A stretch of 64,000 nt of DNA from Moniliophthora roreri. Taxonomy: Eukaryota; Basidiomycota; Agaricomycetes; Agaricales; Marasmiaceae. The translations under genes were made by a program, and so were the position numbers. This document shows, in pieces, positions 1 through 64,000 of this stretch (the first letter of the stretch is position 1; every line of letters starts with the position of its first letter). The notes beneath the pieces were generated by a model. That model saw nothing but the letters and a program-made list of their open reading frames with translations, was not told the DNA's origin and made no database searches. The stretch lies in NCBI GenBank assembly GCA_001466705.2, contig LATX02000154.1, positions 62,001-126,000 on the forward strand, written 5' to 3'.

Positions 1-574
1 TAGCATTGCTTGTAGACATACCAAGTTTTGCGATTTCGTCCAGTTGTGAAGATACCATACACAGTTTTGTCTGAACTGGTGCAAAAATGGTTGACGCATT
101 TAGTCGGAACTTTGCCATCATCGGAAGGTTTTTCCTCTCTGGGAGGTTGTGGTTCTTCCTTTTGTGGCAAATCTGTGATCTCAGCCATCATGACTGAGAT
201 TGCTCCATTAGGCTTTTTCCCTTTTCCTTTCTTGTTCAACTTCTTCTTGTTATTCTTCTTCCCATCAGATTTTTGTTGATTTTGTTGGGGTTGCGCAGGC
301 TGTTTGCCTTTGTTCCCTTTGTTCCCAGAGTTCTGGTTTTGATTATTTGGTTTACCAGAATTTGGATTAGGATTGCGAGGACGGAATTTCTTCTGTCCAT
401 TCCAATTCGGACTTTGTCCGGTGTATCGTTGGACACCAGAGATCCGAGTGGCGTAAGCAGCAACCCCATCCATGTGTCGCCTATTATATTCTTGTTTGAT
501 GAAGGGGAGGATATTGTCGAAGGTAAGATCCTTCCCTTTGTTGGAGACAAACATCTGGGTCTTAACTGTTTCAT
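1..574 (-). pseudogene. Copia gag C-terminal fragment running off the window edge
   Basis: Reading the minus strand from about 574 to 1 gives one open frame that repeats the end of the neighbouring gag and continues past it: a Lys/Asn/Gln-rich linker, a basic stretch, then a segment with MMAEITDLP and a Cys-x-His pair (KCVNHFC) near 90-110. This is the usual order in Copia-type gag-pol: UBN2-like gag, basic nucleocapsid region, then the start of protease. It is out of frame with the upstream gag because the 298 bp tandem repeat is not a multiple of three. The element continues beyond the window, so whether pol exists cannot be seen. Confidence 0.6.
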
Positions 575-877
575 ATATTTTGTTGGGGTTGCGCAGGCTG
601 TTTGCCTTTGTTCCCTTTATTTCCAGAGTTCTGGTTTTGATTATTAGGTTTACCAGAATTTGGATTAGGATTGCGAGGACGGAATTTCTTCTGTCCATTC
701 CAATTCGGGCTCTGACCGGTGTATCGTTGGACACCAGAGATCCGAGTGGCGTAAGCAGCAACCCCATCCATGTGTCGCCTATTATATTCTTGTTTGATGA
801 AGGGGAGGATATTGTCGAAGGTAAGATCCTTCCCTTTGTTGGAGACGAACATCTGGGTCTTAACTGTCTCATATGAT
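280..877. repeat. 298 bp tandem duplication inside gag
   Basis: The block from about 280 to 575 recurs from about 578 to 873 with an offset of 298 bases and a few substitutions (for example tgttcccagag against tatttccagag, and ttggtttacc against taggtttacc). Because 298 is not divisible by three it shifts the gag frame and creates the stop near 571. The substitutions suggest two diverged copies rather than one sequence written twice, but a bad contig overlap cannot be excluded. Confidence 0.75.
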
Positions 878-1515
878 TTTGGGAGAGAGTTAAGAAGGAA
901 CATTGCCTGGAAATTGGAGGGAACGGGGAAATCGTTCTCAGACAATTTGGCAACACATTGTCTGATGAGATTGGCACTATGATCGGGATTTTGACCTTCG
1001 GCAGTGCGTGCCATGACAAGGCCTTGGAAAAAGGTAAAAATTTCCGGAAGGCTTGGAATGTCATATTCAGCTTTCAAGGCGTCCCATGTTTCTTTAGCAG
1101 TATCTTTGATAATCCACTGCAAAGTAGGACTCAATTTAAGCTGAAAAAGGCCAAGAGCTTGGGCGTTGGAGGTTTTCCATTCTTTGACGACTTCCATATC
1201 AGGAGTAACCGTAGAAGCACCTTCTCCAGTAGTCACAGGCATTGTATTGGTAAGGGCATAAGCCGCTTTAGCCAAATTGAGATATGCCAAGACTTTGCGC
1301 TTCCATTCTCTGAAGTCGTCACCATTAAAGACTGGAACCACAGATAATCCCGATGTATTGCCAACAGAAGTATCAAATACTTGAATTGGTTCAAGTAATT
1401 CCAAAGGATGGTAACTGTAAACTGGAATGCCGACACCATCATCCGAGTTTCGAATTCGGACAGTGTTATCAGCAAGAGAGACTTGGGGGATACGAGATTG
1501 ATTGGAGTTAGACAT
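571..1515 (-). CDS. Copia-type retrotransposon gag protein, copy 1 (truncated)
   Basis: A 314-residue frame starting MSNSNQSRIPQVSL. Residues about 60-260 have the features of the gag (UBN2-like) domain of Copia elements: a F-x-G-x-x-F-x-x-W motif (FNGDDFREWKRK), then AKETWDALKAEYD, LPKSYETVKTQM and a basic Asn/Pro/Lys-rich tail. No CCHC zinc knuckle is visible in this part. The frame ends at an artificial stop made at the junction of a 298 bp tandem duplication, after which the same C-terminal region repeats (1-574). The role is capsid formation for retrotransposition. Gag identity is firm; activity is unlikely because the frame is broken. Confidence 0.8.
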   Translation of the reverse strand: MSNSNQSRIPQVSLADNTVRIRNSDDGVGIPVYSYHPLELLEPIQVFDTSVGNTSGLSVVPVFNGDDFREWKRKVLAYLNLAKAAYALTNTMPVTTGEGASTVTPDMEVVKEWKTSNAQALGLFQLKLSPTLQWIIKDTAKETWDALKAEYDIPSLPEIFTFFQGLVMARTAEGQNPDHSANLIRQCVAKLSENDFPVPSNFQAMFLLNSLPKSYETVKTQMFVSNKGKDLTFDNILPFIKQEYNRRHMDGVAAYATRISGVQRYTGQSPNWNGQKKFRPRNPNPNSGKPNNQNQNSGNKGNKGKQPAQPQQNI

Positions 1516-1766
1516 TTTTATCGATAAAAGGCTATAGGAAAGGAGGGCATGAGTGCTGGTATGACTTTTAGGTGTATGGAGCCTTTATCGACAAGAATGC
1601 TAATGAATCCTCATACGTTTGGTCAACGGTGTTTCCTTCATGTCATCCGGTCTCATCACCCGGACTGACGTAGCTGTAAACGGTATTTACAAAATCTGAT
1701 TGCAAATGAAAGTCTAAATAAGGTTTGATTTTAAGGATCCTGATCCGCCAGATCCATCAAATCCTT
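1516..1766 (-). mobile_element. Leader region of Copia copy 1, ending at a contig join
   Basis: Sequence upstream of gag on the minus strand. It is nearly identical to 2560-2810 (offset 1044), which shows the two gag loci are copies of one element. Short complementary blocks ATCGATAAAAGGC and GCCTTTATCGAC could form a hairpin in the RNA leader. The copy stops abruptly at the N at 1767. I could not define an LTR end or a primer-binding site here. Confidence 0.5.
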
Positions 1767-1767
1767 N

Positions 1768-2559
1768 TTGGACACCAGAGATCCGAGTGGCGTAAGCGGC
1801 AACCCCATCCATGTGTCGCCTATTATATTCTTGTTTGATGAAGGGGAGGATATTGTCGAAGGTAAGATCCTTCCCTTTGTTGGAGACGAACATCTGGGTC
1901 TTAACTGTCTCATATGATTTTGGGAGAGAGTTAAGAAGGAACATTGCCTGGAAATTGGAGGGAACGGGGAAATCGTTCTCAGACAATTTCGCAACACATT
2001 GTCTGATGAGATTGGCACTATGATCGGGATTTTGACCTTCGGCAGTGCGTGCCATGACAAGGCCTTGGAAAAAGGTAAAAATTTCCGGAAGGCTTGGAAT
2101 GTCATATTCAGCTTTCAAGGCGTCCCATGTTTCTTTAGCAGTATCTTTGATAATCCACTGCAAAGTAGGACTCAATTTAAGCTGAAAAAGGCCAAGAGCT
2201 TGGGCGTTGGAGGTTTTCCATTCTTTGACGACTTCCATGTCAGGGGTGACGGTAGTAGCACCTTCACCAGTAGTCACAGGCATTGTATTGGTAAGGGCAT
2301 AAGCCGCTTTAGCCAAATTGAGATATGCCAAGACTTTGCGCTTCCATTCTCTGAAGTCGTCACCATTAAAGATTGGAACAACCGATAATCCCGATGTATT
2401 TCCAACAGAAGTATCAAAAACTTGAACTGGTTCAAGTAATTCCAAAGGATGGTAACTGTAAACCGGAATGCCGACCCCATCATCCGAGTTTCGAATTCGG
2501 ACAGTTGTTGGGTCAACGAGAGAGACTTGGGGGATACGAGATTGATTGGAGTTAGACAT
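1768..2559 (-). CDS. Copia-type retrotransposon gag protein, copy 2 (3' truncated at contig join)
   Basis: Second copy of the gag protein, starting at the same MSNSNQSRIPQVSL and in frame for about 260 residues until the N at 1767. It differs from copy 1 by a few substitutions and an insertion near the start (residues DPTTV against DNTV), so it is a separate copy or allele, not an exact assembly repeat. It shares the F-x-G-x-x-F-x-x-W motif and the LPKSYETVKTQM region. Its downstream half would lie beyond the contig end, which explains why it has no basic tail. Confidence 0.75.
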
Positions 2560-3022
2560 TGTTATCGATAAAAGGCTATAGGAAAGGAGGGCGTAAGTGC
2601 TGGTATGACTTTTAGGTGTATGGAGCCTTTATCGACAAGAATGCTAATGAATCCTCATACGTTTGGTCAACGGTGTTTCCTTCGTGTCATCCGGTCTCAT
2701 CACCCGGACTGACGTAGCTGTAAATGGTATTTACAAAATCTGATTGCAATTGAAAGTCTAAATAAGGTTTGATTTCAAGGATCCTGATCCGCCAGATCCA
2801 TCAAATCCTTAAGAAGACGTTTAAGGGACTTATTAGGCAATCAGGGGGACTATTTACGAAAATGATACGTAATTATATAAACGACCCCTTCCATAGATGA
2901 AGGCTTTAGCACAAGGCCGTTCTAGTGACCCTCCAGCTCACCGGGATGACTACCGGTTTATTGCTGAATGAGCTAACCCATGTTCCAGTTAAGGAAATAA
3001 GGCCAACAGTTGGTTCTGCCTG
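2560..3022 (-). mobile_element. Copia leader and possible LTR
   Basis: 2560-2810 is the leader seen also at 1516-1766. Past 2811 the sequence has a TATA-like stretch (near 2875, TTTATATAAT on the minus strand) and, near 3010, a minus-strand TGTTGGCC that would suit an LTR start. No second copy of this stretch is present, so the LTR assignment is a guess. The block ends at the N at 3023. Confidence 0.3.
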
Positions 3023-3023
3023 N

Positions 3024-5040
3024 TACTTTGTAAGTTCCGTAGTTGATCACATACGCAAGTAATACAATAACTAGTGTTCCTAATGTACCTAGTTTAGTAT
3101 AGTACAGGTACTCTGCTTCAACATATCGCTGGTTTGGTTACCGGCTCGTAGTGTTTGTCAAAAGTCTTGAAAGGTATGCAATGAGCTATAGAATCCATCT
3201 AGATCAGCATCGGGAATTGCCTGCTTCAGTTCCAACGACATCCAACCTAGAAGAGAGTCCAACGAACTTTCATGAGAGTGATCGTTATCAGCGAGGACGG
3301 ATAGCAAAACTTTGATCTTGATACCGAGGGAATGCTATACAATATGGAGGTACAGGTTTTTGAGCGAGAGATGATGGGCGTTTAAGGATAAGGTCACTAA
3401 CGGCGATATCGGGCACAACGCTCAGGTCCGCCTTGGCACGTGGCCTTCCTTCCTTCTACCTTCCGCTTCTACCGTCCTTTCTTCTCCCATCAAGAACCGT
3501 TTCTCAAAGTTTGCGAAGATGGAGAACCGACATCTGTGAGTGCAAATGCTCATTAGAAAATTCATGCACGCGCTTAGCTTACTCTAAGAATTTAGAGTCT
3601 CGGAACGCCTTTACACTCACGCTGCCAAGCAGCGCAAATCCAGACATAATCATCGTTGCCATACCTTGATTCCCCTTCCAACTTCTCCCAACTGTCTCTC
3701 CAAAGACCGGTGTATAATTAAACCATCGACTTGAACACCTCCCGAACCATCTTCTCATATCCATAGCAGACGTCATCACCTCACGCTTATTCCGACACTC
3801 GCAAGGCGGCAATAGGTGTAAGCCCATTACCAACACACCATTCGGACTATCGAAAGTCTCGAGTATGACCACCGCTACAACTCGTCGTGCTGCCTATCCC
3901 CTGTTCGCTACACACGATGCCCATCGTGAACCCAACCCTCCCCTGCCTATACCTTACATCAAGCACTGACTACGATGTTCTGGGAGGTTGACGTCGAAGC
4001 CCAAAGAACGTCATAGAACATCATGGACCGTTCTCGACGTCAACTATGACGATGATTACACGTCAAGATCATGGGAGGCGGCTTCGTTGCCGTTTCTTCC
4101 CTTCTCGCCGGTACCTTGACCTCGGACGTACCTAGGAGTGTTCTCTTCGAACCTTATCCAGCCTGACTTTTTGTTTCAATGTCAAACCTCGGAGGATCCT
4201 CCTCATCAGGAAAGAGCTTGTCGGACACAGGCTAATGCAGGTACGTTTCTCTTGTCGAAACTATCTCTTCCCTCGCTAACCACTCAAGGCCTGCAGCATG
4301 TTCTTGCCTCATGTCCCCGAATACCCGATTACCATTCTTGGGCGATCTGGTCGGCTTCCCCCATGTTTCGTCTACTCCTGTCATTCCAAGATCTTCTCTA
4401 CTCACACATGAATCTATCCTCGTCATACTCGCGGGTCGGAGAATATACCGCTGCCGGTAAATGACGAGAAACAGGCTAGATGAAGGAAGTGTATTAGCTT
4501 GAGAGTGGGTCTGGCGAACGATGTGAGATGGCACACCACTACCAATATACCATTCCGTTCTATCTTTCACAATCCGTGAACACGATGCTCATTCCTCAGG
4601 GTTAGTGTTAGTTAAGCCCCCTCCATTACTCCGGATACTGAGAGTCCGTTGTAGAGTTATCCTCCAATAGTTTCGTGAAGACACGCTTTCCACATATGCC
4701 TAAATCACGGATCCAAGACACACGAGAGTAGATGTAAGCGACGAACCGTCTTACGAGGCTATGGTATTCGATGTGGTGGTACTTCGAAGACGTACAATCA
4801 TGATACACCCAGGCTCTCAGGAAGTGTGCTGTTGTGACTGCGATGTAACTTGTGGGCTACCTCCGTTTTTCAATTGGATCTATTGTAGTAGAATAACAGG
4901 GTTATTCAATCTGTTTCACTCGCAGGCAAACATCGGTGACAATCAGATTTCTTTTTACATTTCACGTCGCAAGTAATATATATCACAAATATATAGCCGA
5001 GTCATGAGTGGAATAAATAGATTGTTCATTCGGGTTTCAC
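3024..5040. other. No supported gene
   Basis: Only short open frames occur here. On the plus strand, 3865-3970 and 4180-4470 contain short coding-looking stretches, including a candidate GT-AG intron near 4232-4295 followed by a segment encoding FLPHVPEYPITILGRSGRLP. Stops separate them and no family is recognisable. They may be remains of one decayed gene. Confidence 0.4.
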
Positions 5041-5069
5041 TGTGCTTCAACATCTGGATTGAGGGTGTC

Positions 5070-6510
5070 TCTGTCAGCCATCCGATTTTCTGGTCCATCT
5101 CGCGGAATTGGAACCCGTCGGGAAATATCGATGACTGTTGCAGGTTCGTCGATTATTGCAGCTGCCTGCATAGTCATAATGGTGCTCTTTGTATCGTCCA
5201 AACTAATACCAAGAGCGACGCGAACGATAACGATGGTCGAAGCGATACCCTATTGTTAAATGATGAAGAAATGACTACAATTTGTAACATTTGAAGTTAT
5301 GCTTACCGCAACGGGAGCCCAAAGGCGTAGAAAAACGGCACGCATATAGTCTAATCCACCAAGTTTGCTCTGCCTAGTCGCGATCTCGAATATAACCAGC
5401 ACGCCGAGATACACAGAGTAGAACAACCCAGATTCCAGCCTAAGGACTGTCAAGCAATGAGGTCACTGACGCATGAAACTTGGACTCACGTTGCAGCTAT
5501 GACCGTCCGATACATTTTCCCTGCCTTGGGACCTAAGTATGCCATTACTTCACGGCTCATCTTGAAAATGCGAAAAGCTGATATACGTTGAGGACAGGGA
5601 TATAGATAACTGATATCAATGAGATCATACTTCATCAGCAAATTGAACACCTAATGATCATGGCAGAAAATGACCGAAATAGGTGATCATGGGCAAAATA
5701 CATTATTACCCATTTTGGCCTTGATAATGGCAGAAAACAGACCCCGCCTAGTGATCATGGGAGATCATGGGCAGAATGGGTGATCATTCATTTTGCCCAT
5801 GATTACCTATTTCCGCCATTATCATCCATTTGCCCATGATCGCCCATTTTCATGAGAGTCGGCCGGACAGAGAAAATGTATACTACCACCTGGCAGAATC
5901 AAACCAGTGACACCAGCATTGCTTTGTAAGCCAACGCAGGAGCTCGGGCCGCAACATAACCACTGTGCCAAAGTGCCATATAACATTTTAGTATACACAG
6001 TACCATATATCCCTTTGCCTCCACAGCTAATTCAGGGAAAACCTGCATCCCCCCGGCCTTGGCTAGTGTTTTTATCAGTCAGAACATTAACCAATAAGTC
6101 CTCTCTACCATATAGACCCCTCTCTCTGTGTTTTAGAAGGCAGAAAAAAATTGGGTCTTATGATCATCCATTTTCTTCCATTTTTGCCCATGATCAGTGA
6201 CCGAAATCATTTCTGCCCATTTTCTCCCATTTTCTTCCATGATCATTGACCAAAATCATTTTCCCTCATTTTCTGCTATGCTCATCCATGATCATCGACC
6301 AAAATCATTTTTGTCTATTATTGTACATGATATAGACCAAAATAGATTATCATCCATGCTCATTAACTGCACGATTTGCTGATGTTATAAGGCTAGACAG
6401 CAACAAGTTGTTTAGACTGACAGAGCCAGCAGTTACAGTGGTTACATCATCACTTGATGTGAACATAATTCCAGTGGCTGTTCACAATGATAATCAATCC
6501 TCCCATGTAT
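5070..6510 (-). pseudogene. Decayed copy of the seven-helix membrane protein gene
   Basis: This is a degenerate paralogue of the gene at 16312-17873. The last exon (about 5080-5250), the exon with LESGLFYSVYLGVLV (about 5310-5445) and the exon ending in IAAT (about 5493-5580) can be matched in order. Homology resumes at 6385-6510 with the preceding exon, after a 752 bp TIR element. The upstream exons are missing and the frames contain stops and deletions, including loss of the middle of the LESGLFYS exon. It cannot encode the full membrane protein. The cleanness of the insertion makes this a useful record of that element's target site. Confidence 0.8.
5633..6384. mobile_element. Non-autonomous TIR element (CATCAGCAAA family), 752 bp
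   Basis: Bounded by a perfect 11 bp inverted repeat, CATCAGCAAAT at 5633-5643 and its complement at 6374-6384, with further similarity inward. Flanks are ATACTT on the left and TTATAAGGC on the right; comparison with the intact gene (GTACCTATAAGGCC near 16963-16978) implies an empty site ATACTTATAAGGC and a 2 bp duplication, TT. Both ends are filled with imperfect copies of TGATCATGGGCAAAA in opposite orientation, as expected for subterminal repeats. The centre (5860-6150) is unrelated and encodes nothing recognisable. A second, 164 bp member lies at 21992-22155. Confidence 0.75.
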
Positions 6511-7659
6511 AACAGAGAATAATAACAATGTCATGCCCGGCACGTTCGTGCGTGGTTCTCACGCTCACTTTGTTGATTCCTCTTGCCTTCTCCCGTCATG
6601 CCCGCTTCGCCGCCGACCTACCGTCAATGCTCCTGCTTTCCTTCTGAGGCTCAACAAGACGTTCTTTATATTCAAGATGTCTCAACAACTCTCTGTACTC
6701 ATTTGGCTGGATACTGGGTTGTGTAAGATGTAGATAACACATGTCAGAGGTCAGGCCGATGTGCTTTTGGGTTGCGAGAGGAATAGTGAGTACATATGTC
6801 AGTCACTGTGTTTTCTTCCCGGCTGACTAGTCACTTTGTATCAGCCAACAGCAAGTAGACTCCAAGAAACCCAGCCCACAACCCAAGCATGTGCCAGGTT
6901 GTATACAACTGCTGAAGACTATCCCTTAAGGCCCCACTCGGAATCTAGGTCAACTTTAGGTTAGGTTGTGGGTCGGGTTGACGTTCCCATTCGACCCTTA
7001 GAGTTTTTCTCCTAGTGTCGCGTGGGTGAGGGCGCGACTCATCTCCCGCAAAATCTGACCCCAGGTCAACTGACCTGGGTTCACAAGCAGGGCTATCAAT
7101 CCTCACCTACACCACTCCCCTTGCACGCTACATAATACTCCAGAAATTCTGCTGTTGATAGCAGGGGGCCATTGGGGTGCCTTGGGAGGTTTTTGTGTTA
7201 CTTAAATGGCGGTATGTGCTCGTGGTACTTATTTAAATGTTCTGTATTTAAATGGTATTTAAACACTATTGTATGTGTCTGTTTTCTGGAATGTTTAAAT
7301 GCCTGAGACGTCAACGATGTTAAATATTTAAAAATTTGGTATCTTACCTTAGAATGATGTTCGCAACAATTTCAGCGGGAATTCAAACAAGCAAGGCAGA
7401 TGTGACTTGAAGGACGAGCCAAGGGTGGTACAGGAGTAAGTCGTTCTTTGACGCATGCTCCCAACACGCTCCAAGTGTTATATTTATGTCTTGATAGCTG
7501 CACCAAAGATTCATACATGTTTTGAGCAAGGAGGTTTTGAAGAGCTCGGGTACTAGGGTTCTTTAGTGATATGTGAAGAATGCTGTGTGGCAGTGTGTTG
7601 TGGCAGCATGAATATTCTGGCCACAGTGTCTGTGGCTCCCAGGGGATTACAATAAATCT
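6511..7659. other. No supported gene; ATTTAAAT-rich tract
   Basis: No open frame with coding character. From about 7195 to 7345 there are repeated TTTAAAT and ATTTAAA motifs in an AT-rich stretch. Confidence 0.5.
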
Positions 7660-7772
7660 AACAAGCACCACAAGGTAATGGATATCTCTGCCATGAAAAG
7701 GGAGACTTAAAAGCAAATGATTCCAGGGCAATTTCCCATCAAATCACACCCTCATACAGTACATTCTCAGTC
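7610..7772 (+). promoter_or_regulatory. Upstream region shared by the two zinc-finger paralogues
   Basis: This sequence matches, in inverted orientation, the region just upstream of the minus-strand paralogue (about 12330-12480). Shared blocks include ATATCTCTGCCATG, AAGGGAGACTTA and a CACAGTnTCTGTGGC palindrome-like segment. Conservation of upstream sequence beyond the coding region shows the duplicated unit included the promoter; which part is functional cannot be judged. Confidence 0.5.
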
Positions 7773-8342
7773 ATGTCAGAGCAAGACAGCATCATGTACC
7801 TCCTCAGGCGGGAGTTTGTCGATGCTCGTACCCTTGGACCTCATCACGTTGTTTGCAGGGCATGCAGACAAAGGATCTCTCTCGATCGAAACAAGCGCTA
7901 CAAAATAAAAGCATGGGACGACCACGAGAAGACGTGCAAGAATGTGCGAACGCCGTTATATCTTGGTGACCTTCGACGGCTGCTCAAAGTGCGTACAAAT
8001 GATTGGCTGCTTGTTTGAGATTGATCTGATACCTGGCTATCTAGGACAGTGATTTGTATCAGTTGTATTACGAAGATCTCTTGCGACGTGGATTACACAA
8101 TCCAGATTACAACGAAGTCGCTCAGTTGCTTAGACAACAAGGTATACAGCCGATGACAGTCAGTTCTGCAGAAATCGCAGAAATCTGGCGGAGCTGCGTG
8201 TACCCATGCGGTGAGTTGTTCAGAGTTACATCCACCCCATCCTCGTATAACTAACCTATTGTTAGTGTCGAATTGCCCTTGCTCGAAAGCTCCGTCGATT
8301 GAATTCGTTCAACGCTACCTCGGGGTATCGCTAAATCTTTGA
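7773..8342 (+). CDS. Small zinc-finger-like protein (C-x2-C-x16-W-x2-H-x3-C), paralogue A
   Basis: Three exons (7773-7988, 8045-8210, 8266-8342) give 152 residues. Introns are GTGCGT...CTAG and GTGAGT...TTAG, at exactly the same places as in the paralogue at 11542-12298. Residues about 20-52 hold LGPHHVVCRACR and WDDHEKTC, forming C-x2-C-x16-W-x2-H-x3-C, a likely metal-binding domain found in many basidiomycete proteins of unknown role. The second exon encodes RRGLHNPDYNEV, matching QRLGLHNPDFRAV in the paralogue. The C-terminus differs: here it ends after a short NCPCSK segment, while the paralogue has a longer tail. The function is unknown; DNA or protein binding is an inference from the domain type. 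Confidence 0.75.
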
Positions 8343-9980
8343 ACACATTTAAACAGGACCCCTGAAAGCCCGGGCAGAGGCCGTTCGCCCAGACCACCTA
8401 TTTTTGTCCGACTTTCAAACGGCCCCCGGTTTCCCATTTTTTCGCGGCCTGCGGCAATCTAGATAGGTCTGAATTGTGTACCACAATTTCTGATATTCCG
8501 TTACTGTATGTTACTGCATGTTACTTACCTTTGCATTTTTCATTGTATTATTTTGAATGATTAGTTGAGTTGAGAATGCTTGGGAGCTTGCCAGATGTGA
8601 GGACCAATGCCTGCAAGGCTCGCCGTCATCGTGGTTCAAAAACAAAAGTTAAACAAATACTTTCCCACGGTGGTCACTGACTTAAATCGAGTATAGTGAC
8701 TGCCTTCTGGATCCCTCCGTCCCTCAGTGTTGAACACAGGCTATGTAGCAAGTCTTATAATAGTATTAGAGTATTTTATGAGTGTTATGGGCAGGTTAAG
8801 GTGTGCAAAAGCTATGTTCTGCACATAGTTCATCAGGAAGACATCAATCAATTCTTGCCTTTCGATTATTCACGCCAAACGAACCTTACGATGCTGTGAC
8901 ACAGTTCTGGGAGCTCCCGAGTGAGGTTTAGAGATCATGAAGCACTGCCTGAGCATTTTAGGGATGAACAAAGTCTCTGGACATTTGTTTCTGTAGTCTA
9001 AAGGCTTGAGCACAGCCTGAATGCTCACTGATCCACTGTTCGGGCATGGAGAGCTCCAATCGGCAATATTTTCAATTGAATGTATAATTTTCCACTCCAT
9101 TAAAGTAACATGAAATATAAATATACTGCTTACTTGTCACTGACTTGTTACTTACTGTTACGGACCATTACTGCACCGTTACTGACCTGTTACTGACCTG
9201 TTACTGCCCATTACCGTACCGTTACTGACCTCCACTTTCTGTTCACTGGCCTCTACTGACTGACTACATAGCCTATTAGCCCTCTCGAACCTTGTCATAC
9301 AGTTGCTACCCTAATTAACGCTTCCTCCTTGCCTCCGCTCGAGCAGTATTTTGGCTCTTAAATGAACTCTGCAATAAATTTTTGTTTTGAGGCGAATTGA
9401 ATTACTTTGAATAGAATTGGAGTGTTATAAAATGTTGTGTAGACTTGATAGGGTATCTAAAAGGCCCCTTTGACGCACAGAGAGCGTGAAATGGGGTCTT
9501 CGGGATGGTATTTGAGTGATTCCGGCAAGTCCCGAGCTAAGTGATGGCAATGATCGACCCCATCAAACATTCTTGTTTACGGACCACGACGCCGACGTCT
9601 ACATCTACCTCAAAGGTATGTGTTTAACACTATGAATGACGCTCAATTCACAGAATTTTACTGTTGGTTACATTATGTTCACTTTCCGTTACAGTAGCGT
9701 TACGGTAATTTAGGTCAGTAATGGCCAGTAACGTTACTGACATCCGTTACAGTAAAATGTATAGGCCCATAGTCGAGGAAGCTGAGCGTTAGAACCAAAG
9801 AAAGTGCCAAAAAATGATGACCACGTGCTCATTGAGGCGTTTGGGCCCTCTAAATTGGTATCCTGCGCCACCTCCACATCGTTGTAGTACCGACGGTCTG
9901 GGTTATTAGGAAGATGAGGGGACCGAGTTCTTGTTTGTTGGTCGGGGATTCTTCATTTTGTCTCTGAGGGTCTTCACGTA
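8343..9980. repeat. Gene-free region with clustered GTTACTG repeats
   Basis: Copies of GTTACTG or its complement CAGTAAC cluster at about 8500-8535, 9135-9240 and 9660-9765. This resembles subterminal repeats of a DNA transposon, but no terminal inverted repeat could be paired. The same motif occurs at 33180-33240. Open frames such as 8870-9100 (minus) have no recognisable content. Confidence 0.4.
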
Positions 9981-10128
9981 ATGCGTTGGTGTTTGCTCAA
10001 AACGTTCAGTACGATAGATAGCTGCATGAACATAATAACTCACCTTGAAAATTATTCTTCAACTTTAAAGTCGTCATTGCGAAGAGAGAAGAAAAAAGCC
10101 ACGCGACAGTCCAGACTCCGATCAATCA

Positions 10129-10349
10129 TGTCTCTAAAAAGTCGACGTCATCGTCACGTTGCTTTCGACCTTTTGTCAAGGTATGTATTTTTCTTTTCCA
10201 TTTTGTACACCGTACCCGTGGCTCAGGTGCGTATAGAGGCAATCACCCGTTGTTATCTGTTTCTAAAATTTTTCCCTTCAATTCATTCAGGCTGGACCGC
10301 CTATCGATCTACCAAACGGCGTCAAATTCTTCGAGTTTGGTGTCCCGCC
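10129..10349 (+). other. Possible exon pair interrupted by the hAT-like MITE
   Basis: Around 10129-10190 and 10291-10349 the plus strand has coding-like stretches separated by a plausible intron ending TTCATTCAG. The second is broken at 10350 by a transposon and would continue at 10711-10830 if the insert were absent. I cannot tell which of two open frames across the site was used and recognise no family. Confidence 0.25.
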
Positions 10350-10710
10350 TAGTGATGTTGGGGGCTCGGCTCAAGCCCTGAAGCCAGGCCTGACTGAGCC
10401 AGGGCTCACAAAGCCGAGCCAAGCCCTACTGTAGGGCTTCGACCGGGCTCAGGGCTCGGGCTTGCATTTTTGAAAGCCCAAGCCCAGGGCTTGAGCCCTA
10501 GATGATGTGATGGAAAGTGCTGCCCGTGGGTGTAGGCAAGTGATACCCAAAAGCCCTGGCCTAAGCCAGGCCCTGCCTATGGCTCGGGCTTCTGGCGGGC
10601 TCGGGCTTCTGGTGGCTCAAGGCTCGGGCTCGATGTTTGGTGAGCCTGAGCCCTCTCAAGCCAGGCCTAAGCCCGGGGCTTTGAGCCGAGCCAGGCCCGC
10701 AACATCACTA
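10350..10710. mobile_element. hAT-like MITE, 361 bp, with 8 bp target-site duplication
   Basis: Termini are TAGTGATGTTGGGGGC on the left and the complement of TAGTGATGTTGCGGGC on the right. The flanks form an 8 bp direct repeat, GTCCCGCC at 10342-10349 and GTCCTGCC at 10711-10718, with one mismatch. An 8 bp duplication and a T-A-G-x-G-type terminus followed by GGGC-rich sequence are characteristic of the hAT superfamily. The interior is built of GGGCTCGGGC-like repeats and has no transposase, so it depends on an element elsewhere. Confidence 0.8.
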
Positions 10711-10718
10711 GTCCTGCC

Positions 10719-11541
10719 GGTACCTGGGACTTGCTTTCCGGCAATTGTGTCAGCATGAGATCGAAGTACATCTGGACTCGTGCGGGTGTCGGTGATACAG
10801 GCTGTTCGGTGGTTGGTACGAGGAGGTGAGAGTATGTCTACCGAGTCTTTTTACCTTCTGAATGCTCGCTGATGAACCCCAAGTGTTCTGGACTGAGATG
10901 ATGCATGTCAGCCCGAAGGAGCTGTCTTTAGGTTGGGAAGCTACGTAGGCACTGGAAACGGTAAGAGTTCCTTGCATCCATCAGCGGCAGAACGACGGTT
11001 CGTCATCGTGCGAAGGGACCTGAATTTGAAGCTCGGAGATGTAGGGAGATGAAATATGTGATGCAGGACGTTCATAGCCAGGTCCCAGTGGTAGCTCTAT
11101 CGATTTAGGGCATTTTGGATTTATTTTCTTCTGAAAATGAATGCTGATGACTTTTGGGTAGTATTTATTAGGTACTTGATACACAATTGGGAGTCACCTC
11201 ATCTTGATAGGCAGACATGGCGTGCATCCGGAGAAGTTACACCGTCCTAATCTTGGGCACCTGCGTGCCTGAATGGCAAAATTGTTAGCAAAGGTACCCC
11301 CTACGCAAAAAGCAACACGCATGATCTGGTCCTTTGGCCTATGAGATTCCCTTCCGTTCCAGTTCTAGCTACTGGTAACTCGTTGAAAAACGCACCTATG
11401 CGCTCCGAAATGAGGCATGTGCACACGCAAAAATATCGTGTATAGGGGAGATGAAGTGGCTTCAGGTGCGGGTTCTCATTCGTTCTCAGTGATAAAAGCA
11501 CTTCTCATAAACGCATAATACAATTTTACATCAGTTGGACA
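10719..11541. other. No supported gene
   Basis: Short frames only. 10750-10830 may be the continuation of the exon interrupted at 10350. Nothing else is recognisable up to the end of the next gene. Confidence 0.4.
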
Positions 11542-12298
11542 CTAGTACAGACAAATATCACATGAACTTCCTTCACCTCTTACATGACTGGCGGGGAGCT
11601 GTACTGGTGTAATTGCTGCTGGCATGAAGTGAGTAGTATCAACACGCACCTCCCGCATACGTTGACCGACACATTCACCCAATGATGCCCCCGGTGACGG
11701 TGCCATTACGCCTGGAGAGCGAGTCCTCTGAGCAGTGGTGTGTGTTTGGAATGCCATTGCAACAGGTCCTAACAATAGCGTGAGTTATACTGGAGTGGAC
11801 ATAACTCTGACCAACTCACGGGGTGGGTTTCCCGCCATCTGTATTTTCCTCGGCTTTTCACCAAGTCGTTTAAGCTCCATATCGACGGCTCGGAAATCTG
11901 GATTGTGTAGTCCAAGGCGCTGTACTTGTTCTTGCCACAGCCTGGACAAATCCTCCATCTAGATAATCAGTGTTCAGATCAACCGTGAACAAGCAGTCAT
12001 TTGCACGCACCATAAGCAGCGTTGTCCTGTCTCTTACTTGGGGCTTCCAAGCTGTCCCAAATGACATGGCTTTTTGCACACCCTTGCATGTTTTCTCGTG
12101 CCATTCCCAATTTGCGATATTGTAGCGCTTCTTTGGACCAAGACCAATCTTGTGATCACACGCATTGCAAACGACATGATGAGGACCAAGGGTGTCAACA
12201 TCGACACACGTCCGCGCCAAGAAGTCCAGTATCCTAGCCTGCTCTCCGTCGGAGGGTGAGATGTTGGAGCGTGGCATGGCGTGGCGCGGGGAAAACAT
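11542..12298 (-). CDS. Small zinc-finger-like protein (C-x2-C-x16-W-x2-H-x3-C), paralogue B
   Basis: Three exons (12298-12011, 11958-11820, 11768-11542) give 217 residues. The start could also be the ATG 21 bases downstream (MPRSNIS). The first exon has TLGPHHVVCNACDHK and WEWHEKTC, the same spaced C-x2-C-x16-W-x2-H-x3-C pattern as paralogue A at 7773-8342. Intron positions and the adjacent LHNPDF motif are conserved as well. The third exon is longer than in A and low in complexity (Thr/Pro/Ser-rich), ending in CDICLY. The two genes face in opposite directions and share upstream sequence, so they come from an inverted segmental duplication. Biochemical role unknown. Confidence 0.75.
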
Positions 12299-13728
12299 AC
12301 TGTATGAGGGAACGATTTGTTGAATGTGGTATGGGGGAGTATGAAGACTTGAAGACTTGCCCTTGAATCATCTGCTTATAAGTCTCCCTTTCCATGGCAG
12401 AGATACCTATTGTCCTTTGGCTTGGCAGATTCATTGTACCCCTTGAGATTGTTCCGGATGCCACAGATACTGTGACCAGCGTTGCCATAATACGGAAATG
12501 CTTTTACTCGCGCCCAACGTAGCAGTTAATTACTTGCCTAATTAGACATATATCTTTACTGCTGAAGAACTCCAATACCCGACCTCCTCGATTGATTTTT
12601 GCACTGAAAAGGAACGGAGCAGCTATAAAAAGACATAGATTGAATGCCGAGAACGTGCATCTTTGACTCCGCCGAGTCGCAGCTGCCTTGCTTATTTTGA
12701 CTGCCACCAGAGTCATCGTAATTGTTGTGAACATCATTGAGCTGGCGACGAACCGTCCTGGGCATATTCTGCATCTCAGTCATGGTACTGCACAACTGCG
12801 TGATGATATTATCTTTATCTCATTTGCAGTTAATGTATACACATGGTAGTTGTAGCGTAGGACCTGTCTGATATGGAGGAGATCACCGTACACGATATAA
12901 GGGTACCAACACCACTCGACCCCATGGCTGTGGACCAGTCCCGGCCTGCGTCACTTCCCGCTCCATAACGGGAAATGACTCGATTTCGAGCTCAGTATAA
13001 TGCCCCCGCCTTGAATGTTGTAGAAATTAACAGTGCGATCTTCACCGTTGTCTTCACTGTCATGACTCGATGGGCGTCTAATGTGGCGGCGGCGAGACAA
13101 CCGGTGTAGTAGGGGCGGAGGTTCCAGGCCTGTTTGGCAGTGTTTGGCATGAGCTTCCGGCGCGTAGTCTACATTTCCGTGTACGTAGTTAGCTATCATC
13201 CAGAACCAGCAGCATCGTCTTCGGCATCGCGATAGCCAGACCACCCGGCCCTCTCCATCGGTCAGGGTCTTCATAACGAAGGTTGGTAATTGAGCCCGGT
13301 GAGTGAACAGGTACTGGACGGCCATACATGGAATGATGCGTGTTATTCCGGATGCAGGGTTGTGGTCCTTCATAATGAGAGTTAAAAGTCGAGGCTGAGT
13401 CCACTGAATGACTGGGACCTGGTAATTACAGCAATCGTCATTTTCAACTTAGCGAAGCAGATCGAGTCAGTATCGATCCCTTATCATCTCTGAGAGCCTC
13501 CAAAGTGACTGGACTGTGGACATGTGCAAAATAACTGAAGAAAGCCCAGTTCTCCGCTACGAAGCAAGCTGGCGTGTCCATCCGTTGACTTTCACAGAGA
13601 CACTTGCAATTCAAGGTTGCCGCTCCTATACAAAGTTCGGGCCGCCCTTCATTTAAAGTTTGCACTCCGCAAAGTGTGACATGTCACACATATAATTCCG
13701 ACTCACGGTTCTCTTTCCGCCATCATCT
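12299..13728. other. Intergenic; no supported gene
   Basis: 12330-12480 is the shared upstream block of the zinc-finger paralogue. Frames at 12556-12795 and 12951-13373 (minus) are not supported: the second overlaps a dispersed repeat (13105-13260). Confidence 0.45.
13105..13260 (+). repeat. Dispersed repeat, copy 1
   Basis: Contains GCGGAGGTTCCAGGCC, TTTGGCAGTGTTTGGCATG and GCGATAGCCAGACCA in that order. The same order occurs at 21960-22290 (plus) and 31255-31390 (minus). This copy lacks about 15 bases seen in the other two next to GTAGTAGGGG. Confidence 0.7.
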
Positions 13729-14770
13729 ATGGAAAATCTCAACGACTCGATGTCCTCCGCTTCAATCAACGAAACCTCGACTCAAAGTGATGGTACCGCT
13801 GCTCCGATCTGTATTGGTGAGAGCCCAGTTCCCGTTTGCCTAGAACTGGACGCTTGAAGGAAACCGCCACAGTTCCTAGCTGCGCCCATCCAATTAACCT
13901 CGTTCTACGAGCAAGTGACGGCAAACGATTTGCAGCACACGCTGAACTCCTCGATCTGTACAGCTCCTGCTTCCCTCCTGCAGAATGCGTTCAAGGTATC
14001 GAAGAAACCGATCTCAGCGAGTCAGCGGAGATTTTGGACATGCTGCTCAGGTTCATGCATCCACATCCTCAGCCGGATATCACCAACCTTCCAAGACCAA
14101 CTCTAGAAGATCTAGCCGAGGCTGTTGAGAAATATCAGATCTATCCGGCCATGCAAGTATGCAAAAATGAGATGCGGTACGTTTCCTTCTGATCTGTCAT
14201 TACTCGTGTTGAACAAAACACAGGCGTACCGTCTACGATCGTCCCGTAGAAGTGCTCAAATACAGCATGAAGCACTCGTATAAGGACCTCCGTGATGAAG
14301 CTGTCTTTTACACTGTGGAGACTCCCATCGAGATTGTCTGGAACATCATGAAGGACAGCAACCCGATCTTTTTCTGCGCTTGGGTACGTGTCAGACACCA
14401 ATCCTTTTCCATCCATGGTTCAAACATAATCATCTTTCAGACGCTCTTTTGCCATAAACTCAGAGAGAAAAATCTTCAGGGCCGCTACGAACAAGCTGTT
14501 AACGCAGGCCGTGACCAAGCCAATCGTCATGTCGTACCAGCATGCTCTGATCACTGGCGAAGGTTCTCTGACAGAGTCATTGACTTGCTTCGTGGCCGTC
14601 ATTGGAAACCTTTCTACGTTTCTTTTGATCTGGCTGCCGAACACGCCCGATTGAATTTGGATTACTGTCATAGATGCAGCCATCGGGAACGTGAGGACTC
14701 GGCGTTAGCCATTTGGCGTCGGAGTCTTGATGCCTTGAGAAGGGAGGTGTCTTTGGATGACTGGTATTGA
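13729..14770 (+). CDS. BTB/POZ domain protein
   Basis: Four exons (13729-13816, 13873-14176, 14224-14383, 14441-14770) give 293 residues with consistent phases. Residues about 37-130 match the BTB domain as found in expanded Agaricomycete families: INLVLRASDGKRFAAHAELL, then a segment with SAEILDMLLRFMHP and LEDLAEAVEKYQIYPAM, which correspond to the B1-A1 core, the A4 helix and the A5 region. The C-terminal half has a Cys/His-rich segment (DYCHRCSHRE) and ends WRRSLDALRREVSLDDWY, a layout common to these proteins. BTB domains mediate dimerisation and often cullin-3 binding; whether this one does is unknown. No neighbouring gene appears functionally linked. Confidence 0.85.
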
Positions 14771-14962
14771 ACAAGGGACAATCTTTAACCCACTGCGCTG
14801 TAAAATGAATCGTATTGTAAGCTGTAACTTGAACATGCTTCTTTTTGCTGTATACTGAACGCCCTATTCTGCGCGCGCTTATTATGCTAAAGAAAGTTCA
14901 TCAATACTAATGGGCGCTCACCTTCATTCCGCCTTCAACGATACACGGAGAATCGCTTATAC

Positions 14963-15313
14963 CTAATCAACTCGAAAAACTACATCAGGTGGAATATAAG
15001 GTTCTTCATCAGCACAACCCACGTCAGGTGTGGGACACGGATGATTGGCTTTAAAGTCATTCATGATAGGGTTACCGTTGGCGATGGACGTCGGGAACAC
15101 AGAAGTTGAAATGGACGGGTGCGTGTAAAAAAACGTGTTGGCCTTGTGTTGGCGGGTCAGATCACGCAATGAAGGGCATCGGATCCACCATTGTAGTCCC
15201 GGTGTCAGGTCGCAAAGTGGGCACTGATTTTCGTTGCGAAGTGGACATAAAGGACAAGGAGGGGAGAGATAAGATAATTTGTAAAGATAACCGGACCGAC
15301 TGGCCTGAGGCAC
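14963..15313 (-). CDS. Possible terminal exon of an unrecognised protein
   Basis: An open frame of 116 residues ends in VDEEPYIPP-like acidic and proline-containing sequence (ADEEPYIPPDVVFRVD) with two Cys pairs near its start (PPCPLCPLR, CPLCDL). The composition looks coding, but upstream exons could not be placed and no family is recognised. It could be chance. Confidence 0.25.
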   Translation of the reverse strand: MPQASRSGYLYKLSYLSPPCPLCPLRNENQCPLCDLTPGLQWWIRCPSLRDLTRQHKANTFFYTHPSISTSVFPTSIANGNPIMNDFKANHPCPTPDVGCADEEPYIPPDVVFRVD

Positions 15314-15479
15314 TTGCCGGCGTCATTAGTGAACGTTCTCCTTCTACCACCCAGTTTCTCTACCATTGGTATAGTATTCGTCTTTAAAATCACGAGACCA
15401 AAGACTAAAGTAACTTGTGGCCAAATTCCAGATGTTATAAACGGCTCCATTTCCTCGTTAATTAGCCACCGAGGTTAAA

Positions 15480-16311
15480 AGCGTTCCCCTCCTCGAAAGT
15501 ATCTCTTCTCGGCTGATTGGGACCTTCAGTACTTATTTCTGCGTGCAAATGGATACCTCAACCGCAATCCAACGGGTTTATCCCCTCTGTTAGTGAGTAT
15601 GCTAGTCGACTGGCCTATTACAGCTAAAACGCTGATTCACCACATGGACTCCTAGCTCAAAAACACTACCATCCTTGTCGACTCAGCGGAGGGGAAGTAT
15701 CGTGGCGACGATGGAAATTCGGAAATGACTCATTAATCTCTCCAACATCTCCCGAGAGACAGTTCCTCGGGACTAGGCTACTTTCGCTCGCTGAGTGCTG
15801 AAAGTCTTGCAGTCCGACGCTCAGGTACACCGGCACGAAAAGTGACCGGAAACGGATTCGTTTCAACATATCAAGTTAACCTATCGGCGACTCTTGTGTG
15901 CCGTCTGGTGAAGTCAAGATAATCTCACTGGTAGAGATACTATCTGTGTGAGTGCAATCTATTACTGAATGCTATATTCTACGTTTCCTTTGATTAGTGG
16001 TCTACGTTGACGAGTAAATTAAGCTTTGCCTCGCACACTCCTGTCACAGTTGTTCAGAAGAGACCAAGCTGTGGTACGGGAGGCTCGGAGCTTTAGAAAG
16101 TAGGAATAGATTAAAAACAGAGGGAATATGGGGGTGTGCCGTTGCGACCATCTATGAATGAAGAGAATTTAATAACTGGCATGTTCGCCCACAACACGTG
16201 CGACCAAATGACGATAGTAGCCTCTAACAACGGCTTACACTGTCGGTGACTCGGTCACAAGGCAGGGATTGCTCTTAAGGAATGCATCACAACCACTGCA
16301 AGAGCGTTCAA
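15480..16311. other. No supported gene
   Basis: Nothing recognisable; only short frames on both strands. The downstream flank of the membrane protein gene falls here. Confidence 0.5.
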
Positions 16312-17873
16312 TCAGGTTCTCCGCGCCTCAATATCTATATCATTGAGGGTTTCCTGGGGAGATGACTGATCTTCGAGGCTGTCTCGCAAGTCCGGTCCTT
16401 GTCGGGAAATGTCGATGACTGGTGTAGCTTCGTCGATTGTTATGGCTGCCTGGATCGTCAAAATGGTGCTCTTTACGTCGTTCAAGCTGATACCGAGAGC
16501 GACGCGAACGATAATGATGGTCGTGGTGATACCCTGTAGTTCGGGGATAGTGAAATGAATGTACAGAAATTTGGTTAGTGTACTTACCGCAATGGGAGCC
16601 CAAATACGCAGAAATGAGGCACGTGTGTCGTGTAGTGCGTCAATCTTAGATAACTGTAGATAGTTCTCTTCCAGTCCGTACTTTTTCAAGTATTGCTGTT
16701 CAAGCACGGACACGATTTCCAAAGTAACCAGCACACCGAGATACATGGAGTAGAATAGCCCTGATTCCAACCTAATACTCGTGTCAAGTAACAAATCCAC
16801 TGGACGCATGAGAGGTGGACTCACGTTGCAGCTATGACGGTCCGATACATATTTCTTGCCCTTGGACCTAGATATGCCACTACTTCACGACTCATTGTGA
16901 AAATACGAAAGGCTGTTGTTTGCTCAGGGAAGCGATGCGGTAAAATGATAAACAATGAAATACGTACCTATAAGGCCAGACAGGAGCAGATTGTTCAAGC
17001 AGACAGCCCCAGCAGCGACGGCGGCAACTTCATCACTTGGTAGGGACTTGAGTCTGCCGAGTTTGTCCCGGACGACCTGTATCCCAGATGTGGCGAACGT
17101 AAATGCAGCGGCTATCCACAATGTCAGCTGAATGAGCGCATGGACAGAGACGGGGAATCCAAATAGTATCTCACCATGACAACCTAGATAGAAAATCGTA
17201 GGCACGACAATAATCTTCCATCGTCTCCCCCAAATTGTATAACAACGCCAGAGCTATATATCATGAGAGTTGTAAACCATATTGTCAGCAAAGAAAGTAA
17301 TAGAGAAAAGTACTTGCCAGGATAAAGTCCGCCACTGCACTGCATATAATCTCTGCGTGAACTTGCGATGTCATAGATTCGACAAGAACGCGTACCTTGT
17401 TGCTATTGAAAATTCATATTGGGCGTTTGTAACATGTTTGAATGCCCTTTCATTTGACTGTATACTGAGTGAACTAGAGCAGCCACTGTAGCTGGGAGAA
17501 GATCAACCATATAAGAATAATATCAGAAATTCTCGATCATAAATACCATAAGAATGAGGACCGGAGGTCTCCTGCCATATAAAGTGCAATGTCTGCTGAC
17601 GCGAGTACAAAGAGGAGAACGATTAGGAGGAGGTTGTACCGATAAGACTGCCCCTTCTTCCGGAGGAGAATATGCGTAGCAACTCCGAGTACCACAGCAT
17701 GTACGCCTAAGGGAAATATCAGCTGGGTATGTACCATGAAAGGATGGGAACACGGACCATACAGGAAGAATTGCACCTTCGAGGGGAAAGAGCTTGAGTA
17801 ATGCAGTGTAATCAACACCCTTGACGGTACTTACTGCTGTATCGATCAATGTAATGCCTTGGGAGTCGATCAT
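16312..17873 (-). CDS. Seven-helix membrane protein of a basidiomycete family
   Basis: Multi-exon gene: 17873-17835, 17776-17758, 17706-17547, an unresolved exon near 17400-17500, 17352-17318, 17253-16968, 16912-16825, 16771-16588, 16533-16312, giving roughly 350 residues. Hydrophobic helices are visible in LYGVHAVVLGVATHILL, YNLLLIVLLFVLASADIAL, CSAVADFILLWRCYTIWG, TLWIAAAFTFATSG, VAAVAAGAVCLNNLLLSGLI, LESGLFYSMYLGVLVTLEI and GITTTIIIVRVALG. This order is typical of a large family of integral membrane proteins in Agaricomycetes with no known function. The tail is hydrophilic. The intron between 17318 and 17253 has a GCAAGT donor (GC-AG). A decayed copy lies at 5070-6510. The role in the cell is unknown. 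Confidence 0.75.
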
Positions 17874-17879
17874 GAAGAA

Positions 17880-19440
17880 CTGAAAAGAGAAAAAAAATAA
17901 ACTGATTTTATCCAGAGAGAATTTGACTTACTTATATAGTCGGAAACAAGACATGGGTTAAGTAATATCAATCCAAGAACGGAAGAACGGAAGTAGGCGT
18001 TCTCGGTCATCAGATTGATGCACGCCACTGATAGTAAACATAGGTCGACCCATACGCCAAGGAGGAGGGGGAGTATGATTCAGGAACCCTAGGGCAAGAT
18101 GTAAACTAGGAGTAGTAAACCGGAGACGGCTGCATACTAAGCGGTATGATCCAAATTTGAAGGCTTCCTTGCTCCAGAATTGCAACTCCCGTTCAGGGAG
18201 ACGCAGGAGATTAGGGTCGGGCGCTACTGATATTGTCTACCCGTATAGACCGAAGTCCGCGAAGTCCTTAACAACACGGTGCAAAGAGTATAGACAGAAT
18301 CCTAGCAGCTACTCAACAGTCACGACTCGAATATGCGGTGAGATGAGGTGAATGAGGCTCGTTGCTCGGTGCACGGTGCTCGAATCACGCCACGTTGCTG
18401 TCCGCTTGCTACGTTTCCTTCTCGACCATTGATATCGCCCATCTCGGCGAGGAAAGTGCGCAAGTGATTTGAGAGGGGATCGATACACGGAGTGGAGATG
18501 CCTGGCTCCAGAAAGAAAAGCATGAAATCGTGGCATCGTGAAACGTACGTGGCATGGTAAACGCTGAGGTGAAACACGCACCAGCATTAAAGCGAGTTGG
18601 ATCGGTAATTTATAGCGAGAAGACAGGTATTTTTCTCGTTTCGGTCTTGCTCATCAATGTCAGCATCAACTTGTCTTTCCTTTTCTCGAATGCCATGACA
18701 TTTTCGGGTATTAGTCTGACGTTTCTGGTTAGAGTTTCCACGGTACGTGGCAACTGTCTTGTTTATTTATCCTTCGTGTTGATCGCGGATCCAGCCGAGC
18801 AGTGCAAATCTTCCCTGTGCCAAAGTAGCCACCATACGCGAGAAGATCAAAGTTAAAATGAGCTATATAGCCTGTAATTGGCCTGAAATGTGAGCAATTC
18901 TCTCTTCAACGGTTCAACTTTTAGGTATTTGGCGACTTTCGTTGCAGAGCTGCAGCTTCGTGCGAAGAGCTTCATTCGGCATTGGAGACGAGGAGGCGCG
19001 AAGTGCTAGAAGCGGGAAAAATGACGAGTTTTATTCTTCTAAGCTGGCTGGAAAAGTAACCCTCTTCTTCAAGGAGGTTTGTTGATTGGCGCCTTGAATG
19101 GATTTAGGTTTTTGAGCGGCGATGGACCTGCTTTGTTTGTGCTTGACACTATAATATGGGTAGTACCGGTTAGTAATAATTCGCGAAGATTGGAATTGCA
19201 ATCTTGCGGTGAAATGAGAGTCAAAGGCAAAGGAGTTAGATAAGATAATCAGAGCCGGCGATTAGGCTGACCCTGGGCCGACAGGCCCAGAACTCCGACG
19301 CCAGAGTAGCTCTTTTCCTTTTACCACCATATTCTTCGCTCCGCTGACTTTAGTATTGCACGATGATTATTCCACGAGGTATCTTGCAAATTCACAGAAC
19401 ACGGAATGCTTGGTGAGCTATTCACTTCATTATCGTCAGT
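17880..19440. other. No supported gene
   Basis: No frame with clear coding character on either strand. Confidence 0.45.
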
Positions 19441-19469
19441 ATCAAAGTCATTTTTTCTCTTTTTTTTAG

Positions 19470-20023
19470 ATTGTCCACAAACGCGGATTTGAAGCCAGAG
19501 ACGACAGCTTCGAAGCTGGATGGATGTGATTGGCCTAGTCCATGCCGAAACATTCTTTCCCAATTAGCACCTCCCACTGCGCCTGCCACGTACCCTCCTT
19601 CAACATCCCAACCTTTATTTGCCAGGGGAGGCGGAGCTGTTACTTCAAACTCCATCAGCGGTGGTGTGTTATCATGGTCCTTTTTCTGCCTATTCTCATA
19701 CTTATCCGATCTTGACCATAGAATCTTTATCGCATCTCAGACAAGGAATCCACTACCCAACCACCAGTCCCCATGATAACACATTCCTGCGTAGCAGAAG
19801 GATTCTTCTTTGGCGAGACACGGACACGGGTCAGCTGAAACTTAGGTACACAAGATCGGCAGAGTCATCACCACGATCCCCAGGAAGAACACCTTTCCCG
19901 CCCAGCAGTCAGCAACCCAATCCAGAAACTACTGCTATCTCCCCCCGAATACCGCCGCCTCTTCCTCTCGAAACGACCGACGAATCGATGCAGCTCGTTC
20001 ATTCCCCTCAAAGAGACGGATGA
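19470..20023 (+). CDS. Possible gene with Pro/Ser-rich C-terminus (start not found)
   Basis: After a polypyrimidine tract and TTTAG acceptor (19470) a frame runs to a candidate GTGTGT...CATAG intron (about 19661-19721), then continues in frame to a stop at 20021. The second part includes NTFLRSRRILLWRDTDTGQLKLRYTRS cut here into short motifs FLRSRRILLWRD and GQLKLRY, followed by a proline-rich tail. An upstream donor at about 19412 fits a preceding exon, but joining it gives a stop, so the start is unresolved. No family recognised. Confidence 0.4.
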
Positions 20024-20542
20024 ATCACAGTATACAACCTCCTCGTGGCTTCCTTTCAAGTAGTAGATTCGGGGGTTCTGTCGCGTAGATGTATAATCCA
20101 TCGATCATTACGACTTTCGGAGTACAAGCTTAGATTTACCAGTAGTTCGCGGTGAATAGTGTGTTTGGGAAGGCGAGGAACTCGAGAGGCTAGGACGTTG
20201 GGTGGTTTTAGAGAGACGGAAAGCAAAGGTATGTTCTTTATCGACTTTTTGCCTCGTACCTCGGCTAACTAGAATCCTGTTCCTTCGGAAAAAGTCAAGC
20301 TTTACGACGGGCAGGGGCGTAAATTGCAACTTGGTTGCGTCATCCTACCTAGTACTATCCTCCTTGCTGATGACGTGCAATAGAACCAATCGAACCTTAT
20401 CTCCGAAGCCTTATGTTGAACACTATCTTTGGCCCGCCGCTCAACTCCCACTGATCACAACCACCCAGGGTCCTCAGACCTTACACCAGCAGCTCTACTA
20501 TTTCGTCCCGGGAGAGTGCAAAAGATTAACGAAAAGACAGAA

Positions 20543-20637
20543 TGGCCAACGTGGGGATCGAACCCAAGACCTTCGCGTTAACATGTGAGAACTTGCTTAT
20601 ATTAGCACGACGCTCTAACCAACTGAGCTAGTCGGCC
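20543..20637 (-). tRNA. tRNA-Ile (anticodon AAT) with intron
   Basis: On the minus strand GGCCGAC pairs with GTTGGCC to form the acceptor stem (with a G-T pair). The D arm is GCTC...GAGC. The anticodon loop CTAATAA, once a 21-base intron (20579-20599) between positions 37 and 38 is removed, gives AAT. The T arm is TTGGG-TTCGATC-CCCAC. Mature length is 74 bases. B-box GGTTCGATCC is intact, so the gene should be transcribed by RNA polymerase III. Confidence 0.93.
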
Positions 20638-20967
20638 AGTGGAAACAGATTGGGCGTTACCCGTGCTAATGTGTATCATCCTGCTCATTTTCTCTCCGGC
20701 CCCACAATAAGATTGACTACTACTTGTATGGCTCTTGATAAGTACATTGAAGAATCGAGATGGCTAATCCTCTTTAATCGCTGATAACAGTGAACACCCC
20801 TTCACAACTTTTTTTCTTCACCACGAAATGTGAACATCCTAGTTGGAGCTTCAGACTCTCCGTTGCTCCTCCGGGTGATCAGCGAATCCCACAACAAGGA
20901 GGAAAGCGCGTAGTGGTTGTTCCCACTCGTGCCCTCAATAAAAAAACCACGAAACGATCCGATGTAT

Positions 20968-21070
20968 AGCCCACCGCGAGGGTCGAACTCGCAGCCTTCA
21001 GATTTGTGAAGCGTAAGCTAACAGCACCGCCTTAAAAGTCTGACGCTCTATCCGATTGAGCTAGGCGGGC
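20968..21070 (-). tRNA. tRNA-Lys (anticodon TTT) with intron
   Basis: On the minus strand GCCCGCC pairs with GGTGGGC. The D arm is GCTC...GAGC and the T arm GCGAG-TTCGACC-CTCGC. The anticodon loop CTTTTAA holds TTT once a 29-base intron after position 37 is removed. Mature length is 74 bases. It lies about 330 bases from the tRNA-Ile gene on the same strand. Confidence 0.93.
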
Positions 21071-21729
21071 ATTACGCCCTTTCCTCAGCTCATTTTTTAC
21101 ATCGCGTTGTATCCCGCAAAGGAAACCCTCTGTCTCGCTGTCGTGCAGAATGCGATACTGTTCGGAACGAAAACAAGTACGCCACTACTTAATGATGTTC
21201 GGTTAAAGGGTACGAATGAGAGAGGTGTCATAGCAATATCTGCGGATCAGAAGGGACATGAGCATGTTGAAGAATTCATATGTATTACCTCCAGTGAACG
21301 AGAAAGGTGTTTTTGTCTCCGTAGCAAGCGGAAGGTTGAGTCATGAATAAAGCTTGACCCGAACCGGAACCTGCGCCGCATTTTAACTCCATATGAGAAC
21401 ATGACTCTCGGTTCCTTCAAGTGAGGAAAAGGTCGGTGCTGTTGAGTCACGTAGCAGCACTAAGGCAGAGCCACATTAGCCGGTTGCGGTCAGGAAGCTT
21501 GTGAAACTGATACAAGACCGTTCAAGCTGATGACTTGCGAGGGCATCGAGTGAGCGTAAGGGTGAAAAGAAGGCTGTGCGGCGAGGAGGAGGATGGGGAG
21601 ATACAATGGATGTTTAGAGTATATAGATGTAGTGAGAGAAGCCTGATGAGTACCTTGCAGAGCTTTTGGTGTTGCGTCGAGAGTTTGCCCATTCCCCATT
21701 CCATTTATGTCTCTTTGCTGTATACCGGC

Positions 21730-21968
21730 TCACAATTTTGCAGAGACGATGTAAGGCGCATCTTCTTCATCTTGAGAACCACCTACGAATTGTTTTGGTT
21801 TCAACTTGAGAAAAGTACATCATGTCTACTTGAAAACTTACCATCTAACTCGAGTTCAATGTCTCGTCCGTGATGGATGTAGAGGGCAAGGTCCGCGGCC
21901 AGGTCTAGACCACTTTTTCCGAGTCTATAATTTCCCACGATGTAGGCTTGCAAGTTGACCATCACGTT
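21730..21968 (-). pseudogene. 3' fragment of an unrecognised gene cut by a dispersed repeat
   Basis: Two exons on the minus strand look coding: one containing VNLQAYIVGNYRLGKSG and LALYIHHGRDIELELDG with a GTAAGT donor near 21831, and a final one encoding GSQDEEDAPYIVSAKL ending at 21730. Upstream, the frame runs straight into the dispersed repeat at about 21970, so the 5' part appears lost. No family recognised. Confidence 0.4.
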
Positions 21969-22290
21969 GTAGTAGGGGGACCGGGGCACGGCATCAGCAA
22001 AAACCGGAAAGTGTTATAACCTAGCTCCGGGGGATTATAACCTGGTTTTGGTCTGGTTGGTGGGGGTTATGACTGGTTTTAAGGGTTATAGTACCCTGAA
22101 GGTCGATCATAAGCCCCAGGGAACTCATTATAGCACTACATGGTTTTTGCTGATGGGAGCGGAGGTTCCAGGCCCGTTTGGCAGTGTTTGGCATGAGCTT
22201 CTGGCGCGTGGTCTACTGTACGTAGTTAGCTATCATCGAACCAGCATCGTGTCTTCGGCATTGCGATAGCCAGACCATCCGGCCCCTCCA
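21969..22290 (+). repeat. Dispersed repeat, copy 2 (interrupted by a TIR element)
   Basis: GTAGTAGGGGGACCGGGGCACGG at the left is split from GAGCGGAGGTTCCAGGCC at the right by the 164 bp element at 21992-22155. The right part continues with the GTGTTTGGCATG and GCGATAGCCAGACCA blocks seen at 13105 and 31255. Confidence 0.75.
21992..22155. mobile_element. Non-autonomous TIR element (CATCAGCAAA family), 164 bp
   Basis: Perfect 14 bp terminal inverted repeats, CATCAGCAAAAACC and its complement GGTTTTTGCTGATG. The uninterrupted site is present in the same window: at 31340-31372 (minus strand) the repeat reads GGGCACGGAGCGGAGG, whereas here GG precedes and follows the element, so the target duplication is 2 bp (GG). 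The interior has several GTTATAAC/GGTTATA motifs. The termini match those of the element at 5633-6384. Confidence 0.8.
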
Positions 22291-22299
22291 ACGTTATAA

Positions 22300-23220
22300 G
22301 TGATTCTCGATGCTAGAATCGCAGGTAAGTAGCTCATACGCCGACCTTGATGTCACTGCCAAACACTAACCAAACGAGGATTTCGGTTGCTTATCGGCGC
22401 GAAAAGGTTCAAGATAGTTTCTAGGTTCAACTAAATACATTCCGTTCGAGATCATATCTAAAGTGTTGCTCAAGTGAAATCGAACGTGCGCATTGATCTG
22501 TCCTATCCAAGCTCGTTTCCGGCTGAATGTCCCCCTAATGGCTTGCTTAGGTTATGGGCCATTCCCCATGTCTGCGGGAAGTTCATAGTGCAACACTAGT
22601 ATACGACCATTTCAGGTAATTAATGAAATGGATGGCTCATGGTTACTCTTTCCTTCTCTTTCCTACCAGCTGATTCCGGTCAAAATCCTTAGTGCGGTAT
22701 ATTGGGACTAGAAAGGTGGGTTCACTTTTGGGACGATACTGCACGGTCATTGTCGACAGAGCTCAGAAACACAGTTGCCATGGAACCCACCGAATGACCT
22801 TATGAAACGCTAGAAGGACTTTCGCGTCGTCATCTTGTGGAGAGGTCCCAGACTCGACGCGACTCTCTTTGACTTTGTTGCTATGACGGAAGCTGATATT
22901 CTAGTGCAACTGGATGAATCGTCACCGCCTGCACTGATAGCCATGAGGTGGAGTATTGAAAAGCTTTGCCTGATGTACGGAGATGAATAGCCGTTCAACT
23001 GCATTACACAGTTTCAGTACTAATAACAGATCTTTATGAAGGTACAGTATTAAAAAACAAGGCATAAAAAGAACAAGGCGTTTCTGATGGGATCCCGGGA
23101 ACAGATTATGATCGTATCACTTGCCGCGGCGCAGCTCTGGATGCAGCATGAAAAATTTCCACATCTTCAAGAAGGTTTGATGTGAACCGAGCTCCGTATT
23201 TAACTCCTCACCAACGAAGA
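22300..23220. other. No supported gene
   Basis: Short frames with no recognisable content. Confidence 0.4.
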
Positions 23221-23325
23221 GACCTTGTAATCATGTCGATTCTAACAACCACGCAAGATGCCTTCTATACGTCAAATCTCTCAACACTGCTTTTTGGCCT
23301 CATTGGCTGACTCGTATGCAATGCA

Positions 23326-23538
23326 GTGAAACACAGGGAGTTGCATGTTCGCTCAAAGAGCTTCACAACCCTTAATCTCGGGCAATTAATAGGACTAATT
23401 GCTGGTCTTGCCGCTTCTCTTGCTATTGTGGCTGCTCTCGTGGCAGTAGCAACTATCGGATGTTGCCTCTGTTGGAGAAATTGTCGGAGGATACTTGGTC
23501 GCTTCGAGTTCGGTACACATCACGAAGGTGATCCTTAG
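23326..23538 (+). CDS. Possible small single-pass membrane protein
   Basis: A frame of about 70 residues carries one strong membrane helix (LIGLIAGLAASLAIVAALVA, followed by VATIGCCLCW) with a basic CWRNCRRILGR flank on the cytosolic side and an acidic end. The start codon is uncertain; an upstream exon from 23234 (MSILTTTQDAFY) is possible. No family recognised. Confidence 0.35.
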   Translation: MKHRELHVRSKSFTTLNLGQLIGLIAGLAASLAIVAALVAVATIGCCLCWRNCRRILGRFEFGTHHEGDP

Positions 23539-23602
23539 TTTTGTGGGCATGACTTGTACAATACTCACCCTTACTCACTTAATAGATAACAGCAACATCG
23601 AG

Positions 23603-23870
23603 TCAACACCCCCATGCTGTTGACAACGGGAGTCTCGGCAGTCTCTCTGCTCTCATCTTCGTCAGGCGGCTCGGGTTCAGCGGCTGCGCCACACCTGTTG
23701 ACATCAGATATCTTCGTTGATCATCGAACATCTGATCCCAATACTCCAAACTCCTATCCCCGTACCCTGCCCCATCACCGAATACACAGCCTCCGCCAAC
23801 TTTGACTTCCTCATACACAGATTCGACGTTACCTGAGTATCGTCCTCCCTCATGGCCATCCTTGCATGGA
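23603..23870 (-). CDS. Possible terminal exon of an unrecognised protein
   Basis: A minus-strand frame ending at 23603 contains GGRYSGNVESVYEEVKVGGG and SLEYWDQMFDDQRRYLMSTG. It is closed upstream by a stop near 23885, so a preceding intron would be needed. Composition is coding-like but nothing identifies it. Confidence 0.3.
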
Positions 23871-24293
23871 AGTCAGTCACTTCCATCACCAGTGTATTGC
23901 GACGCACATCCTTTGCCTAAAGCACCACCAGCTTGATCTCCCACTCCACGCAAAACAGCTTTATGGTCAATGCCGACTTCCTGCCTGCCGGTAAGCCACC
24001 CAGACGCCGATAAACGTTGATGCCAGCCGTCTCTCTTCTTCTCTATTTATACTAGGAATCAAGTTTCAGAGCTGATGCCACAGGGAAACACCAGGATTAT
24101 CACTGAATCACTTGAGCGCTGACGGATTGAGATGATGTTCGGCTTCGGAAGGAATTCTCACACGCTCCCGTGTTGACGTTCGGCCAACATGTGCCGTCTT
24201 CGCCTTGTTCACAAACCATCACCATTGATTCCAGCAGACTGACATATCGGTGCACCGCCTAGATCACATGAAAAGAACCTCTTGATAGAATCC

Positions 24294-26673
24294 ATGAGGC
24301 ACTGTTGGGATGGGCAGCTATTCCCACGGTATTCCAACCCGTCAACGTCAATTCATCACGTCCGACACTTGAGGGAGCCGAGCTTCGCTGGCCCTATTGG
24401 AGTCGTCGCCTCCACAACGAGCCCAACGGAAGCAGATCCCATGAAAATTGACGTAGACGAGGTTTTGACTCAGCTGGAAGCTATCCTGAATGACCGACCA
24501 CAATATCTCAAACTGCTCTCCCAGCGAGGATCGCAAGCGCAAACTCTATTGAACCTACTCCAGACGGTGAGTGACGTGGACCCCTCCCAAGCTCATTCTC
24601 ATGTTTTTCCCTTTCTAGCTCTCCAACATTCCTCCGAGTCATGTCAGCCCCAGATTGCGTTCTTCCATTCTGAAAGCCATGGTTCGACTATCAAAACGTT
24701 CCAAACTCTATCCTGACTCTCTCGCCATTCATAATGTCCGGAGACTCGGAGAACACCCAGTTGACAGCGGGAGGTTTGGTGAAATCTGGAGAGGTTGCTT
24801 TCGAGAGGCTGCGGAGCAGGTCGTCTGTCTCAAAGTGGTGAAACTGTACGCGAGATCGGATGTTGATAAGGTCATAAGAGTACGTGATCAGTCTCTGCTA
24901 TATCTTGATTTAAGTCTGAACGACGCAGCGCGCTTCATTCTCTACAGCATTTTCTGCGTGAAGCAATCCTATGGAGGCAACTCGATCATCCGAATGTGTT
25001 ACCATTTCTTGGGCTCTATTTCCTCGACTCTGAAAAGCGAAGGTTATGCCTAATTTCACCATGGATGGAGAACGGAAATCTTGTGGAGTACTTGGAGAAT
25101 ACGCCTCGTTCGGACGTTGATCACAGAATGTTGGTGGGTCAAGCAGAGGAACATATTGGCACACGGTCTGAAGGGAGATCCAGGCCTTTGATACAGCAAA
25201 CGGTCTACTCTATCTTCATCAGAGAGATATCATTCACGCTGACTTGAAAGGAGTGCGTTATTCAAATTTCTGGATCTCGTATATGAACTTTAGCTTACTT
25301 GGAGCATATTCTGTAGGTCAATATCCTTATGACCTCTTCTGGGAGAGCTACCATCGCCGATTTCGGACTTGCGCGCATTGCCGATGGTCAATTTCTGAAG
25401 ATGACATCAAATAGCAACCCTTCCGGGGGAACAACCCGTTGGCTCGCTCCTGAGCTCCTTGGAACTGACGACGCCGAACCATCTTACGAAAGTGACATAT
25501 ACGCTCTCGGATGCGTATGTTATGAGGTTCGTTCGATTTCATGATAGCTTGGCCCGATACTAATAATTCTAGTATTCGCAGATCTATGCGGGTCGAAGGC
25601 CGTTCCATCACATTACGCTGGAAGCTGCCGTGATATTTCAGGTTATCCAAGGCAAACGACCTACACGTCCTGACGACAGACCAGAGTTGGAAGACAGTAT
25701 ATGGTCTTTAATCATGGCATGCTGGCAGGAAGAGCCCTCGGCACGTCCAGCAGCAGATGAAGTGCTGACCCTGCTCGAGCCAGCCAGCTCTCCTGTCACC
25801 CCGGCGCCTTCCTGGGATCCATGTACTTTCGCCAACGTTTGGACTCCCATACGCAATGTTGATTTAGAAGCCCACGGAGAGGATGTGTACGAACTCCTCT
25901 CCGTAGCTGCTAGCCAAATTGACAATGCATCCCGACGAAAGCGATCTGGATCGGATGCAGCCTCTGCATTCTCCAGCGCCTTCTCGGCGTTTTCGGGAAT
26001 TGATACGGTTGCGGAATCAACGTTCGTAGCGGACCCAATTTTGCCGTCTGGAGCTGATGCTTCACATCCATATGTGGAGGAGCCTCTTCCCTGGCTTAAT
26101 GAACCAGAGTCAGACTCAGACCCAGCTCCTTTCCGGTTCAAACCCTACACGCTTGCGAACATGCTCGATCCCAAAAGTTACGAGGTTCTTCAGGGTTTAG
26201 GTGGAATTGAGGGAGTACTTCGCGGCCTTGGCACTGACGCTACCCATGGTTTGGATCCTGAAGACCCTTCTGCCAAAAGAAATGGAAAACGCCGTCAGGT
26301 TATGCAGACGTCGGCGTCTTTTACTGGTGCAAGGTCTACGAGTGAAAGTGGAGCTGATGACATCCATACTCCTGGGTCTGGTGACAACCGCGAACGAGAA
26401 ACGACAGGTTCCCGAGCTCGTGGTCGGACTATTTCATCTTTCAAGCCGCTTCACAAGCTCAAAGGTCTGCTCTCACTGACCAGGGAACGACTTTTGGTAA
26501 GTGTCGTTTGACATCACCACCACTCGACAAGGAACTCACCCATTCACTTATAGACCCTTCGAATGTCCACTCCAGGTTCAATGGGTTACCAGCCTCTCCC
26601 CAGAGTACAAGGATCGTCGAGTACGTATGTCAATGGGGTGTTGGAAAGCGATGAAGACCTGAGGAGACCGTAG
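24294..26673 (+). CDS. TKL-type protein kinase with long disordered C-terminal tail
   Basis: Seven exons (24294-24566, 24619-24879, 24948-25133, 25184-25252, 25317-25526, 25582-26496, 26554-26673), all phase 0, give 677 residues; the ATG at 24441 is an alternative start. The kinase domain (about residues 120-380) shows the glycine loop SGRFGEIWRG, the beta-3 lysine in VCLKVVK, the hinge segment LISPWMENGNLVEYLE, the catalytic loop HADLKGVNIL (Ala in place of Arg in HRD), DFGLARI, and LAPELL in the APE position. All catalytic residues are present, so activity is expected. The remaining ~280 residues are Ser/Pro/Asp-rich and probably disordered. Such kinases are heavily expanded in Agaricomycetes; substrates are unknown. 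Confidence 0.88.
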
Positions 26674-27659
26674 GAAAAGACTTTTTTACGCGTAGCATAC
26701 TTGTTTCGGGTACGAGTCCTGGTGGCGTTACATCGGTGTAGTCCTTTCGCCGACCTCGAATCATATCATATCATTCTATTCGGCCGTGACACACGCTTAC
26801 CTGTGGCGTCCTCTGTTCCAAAACCGTAGTTTGATAAAGTAGAAGCTATTTGATGCTATGTTTCTCGGAGTTTTACTGTCAAAAAAGCGTTTCATGCCGA
26901 TTCACTCACACATACGCTCTTTAAGGTGATGGGACGAAGAGCTAAACAAGCAGGTCTTCGTATCAAAAAAATCAGTCTCTGTTCTCGGAGAAATATTCCA
27001 GGGAACCCCTTCTAAATACTATTGTGTAATTGAGCGTTGCCACGGAAACCCACAAAGCGCTCTAGCTACTATCATAGGAATCTAGGATGCGCATCAGTCT
27101 ACTACCCGGGGACCTACTACGGCGCTGACTATCTATAGTTGTCCGACATTTCTAGCCCCGACCGTATAGCATTACCCATGTATGCACTATCATCCCGGCC
27201 ACATAACTTGAATGGATGGAAACCTAATAAGCAACCCCACTCCACCGCCCAAGCGGTGCGTTGCAAAGCCAAGACATAGTTTGGGCGGGCGGAGATCAGG
27301 GGTGGAATCGAGGAGTTACAAGTTTTGGGACATGGCGTTCCATCTGTCTACGGGATGAGGAGCGCGCGGTGGGCGGTGGCGGCGGCGGCAAATCTCTCCG
27401 ATGCGTTAGCCACTTGAGGAGATTTGAGAAAAGTTACGAGAGGAGCTGGGCTTTTCGATGCACTTTGCTTATTGCCAAACTGTTAACTATCATACTGAGG
27501 ACAATTTGAAAAACAGACTCACTAAAAAAAAACAATAAAATAAAAAGTGCAGTAAAGTACATAGATGTTGTGCATTTACACTAACTGAGGGTATATCAGA
27601 TACATGAAATAATTATAATGATATACACAAGTTCTTTCAGGATACAACCCTTCTTTGCT
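26674..27659. other. No supported gene
   Basis: 3' flank of the kinase gene and 3' flank of the P450 gene. The only frame of note (27261-27509, plus) has a Gly run from a GGC repeat near 27375-27390 and no other support. Confidence 0.5.
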
Positions 27660-29588
27660 TCATCGCCTCCTAGCCCTCACATCAACCTCCAACGGCGCCC
27701 TCAATGCAACAAAGTAATCCTTAGCCTTCTCTGGCCAATCTTCCCACTCGAATCCTTCCTTGAACCGAAACTCGTACTTTTGCATCAGCAATGATATCAC
27801 CATCATCATCTCCCTTCGCGCAAGGTTCTTGCCGACACAGTTGGCTGGACCGTATGAAAAGGGAATATACGCCTCGTAATCGAGTATCTGGGGTGGAGAA
27901 TACACTGATGCTGACGGTGACACCGGCGTTGAAGGAGAGAGAGGCGAATCAATAATAACAGGTGAAGAAGGCGTGTAGGAAGGCGCATTCGACGTTGGGT
28001 TGAAATTGGGATCAACCAACCAACGAGAAGGATCAAAATCATCTGTGTTGGGGTAAAAGTGGTATGCCCTACGATGGACACAGTATACGGGAACGTAAAC
28101 CTGTGTGCCTTGAGGAAGGAAATGACCTGCAATCTCTCGAGCTTCTACGACAGTTCGAGGTCCGCCGGTTGGTACGGGAGGCATCAGTCGTAAACATTCA
28201 TCGATGCATGCTCCTAGGATCTTCATCCTTCCATGACGAGATGCGTCGAGGGCGTCATCGCCGTCAGGGTACACTTCGTCCACTTCATTCTGTAGACGCT
28301 TGTACCACTCTGGATTTGCCAATAAGAACCAAAAGAGCGAGGTCATCGCGGAAGCTGTAGTATCGGATCCAGCGACAATGGCCAACGCCGAGTCAGAAGT
28401 GACGGTTTCGAGGGATGGTGGTGATTTTTCGAGACCAGCCTCATCGGTAAGGTGATACCATAGATCCTTGGTACGAGCACCATTGGCAACACGCGCAGAA
28501 GACCATGACCTCCCGAAATCCAACATCTTTTGTACATTATGTGCGAGAACGGCCTGATACCCAGGGAAGAACCTTAACCAGGGTATATGAGTGAGAATCT
28601 CAGACGTCTTGGCAGCAATCTCGATAAGCCCAATCAATCCATGTTTATCTTGGCCGTTGAGCAACATCTGAGGACCAGAGTTACCAGCACCAAATGCCAT
28701 ATCGGCCATGAAATCGATGCTAAAGTACCCAAGCCACCTTCCGAGGTCGACTTGAGAACGGGAAGCAAGACCTTCGACAAGTTGGGTTGCATGTCGGTAG
28801 ATGATGTCCTCGTATTCGCGGAGAGATTCAGAGCTCATTCCGCGGTTCCACATGCGACGACGGGCAGTATGGGGGTCGCCAACGAGCTCGAGGAGAGAGC
28901 CTTCTGTACGTTCGTCTCGGCGGACTTGGTAGCCTACAAGAGAATTGTAAGAAAAAAAAAAAAGGGAGAACAGCAAGGGAAACTATGACATACCTTGGCC
29001 TTTAGGGAGACCATTAGGGCCAAGCACTGCCTTTATAGAATCAACATCTATGACCGAGATTTCATTTGGACCTATAATGATATATAATTAGTTTAGATGG
29101 AATTGAAGAAGAATAGCTGTAACAACAACATACCAGTTCGAACGACTGTACCGTATTCATCATGTAGAGCCTTCAACATATGATGCTGTTGACCCTTCCA
29201 GCAGATGTACGCTCGCCAGAGCTTGGAAACTTTGAACATGGTAGGTCCGGGGATCTCAGCCAGTGGATGATAGGGTGATAGGCGATAGGCGATAACGGCG
29301 GTTATCAGGAACGTGTAGAATGTGACATATGAGATAGCGAGTGATAGAGTATCAAGGGTATTGAAGGAAAAACATAACCCCGTGGGCCCCAAGGCAAGGA
29401 GGAGGAGGTATGGTAGGAAGGTGTGCCGCGTAGGTTCACTTGTTCTGAACAATTGATGTGTAGCCTGAAAGACGGTGAGTCAGTTGGTTTGGTCATGCTA
29501 AACATGAGGTCTAACTCACAACACCAGAGAGTGCGGCTACGCCCGTTAATTTGAGAGTGACATTGAGTGCTGCGCTAAAGATGTTCAT
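27660..29588 (-). CDS. Cytochrome P450 monooxygenase
   Basis: Four exons (29588-29520, 29464-29134, 29071-28994, 28933-27660) give 583 residues with consistent phases. The N-terminus has hydrophobic segments (LPYLLLLALGPTGLCF, AISYVTFYTFLITAVIAY) followed by the proline hinge HPLAEIPGPT, as in ER-anchored microsomal P450s. The I-helix oxygen-binding motif AGSDTT, the ExxR motif in ECLRLMPP and the haem-binding FSYGPANCVGKNLA with its cysteine ligand are all present. A Pro/Ser-rich insertion (about residues 475-520) before the haem loop is unusual. The segment WLGYFSIDFMADMAFG suggests the fungal group often annotated as nitrogen-upregulated P450s; that is a resemblance only. The substrate is unknown. 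The intron before exon 4 holds a run of 12 T. Confidence 0.9.
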
Positions 29589-31254
29589 GGGTTAAGCGAT
29601 GGGAGTTAATTCGACTCAGCTAATAATCCTGTACTTTATATATACACCTTTGTTCGCAGCCGTATATTCACAGAAGCGAAGAAGTTCGGCATGACAGTAG
29701 CGCATGGCTGTGCACAGCAGTGAGCGTCAAAAAACCGCATACACCAGAAGCGCATCAAATCAAACACATCCCTGTGACTCATACAGCCCAAGTCGGTTGC
29801 TTGACAGTTGGACATGTCCCAACTACGCCATGCTACGCAAAAAATACTGTGCTCGTCCCGATAGCTGTAATGATTGTCCGAGTCAGTTGCTACGGCACCG
29901 ATCTACAGGTGGGTGCACTCACCGTAAGACATGGGATTACGGCAGTGAAACTTCTCCTGCTCCATGATCGAGAAATCGAGACGTTCGTCCAACGGTATGC
30001 ATTGCGATGAAAACGCCCCTCCAACTAGCCCAGTCCCACCTCGAACGAATATCATTCCCACAATGAGAAGTATCTCCATGGCTAGAAGAACAATAATTGA
30101 AACCTAAGGAGAGTCGAATTCTCCGAATAGAACCGAATAGAATCTATACTCAGAGTTCCCCCAACGATATTCAGTTCGAGGGTCAGCTGGTACAGCAATG
30201 ATGTGAAGCGGTGTAAAGAAAGGAGTGTGTCACAATGTCAGTTGTCACACACCCGTCGGTCGGAAAGGCAGTGCTAAATCCCGCCACGTGTCCACTTCCC
30301 GATGACAAACGCGTCGCGGAGCTGTTGCGGATCTCCACTTCATCAATAGCGGAGAATGCGATATAGACAAGCGGGATTTTCGCTAGGTTACACTAGAGAG
30401 AGAGAGAGAGAGAGGTAGTGATATTAGGACTTGGCGTTCCTGTGCCTCACCGAATATTGACTGACCGAGATTGTGTATTTCGTTTCATGTGCAGCGTGTT
30501 TTCTACATAGAAGATTCAACGAGTGGTTCTGGAGAGGCCTAGTCACATACCATGACATATTACCGAAGAGAACGGGAGTGGAGAGATACTCATCGCATTC
30601 CTAGCACTGTTTTGCTTGACCGATTATTGTTTCTGACCACATTATATCCACAAGCCTTGAGACCGGAAACGGAGGGACTCTGAATACATTTAGTCATAGC
30701 TCAGATCTCCAGAGATCAACGAGTTGTACTTGGGACAAAGATTATCCCAAACGACTGCAAGCGGCATACAGTCACTATCTTACAGCATTCCATAAAAGCC
30801 ATACCGGGAGGATCTAGTACACCCACTGGTCCTTTCAGCAATCACCACAGCGAACAGAAAGTGCCTACGGGAGACCATAGCTGTACAACTCACAGGGTTT
30901 CTATAATTGTACATGCTGCTACCTGCGACTTGGACGTCGAATATACTAGATAATGAGTTGAATAGATCAGGACAGCGCCAGAGAGAAATGTTTGCCGAAA
31001 CGTAACATCATATAAGTGAATCGGATCAACATCAGTATTAAACCCCGGAGCAAGCATGGTTAGAAAACAGACCTCGAGACCGGCATCAGAGACCTTTATA
31101 ACCTTATTCAGTGGGGAGCGAATAAGCCCAGGCCAGTAGACAAAAGAGTATTCGCTAGCTGTGCCTCAAATGACGAATGGTAACACCATTGATGGCGTTA
31201 CGAAGGACATTCCGTTAGCAAAGCTGCCCACTCCAAGCACGGAATTCGTGCTTG
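29589..31254. other. Intergenic; no supported gene
   Basis: Contains a (GA)n microsatellite at 30395-30414 and a short TGTCACA/TGTGACA-like palindromic cluster near 30228-30252. No coding frame is supported. Confidence 0.5.
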
Positions 31255-31390
31255 TTTCATCGGTGGAGGGGGCCAGGTGGTCTGGCTATCGCGATGCCGC
31301 TGCTGGTTCTCGATGATGGCCATGGAAGGTCATGCCAAACACTACCAAACAGGCCTGGAACCTCCGCTCCGTGCCCCCGGTCCCCCTACT
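31255..31390 (-). repeat. Dispersed repeat, copy 3 (with the uninterrupted site)
   Basis: Read on the minus strand it contains GTAGTAGGGGGACCGGGGGC, then ACGGAGCGGAGGTTCCAGG, TAGTGTTTGGCATG and GCGATAGCCAGACCA. It is the empty-site reference for the TIR element at 21992-22155. Confidence 0.75.
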
Positions 31391-31644
31391 ACAGCACAAC
31401 GTAAGGAGTGAGATGCCCAGCGCTCAACTGAGATACGCCCCGCATGAAAAAGTAAGACTTACAATGAAGGAGTACCGCACAGCAGTTTGCAAACGTTTGA
31501 TCCGGAGCAAAGTGTCTCAGTAGCGATCCTGACCCGGCTTACCGGCATAGATAATCAAAAAATAGGCTTCCTTGGGGAAAATGATTCACTCCACCTACAA
31601 TCATCAGTATCACAGAGCCATCATGGTTATCAATCTAAAACAAC

Positions 31645-32043
31645 CTACGTTCGCCATAACGCACGCGATACGATCTCGATCATGAAATCACTGTAATCAA
31701 CTTGATCCGAACGTCTACCTTCTACCAAACCGTACACTGATGACGGATGCCACCTTGCGATAGTACATCGAATGTGTAAGAATATGAATGAACCAGGTCG
31801 TATACAGCAATGATCAAACAATGACGCACTTGCATAGATGGGAGTGATACCGGAATGCGCCGGCTTGATTTGATCGGGAACCTGAAACTGATAACTCTTT
31901 TTGCGATATGAAAACACCAGGCGGTCTCTTTCTTTCTGGAAAGAATTCGTGCCAGTGCTAAAGAAAAAATCAGCGAAACAGCCAGAATGCGGGAGGATGT
32001 TATCGTTCAACTGATTTAATGACGTTGAGCTTGAAAGTGTCAC
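31645..32043 (-). other. Open frame of uncertain status
   Basis: A 132-residue frame without an ATG at its upstream end. The first half (SLNQLNDNILPHSG, RDRLVFSYRKKSYQFQVPDQ) looks coding, and a GTGCGT donor lies near 31830. Upstream and downstream exons could not be found and no family is recognised. Confidence 0.25.
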
Positions 32044-33954
32044 CCCCCCTGTGCGTAAATTTACTCATGTATCAGTTCCTGTGCTACTACTAGTCGACCT
32101 TTTGCGCAGTGATGAATGAGTCAAAGCATAGGACGCCTGGATGACTAGATTGACTCGTTGATGCCTGCGGGGCGAGTTAATGAAAAGAATACTACGTAGA
32201 AGTACTAACCAAAAAAAAAATGAGTAATGGTGGCATATGCATCATTCAAAAATACATACCACGCTTTCGACTTTGGCAAGTGTCGTAATTCAGGCACTTG
32301 ACGCCACAGAACTGACTGGAGCGCTCAGGACAGACGCGCGAAGAGATACTGCTGATAGAATTGAAGTTATCAGGGAATCTAACGGACCATAGGATATATC
32401 TATTGAAAGGATTTGTCTAGTCAAGGAATCGCAAATTCAAAAAGTCGTTTGTGCGAGACCATTCCAAGTTCCTAGGGCGACAACGCCAAGTTGTACTCGA
32501 CGTCGTCTTCATATATCATGGCGTTAATAATGAATCACGGATGGCCGCTCACTGTCACGCAATGCCACAGATTTCTATTCAGTTGCGTGAGCAGCTAGGA
32601 GTATGACTGTCAGGACGTTGGACCAACAATCAATCAAATCCAAGGCAAAGTGCTTACCATGCCATATACCAAGACATTGTTCCCCCCCCCCCGGCAAAAA
32701 CTGGCTCTGGATGACTCTTAATGTGAGTATCCATGCTGAATAAAGAGTGCCCTTTCAGTAGTAAATGATGAAACCACCTGTTATCTTCCTCAAAAGCTGA
32801 TATCCAGGTTACAGACACTCTGTGTGGATACTGATTTGTATACCTCTCTGTTTCCTGGTATTCACCACTCCATCCTCAACTTTCAGGCATTCTGAAGTAG
32901 GGATAGTAGTTTATTGTTCCATCTGGTTCATCTTCTCTGACCATGAATACCTACACTCAACCTGACTAAATAAGGGAGAACTCACGTCGAATTGTTTCCG
33001 TTTAGACTGTTTACATGCATTGTAGAGCCATCCACTACAGGGCAATTATCAATGAACCAACTCTACAGGCATGGAATCTTACCTCTGTGACAATCATTGT
33101 GATCCTTTCCAAATTCCTTGCATCTGTCTGGATTTCAAACTGGTCTCTGACGGGCCACAACATTTTCACGTAACGCATGTAAGTATAACGTTACTGACTT
33201 GCATGTCAGTAATGGTCAAGTAACATTACAGTAACATACCTTAGGAGATAAAGTAGCAGTATGTCATAGAAATGGGAGAGGATGACAATCAATGGACGTA
33301 CCTTGTAAGTAACGTTTCAGGTGAGTCATCGCCGTTGCTGTTCAACTTGCTCCTGTCGTCGCTAGTTCCCAAAACCCATGACGTGATTGATGATACTGAT
33401 CTTATCGGATCAGTTCCCAGGCTTAGTACGTCAAGATGAAGCAGAAAGAACACGTCGTGAGGCTCCTTGGCCCAAGCCAGAATCAGTGAAGAAGTAGTAC
33501 TTGGGAAAATTGTCTCTGGTATGCAGTACGTCATACTGTAGAGAAAGGAACTGAAACTATAAAAGCAGAGAATTGAGATAAGATTGTGGCTGTGATCTCT
33601 GCTAAGATAACATGGATGATGTTTGAAGTATGGAAGTTACTTTTCATATGTAGAAGCATCTATGGGTAAGAAAACAGCTATCAGCAGAAATCATTAAGGA
33701 AGGAATTGAGAACTGAAAGAGAAAATGTAAGTGCCCACCAACACTAATGCCCATTCCCAAAGCATCCTAGTGACTCTTTCAGCTTTCTTTACTATCTTGT
33801 GTGCTAAATTAGTCTATTGTCACTCAAAATAGCTGTCTATGTGCTGTGCTAAACTTGTCTATCACACTTCACTAGTTTATGACTGAGGTTCCACACTTCT
33901 AGCCTCATTGTTAGATGATGGTAGTGCTAGTCATTGGAATGATATTGCTAAAGT
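32044..33954. other. No supported gene
   Basis: Holds a C homopolymer of 12 near 32684-32695 and a small GTTACTG/CAGTAAC cluster (33185-33240). Ends at the N at 33955. Confidence 0.45.
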
Positions 33955-33955
33955 N

Positions 33956-35732
33956 CACTGGGAATGTACGAATGCGAACGTAGGAAGAAACTTTCCTCGC
34001 ACATCTGGATGTAAGAGTCATAGCGATCCTTTTCTTTGTCGTAATAAATAGACAAGTTGGCACAAGTGCCACCAATATCGTCAACTTGACAGAAACAAGA
34101 ATGCGGACGATACTATCCACAAGAGCCTTACAAAGAAAATCTGACTTGAATGTGAACGTCAGTCCCTAGTCGAAATGAAACGCTAAACTCTCACCTGGTA
34201 GACTTTGGCGCAATCTTGATAGGGCTCCTAACGGACCGGATTTAGGTCGGATTTGGATCCATCCACTCGGATTGTCGTTGTCGAGGTACAATAACAGTCC
34301 GCCATTCGTGGATTGCAATCTGAGGATATCCATCGGATGGAGGGTCAGCGGATAGGCGCTCTACCAGCGTTTGCGATTGGAGACTGGCTCCCACGACGAT
34401 AACTTGCCTCTAATTATTTCACCTCATGCTTCGGATGTTCTTCCAGGCCGTGGACACTCCGCTAGGACCTTGAGAAGCCTAAAAACCCTAAATGATGTTT
34501 TAGTGAGCTTCTTCGAGAAATTGGAGGGACTGGAAGTAGAGGAAGTGGTGTATGAATTTGGGCGTGGGTTCAGGTATGGAGGTTATACGCTCTGACGCAC
34601 CGTTCGAATGACTTGACTTTCTGTACCCCGTAGATGTCATTTTTAGTCAGAAGCTTCCAGAAACCCACAACAGAAGACAAAAACTCACTTCGGACGTCTC
34701 GACTTCACTCTTGAACACGTCAGTAGTATTCGCCGAAAACCCTCTTTTGCACATGTGATCTATCCGTCGGATTACCCGCCGTCTGAAGCATAGCAATTCG
34801 GATTGAGGATCGTCGAAGAACGCCAACTTGAGAGACAATCCGATTGGATGGGGCCCTAAATGACCTTGATAATAGCCTGGAATCAAGCGGCTAAAAGTGG
34901 TGGATTCTCACGTCTGGGCGGCGGGGCCGCTCCACTTTGGGGTTCCACATCCTAGATATTCAAGGCACTTCCTGATCTCGAAGACAAAGCCATGCAATGA
35001 TTACGAGCATTCATCAGAACGGGAGGTCAAGACGAGCTACTGGAATTGAATAGCACCCACGAAAGCAATCTATAATTGTGTCTGTCGTCTCTATTCCAGA
35101 CTCGAAGAATCGATGTCTGTACCCTAGACCCCTAAGTTGATTCTTAGAGAAGAAGTCGACCTTGTGCTGTCTTAGCTGAAGTGGGGAAGGATGACGGAAT
35201 CAGTACACCAGAGTCATCGATCTTTCTATGCGCGATGAGAAAAGGGGGCTTACTTATCTTCCCGCCATTTGCACGTTTAACGTTCATCCAATAAACGGAC
35301 AAGGATTGGGCCGCTTCAAGTAAGTGACGAGGCAACCCAATGAACGTTCCTTGATACCAAGCCACAGATATTCCGGGGGCACCAGGATTTCCCATGGCAC
35401 TTTCTGCTCTTTCACCCTTCCACTGTCAATTCCAGTGATTCTACTGTGTTCAATACAGTTATGTAGTTATGGAATAAGACTATATCACACACATTCCCAG
35501 TGGCTATTTTGTGGGCTCTTGCAATTCATGCTTTTTGGCAAAAAAAAGTCCAGCAAGTTGGGAAGTGGGGAGGAGGGTTCCAGGCCCCTGAAAGTGAGTC
35601 ACAAAACACCAATTTATTCTAGTAAGAAGTTCAGAAAGTTGTGGAAAGTGGGTGCAATAGGGTGACTTTCTGATCCCACCCCCCCACCCCCCGCCTAGAA
35701 ATACATTTTTGTGTCTTCAAGCAGCTGTGGGC
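33956..35732. repeat. Redundant contig identical to 40388-42164
   Basis: This 1,777-base block lies between two single N characters (33955 and 35733) and appears identical, over every stretch compared, to 40388-42164 (offset 6432). It begins and ends exactly at the contig joins. The natural reading is one small contig placed in the scaffold although its sequence is already contained in the larger one. Its first 286 bases also recur at 39607-39892. Confidence 0.85.
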
Positions 35733-35733
35733 N

Positions 35734-36363
35734 TCGGTTGGTTCAGTCCTAAGGTCCTTAAAAATTTTTTTGGGTCAAACCTTTTTCAAGGTTTTGGGCA
35801 TCCTTAGGGGCTCAAATGTGGTCAAATTATTCACTACTTGCTTTTCTCAGGCTTTTCCTTGGCAGAAATAACAGAATTCTGTTGTTGCGGGCACCCATCT
35901 ATTGAATATTCTGATTTCGAACTTCTTCAGTAACCACAACAGCGCCTCTGTGACTGCTGTCAGTTTTGTTCTCAATCCCGAATCTACTCACTCAGCCTGC
36001 TGCTTGTTACTGTGTATGATTCTGACCTTGAAAATTTATTTACGCAGCTGAAGGATCGTAGAGGGTGACGGAGGGCAGGTAACAAGGAACGAAAGGTCAA
36101 CCAAATTTGGTAAGGTGACATCACTTACTTTCCATATATGGCAGGTGATGGTCGGTTGGTTCCCCTCGACGGTCCTTAAAAAAAAAAATCAACATCGTGT
36201 ATTAAAAATTTTTTTTGCTACCCCCTTGGTCCCCGTCGCTGCCGTGAATCCCGACTCGTACACACCATCAAATACTATACAGGATTCGCTGCCGGTTGTG
36301 CATGGCTATCCGTCAGAAATTCGCGGACCTGCCTCACCCAGCGTTCACCCGTCATTCTCAACC
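35734..36363. other. No supported gene
   Basis: Low-information sequence with several T and A homopolymers (about 35762-35773, 36178-36188, 36203-36211). The frame beginning at 36115 probably leads into the zinc-finger remnant downstream. Confidence 0.4.
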
Positions 36364-36667
36364 ATGATCAGTGTTCTGGTAAGTATGTCGACTTTACCGT
36401 CGTTACCTTTACTTATTGTCCGTATCAAAAAGGACTTTGGTCAATCCGGCAAGCGAACCCTCGCAACCACGGAGGTTGAACGTCGAAAGCTTCTCGAAAG
36501 TGATCCTTGGAGCGACAAAAGCAAATTGACACCTCAGTGTCGTCTGCAAAGGCTGTAGACATAAGATTATCCTTGAAATAGCAAGGAGGTACTACCCTTA
36601 TCATTGGCGACATCATCGTTCGCATTGTGCGGGGATCCAGCACAAGAGGAAAGGATTTGGGACTTGA
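36364..36667 (+). pseudogene. Frameshifted zinc-finger-like remnant (C-x2-C-x16-W-x2-H-x3-C)
   Basis: After a possible intron starting GTAAGT at about 36379, a frame encodes RRKLLESDPWSDKSKLTPQ. One base later, in the next frame, follows VVCKGCRHKI and YPYHWRHHRSHCAG, ending at TGA 36665-36667. The cysteine, tryptophan and histidine spacing is the same as in the two zinc-finger paralogues at 7773 and 11542. There is no room for an intron between the two frames, so one base is gained or lost near 36538. It lies in a contig in which the other two coding remnants are also frame-broken. Confidence 0.6.
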
Positions 36668-37124
36668 ACGGGTACAGAGCAACATCTCCCCGCGTACCTC
36701 TTATTATCGGACCCCGACCCCTGATTAGTTGAATAACCACCGGAAATGAGAGGCTCAAGAGTGTAGATAGAAAATCCCTTTCACCCGGGACATTTTTCCG
36801 TGTACACTTTCAACACGAGCGTAGCTTTCTCCGTGGCTCAGCCAATGCAGTAGGTTTATTATAAATTATAGTTGACTGTGCTGCTGACGGTTCTCTTTTT
36901 TGCGAAACATCAGCTAATTATCATTTCCAATCTTCACTTTTCCTTTTCCCTTTCGCTTCTAAGATCCTCTCGTGTCGAAGTCCTCTGAAATACCCTACAT
37001 GAACTCCTCATATCTCAGGAATCAAACAGGCTGTCAAAGGGAGCAAAACGCATTTGACAAGCATATGTTTGGACATACAAGCAGTCTGTACCCTACGAGG
37101 CAAAAACCTTAATTCGATACCCCT
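36668..37124. other. No supported gene
   Basis: Intergenic between the zinc-finger remnant and the convergent monooxygenase remnant. Confidence 0.5.
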
Positions 37125-38285
37125 TCAAGCCTTCTGTGCTTTTGCATACCGCTTTCCAACCACCCCATCTGGCCGAATAACGACGACTTTAGGTCCTCCG
37201 TATGCGAGGTAATGGCGATATGCGTATCCTCTCGAATCATGGAGCGCCAAACAATCGTGTGCAGCAGGTACAGCTGTGCCACGAGGGAAGATCAACACCA
37301 GGTTGCAGGTTGCCGAGGGGTATTCTTCGAGCGTCCGAATGAAGGGAGCGGCTTCTTCCAGATCTTCAACAAAAACAAGTGCAGTGTGCTTCGAGCAGGT
37401 GAGTAACTCGAAGATCGAAGTGGTTTTGCCTCCGTTCTTGACGTCAATCAGGTCTGATGAATCGGGTGCTCTGTCTCCAGCATGCACATCTCCCCTCGGT
37501 GCTCCGTACGCGCTAACTGGCCCACCATTGCCATTGTCGTTGACTACTATAGAGCTCCAGCGATAGTTGACTCCAAATTGACGAATATCTGGTGCCCCTG
37601 CTGCATCTGCAAGCGCGAATCTATTGGACATGACCCGGTCGAGGATTCCAGTTGAGGCTTTGAGTATCTCTGCAATTACAGGTAACCGTTCTTGGTCATA
37701 TGTGTCGAGAAGTGAAAGAGGGGAGAAACCACGTTCGACTAGGCCGAGCTTCCATGATAGGTTCATCTATAATTCATGAAGAGTGAGTGGATAATAAGCT
37801 CGTGAGTAGCGAATGGGCCGGAACTTACTATGTCTTGCAAGCAGGAAATGATACCTTGGCCACCGCTTGAGCTACGGATATGAGCAGCATCTGGGAGCGT
37901 ATTCAGGACCACCGAGAAACGGCAAAGCTGAGCCTCACCTCCTACAATGAAGACTCTGCCTTCAGACGATTTGTTGGCCATCCGTATGTTCGGCCTGAAA
38001 GATAATGAAGAGATAAAATGAAATAGAGAGGTCAGTGCAATGATTATGACAATCGCGCGCTCTCACCTTCCAGTCCTCAATAGTCACTTATTCCCCGAAT
38101 TTGATGTCGTTTCTTCCCGTGGCTTTCACGATATGGTCAAGGAGCGCATTGTGATCAGAGAGGAACTCATCATGAGGGACTTCTGTTCCTCCAACAATGT
38201 ATTGAAAGAGGCTGTCACTGCTTTCAGTGGGTCGTAAGCCAACACCGTTGCGAGCCATGTCTCCCCAACGATGGGAATACTAACC
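37125..38285 (-). pseudogene. FAD-dependent aromatic monooxygenase, C-terminal part only
   Basis: Exons on the minus strand match the C-terminal two thirds of the PheA/TfdB-type FAD monooxygenases: GTEVPHDEFLSDHNALLDH (about 38100-38240), PNIRMANKSSEGRVFIVG with GDAAH across an intron, then SSSGGQGIISCLQDI, the second FAD contact, and MNLSWKLGLVERG-SLLDTYDQERLPV. The last exon (37766-37125) adds the thioredoxin-like C-terminal domain of this family. The N-terminal Rossmann GxGxxG segment is absent upstream. A TAA follows FGE in frame (near 38094) and the phase of the next exon does not fit. Members hydroxylate aromatic substrates using NADPH and oxygen; this copy cannot. It lies 360 bases downstream of the borosin remnant on the same strand. 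Confidence 0.7.
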
Positions 38286-38647
38286 AATGCGTCAAACCTG
38301 TGAAACGTTTTCCGTGTGGGTATCAGCTCCTACGTTCATCTTGGTCACGAACATCCTTGCCTTTTCCTGGTTCCAGAGAGATTCAGTTCAGACCTCTAGG
38401 CTCTAACGTACAGCAACAAATTATACTGGGAGAAGACTAAATCGCGTTCGTATGGGAGCGAAGGGATTCAGTTGTCCTGGTGTCACGTAAACAGATTGCT
38501 GACGTTCCTCTCATGCCTTGCTTGTTTACACTGGCGAGGAAGGTACTGTGTTCTCCTCCCAACGAAGAAGCATAATTTGTATCAAATTCCTAGCTCGCAA
38601 AACCTTTCCGGGGTACAACACAATATCATTTACAGATGGCTGAATCA

Positions 38648-38683
38648 GACGACGACGGCAAGAATGACGACTAAGCCGACGAA
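38648..38683 (-). other. Putative borosin core peptide segment
   Basis: The last twelve codons before TGA (38645-38647) encode FVGLVVILAVVV, preceded by a polar linker (SSGKKLSRSDLLGGKPTA). All residues are of the types methylated in known borosin cores (Val, Ile, Leu, Ala, Gly, Phe). No polar follower after the core is seen, unlike in some described precursors. Which residues would be methylated, and where the peptide would be cut, cannot be read from the sequence. Confidence 0.6.
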
Positions 38684-39207
38684 AGCCGTGGGTTTGCCGC
38701 CTAGAAGGTCGCTCCTCGACAACTTCTTGCCACTTGAAACATCTTCAGCGGTTCTCGACATTAAAGCATATACAGGTCCTTCAGTTCCCAGCTCCAAACC
38801 GTACTTCTCATCCTCTGTCAAGCCATCAACTCGATCCACCACCGCTGCCGGGTTCTCCCTGTATTCTTCAAGGAGCCTAGGCTTCAGCGCCAAATCCATT
38901 AAGAACGTCTTCATCGCAGGCGAGCCCTGAAGAATCCGATGTCCTTCGGGAACCACATGATCTTCAACTTCTCAGCGACATCGCTTTCATAGCGGTTGTA
39001 GGCATAGGAAAGTTTGCGGTTAATGTTCCGTGCGCTCCACTTCAGCGATGGGCGGTACGCCTCAATTGCGTCGATCCGGACTCCGACAGGCGCTAGCTTT
39101 TCGGCCATACTTACCTGGGTCAACGGGGCCCGTGTCACGAGGAGGGACGTAGAGGGTTGAGGCCACGTCAAAGTGACTCTGAACTTCCGCCTTACGAAGG
39201 TCAGCAA

Positions 39208-40673
39208 CAGTGAAGGTCTCAATCTTCGAAACTGCTTGTGGAAGCACACGACCGACATAGTATGCGACTGTGGTTAGGTCCAAAGTCTTTCTCCAGACAG
39301 TCGACGAGAATAGAGAATTTGTCGTTCTAAAATATCAGACAAGTGAGTAGTATGAGTTATGTGAAATCAGTAATCGTCGTTAAACTTACGTTGAAGGTCA
39401 TGTTAGCTATACCAATGCTTCCGACCTGCCAGATAATGTTGTGGATGAAAGGATTGAATGGCCTGGCCAGCGAGCATCTTGGCTTTGAAGCCTTCTTCTC
39501 TCGCAAGAGCAATTGCTCTGTGAGAAGAGTTGACGAAAACACCAGGGTGGCCGTAGAAGACACCCAAGACGTTGTATCCCTTTCGGACTTCCTGCAACAG
39601 TCAGCACACTGGGAATGTACGAATGCGAACGTAGGAAGAAACTTTCCTCGCACATCTGGATGTAAGAGTCATAGCGATCCTTTTCTTTGTCGTAATAAAT
39701 AGACAAGTTGGCACAAGTGCCACCAATATCGTCAACTTGACAGAAACAAGAATGCGGACGATACTATCCACAAGAGCCTTACAAAGAAAATCTGACTTGA
39801 ATGTGAACGTCAGTCCCTAGTCGAAATGAAACGCTAAACTCTCACCTGGTAGACTTTGGCGCAATCTTGATAGGGCTCCTAACGGACCGGATNCAGTGAA
39901 GGTCTCAATCTTCGAAACTGCTTGTGGAAGCACACGACCGACATAGTATGCGACTGTGGTTAGGTCCAAAGTCTTTCTCCAGACAGTCGACGAGAATAGA
40001 GAATTTGTCGTTCTAAAATATCAGACAAGTGAGTAGTATGAGTTATGTGAAATCAGTAATCGTCGTTAAACTTACGTTGAAGGTCATGTTAGCTATACCA
40101 ATGCTTCCGACCTGCCAGATAATGTTGTGGATGAAAGGATTGAATGGCCTGTCCCGAGTGAGACATTCGCTGGCTTCGCATGTCATGCAACCAAGAATCG
40201 CAGGATCAAACTCAAGGTCTGCGAACAGGCAGTCTTCGGCCGACACGCCAGCGAGCATCTTGGCTTTGAAGCCTTCTTCTCTCGCAAGAGCAATTGCTCT
40301 GTGAGAAGAGTTGACGAAAACACCAGGGTGGCCGTAGAAGACACCCAAGACGTTGTATCCCTTTCGGACTTCCTGCAACAGTCAGCACACTGGGAATGTA
40401 CGAATGCGAACGTAGGAAGAAACTTTCCTCGCACATCTGGATGTAAGAGTCATAGCGATCCTTTTCTTTGTCGTAATAAATAGACAAGTTGGCACAAGTG
40501 CCACCAATATCGTCAACTTGACAGAAACAAGAATGCGGACGATACTATCCACAAGAGCCTTACAAAGAAAATCTGACTTGAATGTGAACGTCAGTCCCTA
40601 GTCGAAATGAAACGCTAAACTCTCACCTGGTAGACTTTGGCGCAATCTTGATAGGGCTCCTAACGGACCGGAT
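39208..40673. repeat. Unmerged overlapping contig ends around the N at 39893
   Basis: 39208-39892 and 39894-40673 are two versions of one stretch. They are the same except for 95 bases (about 40152-40246) present only in the right version. The missing block encodes the segment from SAEDC to the CEASECL motif of the methyltransferase and its loss shifts the frame, so the left version cannot be coding. This is best explained by two alleles or an assembly collapse rather than a tandem duplication. Confidence 0.75.
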
Positions 40674-42164
40674 TTAGGTCGGATTTGGATCCATCCACTC
40701 GGATTGTCGTTGTCGAGGTACAATAACAGTCCGCCATTCGTGGATTGCAATCTGAGGATATCCATCGGATGGAGGGTCAGCGGATAGGCGCTCTACCAGC
40801 GTTTGCGATTGGAGACTGGCTCCCACGACGATAACTTGCCTCTAATTATTTCACCTCATGCTTCGGATGTTCTTCCAGGCCGTGGACACTCCGCTAGGAC
40901 CTTGAGAAGCCTAAAAACCCTAAATGATGTTTTAGTGAGCTTCTTCGAGAAATTGGAGGGACTGGAAGTAGAGGAAGTGGTGTATGAATTTGGGCGTGGG
41001 TTCAGGTATGGAGGTTATACGCTCTGACGCACCGTTCGAATGACTTGACTTTCTGTACCCCGTAGATGTCATTTTTAGTCAGAAGCTTCCAGAAACCCAC
41101 AACAGAAGACAAAAACTCACTTCGGACGTCTCGACTTCACTCTTGAACACGTCAGTAGTATTCGCCGAAAACCCTCTTTTGCACATGTGATCTATCCGTC
41201 GGATTACCCGCCGTCTGAAGCATAGCAATTCGGATTGAGGATCGTCGAAGAACGCCAACTTGAGAGACAATCCGATTGGATGGGGCCCTAAATGACCTTG
41301 ATAATAGCCTGGAATCAAGCGGCTAAAAGTGGTGGATTCTCACGTCTGGGCGGCGGGGCCGCTCCACTTTGGGGTTCCACATCCTAGATATTCAAGGCAC
41401 TTCCTGATCTCGAAGACAAAGCCATGCAATGATTACGAGCATTCATCAGAACGGGAGGTCAAGACGAGCTACTGGAATTGAATAGCACCCACGAAAGCAA
41501 TCTATAATTGTGTCTGTCGTCTCTATTCCAGACTCGAAGAATCGATGTCTGTACCCTAGACCCCTAAGTTGATTCTTAGAGAAGAAGTCGACCTTGTGCT
41601 GTCTTAGCTGAAGTGGGGAAGGATGACGGAATCAGTACACCAGAGTCATCGATCTTTCTATGCGCGATGAGAAAAGGGGGCTTACTTATCTTCCCGCCAT
41701 TTGCACGTTTAACGTTCATCCAATAAACGGACAAGGATTGGGCCGCTTCAAGTAAGTGACGAGGCAACCCAATGAACGTTCCTTGATACCAAGCCACAGA
41801 TATTCCGGGGGCACCAGGATTTCCCATGGCACTTTCTGCTCTTTCACCCTTCCACTGTCAATTCCAGTGATTCTACTGTGTTCAATACAGTTATGTAGTT
41901 ATGGAATAAGACTATATCACACACATTCCCAGTGGCTATTTTGTGGGCTCTTGCAATTCATGCTTTTTGGCAAAAAAAAGTCCAGCAAGTTGGGAAGTGG
42001 GGAGGAGGGTTCCAGGCCCCTGAAAGTGAGTCACAAAACACCAATTTATTCTAGTAAGAAGTTCAGAAAGTTGTGGAAAGTGGGTGCAATAGGGTGACTT
42101 TCTGATCCCACCCCCCCACCCCCCGCCTAGAAATACATTTTTGTGTCTTCAAGCAGCTGTGGGC
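40388..42164. repeat. Second copy of the 33956-35732 block
   Basis: Here the block is continuous with unique sequence on both sides, so this is presumably its true location. It includes the upstream exons of the borosin remnant (to about 40673) and then sequence without an assigned gene. Confidence 0.85.
40803..41830. other. Coding-like frames without a recognisable gene
   Basis: On the plus strand 40803-41027 encodes LKTLNDVLVSFFEKLEGLE and then VEEVVYEFGRGFRYGGYTL. On the minus strand 41827-41690 encodes MGNPGAPGISVAWYQGTF and LEAAQSLSVYWMNVKRANGG, and 41318-41115 encodes PHPIGLSLKLAFFDD and RRVIRRIDHMCKRGF with a GTGAGT donor. The minus-strand pieces could be exons of one gene, but phases do not fit between the first two and no family is recognised. 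The same sequence is repeated at 34371-35398. Confidence 0.3.
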
Positions 42165-42636
42165 GTATTTTGGGTGATTGCGCTGCGCTACAAAGGTTCA
42201 ACACGTCAAAGCCATGCATTAAATGATCAAAGTAAGGCATAGCGCGAAACTTACTTCACAGGCAAAGTTGCAAATGTATGCATAAACTCGATTCAACAGT
42301 TGAGATTGCCATCGAAGACGAGAACATCGTGACAAGGTGTCTAGTTTAAATAGCTGGAAGCTGAACAGTGAACACGGCACCCCGAATCTCCACCCTGCCC
42401 CGCCTGAACCCGTAAAGGCTAGTCCAAGGCCAACTACGAGTCTGGGTATCCATAATGTGGAAGATCCAAACGGGTTTGATGTAACTTTATCCATATCTTG
42501 TCAAGCTTGTCGTGTCAACCTTGGTAGCGCGAGACGCTGATATAACATTGAGTAAAGGACGATTGTACTGTAATATCGTATTCTGGTATATTCGATCGAT
42601 AACCACCAAGAAAGCGAGTAAGCAAGAAGAAAAAGG

Positions 42637-43970
42637 TCATCGATCCGAATAAAAACACCCCCTCAAATAGAACAGCGTCCCATGGTTCTCTCTCCCTCCT
42701 CTATTATCTTCCACAGCAATAGCATCCGACCCGTCTCGCCACCTCCAAACAGTAAAACACTTCCACGCATTCCCGTTCGGCCGCTTCGACCTTTCCACAC
42801 GGCCATCTAGGTCTAGCACACCAGTTTCAAGCATGGATGGGGATGTTATCTCGATTATTTGTGTTGGTTCTCCTGGGTCTGGGTCCGGTAATAAGAGGTG
42901 CGCGGGGAGATGTTGCTCTGTACCCGGTTGTATAAGGATGCTTAGGGATCGCATGCGCGTGTTGATGCTATGAATCTATAAAGCATAATGGCATGAGTGA
43001 CAAAGAGGCTGGGAAAAGGACGAATACTTACGATAACATCTTTCTCGACCATCGTATCCAACGTACTAAAGTTGCGTTTGTAGGCAAGGACATCACCGAC
43101 ACGCAAAACATTGTTTCGAGCGAGTTCGTATAGTCTTATTTCAGCTGCTTCGCTATTCAGTTTGGTTTATGTTGTCAGCATCATCGTGTTTTGGCAATTG
43201 GGCGTTAGGCAAAGACCTACCCAGCTCTAGCACCGGATTGTGCTACACTTCCTATCACCGCCACCCCCGGCGCCGATGTATCCTCCTCTCTTTCCCTAGA
43301 ATTACCCGCATTGATCCGTTCCCATTCTTCATCCTTCCACGGCGCATGCATACCTGAGCCGGGCCTCATATCCCGAACACCCTCTTCAAACTTTGTCACT
43401 TTCTCTTTATGAGCCGAGGTGAGCCAACCAAAGTATATATGATCTTGAAATGTATGGGCCGCAGCGAGGAAGTGAGGGTCTGTGAAGAATGAAGGATCGA
43501 GGATTTCTGGGTTTGGGTTTGAGTCTGGGATTTGGGAGGAGGGCGAATCAATATCCATGGCATTTGGGTCTTTGGCTGCCGCGGGATGATTCTCTGCAAT
43601 ACTCTCTCGAAACCCTTTGAACGCAGTAGGAGGTAAAAGCTTTGCGAGACGTTCACGGTGTTCGGGGAGGAGCATGTCCCAGGTTGTGGAGTTGATTAGG
43701 TCCTAAGCGCAGAGTTCAGTCTCGGTTCCCTCTTCATAACAAGTAGCGGATAGACATACGTACTGAGATATCCATAGTCGTCAGAACACTTTTGGGATAT
43801 TGGAGTAAATCGGGTAGTTCGTATTCAGATTCTCCTTCGTCATGGGCAGCTACTTTGCGCTTGGGTCTGGTGGTGCTAGTTCCTGTAGCAGGCTGAGATG
43901 AAGAGCCTGCGCCTTCTGATTCAAGAAGCTTGGCGGACTTTCGCGTTGATCTTTTGGGTCTTTCCGCCAT
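42637..43970 (-). CDS. ASX/DEUBAD-domain protein
   Basis: Four exons (43970-43764, 43702-43221, 43152-43032, 42975-42637) give 382 residues with exact phases. The N-terminus is basic (PKRSTRKSAKLLESE). Residues about 55-100 contain LQYPKSVLTTMDI followed across the first intron by DLINSTTWDMLLPEHRERL and AKLLPPTAF, the signature of the ASX homology (DEUBAD) domain that activates BAP1/Calypso-type deubiquitinases or binds the proteasome Rpn13 partner. The middle is Pro/Asp-rich, and the C-terminal third has a beta-rich NVLRVGDVLAYKRNFSTLD segment. A nuclear chromatin role is inferred from the domain. It is divergent from the gene at 44087, and a decayed copy lies at 46975-47840. Confidence 0.8.
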
Positions 43971-44086
43971 GGTTGAGCGCGTCGTGGTACTAGTCCAAGT
44001 GTGAAGCACGACGTCATGCGGATATTGTAACGCGCCCATGTGTTCGGCAAGTGCCGCTTCGGTGCCGCCTTTTCCTTTGAACTACC
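43971..44086. promoter_or_regulatory. Short divergent promoter region
   Basis: Only 116 bases separate the start codons of the ASX-domain gene (minus) and the 253-residue protein gene (plus), so they must share upstream control sequence. No TATA box is evident. A decayed copy of both flanking genes exists further on, also in divergent arrangement. Confidence 0.5.
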
Positions 44087-44967
44087 ATGCCCAAGGAGCA
44101 AAAACCTCGTAGTCATCCAGAACCTACTGTCTCACCTCAAAAGGGCAAAAGCAAGAAGAAAACGTCAAGCTCCTCAAAAGACGAGTCCTTCATGCAATTT
44201 TACCCCAGCACCACACATCGAGTCTCGGAGAAGATCAAAGCCAAGATTCGTGCTAATCCATTGCTGATGGCCTCCTGGAAAGCGAGGTACGAGTACTGTA
44301 ACAACCGAGCGAGAGCAGAGAACTCCAGAGACTGGCCTATCAAAGTGCCGAGGGAGATTATGGACCAGATTATGGGGGATCCTGTTTTAGGGGTACGTGA
44401 GCATCTTGCTCTTGCGGGTGAGTACTCCTACTTACCAACCCATGGTGACTTTGATCTGACTTTTTTGGATCCACAGCTACATGCACTGCTCTACGCCGGT
44501 GCTATCACCACAACGACGTCTGGCACGACATACGCAGGGTGCGTTGTATTCCCAAGAATGGCAGACGGGTTCCGTTAGAATCGAGCGGCGGCAGAATCCC
44601 ACCCGACTCGAAGAGAATGCTACACCTAGCCACATCTCCCCAGAAGAAGAAGGCACATGGCCCCTATTTCAAGGAACTAGCTGATGCATATGGCTCACAT
44701 CGATATTCGATTAAGAATTGTTGGGAGCATGTACGGGATCTTGGTTCAGTTCTGGATGTTTTGTAATAACTGTTGATTTCACCTTGCCAGAGGATTTTCG
44801 CCGATCTGGCTAAAAAGCTGTACCCACTAGTGACGGACGAACATTTGAAACATCTTCATTTCTTTGAGGAGAACCATAGGGGGTATCCGAATCAGTGGAC
44901 TGAAGAAGGTTACGCCGAAGTTTGTGTCGAGTGGATGTCCTATCGCATCAAAGCAGGATTGGCCTAG
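44087..44967 (+). CDS. Conserved-looking protein of unknown function
   Basis: Three exons (44087-44417, 44477-44730, 44791-44967) give 253 residues in phase. The N-terminus is Lys/Ser-rich (MPKEQKPRSHPEP, KGKSKKKTSSSSKDE). A central part has MASWKARYEYCNNRA, VPREIMDQIMGDPVLGVREH, a His/Cys segment (LRRCYHHNDVWHDIRRVRC) and FKELADAYGSHRYSIKNCWEH. The end has FADLAKKLYPLVTDEHLKHL and EEGYAEVCVEWM. I recognise no domain. Divergent from the ASX-domain gene across 116 bases. A degenerate copy at about 50310-50580 shows it was duplicated with its neighbour. The splice sites and open phases make it a real gene. Confidence 0.65.
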
Positions 44968-45351
44968 TCCCCCCTTTGCAACCCATGTCAACCCATATCA
45001 TAATACCCTTCAGCATTACCGACGGTATCCCTTGAACGACCGCCTTGAAGCATGAGCGAATGCACGGAGGCCTGGGGTTGGCCTCAGGCCGTTACAGATG
45101 ACACGTTCTGGGACTCGAAGCGCGAAATTCGCGCCACTCTTCCATCACTTTCTTGCACAGTACCACCATGTCACAATGTTAAGGCAGTGAAGTTGTCGAC
45201 TTTTTCTTGGTTGCCTTGTTTTCCTGTCGCCCTTCTCGTGCAGGGGCCCATTTTCTTGATATAATATATTGCGGACGAAGACCCTAAATGTAGATTACCT
45301 CGGTATGATATTACATCTGATCTACATATCCATGTACAGCGACCTGAACCG

Positions 45352-46606
45352 TCAGTGCTTAAACCTTCTCTCATGCTCGAGACACACTTCAACAGCCGCT
45401 ACAATTGACTCTTGCCATGGAATGTACTCCTTCAGTCCCAATACCTCGCTAGCAAACGATGTATCCAACGGAACATCCATCTGTGCTGGAGGGACTGCAT
45501 CAGCAGACGGTAATCTCGACGCCAACTCTGGATGAGCCTTCTTGACAACATCAGCGGCATCTTTCCATTTGAAGGTTCCAGCATGAATGATCATTCGCTT
45601 GTGACGACCTGGCACTGGGGGTGCATCCAGCGCCAACACATGGGCTTTGGCAACGTCTCGAACATCAACGACAAGGCCAAAGGCGACCGAGGGGTATGTG
45701 TTCGGGCCGTCTGGCCCACCAGTGATTAGCTCATGAACGAAGGCGTCGGTGCCGATTGAGGTGAGATCCGAGCCATAAGGGAAGTTTGGGACGAGAGGAC
45801 CAAATACCATTGTGGGAAGGACTACGTTGCGTCAGTCAGCGTGGTACAGCAGATGAAGTAAAAGGTATACTCACGAGCTGTGATATCAACATCGGGATGC
45901 TCTTGCGCAATTTTCCACAGCTGCTTGTCAGCGACTGTCTTCGCCGCTTGGTAGATGGAAGGTCCATCCTGCTCCTGGGGTTTGATATCTTCTAATTCAA
46001 CGCTTCCGAAATCTTTTTCGGTGACCAATTCATCTCCAAAGGCTCGTTTGTAGCCGGCTGTACGGTACAGCATATCGTTAGAACGCTGGAATTTTACATA
46101 GGAATCATGACCTACGGTCAAAGAGAGTCGCAGCTGACCCCGTTACGATAATCTTCTTAATTCCGAGCGAGATGGCTTGGTTCACAATGTTCAATGTTCC
46201 TTCGTACGCGCCCTATAAAGTCAATGTCAGCTCCAACCATGTCGAATATTCACCCGGTGCACTGACCTTGAAGGTTTCTTCATTAGAAGCGCCGTTAAAG
46301 TAACCTGGAACAGCAGTGTGAATGACTGCCGTTACCCCTTTCAGAGCTTCGGTATGGTCATCCAATAGGCTTGGGAGCTCCACGATGTCGAGTTGGGATC
46401 CTGCATTAGGAAAGATGGTCTTGACTTTAGATGTGGACCGAACAACGGCTCGAACTTTGATGTTCTTCTCTAGTAGTTGGGATACGATATGGGACCCAAT
46501 GAATCCGGTTGCGCCCGTAACCTCAAGGGCATCGGTGAGAGATGAGCCGTTGCAGGTAATTTAGGACTGAGGAACCTACAAGTACAAGTCCGGTTGCTGA
46601 AGACAT
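45352..46606 (-). CDS. NAD(P)-dependent extended short-chain reductase (dihydroflavonol/cinnamoyl-CoA reductase-like)
   Basis: Five exons (46606-46580, 46521-46267, 46212-46116, 46042-45875, 45821-45352) give 338 residues in phase. Near the start VTGATGFIGSHIVSQLL is the Rossmann TGxxGxxG motif for NAD(P). VRAVVRS follows, with arginines that favour NADPH. IKKIIVTGSAATLFD has the catalytic serine position, and YQAAKTVADKQLW carries the YxxxK pair. The late segment FGLVVDVRDVAKAHVLAL is the DVRDVA motif typical of this subfamily. Enzymes of this group reduce aldehydes or ketones in secondary metabolism, for example the yeast Gre2 type. The substrate is unknown. It is 1.7 kb from the alpha/beta hydrolase on the same strand. 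Confidence 0.88.
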
Positions 46607-46974
46607 TACAAGTCGCTGCTAGTGAAAGAAGATGAGGGATGATGTTTTCAAGGAATGTGTATCCTCTCCCTTTATACGATCCATGAACCACAAAAGAGGG
46701 CCAGGAACGATGCATTACTAAGGCTTTGCCATGGCTGGATTACTGATCACATATAGCGCTTCTAGTGCTTCGCGAACGGTTTGGCTCTGTCAGCAGTGGA
46801 TTAATCATTGGTCGAAATATCGGGAAAGATACGAAAGCCGACGGCCAACACTTGCTTGACATCTCCATTTTGTATGTGTAAATTTGCGGGAATGAATTTA
46901 AAGGTCGTAGCTGTAGAGTCAGCAGGATGATAACGATACAGCACCGGTAATTCACTCTTTGCTGAACATGCTAT

Positions 46975-47840
46975 CGCATAAGGGGAAACACAGTCGGAGG
47001 TAAAGGGACGTTCGGTCGGTAACATGCCCAGATCGTGGAGTTGACCACTGTAGATCCTAAACGCAAAGTTCTGTCTCAACCGATATACCGAAAATTCCGT
47101 AGTCGTCAAAACACTTTTGGGATATTGGACAGTTAGTGATCGGATTCTCCATCGTCACGGGCAGCGGCTTTGGGTGAGCTGAAGAGTCTACGCCTTCGGA
47201 TTCAAGCAGTCTGGTAGACCTGTAACCGGCCCCTAGCGACGAGCAAGCTGAGTACTAGGGGCCTGCGGAACTGAGTTTACATTGGCAGGAGACCGGTTAG
47301 GGATTTAACAATCCTTTTATGGTCGACCATGTCATTCTTTTTCACGTCATCCGTCATCTCTTTCTCGTCAGCCAGTCCTATCATTTTCCTTTCCCTCCAT
47401 GTTCAACCTTTCCTGTCAATGGCTATTCCCCAGTTTTGATTGTCCTGGGAGTCAACTTACGAAGAATTAGAAAAAGTTGGACATTATAAACTTGGTGCTA
47501 ATGGCCCAGGTCTGATGAACATATACAGGTGCGTTGGAATGCTCATTTTAGGGTCCAGATACTACATATACAAGTTAATATGAGAGTACATGTATATCCC
47601 GAATATATATCTGTACATTTTGGTCGCCATATCGTCCATAGAGCTCGAACAAATTCACTGTCGAAGGAAATCAGGCTTGCAATCGTGTCATCGCATTTGA
47701 CACACCACAAAAAGGATTGTTTGAACTCAGTTCCGCAGGCCCCTAGTAGTACTTAGCTTGCTCGTCGCTACTAGGGGCCGGTTACAGGCCTAGCCGTCTG
47801 GCAGACTTTCGCGTTGATCTTTGGGCCATAGCTGTCACGA
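46975..47840 (-). pseudogene. Decayed copy of the ASX-domain gene 5' part
   Basis: Short blocks match 43580-43960 in order: AGTCGGAGGTAAAG, GGTAACATGCCCAGATCGTGGAGTTGA in outline, CCGTAGTCGTCAAAACACTT, TTTTGGGATATTGGA, CGCCTTCGGATTCAAG and ACTTTCGCGTTGATCTT. It covers the end of exon 1, intron 1 and the start of exon 2. Frames are lost and a 566 bp TIR element sits inside it (47221-47786). With the remnant at 50310-50580 it records a second, decayed copy of the divergent pair. Confidence 0.7.
47221..47786. mobile_element. Non-autonomous TIR element, 566 bp
   Basis: Ends TGTAACCGGCCCCTAG at 47221-47236 and its complement at 47771-47786. Similarity continues inward for about 55 bases (GCGACGAGCAAGCT, GTACTAGGGGCCTGCGGAA, CTGAGTT), with small insertions in the right arm. 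The inner part has no coding frame. It interrupts the decayed ASX copy between GATTCAAGCAGTCTGGTAGACC and GGCAGACTTTCGCG. The target duplication is unclear. Confidence 0.75.
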
Positions 47841-48272
47841 CCACATCTTGAGTCAACGTCGGTAGCCTGACTTGGTCGTGAGACTGATAGAACCTTGGCA
47901 TTGGCACTGTAACCCGTCATGGTCATATATTATTCGAGTGATAAACGTCAATACTCCTCGCCTGTAAAAGGTCGACTTCGAATTCCGCAACGACACATAA
48001 CTCCTTGATACGATCTCATTTCTAACGATTATTGTAGGTATTTGCTGAACTTGAACTAGCCCGACGCTTCTGGCTCCAAGTGTACATACTCGAACCCTTG
48101 TAACCAACCTTCCTATTATCCTTATACCTCTCCCTGACCATACGGGTGATTCACATTACTCTCAATACCTTCCTTGACAGCGCAGCTACTCGGAATGGGG
48201 TACTATTTCTTATCTTGTCGATACAATCCAAAAATGCCAGTGCAACGGTGAATCATTGTCTATAATGATGGA

Positions 48273-49650
48273 TCAATCCCTCTTGAGCAACCAACGCAGA
48301 CCCTCCGTAATATCATTGAGACATTTAGTCGATTGCTTCAGTTGAGGGAAAATTACACTGAACCCGTGTGGCACGCCCGGATACCTGTGTGAACGTCAAC
48401 AATCTGTCCGATTTCACCAGCTGTGTCGCTTACACTTCAAGCTTGGTAGCCACACCGGCCTCTTTCAGCAGTTTCTCGTACAAAAGTGCTTCGTCCCGCA
48501 AGGGATCCAACCCAGCCACTTGAATGAATGCCGGAGGAAGGCCTCGATGTGAGGATAGCAATAGTGGTGATATCCTTGTGTCAGCCGGGGGTGCATTGTA
48601 CAGACCTGGCGTTGTAATGGATTTTCAGTGTCATGAATTTATATGAATAGGAACAGTACGCACGTAGGAACATTTCTATACCCGCCTTCGTAAGGATCGG
48701 AGCATCTTTGTTCTGCTCGAGTGATAGAAGAGAAGAACGATGTCTGCATAAACATTAGCGTTGACTACAATGACTCGGAAGTCGAAAACATACTTTTCAG
48801 GATACGCGTCCTTGTGTATCAATATCGGGAAAAGGAGGGCTTGGCCAGTCAAGGGAGTATCTTTAAAGAATGGATCATCTCGAGTGAGGTGCGAAAGAAC
48901 TGCAGCGAGATTGCCGCCAGCAGATGCTCCAGCAACGATGAACCCTTTGCTCAACGCGGCAGAGAATTCCCCTGCGTGAGATGCAACCTGGGGCGTTTAT
49001 CTGAGACTAGCCATAAAGCACGCGCAATGAACGCACATATTTGAGGGCTGTGAATGCATCATTGATTGCTGCCGGAAACGGATTCTCGGGGGCTAATCTG
49101 TAGTCGATATGTATGAGTGTTAAACAGGCGATTTGAAAATTGACGTGGCTGACCGATATTCAAAATTGACGATGGAGACTCGAAGTTGTACACTGAGGAT
49201 CCTCATCCTGTAATCATCCATATCGGCACTTCCGAGGAAGAAACCTAGATCGTCGTGAGTAGACGATAACTCTTCGATGAATATGGATACAATCACCTCC
49301 TCCATGAAGCCAGAATAGGAGCGGGAAGGTATCATCCTCTCCTTCTCTTGCAACTGGTGTCACGCACTTTGCCAAGGCCTTGACACCCTCCCCAACGTCA
49401 ATGTGGCGGTCATGAATGTTATACTCAGTCTCTGAAGAGGCGAATACATTGAGCCCGCACACAGGTAAGCAAAAGAGTAGCGCGCACCTTTTGGAAGATC
49501 CTGTTCAATTCTACTCTTGGAGAGACGCACTGAATCGCTAAAACGCTCTCTCATGGTCGCAACTGTCGCTTGTGGATCATCAGGTGGCAGCAGAGCAAGC
49601 AATGGGGCGAATTCGGGGTCTGGGTTGGACAGGTGCGAATATTCTGCCAT
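48273..49650 (-). CDS. Alpha/beta hydrolase of the HSL esterase/lipase family
   Basis: Starts MAEYSHLSNPDPEF (49650); an in-frame ATG at 49800 is possible but less likely. Exon 1 is 49650-49488 and the next begins at 49431. Motifs in order: LLFWLHGGG (oxyanion-hole HGGG), LSVQLRVSIVNFEYRLAPENPFPAAINDAF split by an intron, GFIVAGASAGGNLAAVL with the nucleophile serine in GxSxG, LAGLDPLRDEALLYE with the acid, and PGVPHGFSVIF with the histidine near the stop. All catalytic residues are present. The family cleaves short-chain esters and is common in fungal secondary metabolism and detoxification. The gene sits between the two remnants of a duplicated divergent pair, so it may have been inserted there. 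No signal peptide is apparent. Confidence 0.82.
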
Positions 49651-49859
49651 CGATCTTTTGTGAGAGAACGAACTCCGCATGGGTGCATTATATAGCTCTA
49701 AGTGAATTGTTACGTGAGAAGCGCGCCCATCAAACTTCAAGTTGGTGGGTATGTGGGTAGTGCAAATAGAATCACGCCGTTCTCTATTCAACCCGGACAA
49801 GTGGGGAGAAATGAATGTGCTGGGGATTAGTCCTTTCAGAAAAATCGCTGCCTGTTAAG

Positions 49860-50309
49860 AGTCTAAGATGAGCTGCGCTCCGTCGTCTGAGGTAGATGCC
49901 AACCGACCTCGACGCATTCGATGGCACCGTCGATACAGGCATCCGAGTCGGGATTTCACCTCCGGAAAGAAACGGAGATCTCTTGCCGTGCGACTAGTGA
50001 ATTTGCGCAGCTACCCACCGGCGCTCTCCCATAAGTCGTCTAAAGCCCCTTGCAGTTTCAAATCACAAGATGCATATTCCTGATCTTCAGCACGCGGAGG
50101 TAGTGATTCACTTGGGTATCATGTCGCCGAAAACCTCCATCTTTCGGCGGCAGGTGGTGTTTCTCCAATGCTGGTATACAAGAACAACGTGTGGTGAGAG
50201 TGAATCATAATGCATACGAATCCTTCCTCGCTGTATAACGTGTTACAGGTCTATGGGTCGCTATGGTTATTGGATTTCAATGGAATAGACAGGGGACGCC
50301 CGACTCACG
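49860..50309. other. No supported gene
   Basis: A basic frame at 49868-50083 (MSCAPSSEVDANRPRRIRW) has no other support. Confidence 0.4.
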
Positions 50310-50585
50310 GTTCATGCGACACCTAGCCACAATTCCCCAAAATTACAAGTCGCGTGAGGTTTGGTCGAACCATGATCATAAATGACTTGGGCTGTTCGAA
50401 GTACGTATCTTCTGTGAATCCGTCCATTCATATCGCATTAGACTGCCAGATAATTCCCGCGCAGACTGTAAAGGAGCTGTATCTAATAGTAACAGACGAG
50501 GGATTGAAGCGTCGATCCTTTCGACTGGAGAAGGCTACGCCAGGGTCTACGTTTAACAAATATTCTGCTGCACAAGTGCTGTCGT
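50310..50585 (+). pseudogene. Decayed copy of the 253-residue protein gene
   Basis: ACACCTAGCCACAATTCCCC here matches ACACCTAGCCACATCTCCCC at 44622-44641. Downstream, KELYLIVTDEGLKRRSF resembles KKLYPLVTDEHLKHLHF of the last exon. The open frame is lost between them. Confidence 0.6.
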
Positions 50586-50798
50586 GAGTGCTGTCGGAGC
50601 GTGGTCGAGGGAACGAAACCGGCAGATCGAGCTCAACTTCTAACAGATCCCCCTCCATGATGTTTCGCGTCAAGGTTGTCGAATACTTTCGCGGAATGAC
50701 TTGATTACTGCTCGTCTCCTTTTGAACGTCATGGGTAAAAATACAGTGGGTATGATTTCCATTGAAATATATGATACACGGAAGGTCGAAGACGATGC

Positions 50799-51283
50799 CT
50801 ATGGTTTTGAGGAATCCTGAGATTTAGACGGTGGTTCTGTGGGTGGAACACCCCACTCAGGTAAACCCTTGGGCCGTTGAATCCGCTTTGGTTCCCAGTC
50901 TTCGTTTGCCTCTGCACTCAATTTCTATAAGAAGACTGTCAGACTGTGAATTATTGTAGAGGTCGCGGTCGACAACGCACAAAGTATTCCTCCCTGATGT
51001 CAAACTTCCTTCTGTTTCCATCCAGCTTGAGTTCCTGTTCCTTCGAGACCTGAGAAGAGTTCAAGCATCTCAGCAAATACTCTTTGCAATGCTGGTCGAG
51101 ATAATTACGCGCCTGCTTCACTCTTTGGTCATGCAAGTCGTACCGTGTCTGGGCAAATGGGGTCATGGCGTAGGATGCAGCGACCATGAGCAATACAAAA
51201 GGAACGCCAAAAAGCCATGGTTTTTTCTGGATAGTTTGATTTAATTTTGAGGGATTCAGAGGTTTAGACTGGAAGACGGCCAT
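50799..51283 (-). CDS. COX16: Cytochrome c oxidase assembly protein COX16
   Basis: Three exons (51283-51113, 51049-50981, 50924-50799) give 121 residues, close to the ~115-120 typical of the family. MAVFQSKPLN is followed by KKPWLFGVPFVLLMVAASYA, a single membrane helix, then TRYDLHDQRVKQ and KFDIREEYF, the two hallmark segments of COX16. It is an inner mitochondrial membrane protein that assists insertion of Cox2 (and Cox1) into complex IV. The first intron as read has a GC donor (GCGCGT) and is 63 bases long without a stop, so retention would add 21 residues in frame; the family favours removal. The start codon is 195 bases from that of the divergent adenylosuccinate synthetase gene. Confidence 0.9.
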
Positions 51284-51478
51284 GGTGGTAAATCAGAAGG
51301 GGCTCTGCATATTCGGCATGACACGTTCCTGACGCCGTCGGAATGTCAACATGTCAACATCGGTGTTCCGAGCAACAATTTGCAATTTCCTCTCTCCGAC
51401 TTGACTCACACTTTTGGCTTATCCCTGGCTTATCCTCTCCTGAAGGTTTACTTTACGACTTGAGTACTGCTCTGCACG
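51284..51478. promoter_or_regulatory. Divergent promoter between COX16 and ADE12
   Basis: 195 bases separate the two start codons and must hold both promoters. Two repeats of TGTCAACATG (51344-51358) stand out. No TATA box is obvious, as is usual for fungal housekeeping genes. Confidence 0.5.
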
Positions 51479-53130
<1,652 letters not shown>

Positions 53131-53355
53131 GCGTAAAGATATGGATACGTACTGTCTTGTATAGCAAAGTAATATAATCACCTTACCATTCTGCTGAATT
53201 ACAAACATTACTCGTTCAAAGCATCCCACTCTTAGCAATAAGAAAATCTAAGATCAGTCATTGGATGAACTAATACTTCGTGACGCTACAGTAAGAGATC
53301 ATGATGGTCATGAATCCACTACTCCTCAATTCCTTCATCAATAAATTCAAGGCAT

Positions 53356-53889
53356 TTAGAGGTTGACGTTGATGGGAGTGCAGCCAATGGCAACAACACC
53401 ATTCTGTAGAGCACGATTAGTGGGAGCTCAATACTAGCCAGTAAAGTCGACTCACGAAGCTGTTGTCTTTACAGCAGACGGTCTGAGCAGAGCAGGAGTT
53501 GGCACCTCCACCGAGGACAGTGATAGGGTTGCAAGTGACACCACTGTGTACCATTTAAATATATCAACCTTGAGAACAGCAGGTGCAACTTACACTTGGG
53601 CAGTCACATCTTGCACAACGGCGCCAACGAGGCCAAGAAGACCGGCAACAGCAGGGTCATCAGCCTAACAGAGAAAAATCTTAGTGACTGGAGGGTAAAA
53701 CTTGAGTATCCATGTACCTTCTTGATATCATTGCAGCACTAAAGACGAGACGTGAGTTTAGATGAGAGAGAAACGTGCGATACTGGTACATACTTGAACA
53801 GATTCGGTGTTGCACTCAGAATCCTGAGCACCAGCAAGGACAGAGAAGGCCATGAAGGCGACAACGACTTGAGCAACTTTGGTGAACAT
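53356..53889 (-). CDS. Class I hydrophobin
   Basis: Five exons give about 107 residues. A signal peptide ([21 protein letters not shown]) is followed by eight cysteines in the hydrophobin order: C-x6-CC, C in VTCNP, C-x5-CC in [11 protein letters not shown], and the last C in [11 protein letters not shown]. Between the CC pair and the third cysteine lies a hydrophobic [13 protein letters not shown] stretch. Spacing fits class I, whose members assemble into amphipathic rodlet layers on aerial hyphae and fruit bodies. An exon of only seven codons (CCNDIKK) is notable but in phase. The protein is secreted and acts at the cell wall-air interface. Confidence 0.93.
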
Positions 53890-55067
53890 GATGATACTGG
53901 TGGAGGTAGGAATGCAAATGCAGATGAGAAGATGGGTAGTGAACTGAGGATTAGTCGTGGGCATCCTCCGGTTTTATACCGAGAACATGGTCTGTGCGCA
54001 GCGCGCATGCACTAAGGGCTTTCAGAATCGTATGACTTTACGTCCCCTACGCTCCAGCAACCAACTTTCGAGAGGCGGAGCGACGCATAGGACGAAATTG
54101 TATTGACGGCTATTGACAGGTAATTTCGAAGCAAGCGGAGATACAGAAGTGGAGCACAACCCTGCAAGTACGTTATGATATCAGCCGAGTGTATAACAAC
54201 AAAGAGACGACCCACTCAAATGTTTGAAAAAGACCGCCTCCGTTCCCTTGACTGAAGGCATATTGGACCATCTGATTATAGGACTGGAGTCGCTACAATA
54301 TGTGACTCTTACACGGAATCCAGTCTCCCAGAGTTCATGAATTCCAATTTTCAGCCGTGCATCATCTATTGCATGGGGCTTGTAACTCCGAGTCTTGGTT
54401 GACTGGTCACCGTCTTTGAGCGGGACAAAATGTATTGGCAACTATCGCTTAGAAGAAGCGTTTTAGCTAAAATGTGAAAGGGGTGAAAAGAACGGAATAA
54501 ACTTTTTTTAGAATGAAAAGAAAAACGCACCTCCGTTCAGCTTTGAGCACCACTTGTCAAAAACACGCCAAGAATGAACAGGACAAACCTCAGCGATTTC
54601 CAATTAATGTGTGAGCACCACGACAGAAAACAACGATTCTATTGGACGATGTCTACAGCCTGACCGGAAAATACCTGAGAGAGCAGAAGTCAAGGATGGG
54701 CGTCTATGGGTCCATAACATGTTTCATGCGAGGCTTTTCACCTTGGAGACAAATAACGGCAACTGCGGAGCTGCTTCGCCTTTCGCCTGAGGGCTCGAGA
54801 CCGCGCTGAGTCGAAAACGATATTCTTTCCTGGCGCTGGCGCAAATTCGAAAGGTTCAATCAAAAACGCGGGAACGACCTCTGAAACATAATTTATCGCA
54901 GAACGGAAAGATCGAGAATTTGAACCCGGCTATTAGATGAACATCAGAGCGTAGACTTACATGTAAAGACCGGGCACCACTGTTGAAGGTCATGGGAAAA
55001 TCCGACCGTGGTGGTTGCGGATCAAGGAGCTCCCTCACTCGAACAAGTTTTACTCACGGCGTCGACC
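53890..55067. other. No supported gene
   Basis: Promoter side of both the hydrophobin (minus) and the Crinkler-like gene (plus). A purine-rich tract (about 54477-54530) is the only feature seen. Confidence 0.45.
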
Positions 55068-56899
55068 ATGTCAGACGTGCCATCAGACATTGTCTCCAGC
55101 GTACTCAGGACTCTTCGCCAGATTGACCATAAAATTTCAGGTCTCACGGATAGGCACTGGGCTTACACAATGCACGACTCGTTCTGGGGCAAGACCGATT
55201 TACTGAGGCGGGATTATTGGGACCTTCCACTGAACCGGCTCGACACTACCGAAGGGCGTCTGTTCACTTTGGGATATTATCGGGCACTGGAGGATAGGAT
55301 AGAGTTCATTAGGAAGTCACGGGATGGAACCGAGGGCGGAGTTGTTATACTGGGCAATCCAGGCGGTGGTACGTGGCTTACCGTCGTCGTCGTGGTGCTT
55401 ACAACTTTTGAAAGGAAAATCCACATACCTCGACTTCGCATACGTTCGGAAGCTGTGTGCCGGAGAGCCCATCATCTACTATTTCAGTGGTGGCGTAGCG
55501 ATCCATTGGAATGACGAGTGCTTCGTAACTGCGATCGAAAAGCTCCCAAATGCCTTCTTCGCAGCGGAAGTCTTCAAGGATGTTGTGGCACTCATAGAGT
55601 CCGCAAAGCTCCAAGATCCGCCCAATGCATTGGTCGACAGGGAACTAGTCATTTTCCCCGTACAAGCTGCTTCGCCAAGGCAGGAAAGGTAACACTGGAC
55701 CAAGCAGCGCAGTGCCGTACAAATCGTTATAGATCCACCTTCAGATGAAGACCTGCACACGATGTTAGTTTTCTTACTTCAATTTACATACACTGTCGCT
55801 GACAACATAAATGCAGCTTTATTCATCATCGTAGCTTAGTCCAGTGTACTACCCAGGAGATTAGCGTTGCAGTCGCTAAGTGGGGTCGGAACATACGCAC
55901 GATTCGCAAAGTCCTGCGCAATGGCGACGCAGCACAGGAACGACGTTTTCGCAGAGATCTCGCGTCCCTAACCGACGAAGAACTCAATACCCTCTCTCGA
56001 AATCCTTCATCATCTCCCCTATGCTACACCCACAGTATCGTCACCACTAAGGCTGATGGGGAATTCCCAGCGCCGGATGATGTTTGCTACACCGAGTCTG
56101 ATACAATGCTACATTTTGTCACCTCCCAATATATTTGCCGTGCCTTCCTTCAAACTGTTGTCTTGAAGAAGGTGCAGCTTGAGCAGTTCTATTTTCTGCT
56201 GAACTGTGCTACTAATTTGGGGTCGACCAAAGGCATAGTCTTCGAAAACCTCGCACACCAGATCGTCCTGAACAAAAAGGACCTCGTCATGTATAGGTTG
56301 TTCGTTAAGGACGGGTGCCTAGTCAAGACTGGATCCCCAATCAACGCAAGTTTTTTCGGAACACACCCCCCCAACGTCTCCCTCTACTCCTTTAATACAG
56401 CGACAACGGAAACAAGGAAGCCATTAGTTTATAACATCCCTACAGAGTCTAATAATCCTACTTTTGACTCCTATACCATCGTTCCTGAGGATGTTTCTGA
56501 AGATGGTGCGCATGGCACTGCTTTCCAAATGACGGTCGGGAGGGATCATTCGTTGAAGACTAAAGGGTTGAAAGTATTGATGGCACGCTTCGGCCCTCTG
56601 CAGAACGGTAGAAAGCATGATTTTGTGTTTGTAGTTCCGTATGGGTCTGAACCAAAGTTACCGGCTTCAACAAAAGCCTGGGCGAACAAGTTTGATTTCT
56701 ACATCCTTGAAATCAAATCTGATCAAGGTAGGTTTTTCTCTTGCAATCTAGATTTCACTGTACAGTATGCTGACAATTTCGTGCAGTGACGGAAGACTTT
56801 CTTGGATATACTGATGTGGATCGTCCTTGCGATGGGGACCCAGAGCTACCACCAGACACAATGCAGGATGTCATTGAGATGGAGGTTGATGCAGAATGA
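55068..56899 (+). pseudogene. Crinkler/RHS-type P-loop NTPase with one nonsense codon
   Basis: Four exons (55068-55368, 55415-55763, 55817-56727, 56787-56899) read in phase for 557 codons except for a TAA at 55690-55692 (codon 193). The N-terminal half has RLDTTEGRLFTLGYYRALEDR and the Walker A motif GNPGGGKST, split by an intron. The half after the stop has VTSQYICRAFLQ, FENLAHQIVL, AFQMTVGRDHSL and a C-terminal FDFYILEIKSD that fits a restriction-endonuclease-like fold. This is the layout described for fungal Crinkler-RHS-type proteins, thought to act on nucleic acids in conflict or self-recognition. The codon affected normally encodes an aromatic residue, with WTKQR following. The rest is intact, so the loss is recent or a base error. 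Confidence 0.75.
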
Positions 56900-57266
56900 A
56901 TGAAATCATCGCATGCATGATGGGCGCAGTATATAATGAACACGGCTATCCATTTGTGCAGCCATTTCACATATTTTCGGGTGGGCTTTGTAGTCGAGTC
57001 TGAGGTGACATAGAGAGATGATATTTCGATGTTCTACTTATGGGGCGTACTAGACGGAAATATCAAGCAGAAGAAATTCCTGCTAAGGTAGAGATTAACA
57101 GGAACTAGCACCCCTTACTAAGCAATTATGTATTGGGCGCTTATGGGCGCTTAAGGTCAAATCTGCTTCCAGAGCATTGCACAAAATTTTTTCAGCATGG
57201 GAGATATATCAGGGGAGGAACAAATTATAATACTCTATATTACTCAGTGACTTATAGGCCTCTAAT

Positions 57267-58101
57267 TTATGTTCCAGGACAGGCTAGTTTCATCACTAAG
57301 GACATGGAAAGCCCTGCTTGGAATATTTCTGACTTCACCACATTATCATAGTTTATTTTGTCTACTAGCACTTTGAATTTGAAGGCATATTTGTTGGCTC
57401 TATCCTTCATCCTCATGTCCCTCAGTCTCATTTGGGCATCTCTGGCAGTATCTATGGGTTCAAAGGCTTTCTTGAACTCCACTAGAAAATCCTTCCACAG
57501 TGGTACCTGCCCCTTTTTGGCAAGATCTAAGATCCTCATGGTCTGAGAATCTTTCCATGCTTGTATTGCCTTTCCTTTCACATAAGAGAGAAGGAGGAGG
57601 ATCTTCTTTTCATTGGTGTCAAATTTCTTTATGTTCATGTTGATGAAAAGTCAACATTCTAGAGTGAATTTCTTCATGTTCTTTCAAGTTCCACTAAAGA
57701 ATAAGGGTTTAGCTCCACCCACATCCTTCCATTCCACTTCCACTTCTTCCTTCTTCTGTTGCTGAGATCTGGGCTGCTGATTCTTCTCCAGATATTTTGT
57801 TCTTCAGGTTCTGGGGTTTGGGATCTTTTCCATTCTTCTGAATATTCAATTCTTCTTTTGGGATAGTAGGGGAGGAGTCTGTCAAGATATCTGGGTCTCT
57901 CCCTGTCAGTTCTGGTTCAGTTGTAGACTGTCTAACTGTGGATGAGTCTGTTGGCTTTGCACTTGAGTCTGTTAAGAATAAGTCTGTCTTGATATCTTCT
58001 AGTCCACTGAGAGTAAATTTGGGAGTTGAGGTTCTGCTGATTAAATCTGTGAGTCTGGTTGTTCTGTCTGACAGTGTTGGCAATGGCTCTGGTAAGGTCA
58101 T
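57267..58101 (-). pseudogene. Ty3-type retrotransposon gag, broken
   Basis: Two frames follow each other on the minus strand: 58101-57709 (Thr/Ser/Pro-rich, MTLPEPLPTLSDRTTRL) and 57638-57267. The second has KKILLLLSYVKGKAIQAWKD, LWKDFLVEFKKAFEP and MRLRDMRMKDRANKYAFKF, which match the retrotransposon gag domain (capsid) of Ty3 elements. Stops separate the two near 57650-57700. No zinc knuckle or pol follows before 57130. Confidence 0.7.
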
Positions 58102-58187
58102 CTGAAGTTCCCTTCTGGTTTGTCAGGTTATGAATTCAAAATGAGAATGAAAAATTTGTGCTTTGTTGGATGGTCTCTGCTAATTTG

Positions 58188-58425
58188 TATAAAATAAGAC
58201 TAGTGGAAAACTACACAAAAGATAACCTCCAAAAGTTCTATCTCTAGTTGTTGTGCAAGTGTGGATCGACATGATCAGAGTTGCTGCACTTAGAATGCCA
58301 ACAAAACTCTTAGCTATGTTAATTCAGGAGTATAGATGGGTTTTAAAATGGGTTTATTTCACAACACACACACAAAACACAAAGAACATGGTGCACTAAG
58401 CACAAACACAAGAGCTACAGTCCTG
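58188..58425 (-). repeat. Partial extra copy of the large direct repeat
   Basis: AAGACTAGTGGAAAACTAC and TTGTTGTGCAAGTGTGGATC begin a block that is repeated again from 58430 and from 61745. This copy lacks the TTGATTCTCTCTTATTG segment and stops after about 240 bases. Confidence 0.65.
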
Positions 58426-58429
58426 TTAA

Positions 58430-60142
58430 TTTGTACAAGATAAGACTAGTAGAAAACTACCCAAAAGATAACCTCTAAAAGTTCTATCTCAAGTTGTTGT
58501 GCAAGTGTGGATCGACGTGATCAGAGTTACTGCACTTAGAATGCCAACAAAACTCTTAGCTAGGTTGATTCTCTCTTATTGAAGCAATCTACTTCAAAGT
58601 GTTCACCTCCAGAGGAGTATATATGGGTTTTANCCAAACACACAAACACACACACAAGAACACGGTGCACAAAGCACAAAACACAAGAGCTACAGTCCCA
58701 CCAAAAGACTTGGTAGCCAATATAGTCTGACTCTATGGAGTTCAAGACTTCTTTAAGACAACTACAGTACACAGCATACTGGAAAAGGTTTTAGACCAGT
58801 TTCTACAAAGAGCTTAATCACAGGCCCAATTCCTTTGTTAAGACTCTAAGTGTGTCACAACCTGATACCCAACACAGGCCACACTCCAAAAGCCATCAGA
58901 ACTTTTAGTGTAAAGTTATCTGTTAGAATAGTGCTACAAGGCACTCAAGATGTTATTTCTTGTCTCTTATGATGCCAGTTCATTATCAGATTTCTATCTC
59001 TCTGGAGTCACTCAGGACCAATCTCCAGAGCCTGAAGTGAGGAAGCAAAACTGGAATGGCACACAAAATTATACACCAAACAAACTTGTCATGTATTCAC
59101 AATCAGAGGGGGCAGAGTTACTTGAGTATATATGAATATCTGGCTGTCCTTATATATGGTCCATGGAATATATCTACAAGAAAATATAAATAATGTCCAA
59201 TAATTCAGGAAATAATAAAAGAGTGACTGAGATACTAAAAGAGGGAATATTTGGATGTCATGGAGTCTGGCCATTAGGGTATCTGATTATATCTGCACAG
59301 GTATCTGCTTTCCAGGTGTTCTAGACTCTTAGATATTTGATTTTTCTCTTTTCTAGGTGGGTCTGGATGGACAGATGAGTCTATCTGTTCCACATTCTCT
59401 TTTCCAGCATTCACACAGCCACCGATGTCTAGGTTTCAAAGCTTCCAAGGCTGGAACATACTGTTCCTGTTCCTGTCTCCTTTGATAATTTGTTCTTGAT
59501 CTTATCTAGAACTTCACATTCCTTAGATATCAATTATATGTCTCATTGTATCTGTAGTCATGTAGCTACACTTGATCTGAGGTTGCATTGCCACTTGTTA
59601 AGTAATTTCATCTATTTGTGCCACATTAGAACTCTTTATTAAGAGATCATCAGCTTTGATTCTGATCTGCATATTGAATTCCAATGTCTGATCATTCTGA
59701 TTGTTCCTTTTCAAGTTGTCTCTCTGTTCTGATGTCTTCTCTAAGTACCTCTGTACTGTATGACTGCATGTTGCACTTTGCAGATGTCATAGAAAAGTGA
59801 ATACATTGAAAAATCCCATTGATAGCACTTTGAGAGAGCTCAGTTAACTAGCCAACATGTTCATATGGTCATAGTTAGGTTCCCTACAGGTTTCAGGAGT
59901 GATCTGCTTCAGATCTGATACATAGATAAGTCAGAATGTACAGCTTAGACACCTCTGTATAGTGTATCATATAGCTCTTTGTACTTTCCAACACACTGTA
60001 GCTTCTCTAAGGCAATGACTAGCAGACTGGGCTCACTCTAGTCCTTATTACCCATTATCTTGTGTTATATTAAAGTGTTCTGATTCAAAAGTAATGTAAA
60101 ATGAATAAAATTGGGTCTTTTCTAGGTTTGCCATATTACTGT
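58430..60142 (-). repeat. Large direct repeat, left copy (probable LTR)
   Basis: About 1.7 kb that matches 61741-63496 in order throughout, with numerous substitutions and small indels. A contig join (N at 58633) lies inside it. Given its position next to the minus-strand gag it is probably a long terminal repeat at the 5' end of that element. Contains CA-rich runs (58360-58700). Confidence 0.65.
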
Positions 60143-61740
60143 ACAAAGACACAATGATATGCATAACTTTTACCTTTTGTTTCACATGCAAATAGAGAAT
60201 ATTTTGCACTTTTTATAGTTGAAAATGAAATATATAAGGAAATTGAGGACTAGTGTGAGCCCTGAGCAGCTAGTCAAAGTGAGTAGTAGAGAAGGATACA
60301 AAATATTAGCAGAGTATTAGTTGATGGTAGGCCATACAAGGGTACCCAACCACTGCTAGTATGAAAATAAACAGCAAATCTGAACACAGAGGAGCATTCC
60401 AAAACCTGTAGAGAACCACACCACATAATACTTCTCTATCGAAAGCATACTAAAGGGAATATTTTCACTTTCAACGATATTTTCAATCCACACCCCCTCT
60501 TAAAGAGAGAATAAAGGCCTTCAATGATACACAAACAAGAATATTATCGAGAAACAGATATGAAACAGAGGATGACAACTTATCAGTGAGGGATACTTGA
60601 GATACTGAATATCAAATTAGAGGAAATGAAATAGATGATTGGCGACCAGAAGGGACCTGTATCATGGAAAAATGGAAGACAAAGCTGTATGACAAGAAAC
60701 CAGCATGGCTGAGCTTATGCATACACTTTAAACATAGAGATAGAAGCATATTATATGTCTATAGAGCAGATGATAGTAGATGGAGAAGGAAGGAACTGTG
60801 TGGAGTGGCATGGAAGTATATGTTACAGTTTTTCTTTTATTTACAGACTTTTCTCTCTTTCCTTCTCTTCCATCTCTTGTATTACTATAACAGACAGATT
60901 GACGCCCATCTCTATGTTTCTTCTTAACATCTGGACTTATCCACATTCCCAGCTCCCCTTTTTTCCTTCTTCGATATTTATGACATCATCATGGCTTCAC
61001 TTTATTCCATCTGTTTCTATCCCCTTCCGATGACATCGCTTATGATGTCGAATTCCTTCTTTATGACTTCATCGACAATCTACCATGTTCTATTGCTTTC
61101 TACTTGTTTAGCAAACAAGGATATCGACTCTGCAGTTTGTATCCAAACGAGTAGCTACAAAGGATGTATAAGTAGATAGTTTGCTAGGTCTAAGCTCTTC
61201 AGCTTGACCTGGTTCAATCAACTTGTGTTTAGCCAACGAACAAATCTTCTGAACTCTAGCTTTTCTGAAGCTAGCTCTCTAACTTGAACCTTTACTCCTT
61301 CAAGAAGGAAACTTTCCTTTCTTGTCGAAGTTAACTCCGCATCACTACGTCAAGTGTTGTTGAGTTGTTGTCGTTGCTGCGCAAGTAACATAACAGTATA
61401 ATATTTTCAAACGGAGTTGGAAGGAGAGCTGTTTGATAGAGAAAATTGCAAACAGTTAGTGTCAGAAGACTGCACAATCATCAAAGAAAAAGAATAAAAG
61501 AGATTATGGCTACAAAGCCTGACTACAATTGGACACTGTGACAGAGAAATTACCAAACACAGCTCAGTTTATATAATATTTAGCACCCAACTCAGTTTTA
61601 TTTGTATGTGTGACAGATATATTAGATTGTTTATGTTGTAGAGTATATAAAGAGATGTGTTTTGTAGATGGAAGGCAGGAGAGATACTGCCCACCGATTA
61701 CCAGAGTGTATGATGTTGTTCAGGTAGAAGAGCTACTAGT
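60143..61740. other. Spacer between the two large direct repeats; no coding content
   Basis: AT-rich sequence with short frames only. No reverse transcriptase, integrase or transposase motif was seen. Confidence 0.45.
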
Positions 61741-63496
61741 AATTTGTCTAAGATAAGACTAGTGGAAAACTACCCAAAAGATAACCTCCAAAAGTCTAAC
61801 TCAGGTTGTTGTGCAAGTGTGGATTGACGTGATCAGAGTTGCCACACTTAGAATGCCAACAAAACTCTTAGCTAGGTTGATTCTCTCTTATTGAAGCAAT
61901 CTACTTCAAGGTGTTCACCTCCAGAGGAGTATATATGGGTTTTAAAAAGGGTTTATATTACAAACACACACAAAACACAAAGAACACAGTGCACAAAGCA
62001 CAAACACAAGAGCTACAGTCCCATACAAAGACTTGGTAGCCGATATAGTCTGACCCTATAGAGTTCAAGACTTCCTTAAGACAACTACAGCACACAGTGT
62101 ACTGGAAAAGGTTCTAGACCAGTTTCTACAAAGAGCTCAGTGCAGGCACACCCTTTGCTAAGACTCTAAGTGTGTCACAACCTGATACCCAACACAGGCC
62201 ACACCCCAAGTGCCCAAGGCTCCTTCTTGGTGTAAAGTGTCTCTTAGAAAAGTGCTATAACACACTCAAGATGTTACTCTTATCTCTTACAATGCAAGTT
62301 TGTTATTAGATGTCTATTTCTCTGCAGTCACTCAGGACCAATCTCCAGGGCCTGAAGTGGGGAAGCAAAACTGGAATGGGACACAAATTTATACACCAAA
62401 CAAACTCTTCATGTATTCACAATCAGAGGGGGCAGAGTTACTTGAGTATGTATGAATATCTAGCTGTCCTTATATACTGTCCATGGAATATATCTACAGA
62501 AAATATAAATAATGTCCAATAATTCATGAAATGATAAATGAGTGACTGAGATACTAAAAGAGGGAATATTTGGATGTCACGGAGTCTGGCCACTAGGGTA
62601 TCCAACCATATCTGTGCAGGTATCTATGTCTCCAGGTGTTCTGGACTCTAAAATTTGTATTTTCTCTTTTTCTAAGTCAGGTATCTATGAGTGGATGGCT
62701 GTATCCATCCCGTTTCTTTACAGCATTTCCCTTTCTAGTATCTGCACATCAGCAGAGGTCTAGATGCCAAAGCTTCCAAGGTCGGAACATGCTGTTACTG
62801 TTCCTATCTCCTTCAACAATGCATGCTTGGTCTTATTTAGGACTTCTTATGTGTTAGATATTCTTTTTATGTCTTGTTGTATCTGTCTGTAGGTAGTAGA
62901 TGTCCTTTGGAAGTGATTTCCTTCTTTCTGAGATGACTTTGTACCTAGTTAGTTTATCTCATATTGTTTAGCTGCTGGCAAACTCTTTATTAAGAGATTG
63001 CCTGCTTTGACTTTGATCCATATATTGACTTTGGAGGAGGATCATTCTGTGATTGTTCCTGTTCTAAGTCATCTTTCTGTTCTAATGTCTCCTCTAAGTA
63101 CCTCTGTACTGTTTGACTGCATGTTGCACCTTGCAGATGTCATAGAAAGGTAAAGTAGAAATTAAAATCCCACTGATAGCACTTTGAGAGCTTGGTTAAC
63201 TAGCCAATGCATTCATTGGGCCATAGTTAGGTTCCCTACAGGTTTCGGCAGTGATCTGCTTTGGATCTGATACATAGATAAGTCAGAAAGTACAGCTTAG
63301 ACACCTCTGTATAGCATATCCTATAGCTCTTCATACTTTCCAAGGTACCATAGCTTCTCTAAAGCAATGACTAGCAGACTGGGCTTACTCTAGTCCTTAT
63401 TACCTGTTATCTTGTGTCATATTAAAGTGTTCCAGATCAAAAGTAATGTAAAATGAATAAAAGTGGGTCTTTTCTAGGTTTGACATATTACTGGCA
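61741..63496 (-). repeat. Large direct repeat, right copy (probable LTR)
   Basis: Begins near ATTTGTCTAAGATAAGACTAG and ends near TTGACATATTACTG. Divergence from the left copy, visible in almost every line, suggests an old insertion or two separate elements. Confidence 0.65.
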
Positions 63497-64000
63497 ATCA
63501 GTATTTTTCAACCACTTCGGGCTCTAGCTTATTTAGTTGTGCAAGAGGTGCAGGCTAGTTGAGACCTGAAATTGTAACCCAAACCAGAGATATAAATAAA
63601 AGCTAGGAAGAGCTTAGTTTTTAATGCAAGAGGTGTGTTTTCTGATAAGAAGAGCATTGTATCAGTTCTACTAAGAGGGTAGCTGACATACATCAGTATA
63701 GTCTGGTGTTTCAATGTGAATCAGAGAGGGTTTCAGGCTAGCAGTGTCTAGAAGGTTTGTCCTCTTGAGAATTGTTGCAGAACATAGCTAAGAGGGCTAT
63801 ATTCAGGTACAAGAGGTACCTTTGTTCTCACTTAGAAGAAGTTTAATCTTCAGGCAGTTTCTGGTCAAACCTTATACCAGTTTTGCTTTCAAAGTGATTA
63901 ATAAAACTACAAAACCAATAAATATTATACAAACAAACACCCATTCTTGATCTGAGAAGTTGTTTTGAAGGCAATCATCTCTGAACTACTGAGCAAGACA
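63497..64000. other. No supported gene
   Basis: Sequence unlike the left flank of the repeat; repeated GCAAGAGGTG motifs (63540, 63626) but nothing recognisable up to the window end. Confidence 0.4.

Follow-up and report, generated by a model that had tools for sequence, protein, structure and literature searches.

Which gene the borosin-like pieces in this part of the Moniliophthora roreri genome derive from, and whether their damage reflects decay or poor sequence, is the question raised by this locus. In working fused borosins, an N-terminal SAM-dependent methyltransferase methylates its own C-terminal core at the backbone amide nitrogens, assisted by a clasp domain, and the core is cut off later. 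A first-pass annotation of the window, i.e., the whole stretch of 64,000 nucleotides that was analysed (contig C74, positions 62001-126000), had described 38645..40673 as the relic of an omphalotin-type precursor gene of this family. The pieces were compared with PDB, Pfam and NCBIfam, and the genome (59.4 Mb in 154 contigs) was searched for further copies.

Pieces of a fused borosin precursor, comprising exons 2 and 3 and the end of exon 1, were identified on the minus strand between window positions 38645 and 40505 (Table 1). They include a borosin-type SAM-dependent methyltransferase domain, the N-terminal part of which is deleted, and a clasp after it. Both peptides quoted in the first-pass annotation are present on the minus strand, far beyond chance: the 18-residue segment occurs in 40076-40381 and in 39390-39600, and the clasp motif FLMDLALKPRLLEEY in the frame 38645-38971. 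Among 177,635 distinct PDB sequences, 25 matched the exon 2 frame (112 aa) at E<=1e-3, with MroMA1/MroMA2 as the best (E=4.8e-43). The matches comprised peptide N-methyltransferases of the MroMA, dbOphM and OphA types along with SonM-type split-borosin enzymes, a part of the latter carrying no label beyond 'TP-methylase family protein'. The clasp-core piece (108 aa) retrieved 27 distinct PDB sequences at E<=1, i.e., four MroMA rows (E 7.2e-14 for MroMA2 to 2e-13), 15 OphA/dbOphM rows (1.6e-5 to 7.7e-5), seven weak SonA-type rows (0.056-0.085) and a single nitrogenase chain (E 0.74), which was taken for noise. Exon 2 and the clasp-core piece thus both match borosins, in agreement with the proposed relic of an omphalotin-type precursor. 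The window copy terminates with the hydrophobic core TAFVGLVVILAVVV followed by a stop, and no follower peptide was present in this copy after the core segment GGKPTAFVGLVVILAVVV.

Table 1. Features of the borosin locus and its surroundings (window coordinates)
Feature	Position	Strand	Basis
Exon 1 end, third occurrence, inside 33956-35732	33996..34073	-	coordinates by offset
Exon 3, left-contig copy (methyltransferase domain end, clasp, core, stop)	38645..39326	-	paralogue alignment
C-terminal core segment GGKPTAFVGLVVILAVVV and stop codon	38645..38701	-	core placed from the MroMA and C100 alignments
Exon 2 (methyltransferase), left-contig copy, lacking 95 bases of the right copy	39390..39600	-	
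Exon 1 remaining end (26 residues), left-contig copy	39647..39724	-	paralogue alignment
Single N, contig join; same gene part repeated in both flanks	39893..39893	.	
Exon 3 start, right-contig copy, truncated by the N	39894..40012	-	
Exon 2 (methyltransferase), right-contig copy, open	40076..40381	-	PDB matches
Exon 1 remaining end, right-contig copy	40428..40505	-	
Remnant of sequence preceding the start codon	40507..40613	-	86% identical to C100:202041-202147
Dispersed repeat, about 640 bp, inverted ends; upstream of the relic	40652..41290	.	genome matches

The window contains six single Ns (1767, 3023, 33955, 35733, 39893 and 58633), which look like joins of overlapping contig ends. On either side of the N at 39893, the stretches 39208-39892 and 39894-40673 differ solely in 95 bases of exon 2, present on the right side only, and are otherwise 100% identical; the left contig end reaches 22 bases into the dispersed repeat that starts at 40652 on the right. 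As the two flanks repeat the same gene part, 38645-40673 represents two overlapping partial copies and not one gene. The single gene drawn there initially would cross this N and has no N-terminus, and its end at 40673 has to be withdrawn as well, as it lies 22 bases inside the dispersed repeat upstream of the gene. To judge from the sequence, the doubling around 39893 would be due either to an overlap of contig ends or to a very recent duplication. The segment 33956-35732, bounded by single Ns, does not differ from 40388-42164 in a single base and is a contained contig or a recent duplicate. The stretches 727-1766 and 1768-2810, on the two sides of the N at 1767, are likewise repeats of one another (97%).

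A genome search returned five rows for the exon 2 piece, three within the window and one each on the contigs C104 (94% aa) and C100 (93% aa), and three rows for the clasp-core piece, in the window, on C104 (91% aa) and on C100 (84% aa). In DNA, the main blocks are 93-94% identical between the window and C104 and 90-91% between the window and C100, and the neighbours of the C104 copy differ from those in the window. A whole-genome profile search with PF00590 gave matches at two places, on C70 and C91, and none at any of the three borosin loci; as genes can thus escape a search that goes exon by exon, a further copy may exist.

Relative to C100, both the window and the C104 copy lack about 254 bp, as the C100 matches jump from 202147 to 202402 where those in the window pass from 40507 to 40504. 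This deletion removed the start codon (C100:202197) and about 68 N-terminal codons, in which the SAM-binding loop presumably lay. According to the alignment, a 4-base insertion in exon 3 is likewise common to the two copies. Because the C104 copy has both the deletion and the insertion, these lesions were inherited, and together with the repeat found upstream of both copies they point to one truncated ancestor. Other lesions are private. The window copy has a loss where intron 1 ends and exon 2 begins, at the acceptor (17 bases compared to C100, 21 compared to C104), and suffered one further 2-base and one 1-base loss, and in C104 the acceptor AG is altered. Exon 3 of the left-contig copy is out of frame by three small indels, their net length not being a multiple of 3. 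The loss of the N-terminal codons is thus followed by frameshifts. The window copy is not a complete open gene for a fused protein, and since its start is lost and its frame shifted, it is a relic of the borosin family and not a working member.

We propose that the window very probably carries a pseudogene of an MroMA-type fused borosin precursor. A truncated ancestor with the repeat upstream would have arisen by the loss of about 254 bp and the 4-base insertion; the C74 and C104 copies would each have gained their private lesions afterwards. On C100 all coding exons are still open, and the hydrophobic core is a different one. The alternative that an intact gene is concealed by poor assembly, in which overlapping contigs, the N and indel errors mimic decay, appears improbable. 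It would fit the single-N joins near the locus, the exact duplicates found there and the 95-base difference between two otherwise identical contig ends; however, both the loss of the N-terminus and the 4 inserted bases are seen again in C104, in DNA that is 6-7% different and has other neighbours. The first-pass annotation had left the choice between a decayed and a poorly sequenced gene undecided. Decay is favoured, because C104 has the same N-terminal loss and one frameshift, and the assembly trouble at the 39893 join comes on top of it.

The tempo of substitution was compared among the three copies. Outside the core, C100 and C74 differ by a dN of 0.043 and a dS of 0.18 over 338 codons, whereas in the last 13 comparable codons dN amounts to 0.55 (11 nonsynonymous and 4 synonymous changes), a count which excludes two stop-containing columns and is taken from a short and unconstrained alignment. 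Between C100 and the other two copies, the core region thus appears to change many times faster than the rest, as is expected for a ribosomal peptide precursor. Between C104 and C74, omega was about 0.58 (P=0.048) in one direction and 0.71 (P=0.17) in the other in a test that preserves the types of change, with small numbers and several uncorrected tests. With the same restriction to small numbers and uncorrected tests, the C74 lineage has 15 synonymous and 11 nonsynonymous changes (P=0.012) and the C104 lineage 3 and 16 (P=0.97). The changes in C104 fit a loss of constraint. Those in C74 speak partly against a long-dead gene, and one may speculate that a recent death or gene conversion would fit. 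The substitutions between C104 and C74, not being fully neutral in one test direction, would in part argue against the pseudogene reading.

It was also considered that the truncated copies, that on C104 above all, encode a free clasp-plus-core protein that is methylated in trans by the C100 enzyme, in which case they would be fungal split borosin substrates and one enzyme would serve two different cores. A 154-codon open frame on C104 (428613-429077) indeed begins at an internal ATG and covers both clasp and core, the clasp-core piece weakly resembles the separate SonA-type substrates (E 0.056), and omega is below 1 in the C74 lineage. However, a 1-base loss interrupts this frame in the window, and on C104 it displays no sign of constraint, its clasp part having accumulated 0 synonymous and 10 nonsynonymous changes in the C104 lineage where 3.1 synonymous ones would be expected under neutrality (5 and 4 in the C74 lineage), and we regard such a function as less probable still than a concealed intact gene. 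That a general tetrapyrrole-methylase-type gene adjoins an unrelated C-terminal exon, as might be read from the sub-threshold match of exon 2 to TP_methylase (PF00590; 25.1 bits, cut-off 27.8; the sole NCBIfam match, YabN, is far under its cut-off), has a practically negligible probability: exon 2 and the clasp piece have borosin chains in common among their matches, all good PDB matches of the clasp piece are borosins while it has no match in Pfam or NCBIfam, C104 and, with all exons open, C100 have the exons in the same order, and the one of the two PF00590 places that was examined, on C70, is a diphthine synthase, so that neither of the two arrangements named in the first-pass annotation as speaking against it, a tetrapyrrole methylase without a clasp or a C-terminal exon from another gene, was encountered.

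With the pseudogene reading retained for the window, the copy on C100 is an intact-looking paralogue, of the kind that the first-pass annotation had suggested looking for elsewhere in the genome. Its three open exons (L022 4197-4478, 4540-4848 and 4912-5598, the ATG at L022 4197 being C100:202197) encode 425 aa, with methyltransferase and clasp fused in one open frame and the exons in the same order as in the window and on C104, but its first intron has GA..AG boundaries. The protein aligns with MroMA2 over residues 16-418 (E=5.6e-127), without gaps at both exon junctions and with gaps further on. Its core, TAFLSAVVIATIIIAL, is hydrophobic and differs from that of the window copy. Intron 2 is GT..AG. 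Intron 1 (L022:4479-4539) is GA..AG, and its donor letters are identical in C104 and the window. Seven in-frame options are listed for this intron, and GA..AG at 4479-4539 alone gives the junction seen in MroMA. Two of the GT..AG type that have their donor at 4483 would make the protein three or four residues shorter at this place, two with the donor at 4450 would make it 14 or 15 residues shorter, and of two GC..AG options one results in a protein 7 residues shorter and the other, with a 40-base intron, in one 7 residues longer; these were rejected. As the first intron is GA..AG and not GT..AG, expression of the C100 gene is uncertain, and the boundary could mean that a rare GA..AG splice is used, that the intron is spliced differently or that the gene was disabled recently. 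By its sequence the C100 copy is likely a working gene, which would be spliced and expressed and its product presumably methylated; lacking a GT..AG boundary at intron 1, it may also be disabled. With its core, this copy is a concrete gene worth testing. Copia-type gag frames (PF14223) were observed in the window (574-1584, minus strand) and at C100:200872-201345, the latter at a distance of about 850 bp upstream from the start codon of the borosin gene.

The dispersed repeat of 40652-41290, which is presumably MITE-like, is also located upstream of the C104 copy, has a second place in the window (34220-34858) and, among the 40 of 59 candidates scored, occurs at no fewer than ten places beyond the two in the window, at 68-88% and in one case short. 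At a second dispersed repeat, 41805-42115, most of the 48 rows listed match (68-85%). Downstream of the relic, a C-terminal FAD monooxygenase fragment (37125-38319, minus strand) meets the borosin 3' flank at 38319/38323. Its best genome relative is on C104 (94%), with 20 other places at 35-42%; in C100:178001-227000 no match to it was found. On C104, a VGAGPSGL motif at 424632 with a PF01494 match (E=3.3e-17) lies upstream of the borosin copy, whereas a simple search of window positions 33001-45000, which would miss a motif split by an intron, returned no dinucleotide-binding motif; as four other relatives searched in this way gave no convincing hit either, the test is a weak one. The order is monooxygenase, repeat and borosin on C104, and borosin followed by a truncated monooxygenase in the window. 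Given these orders, a tandem repeat of a borosin and flavin monooxygenase unit was considered; it was not accepted, since no second monooxygenase match was obtained upstream of the right-hand window copy and single Ns flank the decisive pieces.

Omphalotin-type gene clusters have a prolyl oligopeptidase gene near the precursor gene. Exon-by-exon searches with two prolyl oligopeptidase families, in which intron-rich genes can be missed, gave no genome match to PF02897 and 18 matches to PF00326, none of them on C74, C100 or C104. Around the C100 copy (178001-227000), ten of the 30 frames of at least 150 aa were scanned; two are ubiquitin hydrolase pieces, one each is questin oxidase-like, a cellulase, a DUF2855 protein and a copia-type gag, and four had no match. 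Elsewhere in the window, a cytochrome P450 frame (27663-28982, minus strand; PF00067, E=1.5e-51) lies about 10 kb from the relic, and several blocks in 58588-64000 represent repeated DNA, being 83-94% similar to C104:414282-421310, some of them twice.

The borosin family is already known. What is added here is a single genome in which one copy has open exons and two copies are dead and truncated, so that the family is seen growing and dying. The closest solved relatives of the window pieces are MroMA1 and MroMA2 (PDB 7twk, 7twl), which we take to be from Mycena rosella. As in these, methyltransferase, clasp and C-terminal core belong to one chain, and the core is located at the C-terminus or within a few residues of it; MroMA1 and the window copy also have TAF ahead of the hydrophobic core. 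In contrast to both, the N-terminus is missing from the window copy, which is also out of frame, and its core has other residues; the copy on C100 has the full length. The fused architecture is also that of OphMA/dbOphMA (PDB 5n0n, 6mjg and others), which the C100 protein matches at E about 1e-94 to 2.5e-99, whereas the match of the window clasp is weaker (about 2e-5) and the omphalotin core with its follower was not found in the copies here. The methyltransferase domain is furthermore similar to that of the split borosins SonM/SonA (PDB 7ltc, 8t1s; E=3.3e-37 for the C100 protein), and SonA displays a weak similarity to the window clasp piece (E 0.056). However, enzyme and substrate are separate in SonM/SonA, whereas they are fused in the open frame on C100.
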